Shown here piece after piece: positions 1 through 64,000 of a stretch of 64,000 nt of DNA. The DNA is from Ascidia mentula (Eukaryota > Chordata > Ascidiacea > Phlebobranchia > Ascidiidae). The stretch covers positions 4,159,001-4,223,000 of the forward strand of contig OX387205.1 of assembly GCA_947561715.1 (NCBI GenBank), in the 5' to 3' direction. The position numbers and the translations under genes are program-made. Positions within the stretch are counted from its first letter, which is position 1, and each line of letters opens with the position of its first letter. The notes beneath the pieces are model-generated. The model made no database searches and was not told the origin of the DNA. It was given only the letters and a program-made list of their open reading frames with translations.

Positions 1-1004
1 CAAGCTTGTTTTAATGGCTCGGAGTTACGATATACCGTGCTTAATTCCAAGATTTGTGTCAATTTTCGCAAGTTGTGTCTTTTAGATAAAACATAGGCCT
101 ATGTGCGAAGTTTTGGAAACGTGCTTATTTCAGAGAAACATGCTTATTTTAAACTCGCATTAACAAAGTAGGTGTTTAGTTTTGCTCCTGGAAGGTGGTA
201 ACCATGGCAACAGTAAAGCATAGTAGGTGGATTCGAATGATCGACGAAAAGCCATCGCATAAATATATGTCATTTCTAAAATTGTAACTCTTTTCATTGG
301 TTGAAAAAGATGACATACTATTCTAGGGGTCCATGAATGGATAAAGGGGCTCACGAACACCATTGTTTGCTCTAGAGTTTCTCGCGTAACGACTGGGTTC
401 TATAAGCTCTAACGTATATTAGATAGCAGGCACAAAATAGGCAAGTTTTAAAAGTAATTTCATGATTTGCAAAACCGCCCCATATTTACTGTATGGCGCA
501 GGAACTATTTAGTTCTAAGAGCAAAAGACGTTATTTTTGGGCCGTGTTAAGTTCGTCCGCTGGCCCAACACAGTCTTGAAAAAAAAACATGTTTTCTTGC
601 ATTGACTTCAAACATACAACATAAAAGCTCATGGTTCCTCTATGTTCATGCAGGTTTTGAACACGTAAGCGGGTAAAATTCACCGGATTTTAATGGGAAA
701 GAAACAACTTGTATTTCAAAAAAACACCTAACATAACGCAGTAACACTTTAGCTCCCGAAGATAGTGCGTTTAATCAAGCCTCACATACAAAAAGTAATT
801 TTACGCAACCGGTAGTTTTCTTGAAAATTTTGACCTTTTTATGTGTTCTCTTCGTATATGTTGTTGTATTAAGAAGGATACAACATACACGTTCGAATTG
901 GGAAAACATACAAAAAATACTTATAAAAGTTTTTGCAAGGAATGCACAATATTACACACAAGAATTAAAAACAAGCAATTGTGTTTGTTGTTTTTGTATT
1001 TTAG
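1..1004. other. Left flank of the sulfotransferase array, no gene recognised
   Basis: I see no recognisable gene here. The last roughly 40 bases resemble the end of intron 1 in the other units (A-rich, then a T-rich tract and TTTTAG before exon 2). Further upstream I see no similarity to the repeat units and no copy of the standard first exon. A short hydrophobic reading frame begins around 821 but starts with TTG and lacks a donor of the right phase. Confidence 0.6.
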
Positions 1005-2507
1005 AACTGCCAAGGAACCCACAGCCAAGCTTGTAATCTTGCTGGGCCAGACGCGTTCCGGATCAAGCTTTCTCGGGGAGATATTCAACCAGAATCGTGA
1101 GGTTGTATACTTCTACGAACCACTTTATCCGTTTGGTAATTGCCCGCGAACTACAAACAACAGCATGGAAAATGAAGTTCTTGCGTATTTCCACAATGTA
1201 CTTCGATACGACTTTAACGCAACCAGAGAACTGTACAGAAGAGCGTTCGAACAGCCGACAAGAAAGAAGGCAGAGAATGGGTGAGGGCGATGGTAAATAG
1301 TGATTTCTAAATGAGATAAGACGCATTCTGAAAATAAACTCGCTCAAATAAAAACGAAAAAGAGAAAGCTTTTATCATACAATGACGTATCATGCATTAG
1401 TTTCAAAACAAAAATGTCATATATTCCAGATGTCTACGAACAGGAGTGTGCTTTTCTGACTGTGGCAAGTGTGCTGGCTTCATTCATCGCAATAAGAGTG
1501 TGTGTCGTCTAACCAATGCAAACAAGTGTAGCGTCGAGACATTTCTTCAAAACGTGACCAATCTATCAAGGGCAGCTAAGCTGATAGCATTCAAGGTGGG
1601 AGTTTAGCATTGCATTCCTGTAAAATGTTACTACTGTATTTTCCATTTATACATAGCTTTGCTACTTATGCGATATTAGCTGGATTGAAACCCTGCTCAA
1701 AAACCAAGATTATGATATTAAGATTGTTCACTTGGTTCGTGATCCACGAGCTATAGTAAACTCCAAAATTAACTACAAGGACAGCCCAAACACTATTGAA
1801 GACAATAAAGCAAGGTAAGTGTTACCTATTTCATATAACTTTGCTTGATGGCTTCAAACGATTGCACACATACTATTTAGACCTATCAGGTCTTATCACT
1901 GCACCTCACTGACCGTTATTGACTCATGTAGGCCCTAACATTTCATTGATGTAATTTTCTATATGAACCGATCAATCATTTGGAATCGAGTTAATTAAAC
2001 TATCAGCCGGTAATGTATATCACATGGATTGGTTTTTGGTCTGCAGGTAGTGTTTTGTGAAATATCATGTCAAATTTTGTCGTGCATTTTGCTTTCAGCA
2101 AACTTACAACGGTAACATGCCTGCATGTGGAGACGATGACAAAATATGCCGACGAGAATTTAGTTGGCAGCAAACATTACCTTCGGGTAAGACACGAAGA
2201 TTTTTCTCTGCATCCGATAGAAGGCACGGAGCGAATTTACAAATTTGTTGGTCTGCAAATGGCTGAAAACGTCCGCCATTGGCTTTTGGAAGCAACATCG
2301 TCGAAAAACGATAAAAGCCTTTCAAAGAAAAGTATGTTTGGCACCAAGAGAGATTCTTCCGAGGTTGTGGTGAGCTGGAGAAAGCAGATGCTCCTAAAGC
2401 AAATCAAGCTGGTTCAGCAGCATTGTCATTTCTACATGTTGAGCTCCAACTATGCGGAATTCGAAGACGAAGCGTCCGCTCGTAATCTAAATGTAACAAG
2501 TTTTTGA
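1005..2507 (+). CDS. Carbohydrate sulfotransferase unit 1 (C6ST-like), exons 2-5, 5' end unresolved
   Basis: Exons read at 1005-1280, 1430-1595, 1657-1814 and 2099-2507 (stop TGA), with the same phases as the complete units. They encode the PAPS 5'-phosphosulfate loop (QTRSGSSF, preceded by Gly instead of the Ala found in all other copies), the Cys-rich middle, the 3'-phosphate loop (HLVRDPRAIVNS) and the full C-terminus ending NLNVTSF. The usual signal-anchor exon is absent upstream. The frame stays open back to an ATG at 841, giving a 147-codon frame through exon 2, but that N-terminus lacks a convincing membrane anchor and the acceptor TTTTAG at 1001-1004 is intact. The true first exon may be divergent or lie left of the window, or the copy may be 5'-truncated. 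Introns 2, 3 and 4 are 149, 61 and 284 bp. The 3' flank is type A. Confidence 0.8.
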
Positions 2508-2585
2508 TATTATGCACTTGACCAAAGCTGCCAATCACTCGCCCCGACACAAAAGTTCTTTAGTTACTTCCACGCACACTGGAAG

Positions 2586-2834
2586 ATACTTTTACACCGG
2601 ATCACAAAGTTTTTTTCCAAATTTGATCCACATATCAGCCTATGTAACATAGAAATCTGTACGAATTTTAAAGCTACGATTTCGGGTAGTATTTCAACTC
2701 AAATATATATCCAAAAATAACAGGTAGTTGCCCTGTTCACATGTAACCATTAAAATTCGATCAGATTTCAATTCTACATAGACTTATATGTGGATCAGGC
2801 TTGACAAAAACTTTGTGACCCGGTGAAGTAGTAT
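2586..2834 (+). mobile_element. Foldback MITE, full-length copy after unit 1
   Basis: About 249 bp, bounded by long imperfect terminal inverted repeats of roughly 80 bp. The left arm carries ACACCGGATCACAAAG and the right arm its complement CTTTGTGACCCGGTG, followed on both sides by GATCCACATAT or its complement. No coding capacity. The size, arms and AT-rich core fit a non-autonomous DNA transposon. Target-site duplication could not be fixed by eye. Confidence 0.7.
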
Positions 2835-3210
2835 TTTTCAAGCACAATGTTTCATTAGCCCCATCCAGCGGAACTTATAAGTAATAAACATCAACACTAG
2901 GGGCGTAACGGAGCTTACGATAATTTGTTTTATCTTCTCTAACGGGCTTCCATAGAGAAGCGGGTTCCTTTCAGGGGTGGAATGGTAATTTTTATAGTAC
3001 CGGGGCTCTACGGTTTGAAGAACACAGATTTCGTCAGTAAAGAATGGACATCTTGCTTAAGTCACCTGCAGAGCTTCCGAGGTTCCGTTCAATCTCCCCA
3101 GCACTTTACCTCTGCTTCCGAAACAAAAAAATTGGGACATTGCAATTCTGTTTTTACCGCAAATGACTTAACGGGAGGATTTAAATAATATTTTTTTATT
3201 CGTTTTATAG

Positions 3211-3470
3211 GACAATAACATATCCGCTGTCAATTGTTCTTGAATGGGGTTCAATCGCTGTCGCACTGTTTCATCTGTTAGGCCTAACCAGGGTGAATTT
3301 TATGTGAAAAATGAGAAAAAACGGGAGGATTTATTCAACGGTGCTACAACGTACAACCGGTTAAACAATATAATATACTCATTCACGGTTACGTTATCAG
3401 ACAATAACACATCCGCTGTCAATTGTTCTTATGTGGTTAATTGGCTGTCGCACCGTTTCCTCGTTCTTTG
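3211..3470 (+). repeat. Internal direct repeat in the spacer
   Basis: Two copies of about 70 bp, at 3211-3280 and 3400-3470, share GACAATAACAYATCCGCTG, then CAATTGTTCTT and a TCGCACCGTTTC-like stretch. Each copy is preceded by an ACGGGAGGATTTA motif. The same pair recurs in every spacer, except that a deletion joins into it in the unit 3-4 spacer. Function unknown. Confidence 0.65.
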
Positions 3471-3835
3471 ATGGTGATTTGGCAAGCAAGCTGTATCTGG
3501 TTGGAGTTCTCATGTTATCCGTATTATACAGTTTCTTGTTTGTTAAAGTTCGAGTTCAGTTTGGTGAAACGATTGTGGATTACTTTGGACAAGCGACTGC
3601 AAAATTGGGTATTGCGGAACCTTACCAGCTTTAATAAGAACCTATAGGGGGGTTGTATTACCATGAGCTAGTATTTGGATTCAAGCAAAGAATGCTGAAC
3701 TAGTCATTTTAGCCTTGAGGGATCTGTACTAACTAAAATAACCTTGCAGGGTCCACGGACGACAAAGTGTGAGTAACAACAGCTTAGGTTGCCTATTGTT
3801 TAACTGACATCAAGCGCTGGCCTTTTAACTAAAAA

Positions 3836-3946
3836 ACGAAGCGTTTTCTCTTTGCTCTGGTATGCGCTGGAACTGTTCTCAACATAAGTCTCATACATTG
3901 GAGGAATATAGAAAAATATCAGCTTTTACATGATTATAAAGAGTAC
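3836..3946 (+). pseudogene. Degenerate duplicate of sulfotransferase exon 1, upstream of unit 2
   Basis: Read in frame, 37 codons resemble the functional first exon about 760 bp downstream: both share KR..F.L.C.AGT, an aliphatic anchor, His and Met/Ile positions, then KY..LH.Y. The start codon position is ACG instead of ATG, and the donor GC|GTGAGT is replaced by TACGTGTTT. It is therefore best read as a relic exon, or less likely as an exon used with another start. Confidence 0.65.
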
Positions 3947-4598
3947 GTGTTTTATCTATTTACTAGCTAATTACAAATCATAAGCTGGATAAGAAAACCC
4001 TGTTCCTTTGAGTGGGTTTAGGTACTATTACGCCACAAGACTGACGTCTCACATAACTTTACATGGTCTATTTTAAACCTGGGCGCAAGCGTTAGATACG
4101 CATCAAAGTAACATACAAAGATTGTAATTTTTCACAGAAAAAGAAAAGCAATGATATATCGGGCATTTTACAACAGAATCAATTTACGAGTGAGTTAAAG
4201 CACATGCGCGCAAATACTTTGTTTTAATCGTGGTTGAGTTAATACACGTATTGACCAACAAGGTGCGGGGCCTCTCCTTTTATAGGATTTATGTTGCTCA
4301 TTTAAAGTTAACCATAGCGAAGTATATGCAATGCGTGTATTTCACATGATTGGCTTGTACCAAATTGATTGTTTTATGAAGGCGGTTTGGTAAGCGAGCT
4401 TATGTTTCACTGGGTGCTGGCTACTTTGTATGTCCCTATACTCTGACTGCCTTCTTTCCCTTATTTTGTATTGATTGAAGTGAGAAACAGTTTGGTGAGA
4501 CAAGTGCAGCACTTAAGATACCTTGACCAAGCCTTTGAAAAACTGTGCCTTTTGTTGAACTGATAGAATGTACAGGTGTTAAAGTCAAAGTTAAAAAA

Positions 4599-6840
4599 AT
4601 GAAACGTATTTCCTTCGTTCTGATATGCTGTGCTGGAACTTTGTTTCTCTGCAACTTCATGCACAAAACGATGATGAAGGAATATAAACGTCTTCATAGT
4701 TACTATGCGTGAGTATTTTTTATTCTAACCGAGACAGAAGCCATATTGTTCCAGTGATAGATAACACTTTATACAATTTTATTTGATTAGTAGAAACCAT
4801 GTTTCTATCAGAAATGCTTTTCCATACGCAACAGAAAAGCCAGAGCCAATATGCTAAACATAGTAGAGAAAACCCTTCGAACACTGTTGTGCTCTGATTC
4901 ATTTTAATATGGCCAGGCTTGCCAAACCGTGCGTATTTCTAACATATGTGTTATTTTTTTACGAGCTGTGTCTCAGAAAATACAAATATGCTTATTTTTG
5001 GAGCGATGGACTCAAATAATTGACAATACCAACATCACAAAACAAATTGTGTATCTTCTAGTTTGTTGCTTAAGGCTGGCAACATCACATCACAACGCGT
5101 CCAACAACTAAGCAACTGCTTACAAACCTAGGAATTAACTTTGGTAATGGTCAACACAGACCAATCAAGACTTTTCGATTTTTTTAATTTGCACACGTTC
5201 CGAGGATGCCAGGAAAACAACGTTTTTGAGTCCACTTCGGACCGATAAGTTTGTAGTAGGCGAAGGTTAATCACAAAAACATAAAAACAATTGTCCTGAT
5301 TTCAGAACTGTCAAAGAACCCACAGCCAAGCTTGTGATCTTGTTGGCTCAGACGCGTTCCGGGTCAAGCTTTCTCGGGGAGATATTCAATCAGAATCGTG
5401 AGGTTGCATACTTCTACGAACCACTTTATCCGTTTGGTGAATGCCCGCGAACTACAAACAACAGCATGGAAAATGAAGTGCTTACGTATTTCCACAATGT
5501 ACTTCGATACGACTTTAACGCAACCAGAAAATTGTACAGAAGAGCGTTCGCACAGCCGACAAGAAAGACTGAGGAGTATGGGTGAGGGCGATGGTAAATA
5601 ATGATTTGTAAATGAGGCACGGTGCATTTCTGGGTTAAATATTCCTTCTCATTTCTCAACCAAGTGCAACTTATTAACTATTTGTACGGCGAATATAAGT
5701 ACTATCTTGGAAAAAGATGAAGCTTTTATCATATAACAAGGTATTATATGTCGTCTTTTGTCACATGATGAAACAACACAGGGACATAATAACACACCTC
5801 CCGTGAAAATCAGCAATCGCGATTTTGGGCCTTTTCGGCCGAACAAGTTTTTATTTTAAGACGAATCATTTATTACTTCAAAAACGAACGTCATACATTC
5901 CAGATGTCTACAAACAGGAGTGTGTTTTTCTGACTGTGGCAAGTGTGCTGACTTCATTCATCGCAATAAGAGTGTGTGTCTTCCAACCAATGCAAACAAG
6001 TGTAGCGTCGAGACCTTTCTTCAAAACGTGACCAATCTATCGAGGGCAGCTAAGCTGATAGCATTCAAGGTACGACATTACCACTACATTCCATGAAAAT
6101 GTTACTACTGTATTTTCTATTTGTACATAGCTTTGCTACTTGTGCGATATTAGCTGGATTGAAACCCTTCTCAAAAACCAAGATTATGATATTAAGATTG
6201 TTCATTTGGTTCGTGATCCACGAGCCATAGTAAACTCCAAAATTAACTACAAGGACAACCCAAAAACTATTGAAGACAATAAAGCAAGGTGAGTGCTTCG
6301 TTTTGAACTTAAGCTAATTTAATATGACGGAATCATCAGCTGTGCTATGTGAAACACGTATTGGTTTACATTCCGCCGCGTTGTATTTGGTTAAAATTCA
6401 TGTCAATAGTTTTTGTGAATTTTGCTTTTAGCAAACTTACAACGGTAACATGCCAGCATGTGGAGACGATGACAAAATATGCCGACGAGAATTTAGTTGG
6501 CAGCAAACATTACCTTCGGGTAAGACACGAAGATTTTTCTCTGCATCCGATAGAAGGCACGGAGCGAATTTACAAATTTGTTGGTCTGCAACTGGCTGAA
6601 AACGTCCGCCATTGGCTTTTGGAAGCAACATCGTCGAAAAACGACAAAAGCCTTTCAAAGAAAGTTATGTTTGGTACAATGAGAGATTCTTCCGAGGTTG
6701 TGGTGAGCTGGAGAAAGCAGTTGCTCCTAAAGCAAATCAAGTTGGTTCAGCAGCATTGTCATTCCTACATGTTGAGCTCCAACTATGCGGAATTCGAAGA
6801 CGAAGCGTCCGCTCGTGACCTTAGTATAACAAGTTTTTGA
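4599..6840 (+). CDS. Carbohydrate 6-O-sulfotransferase, C6ST-1/CHST3-like, unit 2
   Basis: Golgi type II enzyme predicted to move sulfate from PAPS to C6 of a GalNAc, Gal or GlcNAc residue in glycan chains. Exons: 4599-4708, 5306-5581, 5904-6069, 6131-6288, 6432-6840; introns 597, 322, 61 and 143 bp; phases match throughout, giving 372 aa. Residues 1-36 are a short basic start (MKR) plus one membrane anchor. The PAPS 5'-phosphosulfate loop QTRSGSSF is at about 52-59, YEPL at 74-77, a Cys-rich stretch at 130-162, and the 3'-phosphate loop with Arg212 and Ser220 in HLVRDPRAIVNSK. The C-terminal third has the family's RHEDF, WR and Gln/Cys motifs. Four N-glycosylation sequons lie at about 88, 108, 150 and 170. 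The arrangement GSSFLGEIFNQ and the Cys-rich middle favour C6ST-1/CHST3 over other members. Acceptor sugar cannot be read from sequence. C-terminus DLSITSF, type B flank. Confidence 0.88.
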
Positions 6841-7455
6841 GATTACGTAACACCATAAGGTGAATAATTCTCGAAAATATTTTCTTGTACTTTTCGTGTA
6901 AACGCCTCTTCATGAAGTTGTCCAGTTATTGAAAAATTACTAATTTTTCTCTTTATTCTGCAAATAGTTTTTTGTTTTGTTTACCACTTGGTGACAGTAG
7001 TGATCAAAAATATACTCAGTTGAAATTGGTCTCACTAATCTTCGTCATTAGCGTAAACAGGGCTATGGTCCTCCCAAATATTTCAAGATTTTAAAGTTTG
7101 CGTTTTGTGAAGTATCCAATTTGCACCTAATTATTTTCAGCAACCTGTTTAAAAAAAAATCTTTTAATTTCCTTCCTTTATAAGTGGGACATCGCTTTGC
7201 TTCTTTCGTCTTTTTGTTGAATTTAGGCTGGAATCCTTGATAATAATTATATAATTTGATAATAAAGGAATGTGTTGACACACATATTATTTCAGCGCAT
7301 TTGTTGAAAAGTACACCATGGCTAGACATCAGTCATACAAATTAATGAGTTCCATAAAGAAAGATGCACTATTTCTTCGACAGCATTATAGCATGCCGCT
7401 ATAGGCCATTAAAGGCCGAAATGGGGGTCAAACACCTGATCGGGATTCCCCGGCT

Positions 7456-7496
7456 ACGAAGCGACCGCTCGCAATTTAAATGTAACAAGTTTTTGA
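7456..7496 (+). pseudogene. Relic of the sulfotransferase exon-5 tail, after unit 2
   Basis: In frame, 13 codons plus stop match the end of exon 5 of the NLNVTSF class (EATARNLNVTSF against EASARNLNVTSF). It lies about 615 bp downstream of the true stop of unit 2, whose own tail is DLSITSF. Immediately left of it is GGATTCCCCGGCT, which in unit 8 continues into unique DNA. It therefore marks a duplication breakpoint. Confidence 0.8.
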
Positions 7497-7712
7497 GATA
7501 AGAAAATATCTTCATGCCATGTTTTTGCGTATTTATATTGCGTCATGGCTTTTTATACGATGTGAAACGGAGTTTTGAAAGCAAATTCTTTACTCCGTTT
7601 CCTCACGTTATGTTGGACTGCATGAATTAGCATTCGTGATACAGATGACCGATGCTTGTGTTGAGGTTATTTTCTTTTCCGGTGCTCATAAGATCTGCGT
7701 CAACCAGTAGCG

Positions 7713-7806
7713 TTAACCAGTAAAATTCGCTCAGATTTATATTCTACGCAGACTTATATGCGGATCAAGTTTGGCAAAAAAGCTTTCTGACCCGGTGAAG
7801 TAGTAT
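7713..7806 (+). mobile_element. Foldback MITE, right end only, after unit 2
   Basis: Only the right part remains (from about AAAATTCGCTCAGATTT to ACCCGGTGAAGTAGTAT). The left arm and core have been lost. The flanking DNA differs from that at full copies, consistent with deletion during array rearrangement. Confidence 0.65.
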
Positions 7807-8812
7807 TTTTCACGCACACTGTTTCATTAGCCCCATCCAGCGGAACTTATAAGTCATAAACATCAACACTAGGGACGTAACGGAGCTTACGATAATTTGT
7901 AACATCTTCACTAACGGGCTTCCACAAGGAAGCGGGTTCCATTCAGGGGTGGGATGGTAATTTTTATGGTAACGGGGCTCTACGGTATGAAGAACACAGG
8001 TTATATGAGTAAAGAATGGACATCTTGCTTAAGTCACCTGCAGAGCTTCCGGGGTTCCGTTCAATCTCCCCGGCACTTTGCCTCTGCTTCCAACACAAAA
8101 AACTTGGGACATTGGAATTTTGTGTTGACCACAAATGACTTAACGGGAGGCTTTAAATAATATTTTTTTATTCGTTTTATCGGACAATAATTTATCCTCT
8201 GTCAATTGTTCTTGAATGGGGTTCAATGGCTTTCGCCCCGTTTCATCTGTCAACCAGGGTGAATCTTGTGTGAAAATATGACAAATGACTTAACGGGAGG
8301 ATTTATACAACGGCGCTTCAACGCACAACCGTTTAAACAATATAATATGCTCTATTCGCGGTTACGTTACATCAGAAAATAACACATCCGCTGTCAATTG
8401 TTCTTAAATGGGGTTAATTGGCTATCGCACCGTTTCCTCGTTTTGTGAAGGCGATTTGGCAAAGCAAGCTGTATGTGGTTGGAGTCCACATGTTATCCGT
8501 ATTATACAGTTTCTTGTTTGTTAAAATGCGAGACCAGTTTGGTAAAACGATTGTGGACTACTTTGGACTAGCGACTGCAAAATTGGGTATTGCGGAACCT
8601 TACAAGGTTTAATAAGAACGTATTGGGGGTTGTATTACCATGAGCTAGTATTTGGATTCAAGCAAAAAATGCTGAACTAGTCAGTTTAGCCTTGAGGGAT
8701 CTGTACTAACTAAAATAACCTTGCAGGGTCCCCGGACGAAAAAGTTGGAGAAACAACATCTTAGGTTGTTCGTTGTTTAACTGACAGAAAGTGCTGGCCT
8801 TTCAACTAAAAA

Positions 8813-8923
8813 ATTAAGCGTGTTTTCTATGTTGTGATATGCGCTGGAACTATTCTCAACATAAGTCTCATACATTGGAGGATAATAGAAAAATATCAGC
8901 TTTAACAAGATTATAAAGAGTTC
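8813..8923 (+). pseudogene. Degenerate duplicate of exon 1, upstream of unit 3
   Basis: Same relic as before unit 2, but the start position is ATT and a TAA interrupts the frame after EKYQL. This copy could not serve as a coding exon, which supports the relic reading for the set. Confidence 0.65.
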
Positions 8924-9430
8924 GCCTTTTATTTATTTACTAGCTATTTGCAAATCATAAGCTGGATAAGAAAACCCTGTTCATTTAATGGGTTTAGTTA
9001 TTTTTACGCTACAAGACTGACGTCTCACATAACTTTATATGTTCTATTTTAAACCAGGGCGCAAGCGTCAGATTCGCGACAAAGTAACATACAAAGATTG
9101 TAATTTTTTGCAGAAAAAGAAAAGCAATGACATTTCGGGCATTTAAGGATCAATTTACGGGTGAATTAAAAGCAAACGCGCACAAATACCCTGTTTTAAT
9201 TGTGGTTAAGTTAATACATTTATCGACAAACAAGTTGGAAAGCCTCTCTTTTTATAGGATCCCTGATGCTCATTTAACGTCAATCATCACGAAGTATATT
9301 CGATGCGTGTATTGCACATGATTGGTTTGGTGAGACAAGCGCACGTAAGATACCTTGACCAAGCCTTTGATCAACTGTGCCTTTTGTTGAACTGATAGAA
9401 TGTACAGGTGTTAAAGTTAAAGTAAAAAAA

Positions 9431-11865
9431 ATGAAACGTATTTCCTTCGTTCTGATATGCTGTGCTGGAACTTTGTTTCTCAGCAACTTCATGTACAAAA
9501 CGATGATGGAGAAATACAAACGTCTTCATAGTTACTATGCGTGAGTATTTTTCACCCTAACCCAGACGTAAAGCCATATTGTTCCAGTTATAGATTATAC
9601 TTTATACAATTTTATTTGATTAGTAGAAAACATGTTTGTATCAAAAATGCTTTCCCATACGCAACAAAAAAGCCAGAGCCAATATGCTAAACATAGTGGA
9701 GAAAACGTTTCGAACACTGCTGTATTCATCATCAGTGCTGTAAGGTAACTGAGTTGCACAGCACTGCATATTAGCTCTGGCTTTTCTATTCTGTGTAATT
9801 TACTCCATGTTTTTCGCACCTAAATGCTTACCTGATCCAATGACAAGCTCTGTTTCATTTTGATATAGTCAGGCTCACCAAACCGTGCATATTTCTAAAA
9901 GGTTCACAGGCTTCGCAGCCAAGGCATTGCAGCCAAGCTGGATCAGCAACTTTTCCCGACAAGTCGGAGCGAGATCTGAAAAATCAAGCTCCCGGTATTT
10001 CTAATATATGTGCTATTTTTTACGAGCTGCATTCAGAAAATACAAATGTGCTTATCTTTAGAGCGGTGGAATCTAATAATTGACAATACCCTATCACAAA
10101 ACAAATTGTGTAGCTTCTCGTTCGTTGATTAAGACTGGAAACATCACATAACAACGTGTCTAACAACTAAGCAACTGCTTACAAACCTAGTAATTCACTT
10201 CGGTAATGGTCAACACTGACCAATCACCACTTTTCGACTTTTACTTTGCACACATCCCGAGGATGCCAAAAAACAACGTTTTTGAGTCCACTCGCGACCG
10301 ATAAGTTTGTAGTAGGCGAAGGTTAAACACAAAAACATAAAAACAATTGTCCTATTTTTTTTTAGAACTGCCAAAGAACCCACAGCCAAGCTTGTGATCT
10401 TGTTGGCCCAGACGCGTTCCGGATCAAGCTTTCTTGGGGAGATATTCAACCAGAATCGTGAGGTTGCATACTTCTACGAACCACTTTATCCGTTTGGTGA
10501 TTGCCCGCGAACTACAAACAACAGCATGGAAAATGAGGTTCTTGCATATTTCCACAATGTACTTCGATACGACTTCAACGCAATCAGAGAACTGTACAGA
10601 AGAGCGTTCGAACAGCCGACAAGAAAGAAGGCAGAGAATGGGTGAGGGTGATGGTAAATAGTGATTTGTAAATGAGATAAGACGCATACTGAAAATAAAC
10701 TCGCTCAAATAAAAACGAAAAAGAGAAAGCTTTTATCATACAATGACGAATCATGCATTAGTTTCAAAACAAAAATGTCATATATTCCAGATGTCTACGA
10801 ACAGGAGTGTGTTTTTCTGACTGTAGCAAGTGTGCTGGCTTCATTCATCGCAATAAGAGTGTGTGTAGTCCAACCAATGCAAACAAGTGTAGCACCGAGA
10901 CCTTTCTTCAAAATGTGACCAATCTATCAAGGACAGCTAAGCTGATAGCATTCAAGGTAGGTGGGAGATTATAATTGCGTTTCTGAAAAATGTTACTACT
11001 GTATTCTATATGTACATAGGTTTGCTACTTGTGCGATATTAGCTGGATTGAAACCCTTCTCAAAAACCAAGATTATGATATTAAGATTGTTCATTTGGTT
11101 CGTGATCCACGAGCTATAGTAAACTCCAAAATTAACTACAAGGACAACCCAAAAACTATTGAAGACAATAAAGCAAGGTGAGTGCTGTTTGTCATAACTT
11201 TACTTGTTGTCTGCAAACAGATACACACATTCCTTTTGGACCTATCATGTCTTATCACTGCAGCTCAGTAACCGTTATTGACCCAATTGGGCCCTAGCAT
11301 TTCATTGATGTAATTTGTATCTGAACCGATCAATCATTTGGAATCGAGTTAATTAAACTATCAGCCGGTAATGCATATCACATGGATTGGTTTTTGGTCC
11401 GCAGGTAGTGTTTTATGAAATATAACCTCAAAATTTGTCGTGAATTTTGCTTTCAGCAAACTTACAACGGTAACATGCCAGCATGTGGAGACGATGACAA
11501 AATATGCCGACGAGAATTTAGTTGGCAGCAAACATTACCTTCGGGTAAGACACGAAGACTTTTCTCTGCATCCGATAGAAGGCACGGAGCGAATTTACAA
11601 ATTTGTTGGTCTGCAAATTGCTGAAAACGTTCGCCAATGGCTTTTGAAAGCAACATCGTCGAAAAACGACAAAAGCCTTTCAAAGAAAATTATGTTTGGT
11701 ACAAGGAGAGATTCTTCCGAGGTTGTGGTGAGCTGGAGAAAGCAGTTGCTCCTGAAGCAAATCAAGTTGGTTCAGCAGCATTGTCATTCCTACATGTTGA
11801 GCTCCAACTATGCGGAATTCGAAGACGAAGCGTCCGCTCGTAATCTAAATGTAACAAGTTTTTGA
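9431..11865 (+). CDS. Carbohydrate 6-O-sulfotransferase, C6ST-like, unit 3
   Basis: Exons: 9431-9540, 10366-10641, 10791-10956, 11020-11177, 11457-11865; introns 825, 149, 63 and 279 bp; 372 aa, all junctions in phase. Both PAPS loops are intact. Differences from unit 2: anchor exon has Ser18 and Tyr at the HKT position (FMYKT), exon 2 carries GDCPR and an Ile for Thr next to the second sequon (NAI), which removes that glycosylation site, and exon 3 has CSKCAG and SRTAKL. The C-terminus is NLNVTSF with a type A flank. Intron 1 is of the long class, with the 96-bp insertion; intron 2 is of the short class shared with units 1 and 7. Confidence 0.88.
9900..9995. mobile_element. 96-bp insertion in intron 1 of unit 3
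   Basis: Same insert as in units 5, 6 and 8. The right flanking repeat TATTTCTAATATA is intact, but the left one has decayed to TATTTCTAAA. Units 2, 4 and 7 lack it. Confidence 0.6.
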
Positions 11866-11943
11866 TATTATGCGCTTGACCAAAGCTGCCAATCACTCGC
11901 CCCGACACAAAAGTTTTTTAGTTACTTCCACGCACACTGGAAG

Positions 11944-12192
11944 ATACTATTACACAGGGTCGCAAAGTTTTTTTCCAAATTTGATCCACGTATCAGCCTA
12001 TGTAACATAGAAATCTGTGCGAATTTTAAAGCTACGATTTCGGGTAGTATTTCAACTCAAATATATAACCAAAAATAACAGGTAGTTGCCCTGTTCACAT
12101 GTAACCATCAAAATTCGCTCAGATTTCTATTCTACACAGACTTATATGTGGATCAAGTTTGGCAAAAACTTTGTGACCCGGTGAAGTAGTAT
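11944..12192 (+). mobile_element. Foldback MITE, full-length copy after unit 3
   Basis: Same element as after unit 1, about 249 bp, at the same offset from the stop codon. The left arm reads ACACAGGGTCGCAAAG, the right arm CTTTGTGACCCGGTG. Its position shows it was copied with the unit rather than inserted anew. Confidence 0.7.
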
Positions 12193-13055
12193 TTTCCATG
12201 CACACTGTCTCGTTAGCCTCATCCAGCGGAACTTATAAGTCATAAACATTAACACTAGAGGCGTAACGGAGCTTACGATAATTTGTTTTATCTTCTCTAA
12301 CGGGCTTCCATAGAGAAGCGGGTTCCTTTCAGGGGTGGAGTGGTAATTTTTATAGTACCGGGGCTCTACGGTATGAAGAACACAGATTATATGAGTAAAG
12401 AATGGACATCTTGCTTAAGTCACCTGCAGAGTTTCCGAGGTTCCGCTGTCAATTGTTCTTGAATGGGGTTCAATGGCTTTCGCACCGTTTCATCTGTTAA
12501 CCAGGGTTTTGTATGAAAATATCACAAATGACTTAACGGGAGGATTTATTCAACGGCGCTTTAACACACAACCGTTTAAACAATATAATATACTCCATTC
12601 GCGGTTACGTTACATCAGACAATAACACATCCGCTGTCAATTGTTCTTGTGGGGAACATTGGCTGTCGCACCGTTTCCTCGTTCTATGATAGCCATTTGG
12701 CAAACAAGCTCTATCTGGTTGGAGTCCACATGTTATCCGTATTATACAGTTTCTTGTTTGTTAAAGTACGAGTTCAGTTTGGTGAAACCATTGTGGATTA
12801 CTTTGGACTATAGCGACTGCAAAATTGGGTATTGCGGAACCTTACAAGGTTTAATAAGAACCTATAGGGGGGTTGTATTACCATGAGTTAGTATTTGGAT
12901 TCAAGCAAAGAATGCTGAACTAGTCATTTTAGCCTTGAGGGATCTGTACTAACTAAAATAACCTTGCAGGGTCCCCGGACGACAAAGTTTGAGTAACAAC
13001 AGCTTAGGTTGGTTATTGTTTAACTGACATCAAGTGCTGGCCTTTTAACTAAAAA

Positions 13056-13166
13056 ACGAAGCGTTTTTTCTTTGCTCTGGTATGCGCTGGAACTGTTCTC
13101 AACATAAGTCTTATACATTGGAGGAAAATAGAAAAATATCAGCTTTTACATGATTATAAAGAGTAC
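13056..13166 (+). pseudogene. Degenerate duplicate of exon 1, upstream of unit 4
   Basis: ACG-type relic, nearly identical to the one before unit 2. Frame open for 37 codons (KRFFFALVCAGTVLN start), but no ATG and no donor. Confidence 0.65.
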
Positions 13167-13822
13167 GTGTTTTATTTATTTACTAGCTATTTGCAAATCA
13201 TAAGCTGAATAAGAAAACCCTGTTCCTTTTAGTGGGTTTAGGTACTATTACGCCACAAGAATGACGTCTCACATAACTTTACATGGTCTATTTTAAACCA
13301 GCGCGCAAGCGTTAGATACGTATCAAGGTGAAACACAAAGATTGTAATTTTTCACAGAAAAAGAAAAGTAATGATATATCGGGCATTTTACAACAGGATC
13401 AATTTACGAGTGAGTTAAAGCACATGCGCGCAAATACTTTGTTTTAATCGTTGTTGAGTTAATACATTTATTGACCAACAAGGTGTGGGGCCTCTCCTTT
13501 TATAGGATTTATGTTGCTCATTTAAAGTTAATCATCGCGAAGTATTTGCAATGCGTGTATTGCACATGAATGGCTTGTACCAAATTGATTGTTTTATGAA
13601 GACGGTTTGGTAAGCGAGCTTATGTGGCACTGGGTGCTGGCTACTTTGTATGTCCCTTATGCTCTGACTGCCTTCTTTCCCTTATTTTGTATTGATTGAA
13701 ATGAGAAACAGTTTGGTGAGACAAGCGCACGTAAGATACCTTGACCAAGCCTTTGATCAACTATGCCTTTTGTTGAACTGGTAGAATGTACAGGTGTTAA
13801 AGTTAAGGTTAAAGTCAAAAAA

Positions 13823-16064
13823 ATGAAACGTATTTCCTTCGTTCTGATATGCTGTGCTGGAACTTTGTTTCTCTGCAACTTCATGCACAAAACGATGGTG
13901 AAGGAATATAAACGTCTTCATAGTTACTATGCGTGAGTATTTTTTATTCTAACCGAGACAGAAGCCATATTGTTCCAGTGATAGATGACACTTTATACAA
14001 TTTTATTAGATTAGTAGAAACCATGTTTCTATCAGAAATGCTTTTCCATACGCAACAGAAAAGCCAGAGCCAATATGCTAAACATAGTAGAGAAAACCCT
14101 TCGAACACTGTTGTGCTCTGATTCATTTTAATATGGCCAGGCTTGCCAAACCGTGCGTATTTCTAACATATGTGTTATTTTTTTACGAGCTGTGTCTCAG
14201 AAAATACAAATATGCTTATTTTTGGAGCGATGGACTCAAATAATTGACAATACCAACATCACAAAACAAATTGTGTATCTTCTAGTTTGTTGCTTAAGGC
14301 TGGCAACATCACATCACAACGCGTCCAACAACTAAGCAACTGCTTACAAACCTAGGAATTAACTTTGGTAATGGTCAACACAGACCAATCAAGACTTTTC
14401 GATTTTTTTAATTTGCACACGTTCCGAGGATGCCAGGAAAACAACGTTTTTGAGTCCACTTCGGACCGATAAGTTTGTAGTAGGCGAAGGTTAATCACAA
14501 AAACATAAAAACAATTGTCCTGATTTCAGAACTGTCAAAGAACCCACAGCCAAGCTTGTGATCTTGTTGGCTCAGACGCGTTCCGGGTCAAGCTTTCTCG
14601 GGGAGATATTCAACCAGAACCGTGAGGTTGCATATTTCTACGAACCACTTTATCCGTTTGGTGAATGCCCGCGAACTACAAACAACAGCATGGAAAATGA
14701 AGTGCTTACGTATTTCCACAATGTACTTCGATACGACTTTAACGCAACCAGAAAATTGTACAGAAGAGCGTTCGCACAGCCGACAAGAAAGACTGAGGAG
14801 TATGGGTGAGGGCGATGGTAAATAATGATTTGTAAATGGGGCACGGTGCATTTCTGGGTTAAATATTCGTTCTCATTTCTCAACCAAGTGCTACTTATTA
14901 ACTATTTGTTCGGCGAATATAAGTACTATCTTGGAAAAAGATGAAGCTTTTATCATATAACAAGGTATTATATGTCGTCTTTTGTCACATGATGAAACAA
15001 CACAGGGACATAATAACACACCTCCCGTGAAAATCAGCTATCGCGATTTTGGGCCTTTTCGGCCGAACAAGTTTCTATTTTAAGACGAATCATTTATTAC
15101 TTCAAAAACGAACGTCATATATTCCAGATGTCTACGAACAGGAGTGTGTTTTTCTGACTGTGGCAAGTGTGCTGACTTCATTCATCGCAATAAGAGTGTG
15201 TGTCTTCCAACCAATGCAAACAAGTGTAGCGTCGAGACCTTTCTTCAAAACGTGACCAATCTATCGAGGGCAGCTAAGCTGATAGCATTTAAGGTACGAC
15301 ATTACCACTACATTCCATGAAAATGTTACTACTGTATTTTCTATTTGTACATAGCTTTGCTACTTGTGCGATATTAGCTGGATTGAAACCCTTCTCAAAA
15401 ACCAAGATTATGATATTAAGATTGTTCATTTGGTTCGTGATCCACGAGCCATAGTAAACTCCAAAATTAACTACAAGGACAACCCAAAAACTATTGAAGA
15501 CAATAAAGCAAGGTGAGTGCTTCGTTTCGAACTTAAGCTAATTTAATATGACGGAATCATCAGCTGCGCTATGTGAAACACGTATTGGTTTACATTCTGC
15601 CGCGTTGTATTTGGTCAAAATTCATGTCAATAGTTTTTGTGAATTTTGCTTTTAGCAAACTTACAACGGTAACATGCCAGCATGTGGAGACGATGACAAA
15701 ATATGCCGACGAGAATTTAGTTGGCAGCAAACATTACCTTCGGGTAAGACACGAAGATTTTTCTCTGCATCCGATAGAAGGCACGGAGCGAATTTACAAA
15801 TTTGTTGGTCTGCAACTGGCTGAAAATGTCCGCCATTGGCTCTTGAAAGCAACATCGTCGAAAAACGACAAAAGCCTTTCAAAGAAAATTATGTTTGGTA
15901 CAAGGAGAGATTCTTCCGAGGTTGTGGTGAGCTGGAGAAAGCAGTTGCTCCTAAAGCAAATCAAGTTGGTTCAGCAGCATTGTCATTCCTACATGTTGAG
16001 CTCCAACTATGCAGAATTCGAAGACGAAGCGTCCGCTCGTGACCTTAGTATAACAAGTTTTTGA
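13823..16064 (+). CDS. Carbohydrate 6-O-sulfotransferase, C6ST-like, unit 4
   Basis: Exons: 13823-13932, 14530-14805, 15128-15293, 15355-15512, 15656-16064; introns 597, 322, 61 and 143 bp, identical lengths to unit 2. The proteins are nearly identical too: KTMVKEY replaces KTMMKEY in the anchor exon, exon 3 keeps CLRTG where unit 2 has CLQTG, and exon 5 has KIMFGTRR where unit 2 has KVMFGTMR. All catalytic motifs are present. Similarity to unit 2 extends through introns and into the type B flank, so units 2 and 4 are recent copies about 9.22 kb apart. Confidence 0.88.
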
Positions 16065-16678
16065 GATTACGTAACACCATAAGGTGAATAATTCTCGAAA
16101 ATATTTTCTTGTACTTTTCGTGTAAACGCCTCTTCATGAAGTTGTCCAGTTATTGAAAAATTACTAATTTTTCTCTTTATTCTGCAAATAGTTTTTTGTT
16201 TTGTTTACCACTTGGTGACAGTAGTGATCAAAAATATACTCAGTTGAAATTGGTCTCACTAATCTTCGTCATTAGCGTAAACAGGGCTATGGTCCTCCCA
16301 AATATTTCAAGATTTCAAAGTTTGCGTTTTGTGAAGTATCCAATTTGCACCTAATTATTTTCAGCAACCTGTTTAAAAAAAATCTTTTAATTTCCTTCCT
16401 TTATAAGTGGGACATCGCTTTGCTTCTTTCGTCTTTTTGTTGAATTTAGGCTGGAATCCTTGATAATAATTATATAATTTGATAATAAAGGAATGTGTTG
16501 ACACACATATTATTTCAGCGCATTTGTTGAAAAGTACATCATGGCTAGACATCAGTCATACAAATTAATGAGTTCCATAAAGAAAGATGCACTATTTCTT
16601 CGACAGCATTATAGCATGCCGCTATAGGCCATTAAAGGCCGAAATGGGGGTCAAACACCTGATCGGGATTCCCCGGCT

Positions 16679-16719
16679 ACGAAGCGACCGCTCGTAATTT
16701 AAATGTAACAAGTTTTTGA
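16679..16719 (+). pseudogene. Relic of the exon-5 tail, after unit 4
   Basis: Same 41-bp remnant and same GGATTCCCCGGCT junction as after unit 2, with the stop codon still recognisable at 16717-16719. Confidence 0.8.
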
Positions 16720-16908
16720 AATAAGAAAATATCTTCATGCCATGTTTTTGCGTATTTATATTGCGTCATGGCTTTTTATACGATGTGAAACGGAGTTTTG
16801 AAAGCAAATTCTTTACTCCGTTTCCTCACGTTATGTTGGACTGCATGAATTAGCATTCGTGATACAGATGACCGATGCTTGTGTTGAGGTAATTTTCTTT
16901 TTCGATGC

Positions 16909-16950
16909 TCAAGTTTGGCAAAAAAGCTTTCTGACCCGGTGAAGTAGTAT
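16909..16950 (+). mobile_element. Foldback MITE, minimal right-end remnant after unit 4
   Basis: Only the last 42 bp or so survive (CAAGTTTGGC to AGTAGTAT). Compared with units 2 and 5, a further roughly 80 bp has been lost between two GCTCA/GATCAAG-like sequences. Confidence 0.6.
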
Positions 16951-17958
16951 TTTTCACGCACACTGTTTCATTAGCCCCATCCAGCGGAACTTATAAGTCA
17001 TAAACATCAACACTAGGGACGTAACGGAGCTTACGATAATTTGTATCATCTTCACTAACGGGCTTCCACAGGGAAGCGGGTTCCATTCAGGGGTGGGATG
17101 GTAATTTTTATGGTAACGGGGCTCTACGGTATGAAGAACACAGGTTATATGAGTAAAGAATGGACATCTTGCTTAAGTCACCTGCAGAGCTTCCGGGGTT
17201 CCGTTCAATCTCCCCGGCACTTTGCCTCTGCTTCCAACACAAAAAACTTGGGACATTGGAATTTTGTGTTGACCACAAATGACTTAACGGGAGGTTTTAA
17301 ATAATATTTTTTTATTCGTTTTATCGGACAATAATTTATCCTCTGTCAATTGTTCTTGAATGGGCTTCATTGGCTTTCGCACCGTTTCATCTGTTAACCA
17401 GGGTGAATTTTGTGTGAAAATATGAAAAATGACTTAACGGGAGGATTTATACAACGGCGCTTTAACGCACAACCGTTTAAACAATATAATATGCTCTATT
17501 CGCGGTTACGTTACATCAGACAATAACACATCCGCTGTCAATTGTTCTTAAATGGGGTTAATTGGCTATCGCACCGTTTCCTCGTTTTGTGAAGGCGATT
17601 TGGCAAAGCAAGCTGTATGTGGTTGGAGTCCACATGTTATCCGTATTATACAGTTTCTTGTTTGTTAAAATGCGAGACCAGTTTGGTAAAACGATTGTGG
17701 ACTACTTTGGACTAGCGACTGCAAAATTGGGTATTGCGGAACCTTACAAGGTTTAATAAGAACGTATTGGGGGTTGTATTACCATGAGCTAGTATTTGGA
17801 TTCAAGCAAAAAATGCTGAACTAATCAGTTTAGCCTTGAGGGATCTGTACTAACTAAAATAACCTTGCAGGGTCCCCGGACGACAAAGTTTGAGTAACAA
17901 AAAGCTTCAGGTTGTTCGTTGTTTAACTGACAGAAAGTGCTGGCCTTTCAACTAAAAA

Positions 17959-18069
17959 ATTAAGCGTGTTTTCTATGTTGTGATATGCGCGTGGACTATT
18001 CTCAACATAAGTCTCATACATTGGAGGATAATGGAAAAATATCAGCTTTTACAAGATTATAAAGAGTAC
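17959..18069 (+). pseudogene. Degenerate duplicate of exon 1, upstream of unit 5
   Basis: ATT-type relic. Here the 37-codon frame is open (KRVFYVVICAWT start, then EKYQLLQDYKEYA), so the resemblance to the functional exon is easiest to see. Start codon and donor are still absent. Confidence 0.68.
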
Positions 18070-18576
18070 GCCTTTTATTTATTTACTAGCTATTTGCAAA
18101 TCATAAGCTGGATAAGAAAACCCTGTTCATTTAATGGGTTTAGTTATTTTTACGCTACAAGACTGACGTCTCACATAACTTTATATGTTCTATTTTAAAC
18201 CAGGGCGCAAGCGTCAGATTCGCGACAAAGTAACATACAAAGATTGTAATTTTTTGCAGAAAAAGAAAAGCAATGACATTTCGGGCATTTAAGCATCAAT
18301 TTACGGGTGAATTAAAAGCAAACGCGCACAAATACCCTGTTTTAATTGTGGTTAAGTTAATACATTTATCGACAAACAAGTTGGAAAGCCTCTCTTTTTA
18401 TAGGATCCCTGATGCTCATTTAACGTCAATCATCACGAAGTATATTCGATGCGTATATTGCACATGATTGGTTTGGTGAGACAAGCGCACGTAAGATACC
18501 TTGACCAAGCCTTTGATCAACTGTGCCTTTTGTTGAACTGATAGAATGTACAGGTGTTAAAGTTAAAGTAAAAAAA

Positions 18577-21341
18577 ATGAAACGTATTTCCTTCGTTCTG
18601 ATATGCTGTGCTGGAACTTTGTTTCTCAGCAACTTCATGCACAAAACGATGATGGAAAAATATAAACGTCTTCATAGTTACTATGCGTGAGTATTTTTCA
18701 CCCTAACCCAGACGTAAAGCCATATTGTTCCAGTTATAGATTATACTTTATACAATTTTATTTGATTAGTAGAAACCATGTTTGTATCAAAAATGCTTTC
18801 CCATACGCAACAAAAAAGCCAGAGCCAATATGCTAAACATAGTGGAGAAAACGTTTCGAAAACTGCTGTATTCATCATCAGTGCTGTAAGGTAACTGAGT
18901 TGCACAGCACTGCATATTGGCTCTGGCTTTTCTATTCTGTGTAATTTACTTCATGTTTTTCGCACCTAAATGCTTACCTGATCCAATGACAAGCTCTGTT
19001 TCATTTTGATATAGTCAGGCTTACCAAACCGTGCATATTTCTAATATAAGGTTCACAGGCTTCGCAGCCAAGGCATTGCAGCCAAGCTGGATCAGCAACT
19101 TTTCCCGACAAGTCGGAGCGAGATCTGAAAAATCAAGCTCCCGGTATTTCTAATATATGTGCTATTTTTTACGAGCTGCATCCAGAAAATACAAATGTGC
19201 TTATCTTTAGAGCGGTGGAATCTAATAATTGACAATACCAACATCACAAAACAAATTGTGTAGCTTCTCGTTCGTTGATTAAGACTGGAAACATCACATA
19301 ACAACGCGTCTAACAACTAAGCAACTGCTTACAAACCTAGTAATTCACTTCGGTAATGGTCAACACTGACCAATCACCACTTTTCGACTTTTACTTTGCA
19401 CACATTCCGAGGATGCCAAAAAACAACGTTTTTGAGTCCACTCGCGACCGATAAGTTTGTAGTAGGCGAAGGTTAAACACAAAAACATAAAAACAATTGT
19501 CCTGTTTTTTTTAGAACTGCCAAAGAACCCACAGCCAAGCTTGTGATCTTGTTGGCCCAGACGCGTTCCGGTTCAAGCTTTCTTGGGGAGATATTCAACC
19601 AGAATCGTGAGGTTGCATACTTCTACGAACCACTTTATCCGTTTGGTGATTGCCCGCGAACTACAAACAACAGCATGGAAAATGAGGTTCTTGCGTATTT
19701 CCACAATGTACTTCGATACGACTTTAACGCAACCAGAGAACTGTACAGAAGAGCGTTCGAACAGCCGACAAGAAAGAAGGCGGAGAATGGGTGAGGCCGA
19801 TGGTAAATAATGATTTGTAAATGTGACACCATACATACTGAGGTAAATATTCGCTCTCATTTCTGAACCAAGTGCAACTTATTAACTATTTGTATGGCGA
19901 ATATTAGTATTATCTTGGAAAAAGATGAAGCTTTTATCATATAACAAGGTATTTTATGTCGTGTTTTGTCGCATGATGAAACAACACAGGGACATAATAA
20001 CACATCTTCTGTGAAAATCAGCTATCGCGATTTTGGACCTTTTCGGCCAAACAAGTTTCTCTTTTAAGACGAATCATTTATTACTTTAAAAACGAACGTC
20101 ATATATTCCAGATGTCTACGAACAGGAGTGTGTTTTTCTAACTGTGGCAAGTGTGCTGGCTTCATTCATCGCAATAAGAGTGTGTGTAGTCCAACTAATT
20201 CAAACAAGTGTAGCACCGAGACCTTTCTTCAAAACGTGACCAATCTATCAAGGGCAGCTAAGCTGATAGCATTCAAGGTGGGAGTTTAGCATTGCATTCC
20301 TGTAAAATGTTACTACTGTAATTTGTATTTGTACATAGGTTTGCTACTTATGCGATATCAGCTGGATTGAAACCCTTCTCAAAAACCAAGACTATGATAT
20401 TAAGATTGTTCATTTGGTTCGTGATCCACGAGCTATAATAAACTCCAAAATTAACTACAAGGACAACCCAAAAACTATTGAAGACAATAAAGCAAGGTGT
20501 GTGTCACCTTTTTTCCCATATCGTTAGAATTGTGTTGTTATAAAAATCAAATCGTAATGTTTAAAATGGCAAAATTTTAACTCCACACAATTTAGAATTT
20601 GGTCTTTACTTCCCATGGTTTTACATGTTACATATGTTTACGTGTTGTGTACTGTTCAAAGTAGTATAACTTTGGTATGATAAATTTAGGTGCAAGATAC
20701 TTGAGCGTGTCACACTTCGAATAAGAATGCCAGTTCTGGGAATTTGCTGATTAGCATTTTATTATTGCAATTCGCATGTGAACAAACCGCTTCGTTTTAA
20801 ACTTAAGCTAATTAAATATGGCGGAATCATCAGCTGGTGCTAAGTGAAACACTTTATTGGTTTGGCTTACATTCTTCCGGGTTGCATTTGGTTAAAATTC
20901 ATGTCAATAGTTTTTGTGAATTTTGCTTTTAGCAAACTTACAACGGTAACATGCCAGCATGTGGAGACGATGACAAAATATGCCGACGAGAATTTAGTTG
21001 GCAGCAAACATTACCTTCGGGTAAGACACGAAGATTTTTCTCTGCATCCGATAGAAAGCACGGAGCGAATTTACAAATTTGTTGGCCTGCAAATGGCTGA
21101 AAACGTCCGCCATTGGCTTTTGGAAGCAACATCCTCGAAAAACGATAAAAGCCTTTCAAAGAAAAATATGTTTGGTACAAGGAGAGATTCTTCCGAGGTT
21201 GTGGTGAGCTGGAGAAAGCAGTTGCTCCTGAAGCAAATCAAGTTGGTTCAGCAGCATTGTCATTCCTACATGTTGAGCTCCAACTATGCGGAATTCGAAG
21301 ACGAAGCGTCCGCTCGTGACCTTAGTATAACAAGTTTTTGA
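18577..21341 (+). CDS. Carbohydrate 6-O-sulfotransferase, C6ST-like, unit 5
   Basis: Exons: 18577-18686, 19515-19790, 20112-20277, 20339-20496, 20933-21341; introns 828, 321, 61 and 436 bp. The donor after exon 4 is GTGTGT, weaker than the GTGAGT of units 2-4 but shared with units 6 and 8. The middle region reads CFSNCGKC and SPTNSNKCSTE, and the 3'-phosphate loop has RAIINS where units 1-4 have RAIVNS; Arg and Ser are kept. Exon 5 has IESTERIY, and the tail is DLSITSF with a type B flank. A mosaic: long intron 1 as in unit 3, intron 2 class as in unit 2, long intron 4 shared only with units 6-8. Confidence 0.88.
18814..18931. repeat. 20-bp inverted repeat around a nested hairpin in intron 1 of unit 5
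   Basis: AAAAGCCAGAGCCAATATGC at 18814-18833 and its exact complement at 18912-18931 are separated by 78 bp. Inside, CAGTGCTGT and ACAGCACTG form a second 9-bp stem. Introns 1 of units 3, 6 and 8 have the same layout with one mismatch. The short introns 1 of units 2, 4 and 7 keep the left arm but lack the right arm. Confidence 0.7.
19049..19144. mobile_element. 96-bp insertion with 13-bp target-site duplication, intron 1 of unit 5
   Basis: The segment is flanked on both sides by TATTTCTAATATA, which occurs once (as TATTTCTAACATA) at the empty site in units 2 and 4. This is the signature of an insertion that duplicated its target. I did not recognise the insert, which has no poly(A) tail and no long inverted ends. 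Confidence 0.65.
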
Positions 21342-21956
21342 GATTACGTAACACCATAAGGTGAATAATTCTCGAAAATATTTTCTTGTACTTTTCGTGT
21401 AAACGCCTCTTCATGAAGTTGTCCAGTGATTGAAAAATTACTAATTTTTCTCTTTATTCTGCAAATAGTTTTTTGTTTTGTTTACCACTTGGTGACAGTA
21501 GTGATCAAAAATATACTCAGTTGAAATTGGTCTCACTAATCTTCGTCATTAGCGTAAACAGGGCTATGGTCCTCCCAAATATTTCAAGATTTCAAAGTTT
21601 GCGTTTTGTGAAGTATCCAATTTGAACCTAATTATTTTCAGCAACCTGTTTAAAAAAAAATCTTTTAATTTCCTTCCTTTATAAGTGGCACATCGCTTTG
21701 CTTCTTTCGTCTTTTTGTTGAATTTAGGCTGGAATCCTTGATAATAATTATATAATTTGATAATAAAGGAATGTGTTGACACACATATTATTTCAGCGCA
21801 TTTGTTGAAAAGTACATCATGGCTAGACATCAGTCATACAAATTAATGAGTTCCATAAAGAAAGATGCACTATTTCTTCGACAGCATTATAGCATGCCGC
21901 TATAGGCCATTAAAGGCCGAAATGGGGGTCAAACACCTGATCGGGATTCCCCGGCT

Positions 21957-21997
21957 ACGAAGCGACCGCTCGTAATTTAAATGTAACAAGTTTTTGA
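21957..21997 (+). pseudogene. Relic of the exon-5 tail, after unit 5
   Basis: Third copy of the 41-bp remnant at the same junction; stop codon at 21995-21997. Confidence 0.8.
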
Positions 21998-22212
21998 GAT
22001 AAGAAAATATCTTCATGCCATGTTTTTGCGTATTTATATTGCGTCATGGCTTTTTATACGATGTGAAACGGAGTTTTGAAAGCAAATTCTTTACTCCGTT
22101 TCCTCACGTTATGTTGGACTGCATGAATTAGCATTCGTGATACAGATGACCGATGCTTGTGTTGAGGTTATTTTCTTTTCCGATGCTCATAAGATCTGCG
22201 TCAACCAGTAGC

Positions 22213-22306
22213 GTTAACCAGTAAAATTCGCTCAGATTTATATTCTACGCAGACTTATATGCGGATCAAGTTTGGCAAAAAAGCTTTCTGACCCGGTGAA
22301 GTAGTA
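22213..22306 (+). mobile_element. Foldback MITE, right end only, after unit 5
   Basis: Same partial copy as after unit 2, with the same left breakpoint, so it was inherited with the block. Confidence 0.65.
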
Positions 22307-23314
22307 TTTTTCACGCACACTGTTTCATTAGCCCCATCCAGCGGAACTTATAAGTCATAAACATCAACACTAGGGACGTAACGGAGCTTACGATAATTTG
22401 TATCATCTTCACTAACGGGCTTCCACAGGGAAGCGGGTTCCATTCAGGGGTGGGATGGTAATTTTTATGGTAACGGGGCTCTACGGTATGAAGAACACAG
22501 GTTATATGAGTAAAGAATGGACATCTTGCTTAAGTCACCTGCAGAGCTTCCGGGGTTCCGTTCAATCTCCCCGGCACTTTGCCTCTGCTTCCAACACAAA
22601 AAACTTGGGACATTGGAATTTTGTGTTGACCACAAATGACTTAACGGGAGGCTTTAAATAATATTTTTTTATTCGTTTTATCGGACAATAATTTATCCTC
22701 TGTCAATTGTTCTTGAATGGGCTTCATTGGCTTTCGCACCGTTTCATCTGTTAACCAGGGTGAATTTTGTGTGAAAATATGAAAAATGACTTAACGGGAG
22801 GATTTATACAACGGCGCTTCAACGCACAACCGTTTAAACAATATAATATACTCTATTCGCGGTTACGTTACATCAGACAATAACGCATCCGCTGTCAATT
22901 GTTCTTAAATGGGGTTAATTGGCTATCGCACCGTTTCCTCGTTTTGTGAAGGCGATTTGGCAAAGCAAGCTGTGTGTGGTTGGAGTCCACACGTTATCCG
23001 TATTATACAGTTTCTTGTTTGTTAAAATGCGAGACCAGTTTGGTAAAACGATTGTGGACTACTTTGGACTAGCGACTGCAAAATTGGGTATTGCGGAACC
23101 TTACAAGGTTTAATAAGAAGGTATTGGGGGTTGTATTACCATGAGCTACTATTTGGATTCAAGCAAAAAATGCTGAACTAGTCAGTTTAGCCTTGAGGGA
23201 TCTGTACTAACTAAAATAACCTTGCAGGGTTCAGGGACGAAAAAGTTGGAGAAACAAAAGCTTCAGGTTGTTCGTTGTTTAACTGGCAGAAAGTGCTGGC
23301 CTTTCAACTAAAAA

Positions 23315-23425
23315 ATTAAGCGTGTTTTCTATGTTGTGATATGCGCGTGGACTATTCTCAACATAAGTCCCATACATTGGATGATAATAGAAAAATATCA
23401 GCTTTTACAAGATTATAAAGAGTAC
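23315..23425 (+). pseudogene. Degenerate duplicate of exon 1, upstream of unit 6
   Basis: ATT-type relic, open for 37 codons, differing from the copy before unit 5 at a few positions (NISPIHW). Confidence 0.65.
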
Positions 23426-23932
23426 GCCTTTTATTTATTTACTAGCTATTTGCAAATCATAAGCTGGATAAGAAAACCCTGTTCATTTAATGGGTTTAGT
23501 TATTTTTACGCTACAAGACTGACGTCTCACATAACTTTATATGTTCTATTTTAAACCAGGGCGCAAGCGTCAGATTCGCGACAAAGTAACATACAAAGAT
23601 TGTAATTTTTTGCAGAAAAAGAAAAGCAATGACATTTCGGGCATTTAAGGATCAATTTACGGGTGAATTAAAAGCAAACGCGCACAAACACCCTGTTTTA
23701 ATTGTGGTTAAGTTAATACATTTATCGACAAACAAGTTGGGAAGCCTCTCTTTTTATAGGATCCCTGATGCTCATTTAACGCCAATCATCACGAAGTATA
23801 TTCGATGCGTGTATTGCACATGATTGGTTTGGTGAGACAAGCGCACGTAAGATACCTTGACCAAGCCTTTGATCAACTGTGCCTTTTGTTGAACTGATAG
23901 AATGTACAGGTGTTAAAGTTAAAGTAAAAAAA

Positions 23933-26696
23933 ATGAAACGTATTTCCTTCGTTCTGATATGCTGTGCTGGAACTTTGTTTCTCTGCAACTTCATGCACAA
24001 AACGATGATGGAGAAATACAAACGTCTTCATAGTTACTATGCGTGAGTATTTTTCACCCTAACCCAGACGTAAAGCCATATTGTTCCAGTTATAGATTAT
24101 ACTTTATACAATTTTATTTGATTAGTAGAAACCATGTTTGTATCAAAAATGCTTTCCCATACGCAACAAAAAAGCCAGAGCCAATATGCTAAACATAGTG
24201 GAGAAAACGTTTCGAACACTGCTGTATTCATCATCAGTGCTGTAAGGTAACTGAGTTGCACAGCACTGCATATTAGCTCTGGCTTTTCTATTCTGTGTAA
24301 TTTACTTCATGTTTTTCGCACCTAAATGCTTACCTGATCCAATGACAAGCTCTGTTTCATTTTGATATAGTCAGGCTTACCAAACCGTGCATATTTCTAA
24401 TATAAGGTTCACAGGCTTCGCAGCCAAGGCATTGCAGCCAAGCTGGATCAGCAACTTTTCCCGACAAGTCGGAGCGAGATCTGAAAAATCAAGCTCCCGG
24501 TATTTCTAATATATGTGCTATTTTTTACGAGCTGCATCCAGAAAATACAAATGTGCTTATCTTTAGAGCGGTGGAATCTAATAATTGACAATACCAACAT
24601 CACAAAACAAATTGTGTAGCTTCTCGTTCGTTGATTAAGACTGGAAACATCACATAACAACGCGTCTAACAACTAAGCAACTGCTTACAAACCTAGTAAT
24701 TCACTTCGGTAATGGTCAACACTGACCAATCACCACTATTCGACTTTTACTTTGCACACATCCCGAGGATGCCAAAAAACAACGTTTTTGAGTCCACTCG
24801 CGACCGATAGGTTTGTAGTAGGCGAAGGTTAAACACAAAAACATAAAAACAATTGTCCTGTTTTTTTTAGAACTGCCAAAGAACCCACAGCCAAGCTTGT
24901 GATCTTGCTGGCTCAGACGCGTTCCGGATCAAGCTTTCTCGGGGAGATATTCAACCAGAATCGCGAGGTTGCATACTTCTACGAACCACTTTATCCGTTT
25001 GGTGATTGCCCGCGAACTACAAACAACAGCATGGAAAATGAAGTTCTTGCGTATTTCCACAATGTACTTCGATACGACTTTAACGCAACCAGAGAACTGT
25101 ACAGAAGAGCGTTCGAACAGCCGACAAAAAAGAAGGCGGAGAATGGGTGAGGCCGATGGTAAATAATGATTTGTAAATGTGACACCATACATACTGAGGT
25201 AAATATTCGCTCTCATTTCTGAACCAAGTGCAACTTATTAACTATTTGTATGGCGAATATTAGTATTATCTTGGAAAAAGATGAAGCTTTTATCATATAA
25301 CAAGGTATTTTATGTCGTGTTTTGTCGCATGATGAAACAACACAGGGACATAATAACACATCTTCTGTGAAAATCAGCTATCGCGATTTTGGACCTTTTC
25401 GGCCAAACAAGTTTCTATTTTAAGACGAATCATTTATTACTTCAAAAACGAACGTCATATATTCCAGATGTCTACGAACAGGAGTGTGTTTTTCTAACTG
25501 TGGCAAGTGTGCTGGCTTCATTCATCGCAATAAGAGTGTGTGTAGTCCAACTAATTCAAACAAGTGTAGCACCGAGACCTTTCTTCAAAACGTGACCAAT
25601 CTATCGAGGGCAGCTAAGCTGATAGCATTCAAGGTGGGAGTTTAGCATTGCATTCCTGTAAAATGTTACTACTGTATTTTGTATTTGTACATAGGTTTGC
25701 TACTTATGCGATATCAGCTGGATTGAAACCCTTCTCAAAAACCAAGACTATGATATTAAGATTGTTCATTTGGTTCGTGATCCACGAGCTATAATAAACT
25801 CCAAAATTAACTACAAGGACAACCCAAAAACTATTGAAGACAATAAAGCAAGGTGTGTGTCACCTTTTTTCTCATATCGTTAGAATTGTGTTGTTATAAA
25901 AATCAAACCGTAATGTTTAAAATGGCAAAAATGTAACTCCATACAATTTAGAATTTGGTCTTTACTTCGCATGGTTTTACATGTTACATATGTTTACGTG
26001 TTGTGTACTGTTCAAAGTAGTATAACTATGTATGATAAATTTAGGTGCAGGATACTTAAGCGTGTAACACTTCGAATAAGAATGCCAGTTCTTGGAATTT
26101 GCTGATTAGCATTTTATTATTGCAATTCGCATGTGAACAAACCGCTTCGTTTTAAACTTAAGCTAATTAAATATGGCGGAATCATCAGCTGGTGCTAAGT
26201 GCAACACTTTATTGGTTTGGCTTACATTCTGCCGGGTTGCATTTGGTTAAAATTCATGTCAACAGTTTTTGTGAATTTTGCTTTCAGCAAACTTACCACA
26301 GTAACATGTCAGCATGTGGAGACGATGACAAAATATGCCGACGAGAATTTAGTTGGCAGCAAACATTACCTTCGGGTAAGACATGAAGATTTTTCTCTGC
26401 ATCCAATAGAAAGCACGGAGCGAATTTACAAATTTGTTGGTCTTCAAATGGCTGAAAACGTCCGCCATTGGCTCTTGAAAGCAACATCGTCGAAAAACGA
26501 CAAAAGCCTTTCAAAGAAAAGTATGTTTGGCACCAAGAGAGATTCTTCCGAGGTTGTAGTGAGCTGGAGAAAGCAGTTGCTCCTGAAGCAAATCAAGTTG
26601 GTTCAGCAGCATTGTCATTCCTACATGTTGAGCTCCAACTATGCGGAATTTGAAGACGAAGCGTCCGCTCGTAATCTAAATGTTACAAGTTTTTGA
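23933..26696 (+). CDS. Carbohydrate 6-O-sulfotransferase, C6ST-like, unit 6
   Basis: Exons: 23933-24042, 24871-25146, 25468-25633, 25695-25852, 26288-26696; introns 828, 321, 61 and 435 bp; 372 aa with intact PAPS loops. Exons 2-4 are almost identical to unit 8, 9258 bp downstream, including the PTKKKAENG end of exon 2. Exon 5 instead has the type A tail NLNVTSF and a type A flank, matching unit 7. This copy is therefore a clear chimera whose switch lies in or near intron 4 to exon 5. Confidence 0.88.
24405..24500. mobile_element. 96-bp insertion in intron 1 of unit 6
   Basis: Identical in position and flanking TATTTCTAATATA repeats to the insert in unit 5. Confidence 0.65.
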
Positions 26697-26774
26697 TATT
26701 ATGCGCTTGACCAAAGCTGCTAATCACTAGCCCCGACACAAAAGTTCTTTAGTTGCTTCCACGCACACTGGAAG

Positions 26775-27022
26775 ATACTATTACACCGGGTCGCAAAGTT
26801 TTTTCCAAACTTAATCCACATATCAGCCTATGTAACATCGATATCTGTGCGAATTTTAAAGCTACGATTTCGGGTAGTATTTCAACTCAAATATATAACC
26901 AAAAATAACAGGTAGTTGCCCTGTTCACATGTAACCATTAAAATTCGATCAGATTTGAATTCTACATAGACTTATATGTGGATCAGGCTTGACAAAAACT
27001 TTGTGACCCGGTGAAGTAGTAT
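26775..27022 (+). mobile_element. Foldback MITE, full-length copy after unit 6
   Basis: Same element and offset as after units 1 and 3; arms ACACCGGGTCGCAAAG and CTTTGTGACCCGGTG. Confidence 0.7.
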
Positions 27023-28020
27023 TTTTCACGCACAATGTTTCATTAGCCCTATCCAGCGGAACTTATAAGTAATAAACATCAACACTAAAGGCGTAACGGA
27101 GCTCACGATAATTTGTATCATCTTCACAACCGGGCTTTCACAGGGAAACGGGTTCCATTCAGGGGAGGGATGGTAATTTTTTATGGTGCCGAGACGCTAC
27201 GGTATGAATAACACAGATTACATGAGTAAAGAATGGACATCTTGCTTAAGTCACCTGCAGAGTTTCCGGAGTTCCGCTCAATCTCCCCAGAACTTTACCT
27301 CTGCTTCCGAAACAAAAAAATTGGGACATTGCAATTCTCATGTTTTTACCACAAATGACTTAACGGGAGGATTTAAATAATATTTTTTTATTCGTTTTAT
27401 CGGACAATAACATATCCGCTGTCAATTGCTCTTGAATGGGGTTCAATGGCTTTCGCACCGTTTCATCTGTTAACCAGGGTGAATTTTGTATGAAAATATC
27501 ACAAATGACTTAACGGGAGGATTTATTCAACGGCGCTTTAACACACAACCGTTTAAACAATATAATATACTCCATTCGCGGTTACGTTATCAGACAATAA
27601 CACATCCGCTGTCAATTGTTCTTGTGTGGTTCATTGGCTGTCGCACCGTTTCCTCGTTCTAAGATAACCATTTGGCAAACAAGCTCTATCTGGTTGGAGT
27701 CCACATGTTATCCGTATTATACAGTTTCTTGTTTGTTAAAGTTCGAGTTCAGTTTGGTGAAACCATTGTGGACTATAGCGACTGCAAAATTGGGTATTGC
27801 GGAACCTTACCAGGTTTAATAAGAACCTATAGGGGGGTTGTATTACCATGAGTTAGTATTTGGATTCAAGCAAAGAATGCTGAACTAGTCATTTTAGCCT
27901 TGAGGGATCTGTACTAACTAAAATAACCTTGCAGGGTCCACGGAGGACAAAGTTTGAGTAACAACAGCTTAGGTTGCCTATTGTTTAACTGACATCAAGC
28001 GCTGGCTTTTTTACTAAAAA

Positions 28021-28131
28021 ACGAAGCGTTTTTTCTTTGCTCTGGTATGCTCTGGAACTGTTCTCAACATAAGTCTTATACATTGGAGGAAAATAGAAAA
28101 ATATCAGCTTTTACATAATTATAAAGAGTAC
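28021..28131 (+). pseudogene. Degenerate duplicate of exon 1, upstream of unit 7
   Basis: ACG-type relic with CSGT in place of CAGT; frame open for 37 codons, no ATG, no donor. Confidence 0.65.
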
Positions 28132-28769
28132 GTGTTTTATTTATTTGCTAGCTAATTGCAAATCAAAAGCTGGATAAGAAAAACCTGTTCCTTTGAGTGG
28201 GTTTAGGTACTATTACGCCACAAGACTGACGTCTCACATAACTTTACATGGTCTATTTTAAACCAGGGCGCAAGCGTCAGATACGCATCAAAGTGACACA
28301 CAAAGATTGTAATTTTTTACAGAAAAAGAAAAGCAATGATATATCGGGCATTTTACAACAGGATCAATTTACGAGTGAGTTAAAGCACATGCGCGCAAAT
28401 ACTGTGTTTTAATCGTGGTTGAGTTAATACATTTATTGACCAACAAGGTGCGGGGCCTCTCCTTTTATAGGATTTCTGTTGCTCATTTAAACTTAATCAT
28501 AGCGAAGTATATGCAATGCGTGTATTGCACATGATTGGCTTGTACCAAATTGATTGTTTTATGAAGGCGGTTTGGTAAGCGAGCTTATGTGGCACTGGGT
28601 GCTGGCTACTTTGCATCTGACTGCCTTCTTTCCCTTATTTTCTATTGATTGAAGTGAGAAACAGTTTGGTGAGACAAGCGTACGTAAGATACCTTGACCA
28701 AGCCTTTGATCAACTGTGCCTTTTGTTGAACTGATAGAATGTACAGGTGTTAAAGTTAAAGTTAGGAAA

Positions 28770-31121
28770 ATGAAACGTATTTCCTTCGTTCTGTTATGCT
28801 GTGCTGGAACTTTGTTTCTCAGCAACTTCATGCACAAAACGATGATGGAGAAATACAAACGTCTTCATAGTTACTATGCGTGAGTATTTTTCACCCTAAC
28901 CCAGACGTAAAGCCATATTGTTCCAGTTATAGATTATACTTTATACAATTTTATTTGATTAGTAGAAACCATGTTTCTATCAGAAATGCTTTTCCATACG
29001 CAACAGAAAAGCCATAGCCAATATGCTAAGCATTGTAGAGAAAACCCTTCGAACACTGTTGTGCTCTGTTTTATTTTAATAAGGCCTGCGTATTTCTAAT
29101 ATATGTGCTATTTTTTACCAGCTGTATCTCAGAAAATACAAATGTGCATATTTTTAGATCGGTGGACTCAAATAATTGACAATACCCCAACACATAACAA
29201 ATTGTGTAGCTTCTAGTTTGTTGCTTAAGGCTGGCAACATCACATAACAACGCGTCAAACAACTAAGCAACTGCTTACAAACCTAGGAATTAACTTCGGT
29301 AATGGTCAACACAGACCAATTAAGACTTTTCGATTTTTTTAATTTGCACACATTCCGAGGATGCCAAAAAACAACGTTTTTGAGTCCACTCGCGACCGAT
29401 AAGTTTGTAGTAGGCGAAGGTTAAACACAAAAACATAAAAACAATTGTCCTGTTTTTTTTAGAACTGCCAAAGAACCCACAGCCAAGCTTGTGATCTTGT
29501 TGGCCCAGACGCGTTCCGGGTCAAGCTTTCTTGGGGAGATATTCAACCAGAATCGTGAGGTTGCATACTTCTACGAACCACTTTATCCGTTTGGTGATTG
29601 CCCGCGAACTACAAACAACAGCATGGAAAATGAGGTTCTTGCGTATTTCCACAATGTACTTCGATACGACTTTAACGCAACCAAAGAACTGTACAGAAGA
29701 GCGTTCGAACAGCCGACAAGAAAGAAGGTGGAGAATGGGTGAGGGCGATGGTAAATAATGATTTGTAAATGAGATAAGACGCATACTGAAAATACACTCG
29801 CTCATATAAAAACGAAAAAGAGAAAGCTTTTATCATACAATGACGAATCGTGCATTAGTTTCAAAACAGAAATGTCTAATATTCCAGATGTCTACGAACA
29901 GGAGTGTGTTTTTCTGACTGTGGCAAGTGTGCTGGCTTCATTCATCGCAATAAGAGTGTGTGTCGTCCAACTAATTCAAACAAGTGTAGCGCCGAGACAT
30001 TTCTTCAAAATGTGACCAATCTATCAAGGGCAGCTAAGCTGATAGCATTCAAGGTAGGTGGGAGATTATAATTGCGTTTCTGAAAAATGTTACTACTGTA
30101 TTCTATATGTACATAGGTTTGCTACTTATGCGATATTAGCTGGATTGAAACCCTTCTCAAAAACCAAGACTATGATATTAAGATTGTTCATTTGGTTCGT
30201 GATCCACGAGCCATAGTAAACTCCAAAATTAACTACAAGGACAACCCAAACACTATTGAAGACAATAAAGCAAGGTTAGTGTCACCTTTTTTCTCATATC
30301 GTTAGAATTGTGTTGTTATAAAAATCAAATCGTAATGTGTAAAATGGCAAAAATTTAACTCCATACAATTTAGAATTTGGTCTTTACTTCCCATGGTTTT
30401 ACATGTTACATATATTTACGTGTTGTGTACTGTTCAAAGTAGTATAACTTTGGAATGATAAATTTAGGTGCAGGATACTTGAGCGTGTAACACTTCGAAT
30501 AAGAATGACAGTTCCGGGAAATTGCTGATTAGCATTTTATTATTTTGCAATTCGCATGTGAACAAACCGCTTCGTTTTAAACTTAAGCTAATTAAATATG
30601 GCGGAATCATCAGCTGGTGCTAAGTGAAACACTTAATTGGTTCGGCTTACATTCTGCCGGGTTGTATTTGGTTAAAATTCATGTCAACAGTTTTTGTGAA
30701 TTTTGCTTTCAGCAAACTTACCACAGTAACATGTCAGCATGTGGAGACGATGACAAAATATGCTGACGAGAATTTAGTTGGCAGCAAACATTACCTTCGG
30801 GTAAGACACGAAGATTTTTCTCTGCATCCGATAGAAGGCACGGAGCGAATTTACAAATTTGTTGGTCTGCAAATGGCTGAAAACGTTCGCCAATGGCTCT
30901 TGAAAGCAACATCGTCGAAAAACGACAAAAGCCTTTCAAAGAAAAGTATGTTTGGCACCAAGAGAGATTCTTCCGAGGTTGTAGTGAGCTGGAGAAAGCA
31001 GTTGCTCCTGAAGCAAATCAAGTTGGTTCAGCAGCATTGTCATTCCTACATGTTGAGCTCCAACTATGCGGAATTTGAAGACGAAGCGTCCGCTCGTAAT
31101 CTAAATGTTACAAGTTTTTGA
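28770..31121 (+). CDS. Carbohydrate 6-O-sulfotransferase, C6ST-like, unit 7
   Basis: Exons: 28770-28879, 29463-29738, 29888-30053, 30117-30274, 30713-31121; introns 583, 149, 63 and 438 bp; 372 aa. The anchor exon has VLLCC where the others have VLICC, exon 2 has NATKELY and KKVENG, and exon 3 has RPTNSNKCSAE. Exon 4 ends at GTTAGT, a weaker donor than in the other units. Short introns 1 and 2 combine with the long intron 4 and a type A tail, a combination found in no other copy. Confidence 0.87.
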
Positions 31122-31199
31122 TATTATGCGCTTGACCAAAGCTGCTAATCACTAGCCCCGACACAAAAGTTCTTTAGTTGCTTCCACGCACACTGGAAG

Positions 31200-31447
31200 A
31201 TACTATTACACCGGGTCGCAAAGTTTTTTCCAAACTTAATCCACATATCAGCCTATGTAACATCGATATCTGTGCGAATTTTAAAGCTACGATTTCGGGT
31301 AGTATTTCAACTCAAATATATAACCAAAAATAACAGGTAGTTGCCCTGTTCACATGTAACCATTAAAATTCGATCAGATTTGAATTCTACATAGACTTAT
31401 ATGTGGATCAGGCTTGACAAAAACTTTGTGACCCGGTGAAGTAGTAT
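31200..31447 (+). mobile_element. Foldback MITE, full-length copy after unit 7
   Basis: Same element and offset as after unit 6, copied with the 4.4-kb block. Confidence 0.7.
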
Positions 31448-32442
31448 TTTTCACGCACAATGTTTCATTAGCCCTATCCAGCGGAACTTATAAGTAATAA
31501 ACATCAACACTAACGGCGTAACGGAGCTCACGATAATTTGTATCATCTTCACAACCGGGCTTTCACAGGGAAACGGGTTCCATTCAGGGGAGGGATGGTA
31601 ATTTTTTATGGTGCCGAGACGCTACGGTATGAATAACACAGATTACATGAGTAAAGAATGGACATCTTGCTTAAGTCACCTGCAGAGTTTCCGGAGTTCC
31701 GCTCAATCTCCCCAGAACTTTACCTCTGCTTCCGAAACAAAAAAATTGGGACATTGCAATTCTGTTTTTACCACAAATGACTTAACGGGAGGATTTAAAT
31801 AATATTTTTTTATTCGTTTTATCGGACAATAACATATCCGCTGTCAATTGCTCTTGAATGGGGTTCAATGGCTTTCGCACCGTTTCATCTGTTAACCAGG
31901 GTGAATTTTGTATGAAAATATCACAAATGACTTAACGGGAGGATTTATTCAACGGCGCTTTAACACACAACAGTTTAAACAATATAATATACTCCATTCG
32001 CGGTTACGTTATCAGACAATAACACATCCGCTGTCAATTGTTCTTGTGTGGTTCATTGGCTGTCGCACCGTTTCCTCGTTCTAAGATAACCATTTGGCAA
32101 ACAAGCTCTATCTGGTTGGAGTCCACATGTTATCCGTATTATACAGTTTCTTGTTTGTTAAAGTTCGAGTTCAGTTTGGTGAAACCATTGTGGACTATAA
32201 CGACTGCAAAATTGGGTATTGCGGAACCTTACCAGGTTTAATAAGAACCTATAGGGGGGTTGTATTACCATGAGTTAGTATTTGGATTCAAGCAAAGAAT
32301 GCTGAACTAGTCATTTTAGCCTTGAGGGATCTGTACTAACTAAAATAACCTTGCAGGGTCCACGGAGGACAAAGTTTGAGTAACAACAGCTTAGGTTGCC
32401 TATTGTTTAACTGACATCAAGCGCTGGCTTTTTTACTAAAAA

Positions 32443-32553
32443 ACGAAGCGTTTTTTCTTTGCTCTGGTATGCTCTGGAACTGTTCTCAACATAAGTCTTA
32501 TACATTGGAGGAAAATAGAAAAATATCAGCTTTTACATGATTATAAAGAGTAC
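32443..32553 (+). pseudogene. Degenerate duplicate of exon 1, upstream of unit 8
   Basis: ACG-type relic, nearly identical to that before unit 7. Confidence 0.65.
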
Positions 32554-33191
32554 GTGTTTTATTTATTTGCTAGCTAATTGCAAATCAAAAGCTGGATAAG
32601 AAAAACCTGTTCCTTTGAGTGGGTTTAGGTACTATTACGCCACAAGACTGACGTCTCACATAACTTTACATGGTCTATTTTAAACCAGGGCGCAAGCGTC
32701 AGATACGCATCAAAGTGACACACAAAGATTGTAATTTTTTACAGAAAAAGAAAAGCAATGATATATCGGGCATTTTACAACAGGATCAATTTACGAGTGA
32801 GTTAAAGCACATGCGCGCAAATACTGTGTTTTAATCGTGGTTGAGTTAATACATTTATTGACCAACAAGGTGCGGGGCCTCTCCTTTTATAGGATTTCTG
32901 TTGCTCATTTAAACTTAATCATAGCGAAGTATATGCAATGCGTGTATTGCACATGATTGGCTTGTACCAAATTGATTGTTTTATGAAGGCGGTTTGGTAA
33001 GCGAGCTTATGTGGCACTGGGTGCTGGCTACTTTGCATCTGACTGCCTTCTTTCCCTTATTTTCTATTGATTGAAGTGAGAAACAGTTTGGTGAGACAAG
33101 CGTACGTAAGATAACTTGACCAAGCCTTTGATCAACTGTGCCTTTTGTTGAACTGATAGAATGTACAGGTGTTAAAGTTAAAGTTAGGAAA

Positions 33192-35954
33192 ATGAAACGT
33201 ATTTCCTTCGTTCTGATATGCTGTGCTGGAACTTTGTTTCTCAGCAACTTCATGCACAAAACGATGATGGAGAAATACAAACGTCTTCATAGTTACTATG
33301 CGTGAGTATTTTTCACCCTAACCCAGACGTAAAGCCATATTGTTCCAGTTATAGATTATACCTTATACAATTTTATTTGATTAGTAGAAACCATGTTTGT
33401 ATCAAAAATGCTTTCCCATACGCAACAAAAAAGCCAGAGCCAATATGCTAAACATAGTGGAGAAAACGTTTCGAACACTGCTGTATTCATCATCAGTGCT
33501 GTAAGGTAACTGAGTTGCACAGCACTGCATATTAGCTCTGGCTTTTCTATTCTGTGTAATTTACTTCATGTTTTTCGCACCTAAATGCTTACCTGATCCA
33601 ATGACAAGCTCTATTTCATTTTGATATAGTCAGGCTTACCAAACCGTGCATATTTCTAATATAAGGTTCACAGGCTTCGCAGCCAAGGCATTGCAGCCAA
33701 GCTGGATCAGCAACTTTTCCCGACAAGTCGGAGCGAGATCTGAAAAATCAAGCTCCCGGTATTTCTAATATATGTGCTATTTTTTACGAGCTGCATCCAG
33801 AAAATACAAATGTGCTTATCTTTAGAGCGGTGGAATCTAATAATTGACAATACCCTATCACAAAACAAATTGTGTAGCTTCTCGTTCGTTGATTAAGACT
33901 GGAAACATCACATAACAACGCGTCTAACAACTAAGCAACTGCTTACAAACCTAGTAATTCACTTCGGTAATGGTCAACACTGACCAATCACCACTTTTCG
34001 ACTTTTACTATGCACACATCCCGAGGATGCCAAAAAACAACGTTTTTGAGTCCACTCGCGACCGATAAGTTTGTAGTAGGCGAAGGTTAAACACAAAAAC
34101 ATAAAAACAATTGTCCTGTTTTTTTTAGAACTGCCAAAGAACCCACAGCCAAGCTTGTGATCTTGTTGGCCCAGACGCGTTCCGGGTCAAGCTTTCTCGG
34201 GGAGATATTCAACCAGAATCGCGAGGTTGCATACTTCTACGAACCACTTTATCCGTTTGGTGATTGCCCGCGAACTACAAACAACAGCATGGAAAATGAA
34301 GTTCTTGCGTATTTCCACAATGTACTTCGATACGACTTTAACGCAACCAGAGAACTGTACAGAAGAGCGTTCGAACAGCCGACAAAAAAGAAGGCGGAGA
34401 ATGGGTGAGGCCGATGGTAAATAATGATTTGTAAATGTGACACCATACATACTGAGGTAAATATTCGCTCTCATTTCTGAACCAAGTGCAACTTATTAAC
34501 TATTTGTATGGCGAATATTAGTATTATCTTGGAAAAAGATGAAGCTTTTATCATATAACAAGGTATTTTATGTCGTGTTTTGTCGCATGATGAAACAACA
34601 CAGGGACATAATAACACATCTTCTGTGAAAATCAGCTATCGCGATTTTGGACCTTTTCGGCCAAACAAGTTTCTATTTTAAGACGAATCATTTATTACTT
34701 CAAAAACGAACGTCATATATTCCAGATGTCTACGAACAGGAGTGTGTTTTTCTAACTGTGGCAAGTGTGCTGGCTTCATTCATCGCAATAAGAGTGTGTG
34801 TAGTCCAACTAATTCAAACAAGTGTAGCACCGAGACCTTTCTTCAAAACGTGACCAATCTATCGAGGGCAGCTAAGCTGATAGCATTCAAGGTGGGAGTT
34901 TAGCATTGCATTCCTGTAAAATGTTACTACTGTATTTTGTATTTGTACATAGGTTTGCTACTTATGCGATATCAGCTGGATTGAAACCCTTCTCAAAAAC
35001 CAAGACTATGATATTAAGATTGTTCATTTGGTTCGTGATCCACGAGCTATAATAAACTCCAAAATTAACTACAAGGACAACCCAAAAACTATTGAAGACA
35101 ATAAAGCAAGGTGTGTGTCACCTTTTTTCTCATATCGTTAGAATTGTGTTGTTATAAAAATCAAATCGTAATGTTTAAAATGGCAAAAATGTAACTCCAT
35201 ACAATTTAGAATTTGGTCTTTACTTCCCATGGTTTTACATGTTACATATGTTTACGTGTTGTGTACTGTTCAAAGTAGTATAACTATGTATGATAAATTT
35301 AGGTGCAGGATACTTAAGCGTGTAACACTTCGAATAAGAATGCCAGTTCTTGGAATTTGCTGATTAGCATTTTATTATTGCAATTCGCATGTGAACAAAC
35401 CGCTTCGTTTTAAACTTAAGCTAATTAAATATGGCGGAATCATCAGCTGGTGCTAAGTGCAACACTTTATTGGTTTGGCTTACATTCTGCCGGGTTGCAT
35501 TTGGTTAAAATTCATGTCAACAGTTTTTGTGAATTTTGCTTTCAGCAAACTTACCACAGTAACATGTCAGCATGTGGAGACGATGACAAAATATGCCGAC
35601 GAGAATTTAGTTGGCAGCAAACATTACCTTCGGGTAAGACACGAAGATTTTTCTCTGCATCCGATAGAAAGCACGGAGCGAATTTACAAATTTGTTGGTC
35701 TGCAAATGGCTGAAAACGTCCGCCGTTGGCTTTTGGAAGCAACATCGTCGAAAAACGATAAAAGCCTTTCAAAGAAAAGTATGTTTGGTACAAGGAGAGA
35801 TTCTTCCGAGGTTGTGGTGAGCTGGAGAAAGCAGTTGCTCCTGAAGCAAATCAAGTTGGTTCAGCAGCATTGTCATTCCTACATGTTGAGCTCAAACTAT
35901 GCGGAATTTGAGGACGAAGCGTCCGCTCGTGACCTTAGTATAACAAGTTTTTGA
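33192..35954 (+). CDS. Carbohydrate 6-O-sulfotransferase, C6ST-like, unit 8 (last in array)
   Basis: Exons: 33192-33301, 34129-34404, 34726-34891, 34953-35110, 35546-35954; introns 827, 321, 61 and 435 bp; 372 aa. Catalytic loops are intact (RAIINS as in units 5 and 6), and NVRRW replaces NVRHW or NVRQW of the others. The tail is DLSITSF. The 3' flank is type B but more diverged than in units 2, 4 and 5 and not followed by an exon-5 relic; it runs into single-copy DNA after about 36668. That makes this copy the right-hand border of the array. Confidence 0.88.
33664..33759. mobile_element. 96-bp insertion in intron 1 of unit 8
   Basis: Same insert and flanking TATTTCTAATATA repeats as in units 5 and 6. 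Confidence 0.65.
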
Positions 35955-38900
35955 GATTACGTGATACCATGAGGTGAATAAATCTCGAAAATATTTTCTT
36001 GTTTTTTTGTACTTTTCGTGTAAACGCCTTTTCCTGAAGTTGTCCAGTTATTGTAAAATTACTAATTTCTCTTTTTATTCTGCAAATAGTTTTTTGTTTT
36101 GTTTACCACTTGGTGACAGTAGTGATTAAAAATATACTCAGTTGAAATTGGTCTCACTAATCTTCGTCATTGGCGTACACAGGGCTATGGTCCTCTCAAA
36201 TATTTCAAGATTTCAAGATTCAAAATTGTGAAATATCCAATTTGCACCTAATTATTTTCTGCTACGTGTTGAAAAATAAAATCTTCTAATTTCCTTCCTT
36301 TTTACGTGGGACATCGCTTTGCTTCTTTCGTAAATTTGTTGAATTTAGGCTGGAATCCTTGATAATAATTATATAATTTGATGATAAAGGTATGTGTTGA
36401 CACACATATTATTTCAGCGCATGTGTAGAAAAGTACATCATGGCTGGACATCAGACATACAAATTAATGAGTTCCATAAAGGAAGATGCACCACTACGAC
36501 AGCATTATAACATGACGCTATAGACAATTCAAAGCCAAAATGGGGGTCAACATCAGTGGGGGATTAAGAATCTGTTTATCCTAAGGCCCCTCCCTTGTGG
36601 GCCTAATTATTTATTCAGCACTGGATGTCACAATTTACAAAAAAACACCTGATCGGGATTCCCCGGCTCACGATAACTTGGATTCGAGTCCAGGTTGGAT
36701 AAATATCTGGTTGACGATTCTGATACTTCATCAAAGAGTTATTTCTACTACAGATATCGAGTGGCAGATACCCAAATCGCTGTTTATTAAGTACTATAAC
36801 ATATTGTAACAATATCGTGTAGTTGGGCGAAACAGTTAAAACTGATCTATGGTGCGAAATGGCTACACTGTACACCCCACAACTTTACCCGTCACGGTCT
36901 TCTATATGATGGTTTCAGGACATGTTTAGCAACAAACGTACATCTGTATTGTGAAGTAAGCTGCTTTTTGAACTGCATGACTCATTCACTTTTTACGTGG
37001 GTTTTAAACGCCGTGCACGAAGTTAATGACCTTCGAGCATTAACGACGGAATCGATTAGCGAACGCTTTGACGCACGACCGCTCCAACTGTTTATTCGCG
37101 GTTGCGTTCCAGAACTTATCGCCAAATATTGCGTTGCTTCTCCATTGAGAGTAAAATGCGATCTTCTGCGAAAATATTGCAACATTCACTGCCTTCAATT
37201 CAACTCTATGCTTACATACGGTCTTACAAGAAGAACGGCCTAAAATTTCGGCCCTTTAAAATCTATTAACAAAGCTAAATAACAACGTCATGTATTCGAC
37301 CACTAATATTTTGCCAAAACAGCTGATTATTATTGAGGTCGCAACCAAGGAGAAAATGGGGCGTCATGGAAAATTATGACTTCACCGAATTTTACTGCTC
37401 TAAATTATTATTGGCTTGGAGATAGCGGCAGCGCTTATGCTTTTGTTCACAAGTCGATGATTACGCATAAATTTTCCAGTGTTCAGAATTGTCCCACTTC
37501 AAAATTTCTCCCAGACAACGTAAATTGGCGGAATACTAAATAGATCAAAGACAATTCTTTTTTGATATTGTTATGGTGGATATTGTGTTGTTGTCCACTA
37601 CCATGTATGCTATTGCGTTCAAGTACAGTTGTTATAGTCTCTTGAGAACTTACCTCGTAAAATTCTGACTAAAAACTTCACTAATCCCATTGACGTGGAG
37701 ACGCACAAAGTGTTTCATGGAAAACCATGTCGTCACCTTACAAGGATTTAATCGTAAACCCACGGGCTATAGAAAATATCAAAGTAGTGTTAATTTGATT
37801 TTCATTGGTACTGAACTTACAGTACATACTGTTTTGTTTAAGCCAGTCTGTCCGGTTTATGTGTACATTACGTACACTGTGACACAAACCTTAATCAGAT
37901 TTATCCATCTCAAAGAGCAGTACTCAGTCTCCCGCTGATTGTATCGCCATGTTTATGTTATGGTGTTTGGAGGGGAAGACATTAACTTGCTTCTTGCTCA
38001 CTGTGTTACCATGCAGTTTGCGTAAGAAAGAGGCCTTTGAGTGGTAACAGAAGAGTTAGCGGCATTACCTCATTATCGTCATTGGCGCCATGTCAAACCT
38101 ACTTCTGGCACAAGACAGATGAACCCGAAGCATTTTACGTCCAATACATGGCTCACGGGTACGTTTCTAGCGCTAGTCATTGTCTTCAATGCGCGACGGT
38201 AATCACAGTGCAAGGTTCAGCACAACTGGTACATTGTTTCGTCCCATCTGATCGGGTCACGCCAATTAAACAGGACGTCGATCACAAGAGGTCGAAAATA
38301 GGTTCTGACGACAGGGTGAGCTGCATTGACTTGTTGTTCCGGCACCTCAAGGCCAACTTTGGCCTCTCCGGGTGGTAATGGCGCTAATTGGCTTTGTGTA
38401 ATTCTGCATGTACGTCATTTGGGTCTTAAGGCGTGAGGTGCTTTCGCGTGCGCCGGCGCACGATATGATCAAGCGGTGTGCGTGTGAATGGCGTTTTTGA
38501 CAACACGCAATCACCGCAGCTAATCACAGTGGCCGTGGTACATGCAGTAGAAGGTTGAAGGTGACAATCAAAGTGATGAGACCGCTGAGGTGGCGTTGGC
38601 GCTTGCCTTCTTGCAGCTGAAAACCTCTTGTTTTGCACGTGTGTACTTGACAAACCAAGCGTGCTTTGTGCACGGCATTTACAGTGCGAATTGTCAAAAT
38701 GCCATGGCCTTTTCCCTATCTACAACAATAAAACCTTGAGAATGAGGTTCACAGACGAGCCAATAGCATTAAGTAACCTTGACCACGACCTATGGCAAAC
38801 TTATTGCTTTGAAAACGCAAATCCCCTTATTCCATCTATGACACGATACCATGTACAAAAAAAATTTGGCCAACAGGTCAACAACCGCTGTATTTATTGT

Positions 38901-40803
38901 TTGATATGTTGGGCGTTCACTGTAAGTTTAGGAACTTGGTATTCCACTTTTGACAGGCGCTAAATTTTTTATCAGCTGTGTGCTTTCCGCGCAAAATTGC
39001 AAACGGCTTTTGTCGCACTGAAGCCATACGCGATCTGCCTCGTCCACGGAAATCACACATTTGTTACATTCTTAATGGTGACCGACCTTGACATGTGTGA
39101 CAAGTTCAATTGCAACTACACAAGTTACGATGCTTTCAACGTGAGTTTCACACTCGACAAGCCATCGGTAAATGCTTCAGGCCTGCATGCTATTGTGACG
39201 GGCTCAAGTGGTCGGCAATTCGCACGTGCTGGTCCGCTAAGTGAATTTGCGTCCTTGGCGCCAAATCAAAGGCGAAACCGCATTTACGTCGAACTCGAGA
39301 TTGATGGTCGTTAGCCCAACTTCAAATGTTGTTGCATGTTTGGTGAAATCTATAGGATTACAACCAAAAACCGATATCCGACTATTCGATAAAATCGAAT
39401 TCGATTATGCAAGTATAGACAAAATGGAAAACTTAACAAATATGACACAACCAAAATATCTACTAAAATGCAAGCCATAATTATATGGGGTCTTGGGTTA
39501 TTCTGAAAGTTCATAACCGTATCCCACGTTCCTAAATGGGTCAGATACATACAAGCGCAAATAAAGTATGTATCCAGGGTGATACCCATGTGATTCCATA
39601 TTGGTGCGTCCTTGTAACATTGTTGGAGCGACGTAAGGTTGCTTCCACAGCACACGTTTGTCCTTTCATGACAAAACTATCAATTATTGCAGTGATAAAA
39701 ACGGAATATCAATATTTTCAAATTTTATCCAATATTTTTAGGGCGGGCTTTTTAACATATTGTAGTGGATGGATGCATAGTCGGTTCATGAGATGGGTTA
39801 TGCTTCTCCGACCATGTTTAGGTTTAGAGCAAAAAGAGTGTAACCGACTCTTCGCATGCAAAGGTTGCCGATTGCGAAACCTGTAGTCAGACGGTTACTG
39901 TGTTGTGCACATTGACCTGCAATTCATGGCATATCAACCACGTTTTTTCCTGCCGGTTCGGGGTAATCAAAAGTTAATCAAAAATTTTCATATTGGCTGA
40001 GACTGCCAATTTACAGGTGCACTCTTAAAGTCTCCAAATCGATAACAAGACTCAAAATACAAAAAGGCGATCACATATATTGGTACTGTACAGTAATGCT
40101 AGAGCAAAAATGCCACACGATTTAATAAATAAAAGGCAAGCGGTCAAGACACACAGAAAAGACTTGTGGTTAGGGCACACCCTAAACTACAACAGATAAG
40201 AAAACAACGCAAGTATTTCGCACGCAATGCACAGCAATTGATGTGAAGCAACATTGAAGATTTCCGCGGGTTTTAAATGACTGATAATATTTCTATGTTT
40301 GGAGGCGAAAAATAACCATTGCCTATAAAATCCTGCAAAGGAAAGTGCAATTTAAATTCGGAATGAACTAATTAACATGGATGTGAAAATTTGGTAAAAG
40401 GAAAGCCATTGCACCATGTTACAGACATAATGACAATTTTCCGACTGCTGAGTAACTGAGCTTCGACAAAAAAAAATATTTTAAATATTACAACTGTTAT
40501 AACCATGAACAACATCAAAATTCAACGAATAAATGTTATATCATAACACAAAACACTAAAACAAAAACTGTATGTTGACCTTAGTGACTGAATGACCCAC
40601 GATACGCACTTCCGCAATATAGAATAAACATGCGGTTCCTCGTGGATTTCGTGAACTTTTGTGGCAAGTATGTAAAGCAACAATGTAAAAAAAGTTTGCA
40701 GTCAATCAAAAAATACAAACACTAATAAAAACACGTAGAAAGCAACAAAATATACGAAATTCCCATCCGGAATGCATAACACAGTGCCTTGGAAGACAGG
40801 AGC
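35955..40803. other. Right edge of the array and intergenic DNA before the CCN gene
   Basis: The type B flank continues to about 36668, then the sequence is single-copy. Several frames of 90-113 codons occur between 36.97 and 39.66 kb on both strands, but none shows a known domain, convincing splice sites or a start context. At 37039-37110 the DNA resembles part of the array spacer. Two TTGGCGCCA motifs (38082-38090, 39255-39264) resemble E2F sites. No gene called. Confidence 0.5.
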
Positions 40804-43800
40804 TCAACTTTCCACTGGCATGCGGCGGTAACTTTGGCGCGTATTCTTCGGCAGCGCATTGGCTGGACGACAGTTTCTGTGGCAACGACAGCTCATCACC
40901 ACCATAACATTCTTGTTGAAGCGAGATCCACTTGGACACTGAAATCGCATACTCGTTGTGCGGATATTTCTTGGCGTGCAGCATCTGACAAAAACATAAT
41001 AGAGATATGAGGAATCTGCAGGAATCAACTTGTGCTGCTTAATAGACATATCTTTCTGTTACGTATCTGAGGCATACTTCTTGGGTAGAAGTCTCGAGAG
41101 AAGTTAGGAAAGTAATATTGACTTGAGAATATTTGTTGATGACCTGCAAGTTGTCATACTATAAGTTTGCCTTTTTCTGTGCACATATTTGAAACTACGA
41201 TTGCCATTTGCCACATTGTCCCCAACTGTCACCACTTCTGTGCTTGACAGAAACTTGGAGCAATTTTACTGTTGGCGCGAATTTTTTTGGCAGCTATGCC
41301 GTCTTTGTTCTTGGAAAAACCGCAAAATGTATATATGCGGTCAACCCGCGTAAACGAAGGCCAACATGTGTCAAATGAATTAATGGCCTGCTGTACAACG
41401 TTCCAAGCCGCATGGTTTGACATTCTTTGCTAACAAACAACATTATTGGCTCGCGTTATACTTCGTTACAGCAAGTAGCACTGAAGACACTTTGTACAAC
41501 AGGCATTCGTAACATTTGCGGTACATCGCTTGAGCGCATGTCACTTGAGGCATGGCTTTGACACGATCTTGGCATGACGCTTATCTGTGCATTGTTTCCA
41601 ACTTGTTCATTCTGCGGTTCGGGAAATACCCTTCAATCGGCATTTCGATTATTTCCACTATTTCGGACCATAGAAATAATAAACCACGTGAGTTAATTGG
41701 ACGACTGGGAAAGTCTGAACATTGCATTAAAGTTTATGCCTTCTGCAGGCTGAGCTACTGCCATGAAAGTTTTGATCCACCAAAGAAGTATGTTTTACAT
41801 AGCAATGTGAAGCATATATTCAAAGCATTAGGAGCCCATAGGTGTATGAACAAAAAGCTACCTTAACGTTTTTATCAGTTTTATGTTTTGCACAGGGCAT
41901 TCAATTTGCGGTGAATTTTTGAGGTTATAGGCCATAACAATCCAATCGCTCGGCCTGACTATTACTATCATTTTTTAATTTGAAGTGAACACAAAAATTA
42001 ATATAAAGGTGAGATATAGTTTTGTTGGACCAGGTAAAAACGGTTAAAGAAAGAAATTTTCAAAGCAATGCTATTATTAGTTTAATTTGCCAATGTACTT
42101 GTTTCTCCAACCAAAAACAATTTATGTATTGCATAACGCACCGCGGTACAAGGACATTCGTCCCGATTTGTAATTTCCAATATACAGTACAATTTACCTG
42201 TCTTTGTCGAGGCAGAGGCCGCAGTACTTTAGTCGATGTCTTTTAACACTCTGGCAACCGGCGTATTGCACATGAACTTTTTTTGGTGAACGACGAAACT
42301 TGCTGCAACGCCTGCCGTGCTACATACAAATATTTCGAATTACCGATTGCTTTTCAGGGGTAATATGTACGTATAGCTCGATATTGTGTGGGACAAAACT
42401 TGGAAAAACTTGTATGTTACAAATATTTATTGTTCTATGATAGACAATATAATTGTCGGGTTTATCTTTACTGGTAAACAGCTTACACTGCCCCGAAGTA
42501 AAAAACATTTGAAATATTGTGACTATCTGCACAGATTGAAGATTTTATGTACGTTTAGCAAAAATGTTATGAAAAAAAATTATCAAAAAAATTGTTTGTT
42601 ATATTTATTTTACCTATACGGGATGCGGCCAGGGTTTCAACTCACCTTAGGCTTAAATAGCTTCGTTTCACCACACGGCCTCACGAGGCAAAGTCTCGTC
42701 TCCCTTTTCAGACGGCACTCGGCATTCGCATTCGATACTCTCATAGAAATACCGAGGCCGCACGATTTTGAACACGAACTCCACAGCGACATGCTCTCCT
42801 GACAATCGGATTTGACCCTCTGCGGCACGGAGACTTGGGTGACTGTGGAGGCCAAGCATATGGCGTTTAGAAGGCAGGCAAGCGGAAAAAACCCGCACAC
42901 TTTCGCTGTAGGTTTCATGACACTTCGGTCTTATACAAATCACAGGGATTTTCAAATAGTACGTTCAGGAATTACGTAGTACGCTATATGGGTTTGTTCT
43001 GTAGGCAAACACGACAAAGCTTGTTAAGACAGAAAAAGTTATGGAATAAAGCAGTGAATCTCATTTCTTTGCAAAAGAAATCCTCTTAAATCATTTTAGT
43101 CATCACAACTTAATAAGAACTTCTTGTCGCTTATACAGTCTGCGGTATTATTATACACAGTTCGCACTAATGCTTCAATTAGACTTTATTTCCAATCGAC
43201 GTACCCACGTTTTACAAACACCTACATACATGAGCTGTCAACTTCAAATCCTTGTGCGACATTTACCTCATACCGTATTCAAAAATTATGTTACATGTGC
43301 TGTCTAGTAAAAAAACAAAACCGGCAACCAAATGCAGCCATAAATTGCTATATATAGGCCTGATGGTGGCCATATTCTGCGAGCGGAAGTCTTTCAAGCA
43401 TGGGAAGACCTACTCTCAACTGGCAAACAATCTCAATATCGACGCCGCACTGGCACATCGCCCGCGACCTGCAAAAAAGCCCACCATGGTGGTGCACAGG
43501 TCAAACGAATGCCTGTCAGCAAATACTATACTCGCTGACCGCAGCTCTGTTGCTCCGGAAGCTTTCCTTTTGATTTGAAACTGTCTCTGTGAGCCACCCG
43601 CACAGATGCAAGCGCATTCAATGGCGCCTGCGAAGTGCTGACGGGTATGAAGCAACGAGCGCCGATGATATGGTGCCGAGCATTTATACGACGGCGTATG
43701 AAGGCGCGCACTAAGCCTCTTCGCAATTACGTCACAGCAATGGCGACTTGGTCCATATTGAACTCGCTTATGGATCATGCCGTCGTCAGGCTTAATTACG

Positions 43801-46800
43801 CGAACTGAGTCATTTCCAAGGGTTCGTCTGGAATCACAAAGCGTTATTATGGTCGTTCCTGAATCACCGTCCTGCCCCTGAGCGCACTTGACGCGTCTGC
43901 GTTAATTGTTGGTTAAACGTGCGCCACTATCACCGGAAAATCTTACCTTAAAAACACTGGTCTCTATACTGTTTACAAAGTTCGCCTTTTGATTAGTATC
44001 GATCACGAGAATTCGAAAACACGTACAAATGTTTCTTTATAGGAGTTACGACGTCCTCTCTATGCAAAAAATCAAGTTGGTTTACCGTTGCGCAAGCGCT
44101 TCTGCTTCCTGTCACCGATCCCCTGCGAAGTCTCAGTAAAATAGTATAGAAAAATGGTCGAACCCTTGGCCACTTGCCCCCGGTGTTCCGACTTCACCGT
44201 GCGCCAAAAATAAACTCGTTAAGTCTCTTTTACAATCTCAGGACGGCAATTTTGTTGACGGTTTTATGTCCTGTCGCTGAGAACGCGCGCGCTTTCAAAA
44301 GATGTATCAGCTGCTTGCGCGGAACGCCGAGAGCAGTTATAAATACGCGCCGGCATTCGGTCCCAATTCCCCGCCAAAATGAGCGCGAATGGCATTTAAG
44401 AGAGTGACGCATGCGGGCAGTTAATTGTCATTGCGTTTGTACAACTGCCTGAAGCGTGATTTCGCCTCTTGCCCCGACAAGCGTCATATTTTCAATTTTC
44501 CAATTCGCCAAGATTTACGCCGGTTCAAGGGTCTAGTCACAACGGCAAATGAGCTGCCGAGGAGCAATTTAATTCAGGTTGGAATTTCACAAATTCCGCG
44601 AAGGAATACTTGCTTTTGTTAAGGATTTCAAGGGCGTGCTTATGAATGGAGAGAATGCAGGCAATTTAAGCTCTTAGTACCGCGATTTTGATAAACGACA
44701 TCATCAAGTATTTCTATAAAACATACCTTTGCTGATCAAACTCGAATAGCAATTTCATGAAAAATACTCGTAAATTTGCATTGCGCGTTAAAAAAAAATA
44801 TGATGAGCGCATTTAAAGTTAATGAAACTAAATAAGACTACACGCCAGAATCGTTGAGGTGAATACGATTTAATCTTCCCAATCGCGCAAATATCGCAAG
44901 TACTTCTCTTAGGCATTTGCATTCTTGCGGCCTCTACACACAGATTGCATCTGAACAAAGCTGTTTTCAGCCATTAAGAGGAATATCCTAAGCATGAGCT
45001 TTAGATAAACGAGTGAAACCAATGTTGTTGTAACGACATTTTCATGTCTTTCATCTTGCATCTGCTCTTATCGTCCGGACAATATGATTAAATAGATTCC
45101 ATCTGCCAGTGAAATCATGTCCATTACATCATCGAAAAATTTGCCACACACTGACGTGGCCAAAATAAAAGGCACATTTGAAACCTACTTTAAGCTTTTA
45201 GGTGCGCCAAGGTAAACATACAAAGCTATTCCATTATTGCGTGACATCATAGGGGCAAAAAATTCATAGATTTGTAAACGTTTTGGTTCCTAAGTCACCG
45301 TCCATGCACGTCGCATATTTTTAGCTTGATGTGGTTTATGGACCTTGCGCAACGTTAGCACACAGATAAATGTATTTTTACCTGGTATTAGGTTGGTTTG
45401 GGACCATGAATCAGCCGGGCGGTTTGGTTCGTCAATATAAGAAAACTGATAATCAATCAGTTCATCGCCATCATTCCACTCCTCATCGTCATAAAAATCT
45501 TCATCTCTAGCGACGTTGGTGGTCAAAGGGTCCGCTTCAGGCACAAAGGAAAGTCCGCTTTCAGGATCGGTAACGTTCAGCGTGATTTCGCCATTTTCAA
45601 CCATTTCACTCCAGTAAGTCTCGTCGGCGGGAAGCGGGTGGTCACCTGACTCGTCCTCGCACGTCCATTGGCTGCAGCACTCGCCCTCAACGGACTGGAG
45701 ACGGGCATTAGGGCAAGCTTCAGCTTTTGGTGGTTGGACCTCGTGCGGGCAATTAGGGACGCACCCGATGTCGCCTTGCAAACACCAACATCTCATCCGG
45801 CAAGAAGGCTCGAACATAGAACCGCTCGGGATGCGGTCTTCGTTATACCAGCACGGCTGACCACTCTGGACTGTAATAAACTCAAGTTATAGATTTTGTT
45901 TTAGTGACAGTTTTCACTTTTAAATTATTTCTGCGTAATTTTGATGTAATTTTTGTGACCGTTTACTTTTTACAACATTATATGCGTCTAAAAATCCACA
46001 AAGACCCACTTAACGTAAGCGCATAAAATGTTAAAATCGTAAATAAAATGTTTTAATGTTTAAAATGGTATTCCTGATTGTGTTGGAGGCCTTGCTGACG
46101 AAAAAAACAGTTTTGGCAAAATCATAATTTGACGTATGACAAAATTCAAAACCACGGTGCTGCCAGACTTCTAAAATTGGCTAAAGTTATCGCGATAAAA
46201 GACCAGGTTATAATATTATGACCATTTCGGCACATATTGTGAAACATCAGTAGATAAATGCTTCTAATCAGGTGGCGGAAAAGGAAGTTTGGTGTCGAAT
46301 ACCAGAAGCGCGAAATTGCGCGCCGCAAAAATTGAAATATTCTAAACCGAGAGGAAATTGGTCTTTTCATATTATCGCACGCGATCGAAAGATTCGAGTT
46401 TTATTGTCACGTTTTCCACCTTTGATTTCGGGTTCTTAGTGAAGTTCGCAACAATTGTAAGTGTGCTGTAAGTAAAATTGTCATATAACACTGCAAGAGT
46501 CAGTCTATGTTGTTCGGCGTTGACCGATTGGCCTGTCTATTACGTAAAAGCATATATCCTAAAAAACTCAATTATTATTTATGTATTTCAATCAAAAAAA
46601 TCAGACCGATGTGTACTGTCTGCCAATCTGTGTGTTTTCGTCCGGATATTGTACATGTAGTGTTCCAATATTTTTTAAAGGTACTTTAACTTTAATTAAG
46701 AAAACTAAAAGGACCCATTTTACATAAAACATATAAAATTATAGCATAAGTTTTTGCCGAAACGTCTAAAATAAATAAAACATGCCAATGTTTTCTGCAC

Positions 46801-47712
46801 AATGGAGCCAGCCTTTCTGTTTTCAAACTTATAAGCAAATCTGTAAAAAATGTTCCATACTGTAACCTTTTGCAAAGAAATCAGACTCAAAATCACTTAC
46901 CCGTGCAGATTCCTTGCTCAGAATCACGGCTCCTGGAATGGTCGCAAAACAGTCCCCTGTGTGTATCGCACACGTGTTGCTGATAATTGCAACTTTCGCC
47001 TATTTGTCGGGCGCACACTCTGCAGCAGTTACATCCGTCTGTCAGCAGACTCACACCGACCGGACAAGATGAAGGCTCGTCTTCACAATCGCACTCTGCT
47101 GGACATCCGTTGGAAAACTGCAGAAATAGGCGATAATAATTGGTGGAGCTAACTGCGCGAAACAGTTGGTGCAAATACTCTACGTAAAGCTACCAATGTT
47201 CCACTACAAATCAATAAATTTAACTTTTGGATCTGATCGTTAACACGCAATACACAAATTCTGTGAGCTGCATATAGATGGCCATTGTTCCCACCAATAA
47301 AATTCACATTTTTGGCTATCATGCTTATTTGTACGGAATATACGATTACAGAAATTTACGAAATCGAGATTGAGGAAAAGTCAATTCTTTTCAATGGGGC
47401 AAGATAAAAATCATTTTCTATTGCAAATCAAACATAAAATTACCGCTTACAACAAGTTTTTGCTTTTAAGTTGTACACTGCACATAATAACATAACAACA
47501 ATTGTGATTTTTGCTTTGCACTTAAGCGAGACCAAGTAATCAAATACTTTTTGCTATCTTTGGTTTCAATAAATATTTGTGCGTCAAATGTATTGCCGTT
47601 TTTTGACACATAATTACATTTTATAGGAAAGATAAACAGGAAATAATGTAGTAAAACTTACCCTCGTCGTGAGTAAAACCGTTACAAAAAGGCAAAATAA
47701 AAGTTTCATCAT
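40804..47712 (-). CDS. CCN: CCN-family matricellular protein (CTGF/CYR61-like)
   Basis: Secreted matrix-associated growth-factor modulator. Exons on the minus strand: 47712-47662, 47117-46901, 45870-45382, 42842-42646, 42319-42198, 40984-40804; all phases agree, giving about 418 aa, somewhat longer than vertebrate CCN proteins (about 350-380). One domain per exon, as in the family: signal peptide (1-17); IGFBP-like with GCNCCRVC at 45-52; VWC with a Cys-rich run ending GECCSQWTC, followed by a long acidic hinge in the same exon; TSP1 (WSSCSKSCG at 273-281, then [10 protein letters not shown]); and the CT cystine knot split over two exons (YAGC, KYCGLC, RCCTP, CRCHRNC). Exon 1 begins with two ATGs; the first is used here. 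Which vertebrate paralogue it matches most closely cannot be decided by eye. The large introns contain no other gene that I recognise. Confidence 0.93.
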
Positions 47713-47882
47713 TCTCTTTTTCTAATAGACAGATAACTGTAAAGTACAATAAATTTATAAAAAAAAATGCTTTTAAATCACTTATTTTGACCAAGAAAAT
47801 CAGGCCTGGCTAGCATTTACAATTTTAACACTTTCACTTCTGTCACCCTTAGCTTCACAGAGAAACGGGGGCCAAATTTAAG

Positions 47883-47891
47883 CCTTTTATA
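47883..47891 (-). promoter_or_regulatory. TATA box of the CCN gene
   Basis: The minus strand reads CACTATAAAAGGCT, a near-consensus TATA box, about 175 bp upstream of the CCN start codon. A start site about 30 bp downstream would give a leader of roughly 140 bp. A weaker TTATAAA lies closer to the ATG (about 47754-47760). Confidence 0.6.
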
Positions 47892-50800
47892 GTGCTGAGT
47901 CCAGGGACCCATCACAATAGGGGGTCTGTTTCTTAATAAAGTTATTTTGCATTGTCACTTTTTCGGGAGCCTGAAACTGAAGGTGATGGTTTGACGACAA
48001 CAGTAGCCGGATTCCACCTCCCACATGCTTTAAACAGGGGGTGATGACATCATGGTTACGTTGTTTGCGGCTATGTGGGGTAGTGTTGTGGCGTAGGGTA
48101 TGGGAAAACGAACTGTTTTTACCGCTGAATTTGCATGGTTGGTTTTTTTGAAGTGACACATTGTTTCAAATTTTGTAGATATGTATGGTTGGTTGTTTCT
48201 TAATTATCACGGTTTAGTTCGTTGGGAAAAATGGACAAATACACGCTAATTTATGTATTTATTCATTTAAAAAAAACACCCTCTTACTAATTAAACAAAG
48301 CATACCTAAAAAAATCAAGAGATACATTTATGAGTACATAAATAATGAAAACTTCAAACACGGAACATTTTGGGATTAAACGCATTTTTCTTTTTTGAAT
48401 CGTGACCATGAACTCGAATCACTTAAAGACATCGCATTTTGACACGTTTCATCCTATAGGCCAGATGTTGTTGAAGGAGGAAATCCTTTAAGTCGCGCAC
48501 CTGTTGCAGACATTAACGAAATCCCGATTTTCGGTTATAAACCGATAAGGACTCCCGTACCCTAAAATAGAAACTCAATTTTATTTTCGTCTTCCAGCGC
48601 ACTGAAATTCAGCTTAAGTCACGTTGTTTTGCTTTTTATCCAGTCGTTGTAGACATTTTGAGCCCTTTCATCTTCCGCCAGCATCCCTAATCGACTTTTG
48701 GGCCCAAACTGGCTCCCAGAGGCCCCGTCTATGCCAGTAGTCCACCCAAGCCCGTGTGAAAGTGGCAACAATGAAAGTCTTAGTGGCCTAAGAACCGTGG
48801 CAGGTTGCATCGAGATCTGACACTCTGTCAACAACGACGCGCGTTTGCTCCGGGTCAGACCATAGCTTTACTACACCACCAGACCGGTGCCTCCAATTCC
48901 ATGGGAACCATATTGGATTACAGGCCTCCTGGACGCGTGACGTAATCTGTTTGCAATAACTGGTTTGATGATGTAATGACCGATCTAAGGCCGCTGAGCG
49001 CGGATGGTCCGCAGGCCGGCTTATTACCAAAGCGCCCGAAGGTAGTTTGTGTTGAAAACAACGGCTTTGTGTGATTTTCTCGCTTGAATGTGTCAGCTGG
49101 GTAATAAAGTTGACTACGCACCGGATTATGATCTTTGTGTTATTGTTTCGAGTCGCACAGAAAACCGCAAGACCGTATTTGACAGGGAAGCAAAAGCGAA
49201 ATGTTATTGACGTTCACTGATAACCCGTGAGTACGAACCTGATTTATGTTTAAACCTCACTCCAAAATTGGCTTAATTTCACAAATTGAATGCAGACAAT
49301 CACTTCCTGGTGTTTACTGCATTCCGAGACTCAACGCCTAAATGCGTGAAATATATACAATTACATCATATTGTTTTAAGTGTAACTGAGAGAAGAAGGT
49401 AATATTTCAACATTATTTGACAATATGTGTTGCACGCGTTTGGACAAACAACACACACAGTTCTTATGCGCATATATTTGCTCATGTAATTGATTTATTG
49501 TACAGCTTTGGGTCACTCAAGCCACCCCAAGCAAATTCAACACGCTGCAGACACGTAAAGTTCCAAAAATAAATCGCACGCGCCTACTCTGTAACGCCAC
49601 AATCGTCTTGGCCGCTTTGTGACGACACAGAACAATTCAAAACATTCGTCAGCTGATCGCGAGCTTAGCGCCTGGCAGTCGGCGACAGGACAAAACGAGC
49701 CTTCATAGTCGTTGCGCTGCAATTGAACCATTGACTTCAGCCACTTGTGAGACATGATTAGCAATCATAACAAAACCCTCGAAATTTTCCCTGACTGGTG
49801 GTTTGGCATTGATTGATGTAAGTGGGAAAATGTCGGGTGACAAGGTTAATTGGAGTCGCCTTTAGTCTTGTTTTTCAGTTGCGTCGTGGCGTGTTGGATT
49901 TCCGTCTAAACTGGGTTCGTGTGTTTCGGATATAGTGATTCCCACACAGCTTGCCGTGAACCCCTGGAGTGACATTTGTAACTTTCAATGGTGCCGCTAA
50001 CTCTCCATGTATTTACAATGATTTTTTTTGTTATATTTAGGGTAATATTATGATGCGGACGTTCTTCGGTTCCACAACGGTTGCTTCGAAATCTTTTCGT
50101 GTTTTGTTGGGTGCTGTAACCCATGAAAGGTTGGGAAGCACTGTTCTAACCAATAGAAAAAAAACAACTCTATATTATAACAAAGAAAAATTTCACAAAG
50201 AAACCTCACAAGTAGGAGGTTGACAATATACAGTGAAAGACATAAATAGGTAAAACGCCCAGTTTTAGCCACAGGAATTTAACTAAAAACTATTGTACAC
50301 TAATTCTGTAACCGAATGGTGCTGGAACCAACACAGAGTTCGACGCCTACTACCAAAGGTTCGAAAAATTCTCCGAAAAAAACACCGTCTCAACCCAACA
50401 TCAGAGCCTAATTGCTGTACGTCAGATCAGAGAAAAGGGCTGTTTTTATAAGTTGTTCCACAAACCCATAATTTTTCTATCACGTCATGCGATGTCAACG
50501 TTGAAATTAGTTTGTCATAATAGGAGCTATGAATGAAGCTGTCATTATAAGATAACTGGGAATTACCACAGACGACGTTGGAAAGGTTTGATGAGTAACC
50601 CGAAATTTAAGGATATACGCCATATGACCTTGAAATCATGAATGTTAGTAATTGGTTCAGGAGAAAGCATTTGTTGACCAGATTATTTTTATTTACACTT
50701 CTTGTTGATCAGTAGTTAAAATTAGAATCCTTTTTTCATCCTATACTCATCACATTTTCGCTAGCATAAAAATAGTTTGAACACCACACAAACTCAAAAG

Positions 50801-51902
50801 CAGCTTCGAAAGTCTTCACTGTAAAATGATGGTTTCGATTCAATAGAAAAACGGAATCAAATGCTTGTATTTGCTTGCATTGGTATTTTGCAAATTTAAC
50901 TACATTCCAAGCATTTTCATTCGATGAAAAACTGTTTAAAGTACAAATAACTAAATGAGACGAAGCGTCTACCGCTAAAGGGCATACGGGGTCACCGTGA
51001 AGCTTAAACGACCTTTTCCTCGCCAAGAAAATTGTTTACTGGCTGTCGAATTCCAGAAGGCCGCGAGTTTAATGTTTCAACTTGCGTTGTTGTCCGTAAA
51101 CACGGTTGCAATTTCGACAGCTAATTGCGAGGTTAGCGTGGAGGTGAAATATGACAAAGGCATACCGTGGTAATAAGCCTCATAAAAACCGGCCCGGTTA
51201 AAGCCACGTGAAAGATTCTGCTGTTCGAAAAATAGAGTCGAGATTAAACCTGTCAAAATGTAGGGTTCATATATGGAGGGATCAGAGTTTGAAAGATAGA
51301 GATGATCACGTTGACTTCATTAATGCGCACGCCCGCGCTTGCCTTGCGAGGTCGAGATAAGGAGATGTGATGAATAGCCCTATTGTCTGTAACGCAAAAA
51401 GTGCCAGATCCCCAAACACGTGGTTGACAGATTGAGATGAAAGACCGATAAGCGTTGAAACTGTGAAAAGACCAAACTCATTACCGCATTAGGCACGGAT
51501 CCGCTTCTACTTTGAGAGTTTCCAAGTCGGTAGAAGCGGATATCATTCATCGAAACGTGCATCGGTTATCAATGTTCTGCTGCTAAAAGGACCATGTGTT
51601 ACTCTGTAACCCACGCAAGCACTCTGTAGATCGATAAGATATCATTGTGTGTAGTTCCGTTTACACAGATACGCGTAATTTGGTTGATTGAAATGGCCAT
51701 TCTTTGACGTAATATATATTCGTCGTTCTGTTTAAGATCTCGTAAAAATGGTGATTTATTAACTATCGATTAGGCGGCCGTCTTAGCTTAGCTAAATTAG
51801 CTTACCTTTTGATATAAGCATTGCTGAAAAAAAACAGAGTCTGAAAAAGCTTAACACTTTTGAGATAAATGTATTTAATTGAAACCTACATTGATTTTAA
51901 TT

Positions 51903-51943
51903 TGTAGGGATTCGAACCCATGTGGCCAAACTAGGAATTCCGA
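51903..51943 (-). repeat. tRNA-derived fragment (second copy)
   Basis: The minus strand carries GGGTTCGAATCCC, a good B box/T arm, preceded by sequence resembling the neighbouring larger copy (CGG.ATTC, TGGCC). No A box, so only a 3' fragment. Confidence 0.45.
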
Positions 51944-51974
51944 TGAAGTTTTTTTTTTGTACAAGAGTTTTTTT

Positions 51975-52082
51975 GACCACACCGGGATTTGAACCCAGAA
52001 CATATTTTGGCCATGAATCCCGACCAGGTTTTCTTTTAGGTATATGACTCAGGCGCTTAACCAATCGCTCGTACATGGGTCC
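51975..52082 (-). repeat. tRNA-derived element (degenerate tRNA or SINE head)
   Basis: On the minus strand an A-box-like GCGATTGGTTAAGCGCC is followed about 60 bp later by CTGGGTTCAAATCCCGG, a perfect T arm. The acceptor stem pairs poorly (about 4 of 7), and the middle is longer than in a standard tRNA, so I do not call a functional tRNA. Confidence 0.5.
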
Positions 52083-52698
52083 AGTTGGCGAAAATTAGAA
52101 AATCAAGAGCGACATCACGCGGTAAACATTTTACGCTTAAATAAGCTGCCCTGTGTGGTACATTTGGAAAGAGTGGCATAAATAATCAATATTACAATAT
52201 TACACATTTGGAATATCAATATTCATGCAAATCTACACATCTACATATATCGCAAATTTGAACCATGGATGTAAAGTCACATTCAAACATTTTGTTTGTA
52301 AAGTTTTGGAAAATGTTTGTTGCTGAAGCTGCCAGGCATATAATGTTCATCAAACTCACAAGATCCTCTGACAAAAAATGACTTGGTCGACGTTTCGGTC
52401 GTTATGCAATGGACCTTCACCAGGACAAGGTATGTAAATGCAAACACCATAGTAAAGATAATAAAGCGCGAAAAATGCGTAAGGGGGCGGGGAAAGAAGA
52501 AAGACAAAAGAATTAAAAAGAATGTTACCCTTCGAGTAAACACTTTCCTAAATTCGAGTTAAACACATTCATAACCGAGACTATCGTTATAATCGAGGGT
52601 AGTTAAAGTAATAATCCAGTTTGAATGTTAATTTTTGAATTGACCAAACCAGAATTGAAACTTTAACTACCTTTTGACGAATCAGTTGCATTTGCGCA

Positions 52699-52854
52699 GG
52701 TTGGGCATGCAACCACCTCTGTATATTATTTCTGCTGAGGTTGGGCATGCAACCACCTCTGTATATTATTTCTGCTGAGGTTGGGCAGGCAACCACCTCT
52801 GTATATTATTTCTGCTGAGGTTGGGCAGGCAACGACCTCTGTATATTATTTCTG
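52699..52854. repeat. 40-bp minisatellite, four copies
   Basis: Four head-to-tail copies of a 40-bp unit, starting at TTGGGCATGC 52701, 52741, 52781 and 52821. Each contains the imperfect palindrome GAGGTTGGGC..GCAACCACCTC. The last two copies have GGCAGGC for GGCATGC, and the last has CAACGACC. Confidence 0.9.
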
Positions 52855-53702
52855 TTCACTGGTGCAACATGTCACCTATGCGTTTTGGTGTGTCATGCAA
52901 CACCAAAGACAAGCACTAATGTCAACCATTACCATTTCAGTCAAAATGTTACATCACTGACAAAATGCTAAACCGTAACAATGTCATTTTAGGAACCAAT
53001 TTTCAATCTAAGCAAAAGTGTGACCACAACAATTATTTTCATTAACATTTCATAATATTTGTGCGTCGATGAACAAAATTTTTATACAGCCATAACTACA
53101 AAAATGCTAAAAAACAAAAGTACAAGCTTTTCATTCAAAGGCTGCAAACGACTTCCATAAGCGCATTGCGTTTAGTTCCAGTCAACGGAAAGTTTGCATA
53201 CTATTTCCCGTCGGTTTGATTTTCCGCTTTACCTATGACAGCAAATGCGAGACTAATGCTTAATGCACTAGCGAAAAATTACAATTTTCATCCAACTAAA
53301 GGGCAACATATAACGGTCACATCATTGTATTCCAGTCGTCTACAACATCGACCTGTTGGTACAGCAGGCAGCGTGGGAAGGTGGAAATGCCAAAAGGTTT
53401 TGTTAATGACTCTGTCAACAACGCAGAAATCGGCTTCGCTTGACATAATACTTCCCCGCGTGACAGCATGTCACGTTGTGGCTTTTTTCGCAAGAAGTGG
53501 AACGTTGCGTTGCGCGCAGATGCAGCTAATTGACATCGTGGAATAACTCGTTTTGTCACGACACGCCGCCAACAGCGTCAACATATCTTGGTAAAGGGCC
53601 AGGAACAGTAAGTGCCATATTTGGGGTTAGTGGGAAGAAGGCGATTCATGCCCCTCGTGTGAAGCTATTGTTTTTGTTGCACGTCATTCATAACGGAGCG
53701 GG

Positions 53703-56700
53703 ATGAGTAGACACGAGGTGTTCGTTGCTTTTGAGTCGGTTTTTGCCCTGGCGGGAATTTACCTGTTGGTGGCAGTTTTGTACGTGAATTGCAGAAAGTA
53801 AGTTTATATTTATTACACGGAAAAACAGGTTTGCTGCATTTTAAACTCGCAAAACTGTATGATCTAGAATCACGTTTCAAATCATTTGCTCAATGCGGAA
53901 TTAAATGCCAACATAGTGCTTAACCTAACTACTATATGAATATAATGTGTCATAAGGACATCGTTAGTTTTATTAACACTTTTTTGTGAATAAGTCGTGG
54001 TGGTTTGATCTGTAAAAGAGACCGGATCTTTTTCGTAAACATTCGTCACGCAAAATTTAATTTTTAACTTATCGCTATATGACATTGATTACCACCCCCA
54101 TTTCAGATACTTTTGTTCGAGATCGTTCGTGTCACAAAAGCTTTGGAAGACTCGGGTTTTATTGGACAGCTTCTTCATCTTCTATATACTGACAGCTATC
54201 AGCAAGTTCCTGCTCAATCTATCCACCCTCGTATCGCCACCCCCCACCTCAACAATCACGTGCACAAGGGTGGGAAAAGCTTTCCAATTCCTGCATGCCT
54301 TCGGTAAGTTGTCGTTAAGCTCGAGTCTAGCAGTACTGGGTTAAGCAGCTGGTCTAAAGGCAATTTGTGACAAGTGGCCTAAAAATATGGATATATTACA
54401 CTCACCAAATGTGAAAAAATAAATGTAAAAAAGGATAAATTCTCCAAATAAATTATCAAAGCCAAGTTCAATGCGTATCCGTAAACATGAGTTTACAGTT
54501 ACTAGTAATTGGCTTCTGTTTAACAGGCGATCGTTTTTATACTTTCAAACGCTTGCAGGTATTCTTTTTGTCCTGTCAAAGCAAATTGCCAGTAATTTTA
54601 ATACTATTCTATTGGAAAAGAGTACCCGAAATTTTGTGATGTTTGCAGGTGCGGCTGTCCTGTACACATTCCTGTGGCTTCGACAAAACACTCTTTACAG
54701 GAATCCATTCCTCAAACGCCTCGCAACACCTTGCTTGGTCGGGTAAATACACAAGTAATTTTGTATTGTACACATGGTCATCTCCCCATAGCACCCAAGT
54801 TTTGAAAAATGCTGCGAGACTTACCGCGTGATTTCCTTAAAATGCCTACGTGCAAGTTATAAAGGTAGCGTATCTCGCTTCCGGTTGCGCCGTTAGTAAG
54901 TGACAGTTGTGATCAATGGAGCAATCGCCTTATTCATAAAATATCTTATGAAGAAAATGATGGCAGTAAAATTAGTTGCCAGTTGCATTTACATCGGACT
55001 GAAAGATTGATATGTTTGCCCCATATTAATGTATTTTGTACAGTTACACTGTTGCTAGGCGTCAGTAGGGCATATCAGCATCCACTAAGTATAGCAGTTT
55101 TTCCATACTTTCCATAGCATAAATGCTATTGATGGAATGCTGACCGAAACCTTACAGCTTCAAACAGTATTGTACCCAACTGTTTACATCAAAGGGCGTA
55201 AGGATGAAAGAATATATTGACGCAAACTCTCGGGATGCATTTTTCATCGACATTAAAATTTTTACTTTTAATAATTTCTGTGCATAGGGCAAATGCGAAT
55301 TTCACATCAACTCATTCCGTTTCAGAAAGTGCAAATTTTTTAAATGTGAATATCACTTCCGCCTCGAGCACGTTATGGGTAGAACACGTTTTACCATTCG
55401 GAAAGTAAATCCATTAACAAAATTGCAGAATGAGTTGGACGCTGTTGGCGATTATCATCCTGATAGCTGGCGTTGGAACAGTCGCCCTTCTCGCTACGTC
55501 AAACGGCGGCACGTACAAGATTAGCAACATCACCGGACATTGCGAAAACTCATACGAAGACAATCACAACACAACTGTGGTATACGCAGGATATACAGCC
55601 ATCGTTGTTATACAAGGTAACACATTTGTAATGTCGTATGAGTTTCCCTGGCACTTCAAAGAGCGTTACACTGAACTTCGTGTCTGTTGTACTTTATTTA
55701 TAAGTTCTGCGCACGCCACGATATCTATTTGCGGGTAAAATAGGTTAGGCACGCAACTAATGTTGTCTTAGAGAGCTGTGGACAACTTCCTTCTTGTGAA
55801 CTTTGTAATTTTGCGCCATCTCCGGTGACGTAACGGGCATGACATTTTGCACGAGTTCCACAGCACGAGCAGCATAAGAAAAGTATGCGGTAGAAGGACC
55901 AAGGATAGAAAAGATGTTAGTCTAGAGTTTTGGCAGCGGAATTTGAGTGACCAGCTCCCTTGCCAGCCAACATTTGCTTTACCCCTTCGCTAAATTGGCG
56001 ATTGTTCAAAGAATTGGACGGTCAACGCCGTTCGCCAACGCGCTAAGTTTGTGCTTTTGAAAATCGCACCACTTCTTACTCATAGACTATTTTCGGGTAA
56101 CTTGGGACAACTTAAAAATCAATCACAACTTGAAAGCGCATTTCGGATGTCATAAATTCACCAAATTTATATTTTCATTGGCCAACGTATACGCATTTCG
56201 TATAACAACCACGCACTTTTTTAGCACTGTGGCTTCCCAATAGGGTTTCCCATGGGGTCTACAGAATGTAATGGCAAGCACTAACAAAATATGAATGCTG
56301 TAGTTTTGTGTGGACAAAACAAAAGAACAGCGTCGTGCTGTTGAATGGAGCTGGAATTAGTTTTCTTGGACCTATTTTAAAACTTTAAGTAACATTCTGG
56401 AATACCTTATAGTTGTCTAAATGGTAATGGATGTCGTCGTCGTCAAGTCAACAAGTAATTTATTTTCAGTTTGGCTCCTCTTCATGTTCGTCTACATACT
56501 AAAGAGACACCAAACCTTAATCGAGCAACGAAACTTCGGAAAGTTCTCGAACAAACGATGTATCAGCACTGTAGTGAGGAATTGCTGTATCGCTGCGGCA
56601 ATAACAACGATAACAGATATTGCGGTGATACTCTGCAACGTACTTGGATTAAGATACACGTTATCCCAACAGGTAGGGTGTCAAAAAACAGAACCATTTC

Positions 56701-57143
56701 GGGCATTTTTTCAATACTAGTAATCTTTTTTAGCCGTTAAAGTGGATGTTTCACAGCATGCGACTTGTACGTCCTGCATAATAGCTTTGACTTTTCTATC
56801 AATGTTGACAGCAAACTTGACCCTCAATGGATGTTTTCCGTCAAAAAAATCAAATATTATTCATTATTGTCATGTTGCTGTTTTTACAATGATACTTCCA
56901 TTTTGTAGCGGAGTTCAGAAGGACATCAATAATTTATTTTGGTGAGCTGCGCACAGTCACGTTTACATTATCTATTTTTAGGAGATATACGTGCTGTGGG
57001 ATTGCGATTACGCGGTCAACCTGGTTTGCACGCTCTTCTGCTTCAAAAACTGGAGACATTTTCTTTTCCCTTGGAGAAAAGGACCACAAAAAAGATGCGA
57101 AAGGCCAGAATTGAAAACAGTTTCTAACGGCATGACTGTATGA
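53703..57143 (+). CDS. Seven-transmembrane protein, GPCR-like, family not recognised
   Basis: Exons: 53703-53797, 54107-54303, 54559-54742, 55429-55616, 56470-56672, 56982-57143; each junction is GT-AG and in phase, giving 342 aa ending NGMTV. Hydrophobic segments lie at roughly 8-28, 49-70, 90-108, 160-182, 208-233, 258-279 and 291-313, with basic loops between them (for example LWKTR, LYRNPFLKR, ILKRH). Cys84 before helix 3 and Cys197 in the second outer loop could form the usual GPCR disulfide; Asn192 is a sequon in that loop. Helix 7 ends NLVCTLFCFKNW, like the helix 7-8 turn of a GPCR. No DRY or NPxxY motif is visible, so the class is open. An alternative last exon pairing at 56735-56940 is out of phase with the preceding exon and was not used. 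Confidence 0.68.
55235..55408 (+). CDS. Possible small secreted peptide in intron 3 of the 7TM gene
   Basis: A 57-codon frame starts with a plausible signal peptide (MHFSSTLKFLLLIISVHRANA) followed by a short Ser/Thr/Asn-rich chain with two sequons (NFT, NIT). It ends LPFGK and stop; a C-terminal Gly-Lys can be an amidation signal. It lies on the same strand inside an intron of the 7TM gene. No homology recognised; it may be chance. Confidence 0.25.
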   Translation: MHFSSTLKFLLLIISVHRANANFTSTHSVSESANFLNVNITSASSTLWVEHVLPFGK

Positions 57144-57905
57144 TTCACTGCAAGTTCTTGGACAAATTCGTGTACATCACGAGGAATTGAGCTTGCCAAA
57201 CTCTGCCGCATGACGCCAGTTTGCAAGCAATTGGCACGGATCACAATACATAACTGAAAGCCATCTAAAGTGATTGGCAAATTCAGTATTACACACTGTG
57301 AAACCACTTTGCTTTGGAAACATCTAATTTTGCGCCATTGGAAAGTGGTTTTGAATTGCCTATTGAAAGCAGTGACTTTTTTTTAATTTGCGTTCAAGCA
57401 AATAAATTATATAAACCTGTTTGCTATAATGTCTGGTTAGCAATGATAGACGTGTTTTGTTCTTGTTGGTGCGAGCTTTCAACACATTACTTCCAAAGAC
57501 AATCGGTAATAAAACCTCATCAATTACAACGTTCTACTGCAACCTCAGTAAATTATGACGTAACAACTTCAGTTAATCATGACGTAACAACTCAGGTAAT
57601 TATGACGTCAGGTGCCTTACGACGCAGGCGTGCGTGACGTCAAATCAATTCCCATCGCTCGGGAGTTATTGTCACAACTCACTGCTCCAACACAAAGCAA
57701 ATTATAGGGTTGGAAAATAAAGCTCAGGCACTGCGCACACAACAGCACATTTTTTCAAAATTTGTCACGCAATAGCAGGTCACTGGAGTTTAGGTCACAT
57801 GTTTTTAACAAGTTGCTTGTCTGGTCGTTATTGACCAAAGAAAAAAGTACTGATTAGTAACAAAGTCGGATATTACACAACAATAATGTAGTGACATTGT
57901 AAGGT
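57144..57905. promoter_or_regulatory. Intergenic region with a CRE-like cluster at 57541-57642
   Basis: Four TGACGTAA or TGACGTCA sites at 57556, 57580, 57603 and 57635. The first three sit in three direct repeats of about 24 bp (AACYTCAGTWAATYATGACG). They lie about 260-350 bp upstream of the next gene's start codon. This suggests a CREB/ATF-type control region; the gene controlled is inferred from position only. Confidence 0.5.
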
Positions 57906-60520
57906 ATGCAAGATACTACGCAGTGGTATTGGATAGGATTTGGATTACTGCTGGTCGCAGCTTTTATCATAGCAGTGTTTTTCCTCATTCGGGCCCTTTG
58001 TGCTTGTCATGACAACGAGTAAGTAATAGTTTTTTTTGTGAGTTTAACTTATAACAAACTAAAGATATTTTAAATGTTTCATGAATTTGTACCCTATTTG
58101 TAGAATCTTATGACAATTTTACACAAATAGACTTCCATTCCTGTATAAGTATTTGTCCCTTTCTTCAATGTCCAGTTTATTGTATCTAACAGAATAATAT
58201 CCAAATATTTATAGAACTCAAGAGATAGATTAAATTGCAACTGACTTCAAACAATTACATGAGAACTATACTAAAATAATTTTTGTAACATACAGTCCCG
58301 GAGTTTATGAGAAAATACTATTATACCGGGTCACAAAGTATTCACAAACCTTGATCCACATACGTCTGTGTAAAACAGAAATCTGTGCGAATTTTAATGA
58401 TTATGTTAATGATTAGGGCCACCACCTGTTATTTTTGGTTATATATATTTGAGTTGAAATACTATACACGAAATCGTAGCTTTAATATTCGTACAGATTT
58501 CTATGTTACATATGCTTTATACGTGGATCAAGTTTGACGAAAACTTTGTGACCCGGTGTAAACGTATTTTCCGAATTTATGAGTAGCTGTATGAAAAGCG
58601 AAATGATTTCCACAGGACTTTGCGCAATCGACAGATTATAGACGTGACCATCTCTCTAACGGAGCAGTCAAAGGCCGATTTCGAGTCTCAGATATCAACA
58701 CTTGTCACAACTCCATCTTTTAGACCTGATTTTAGGTCAACACCTAATATGCAAACTTCAACTACACACTATACTACTCAGGTCGGTACTTGTATCCTGT
58801 ACTGCTGCCTTACCTATACACTACACTGCAATAGACGGCGTTGTGGTCCTGAGATAAAATTGGGCAAATGACGTGAATGTGCAACGTAACAACAACAACC
58901 ACAGCACGAACGCACGACGTTAACACAAAACAGAACGTAATAAAAGCAATGATGAAAACCAATGAAAAAAGCACTAAGTTTTGGCATGTTTTAGGACGAC
59001 TACTTGACCTTCATTCATGGACGAAAAGCTCAAGGTCGAATATCGCGAACTCACAGTCTCAGCAGGTATGTGGAAGTTGGGATAAAGTTACGATGAAAAA
59101 TGTGTATTTTGTTGACGGTTTTGTATTTTGTGGACGTTGAAGACTCGATGATTCTCATCTGAGGAGTGTGTCCCGGATGTTGTGGCAAAAACTCACAGTT
59201 TCGACCAAGGAAGAGACGATAACGAAAACTACGTATCGAAGATCGGTAAGTCACAAATCTGATATTGGCAAGTGTCTACGGAGACAACTTAATGTTTACG
59301 TTTTTCACATTAAAATATCATACTAGCCTATAGTTATCAATATCAACGCAGATGTGCAATCACATGGCAAGGTGGTGAACCAGACTATCAATATCATTCC
59401 ATCGTTTGTCCCGTTTTACTGTGATTCTTTTTTTAACTTGTGTAATAATCCTAAGTCGTATGTTTGACGTTTTTTTGCCAGTGCTTGCCGGCATCATCGG
59501 TATCGCGAAAAACACAAACAAATGTTTAAAAACTTTTATTACCAGTTTTCTGAATCAAATTCTGTGCAATGTATAACCGTTGCTTTAGGTAAAAAAATGG
59601 ATAAAAAATTACCATTTTTGTTATCTCGGCAAAGAATTGAAAGCAATTATCATCGTTATGCTGGGTAGCATTGTATTCCCCAATTTGTAACGGTCATTTT
59701 TAAATAAATCAAACATTTGTTTATCGGAAAATGGATCCCTACCATACGGCTGCCATATCTTTCGACAGAAACATTTACTTTTATTAACTAGTAATGAAGA
59801 ATTACATGTCACGAATCATGTAGAAAAGCACGTTAACTCACCGAAATCAGCGAATTTACGCGAGCACGGGCAACTTCTTTCCGGGTGGAGCCCAAAAACG
59901 AGCAAACGTCGACCACCTCGCCTGGAACAATAACTCAGTGAAGGTTTTGCTTTTCGCCAAACTCGCTTCGGGATATTTTACTGTGGACAGCGTTGGAAAA
60001 CTGTGCAAGGTATATTGTAATGTCGGACTTTTTCAAGGGGAATCCGTACAATCATAGGTAAAACCATGATATTTACGTTAATTTCGGTGAGCTGAAAATG
60101 CACACTGTTTCCACCTATCTGGTTTCGTCAGTGCAACTGGAGACTCTTGACTCATTAGTTGTACATAAATGAGCTTTATTTTATAGAAGTATTGGCTTGT
60201 AATAATAGTACATCTTCCCAATGCATTACATTGTAAAACGAACTTTAATTGTTTAAACCTGGTCAAAAGCTGGGGACTAGTGAAAATATGCCCTACATCT
60301 TCCGGAAACTATTAAGCAGCAACTCTTTCCAAGTATTTCTAATACACTTGTAATTAATACTAATGTCTTTTTCAAGGTCAACGATTGGAACCACGTGAGT
60401 GACAACGACCTTCGTTATAGAGAACAAGCGATATTTGCCCTTGCTTGTAACAACGAAATTGAAGTTGTCGAACCCATCCGCGGCAACAAAGCCACATGGA
60501 AACGAACGTTATTAACCTAA
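57906..60520 (+). CDS. Single-pass membrane protein, family not recognised
   Basis: Best in-phase chain: 57906-58018, 58616-58781, 58995-59065, 59143-59245, 59851-60009, 60377-60520, giving 251 aa. The first exon encodes a short outside N-terminus and one helix (GFGLLLVAAFIIAVFFLI) followed by Cys residues, so the rest should be cytoplasmic. A Ser/Thr-rich linker follows, then a C-terminal globular-looking part (KVLLFAKLASGYFTVDSVGK, later DWNHVSDNDLRYREQAIF). Exons 1, 2, 5 and 6 are the firmest. Exons 3 and 4 rest on phase agreement alone, and a second reading there ends VSKIG and would not join exon 5 in phase. The donor after exon 2 (GTCGGT) is weak. I do not recognise any domain. Confidence 0.5.
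58315..58567 (-). mobile_element. Foldback MITE, separate copy in reverse orientation
   Basis: Same element as in the array spacers, about 253 bp: outer arms TATACCGGGTCACAAAG and CTTTGTGACCCGGTGTA. The core reads in the opposite direction (CCTGTTATTTTTGG here, CCAAAAATAACAGG in the array). It lies in intron 1 of the single-pass membrane gene, ending about 50 bp before the exon 2 acceptor. This is an independent insertion, which confirms mobility. Confidence 0.78.
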
Positions 60521-61326
60521 CCTGTAATTGGACCAAGCGTGATGGCCCCAAAATTTAAATGTTCAAAGTATGTGGTCATTTCCCATATTGTTTGAATTAT
60601 CTTTCTCAATGCACAGAGTAAAGACTTAAAGCAAAATGTTATCCAGCAAATTTGGAGCTTCACGGTCATATGTTTCACTCGAGCAAAACAACCTCCGTTT
60701 AAAATTGAGAACAAATAGTAGTTTGCAGGATATAATCACAATGGTACACTTTCTCCCTTCATGTTCTCTATTTGAATACAATACTTCACGCTGACAATTA
60801 TCGGTGGCTTTTAAAGAGAAATATATGTTTCCGAACAAAACATATACTGAGATTTCTGTATGATCGTTGTTTCTCTCCTTACACATATGTGTAGAAATAT
60901 TGCTTCTCTTTTGTACAGCGTTACGCTTTTTCAAAAAGAATCCGATTGACTGACGAGTGTGTTGAAGGACAATTTTAGGTTTGTTAATGCAATGGAATCA
61001 AATCTGCAATTCTCTACTATTTAGAAACCTGAAACTATTAATAAAAAGGATTCTGAATTTGCTTTCAACTATTGTGACAGAAAATAAATGAAATCATCGA
61101 AAACGCGCCACAAAATTTTAATTTTAACTTCAAACTGATTACTGCAATAGAACTTCAACATCGTAGAAGAGATTAAACAACTTGTTAATAAGAAGAGAAA
61201 ATGTAGTAGGGGCAAAGGTATGCTGCACTTTGCACTGATGGGAAACCGTTAAAAATAAAAATAATACGTCACGTGGATCGCAAAAATAGTGTTCCGCAGA
61301 TCGGCTGTTGAGAACAACCACTGTTA
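60521..61326. other. Intergenic DNA between two convergent genes
   Basis: AT-rich sequence of about 0.8 kb between the stop codons of the plus-strand membrane gene and the minus-strand dehydrogenase. It should hold both 3' UTRs. No gene recognised. Confidence 0.6.
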
Positions 61327-62939
61327 TTACGTCATATATCGAAACGCGGAAGTAATGATACGATCTGCCAATGATCGGGAAAAAAATCTAACGAGAGGCA
61401 CCCAGGCCCACCACGTGTTTGGATGGAAAATGTCTTTTTCCCTCATCATAACTCCTCTAACAATCTCCTTTGCGCATCCATCAGTTCGCATGAAGTAATC
61501 AGTTGAATTGGGCATGACCAAGTTTCCCATTTCTGTGTCTAAACACGTTGGAAGCATTTTAAATATTGTGGCAAAAGAGGGCAAATACTCGTTTTGGTAT
61601 CACATCAAAATATATTTCAGTGAGAAAAAAAACATTAAGCACACAGCTTGCTATTTTTACAGGACCAGCAGAGATGAGAAATATTTCTAAAAATCAGGGC
61701 ATGCAATGGTAGCACATCATTACCGATAAGGCCGAGGTGGGCAATGGATATGGACACGTCCGTTTGGTTCCACATCAGTTCCATGCGCAAGGAATCAAAA
61801 AAACCTTCCAAGGCCCATTTAGTGGTCCCATAAGGCACAAACAAAGGCAGGGGATTAGTTACTAAAAAGAGTCACCACATTAACGCAACAGGTTTTCCAA
61901 TGTATGTCGCAGCCAAACATTAGAGCCTTACCCACGTAAGTAGACGTCACTGAAATTCTACCACTGTTTCGACGCAGTGTTTCCATGGCAACGGAGGCCA
62001 TGTGGGCGTGAGTGAGCATGTTTACCATCATAAGTGTCTCGATGTGTTTCGCATCGTATCTGTAGCCTGTATAGTACGAAAGGCCGACGTGGTTGAGAAC
62101 CAAAACGTCAATTCCACCTACAAGAATTGTATTTGAAGAAAAGAAGAACTGACGAGGCCAGCAGAATGAAATATATACTACTAAATATTTCCAAACTTGA
62201 CTTCTTCACAGCAAGTACTTCTTGTGCAATAATATTATTAAAACAGCGGTAAACGCCAGTTTGTCGTTCACACTTCAGGTTAGTGTTGTTTTTTTCTTTT
62301 TTTTCGTTTTTGGCAGTTGGAAAAGCAACTCACTGAATTTTGCGCAAAGGCTACTCACCGAACTTTTCGATTGCTACGTCAATTACTTTAGTCGCGTTGT
62401 CGAAGCCATTCAAGGCTACAGCAACAAACTGTGCATCGGGAGACCCGAGAGCCTTGCACTTTTTCACCACCTTCTCAAGCAAAAAGAAACAGTAATATTA
62501 AACCGCAGTGTTTTCCATAAATTCTCAAGAACCTTTTTGAGTTTGCTTTCTGTCCTTGCAGTGACCAACACTTTTGCCCCAAGACTGGCGAACTTGTAAG
62601 CGATCTGCTCACCAATTCCTTTACTCCCGCCAGTTACAACCACCCTCAGTCCAGACGCATCAGCTTAAATTGTATATGATGTCTTACCGTTTTGATCCAG
62701 AAGTAGGCTAATTGGTGGTTGATGTTGCTAAGGATGTTACTTTTACAAAGGATAGTCTGGATTATGAAAATTTTACACCTACAAGATTTAAACGTTTCTG
62801 TCGCCATTTGTGTGTTAAATTAAATTAACCTGTCCGAAGTAACCTTGATTTTACCTGGGTCATATTCGGACTTTGAGTTTAGAAGAAACAGGACAACACC
62901 AATGCCCAACACGATGACTGCTTTCGTTAACCCATACAT
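61327..62939 (-). CDS. 11beta-hydroxysteroid dehydrogenase 1-like short-chain dehydrogenase
   Basis: NADP(H)-type membrane-anchored short-chain dehydrogenase of the HSD11B1/HSD11B1L group. Exons on the minus strand: 62939-62855, 62663-62533, 62473-62359, 62117-61932, 61861-61724, 61538-61327; all phases agree, giving 288 aa, close to human HSD11B1 (292). A short N-terminal signal anchor (MYGLTKAVIVLGIGVVLF) precedes the TGGSKGIG nucleotide-binding motif at 39-46, with an Arg at 65 (VTAR) suiting NADP. NHVG at 119-122 takes the place of NNAG. The active-site YxxxK is Tyr183/Lys187, the same numbers as in human HSD11B1. The position of the catalytic Ser appears to be Thr170, with Ser169 next to it. 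Membership in the family is firm; the steroid or carbonyl substrate is not known. The promoter would lie to the right of 62939; no clear TATA box was seen. Confidence 0.9.
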
Positions 62940-64000
62940 TGTTTCAAGAGTGACGTAAAAACCTAATTCACTGCAAAGTATCCGAAACGTCCGATCTGTG
63001 ACCCAAAAAAGTCTTAATTTTCCTTATTTCCACTAGCCAATTGTTCATTTAAAGTTGTACCACACTATGCAAACTGTCACCAGTAACAGATTCAGCGAAA
63101 CCCAAACCAGGACAGCCCACGTCTATACATAAAACGTTTTACCCAATGACCACATTAAGCGTGAAACATTGTCGTGTTATTCAGTTTCCTGCCCGAAACG
63201 TGAGTGCGCACCGTCCTTATTAAACACCCATAAAATCACATATGAGCATGCATTGCAATTTCCACGCGGAATTGGAATGGAAAAAAGTATATTTTTATGT
63301 CTTGTTCAATTTTCATTACATTGTCTAAATCTAAAATGTACTTTCATACCCATTGAAACAAACGATAAATTTGCGTATAATTGAGGCTCCTATAGTTGAA
63401 ACAGAATGCCCAATTGTCCACAATTCTTTCAGTAGACTAGACACAAGCCACATAGCCCTGGTAAACGAAGTAACTATTCCCAAGTTGCGCCTAAACCACT
63501 GTTATATATATAGCCCGGAGAGGTTATTACCTCGGCCATCCTATTGGTTAAGATTGTCACGTGTCTGGGCAAATTTCGTTCCGGTTTGATCCGGAATCGT
63601 AGCCGGTTCACTTTTTGCCTTGTTACAATCGGTTGCGCAATTTTTTAATTTGACTGACGTAACGCCTCAGCGATGTTTTGTGAACATAATTTAATAACGT
63701 TTAACCGTCATAGCAATTAATTTGGCTCGTTATTTCTGTGCATCCAATAGAAATGAGCAATCACATTAAATATTTCCATTATCTTTGGTCATAAAAAATT
63801 AAATAGTGATTTAGCGAAATTCGCCCCAAATCTTTAATGACGTCACAAATTGACCTGTTGGTTATAAAAAAAATGCCAGCACCATTTGTATTTGAGATGA
63901 ATATGAATCTATTTTGATGTATGCTTCGTGCACAATGTGTGATTCCACACGCCGCTTCTTTAACTAGGGTTAAGACCATTAAATGCGGTATTGGCTGTGG
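62940..64000. other. Right end of the window, no gene recognised
   Basis: Upstream region of the dehydrogenase and AT-rich DNA. A CCAAT motif occurs near 63142. Short frames here have no recognisable domain. Confidence 0.5.

Follow-up and report, generated by a model that had tools for sequence, protein, structure and literature searches.

The window, i.e. the whole 64,000-nucleotide stretch of Ascidia mentula DNA that was analysed (G000:C73:4159001-4223000, in a genome assembly of 196 Mb and 79 contigs), carries most of an array of related genes. A hand-joined exon translation from the array matched the Pfam domains PF00685 and PF13469 with 50.9 and 47 bits (cut-offs 22 and 27, respectively), and many of its homologues are named carbohydrate sulfotransferase 1, 4, 5 or 6 by their sources. 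The nearest named homologues were two Clavelina lepadiformis proteins with 44% and 43% identity, and a Phallusia mammillata protein showed 35%. When one Clavelina protein (P0001) was compared with the genome, the best match by E-value had 49% identity, and short conserved pieces reached 72%. At E 0.001, no match to a solved structure was obtained. By their domains, the array genes are predicted to belong to the carbohydrate sulfotransferase family (CHST1/4/5/6-like).

The neighbourhood was scanned over 144 kb around the window, with negative coordinates denoting positions to the left of it. Eleven copies of exon 3 at 89% identity or more (of 26 genome matches) and ten copies of the last exon at 90% or more (of 28) were located here, giving an array of 11 units whose left limit lies about 17 kb beyond the window. 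The preliminary description had counted eight units; the three additional ones (-3, -2 and -1) are all left of the window. The units are named below by the end of the stop codon in window coordinates, and they are typed as A or B according to the last-exon tail and the 3' flank.

Unit -3, type A, stop-codon end at -14257
Unit -2, type B, stop-codon end at -9924
Unit -1, truncated, last exon not found
Unit 1, type A, stop-codon end at 2507
Unit 2, type B, stop-codon end at 6840
Unit 3, type A, stop-codon end at 11865
Unit 4, type B, stop-codon end at 16064
Unit 5, type B, stop-codon end at 21341
Unit 6, type A, stop-codon end at 26696
Unit 7, type A, stop-codon end at 31121
Unit 8, type B, stop-codon end at 35954, right end of the array

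The 5' halves of the genes divide differently. An A-gene 5' half is present in units -3 and 1 only, and the nine other units share a different one. Compared with the others before exon 3 (alignment columns 3200-4000), units -3 and 1 show 45-47% identity, too low for an alignment; in the exon-1 region their identity is 66-70%. The shared 5' half has two classes, one in units -2, 2 and 4 and one in units -1, 3, 5, 6 and 8, with unit 7 being mixed; over the same columns, identity is 87.6-88.8% between these classes and at least 98.5% within them.

Clusters of related sulfotransferase exons were also seen at G000:C73:12949054-12964941 and C72:15050281-15060457, whose last exons share 35-43% identity with the last exon of unit 1. 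The first of these is likely to be a second tandem array, because three of the exons there follow one another at regular intervals of 2113 bases and score almost equally. Elsewhere in the window, a 40-bp tandem repeat of 3.9 copies (98% matching) occupies 52698-52854.

Downstream of most B-type genes, the 3' flank ends in GGATTCCCCGGCT and runs directly into a second copy of the tail of an A-type last exon, which we refer to as the relic. The copies in the window, identified by sequence comparison, and the closest extant match are as follows.

7456-7496, plus strand, relic after unit 2 (B), copy of the A-type last-exon tail
16679-16719, plus strand, relic after unit 4 (B)
21957-21997, plus strand, relic after unit 5 (B)
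2467-2507, plus strand, A-type last-exon tail of unit 1, closest extant match to the relic, with an identical tail in units -3 and 3

The motif GGATTCCCCGGCT is found at 7443, 16666, 21944 and 36656 in the window and once more in the 144 kb scanned, and in four of these five copies (units -2, 2, 4 and 5) it is followed directly by ACGAAGCGACCGCTCG(C/T)AATTTAAATGTAACAAGTTTTTGA. The preliminary description had reported the joining of a B flank to a second 41-bp copy of the A-type exon tail after units 2, 4 and 5, and the sequences, E-values and shuffled controls agree with this; the total is four, however, as another relic follows unit -2 to the left of the window, with its GGATTCCCCGGCT at -9321 (G000:C73:4149679). 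Relics are thus present after four of the five B units, the fifth (unit 8) being the array end, and after none of the five A units. Both the left and the right join are identical in all four copies, with unit 4 carrying a deletion further to the right.

The A-type origin of the relic was apparent from several comparisons. Its identity to the ends of A-type exons is 89-93% across 44 bp (E 2e-9 to 3e-12), and to those of B type it is 82% (E 1e-5); a manual count of the five tail sites diagnostic for A and B gave the A base at all five in all four relics. Among the pairs computed, relics differ from the unit 1 A tail at 2-3 positions, from unit 6 at 4 and from the unit 8 B tail at 7-8. The relic of unit 2 scored 35 against the A tail, and when the 34-kb array was shuffled base by base 20 times, the highest score was 14. 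Chance similarity is ruled out by the E-values and shuffle scores, and a B-type tail by the absence of the B base from all five diagnostic sites. A genome-wide DNA search with 7400-7520 listed seven matches, all in the array (the four relics and three A tails), so that the relic was found at no unrelated locus among the matches listed, an occurrence that the preliminary description had named as refuting; this number is a lower bound, as it lacks two further A tails, those of unit 6 and unit 7, and a weak relic elsewhere is possible. By eye, no obvious splice acceptor precedes the relic, and it is taken to be a scar in 3' intergenic DNA, putatively without present function.

On the left side of the joint, the B-type flank of the relic units can be compared with that of unit 8.

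6841-7455, plus strand, B-type 3' flank of unit 2, ending in GGATTCCCCGGCT at the junction
35955-36668, plus strand, B-type 3' flank of unit 8, with single-copy DNA from 36669
36551-36642, plus strand, 92-bp stretch present in unit 8 and missing from the four relic units, ending 13 bp left of GGATTCCCCGGCT

At unit 8, GGATTCCCCGGCT is followed by CACGATAACTTGG and no tail, so this partner of the joint continues unbroken into single-copy DNA. The interval 36551-36900 has a single match genome-wide, which bears out the earlier observation that the flank enters unique DNA at about 36668. The 92-bp stretch, which stops 13 bp short of the GGATTCC motif and hence 26 bp left of the point at which the relic units switch to the tail, could be either an addition in unit 8 or a deletion at the joint. 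The relic is supported as the boundary of the repeating unit of the array, because it occurs after B flanks only, the A-gene 5' half is confined to units -3 and 1, and single-copy DNA lies beyond unit 8.

To the right of the relic, a 214-bp segment (X) separates the tail from the remnant of a miniature inverted-repeat element (MITE), which is complete in the A-type flanks.

7500-7713, plus strand, segment X of unit 2, 214 bp between relic and MITE remnant, found in the four relic units only
16723-16911, plus strand, segment X of unit 4, cut short by a deletion that also takes the beginning of the MITE remnant
22001-22214, plus strand, segment X of unit 5
7714-7811, plus strand, right-hand MITE remnant of unit 2, continuous with A-type intergenic DNA
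7812-7820, plus strand, right target-site duplication ACGCACACT of unit 2, the same as the left copy of the A flanks
2508-2571, plus strand, A-type 3' flank before the MITE in unit 1, not found in relic units
2581-2839, plus strand, complete MITE in the A flank of unit 1, 259 bp, with inverted repeats
2572-2580 and 2840-2848, target duplications of the unit 1 MITE, 9 bp, 7 of 9 matching

The deletion in unit 4 removes about 76 bp at 16911, equivalent to 7689-7764. A genome search with 2508-2860 gave 89 matches on both strands from 40 scored of 501 candidates, with copy ends mostly near query positions 73 and 330-333. Fourteen high-scoring copies sampled from elsewhere align along the whole element of the A flank, and 13 of them are bordered by perfect 9-bp target duplications (the remaining one by 4/9), compared with none of 182 mismatched flank pairs reaching 8/9 as a control. 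With many copies, defined ends, inverted repeats and 9-bp target duplications, the element is a MITE; in its long inverted ends and the length of its duplications it is reminiscent of Mutator-like elements. A further copy lies in the window at 58312-58572, and many others are spread across contigs.

The MITE gives the joint a direction. It is complete in all five A flanks, each with the left target copy ACGCACACT and a right copy matching at 7/9 (units -3 and 1) or 8/9 (units 3, 6 and 7), and its left end is missing from all four relic units, in which the right target copy is ACGCACACT. The whole insertion therefore predates the relic units, and the A flank with the complete MITE is shown to be the older state. 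As BLAST similarity between a relic unit and the A flank begins at 7714/2744, it follows that the continuous sequence on the A side starts at about 2744 and not at the exon-5 tail. Since relic units derive from it by a break inside the MITE, X has displaced the A flank there and is not the ancestral sequence at that place.

Segment X itself (7500-7713) has no counterpart in the A flank, with homology resuming only at 2744 inside the MITE. Its local score against the A flank (2511-2743) was 21, compared with a mean of 21.4 and a maximum of 37 for 200 shuffles, and no homology to either the A or the B 3' flank was detectable; X as a diverged flank of either type is therefore not supported. Nor is X supported as a genome repeat, as it was found at four places in the assembly, all of them relic units, and in the 144-kb region outside these units nothing was better than E 0.56. 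The 41-44 bp of tail can thus be traced to an A-type tail, and the 214 bp of X match no source in the assembly. X also holds a perfect 10-bp inverted repeat, GAAACGGAGT/ACTCCGTTTC, at 7564-7601.

The order across the joint is therefore the B 3' flank (to CCCCGGCT), 41-44 bp of A-like tail, the 214-bp X, the middle of the MITE of an A flank and A-homologous intergenic DNA. We consider that the relic is probably part of a composite, non-homologous duplication joint which set up the repeating unit of the sulfotransferase array, and we give this reading a probability of roughly 0.6. A tandem duplication could have extended from a point within the A flank through to where the B flank ends, and if serial end joining, or template switching during replication, closed it, the tail and X would have been left as an inserted fragment. 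The joint would subsequently have been copied to four places through unequal homologous exchange and gene conversion, which may also have given rise to the hybrids among the units (3, 6 and 7). If the duplication ran from the A flank through the B gene to the B flank, the A-gene 5' half is expected outside the repeated unit, and its presence in units -3 and 1 only agrees with this.

Serial end joining or template switching is suggested by the patchwork order and by analogy with other junctions: occasional templated insertions are reported at tandem-duplication junctions in C. elegans helq-1 mutants (PMC8654963), and long templated insertions with some blunt ends are described (PMC5120786). At the first join, inspected by eye, GGCT/C of the B flank and G/ACGAAG of the A tail give GGCT/ACGAAG with 0 bp shared, and a 4-bp ACGA microhomology would need the loss of an extra base. 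With no clear microhomology here and no source for X, the mechanism is not readable from the joint.

The divergence of the parts also bears on this reading, the pairs that would date from the founding showing distances of the same order, and the relic units smaller ones. Relics differ from the unit 1 A tail by a K2P of 0.05-0.08 (over 41 bp only, range 0-0.17) and from the unit 6 tail by 0.105; the B flank of relic units differs from that of unit 8 by 0.074-0.080 (range 0.052-0.105 for units 2 and 8), and the A intergenic DNA from the post-relic intergenic DNA by 0.112-0.116 (range 0.097-0.133 for units 1 and 2). Among the relic-unit pairs compared, K2P was 0.003-0.018. These distances fit a joint that would be old and would have spread afterwards. 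A single founding date common to the tail, B-flank and intergenic pairs is only roughly supported, because the ranges of the intergenic and B-flank pairs barely overlap and A-type intergenic copies, among the pairs computed, differ from one another by up to 0.062 (unit 1 and unit 6).

Gene conversion has blurred the units, which counts against this reading. Unit 3 (6841-11865) is, at informative sites, mostly A-like from late exon 3 onward with one non-A patch, unit 7 (26697-31121) is A-like in a patch behind exon 3 and B-like from there until the last exon, and unit 6 (21342-26696) is B-like until the last exon. At the last diagnostic sites, in the tail, units 6 and 7 are A-type, so that the switch falls late in the last exon; units 3, 6 and 7 are hybrids with an A-type tail and flank. 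Units 1 and 8 are mosaics too. The preliminary description had placed the two founders at these ends, but unit 1 is not supported as the left founder, since the array extends left to about -17 kb and unit 1 copies unit -3 from about +214 (K2P 0.004), and unit 8, the other proposed founder, combines intergenic DNA 99.7% identical to that of unit 7 with a 5' half that groups with units -1, 3, 5 and 6. A model with two founders is nonetheless plausible, and the founding reconstruction is correct in outline, with the joint being composite.

A serious rival is that the tail and X together are the 3' end of a lost third paralogue (type C), with an A-like last exon and its own 3' flank, which two rearrangements would have trapped between a B and an A flank. 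Its weight comes from the edge of the relic, as similarity to A stops at the stop codon, where the A and B genes also diverge: their last exons are 94-96% identical, yet similarity is lost past the stop codon. Such an edge is not favoured by chance alone under the composite joint, where X is a putative inserted fragment, and the resemblance of X to neither the A nor the B flank would be expected of a third gene. However, this explanation requires two independent joins, the search of the assembly gave no further X, and last exons outside the array are, among the matches listed, at most 43% identical, so we regard it as possible but tentative. If true, the array joint would be the only record of a vanished family member, with the MITE target duplication fixing the order of events.

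Another, compatible explanation is that part of the arrangement is an assembly artefact, in which units -3 to -1 and units 1 to 3 would represent two haplotypes of a single region placed in succession, inflating the number of relics and units. An 18.9-kb block is indeed repeated between -24762 and +10692 of the window (G000:C73:4134238-4169692), and its copies (-24762 to -5898, and from -5888 on) meet directly within an intron of the truncated unit -1, which breaks at -5898 with the 5' flank restarting at -5888. Ascidians are highly heterozygous, and the block copies differ in their flank by a K2P of 0.05-0.06, at the gene start by 0.10 and in the rest of the array part by 0.004. The block could be a true duplication that was recently homogenised, or else two haplotypes in tandem. 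The unequal divergence of flank and array suits the former, the 144-kb region contains no N, and the relics of units 2, 4 and 5 are independent of this block, making an artefact unlikely as the explanation.

The proposal in the preliminary description, that one clean join of a B flank to an A exon-5 tail founded the repeating unit, is right about the B-side boundary but is not supported as to a single join (X is not A flank, and homology begins in the middle of the MITE); although the orientation and position of the tail agree with it, the order in which the A flank reappears further downstream is correct, and a simple join with later replacement of the A flank, lost to the middle of the MITE as X was gained in the relic lineage, would look alike, a further independent event is required, in which about 236 bp were exchanged for 214 bp from the stop codon on, with X lacking a known source, and the proposal is quite improbable.

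We found no literature treating templated insertion, tandem duplication, a breakpoint junction and a gene family together, and none on a tandem array of carbohydrate sulfotransferases in ascidians, judged by titles and the starts of abstracts. The array genes share their Pfam domains with carbohydrate sulfotransferases, and their nearest named relatives, from Clavelina, are just 44% identical. SULT1A sulfotransferases, another group, are cytosolic. They lie on hominoid low-copy repeats, unlike the head-to-tail array described here, and growth by intra-chromosomal duplication is described with assembly error weighed as an alternative (PMC555591); both cases represent growth of a gene family by intra-chromosomal duplication.

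The process is the ordinary evolution of clustered gene families and involves no new mechanism. The joint is a well-preserved worked case of the founding of an array followed by homogenisation, and it carries its own polarity marker in the MITE and its target duplications, making the order of insertion, joining and spreading testable in relatives. It is like the junctions of polymerase-theta end joining or FoSTeS/MMBIR in being a non-homologous joint that contains inserted fragments. It differs from these junctions in its age, with a divergence of several percent, and in its multiplication through later exchange; moreover, X could be traced to no source, and no clear microhomology is seen at the first join.
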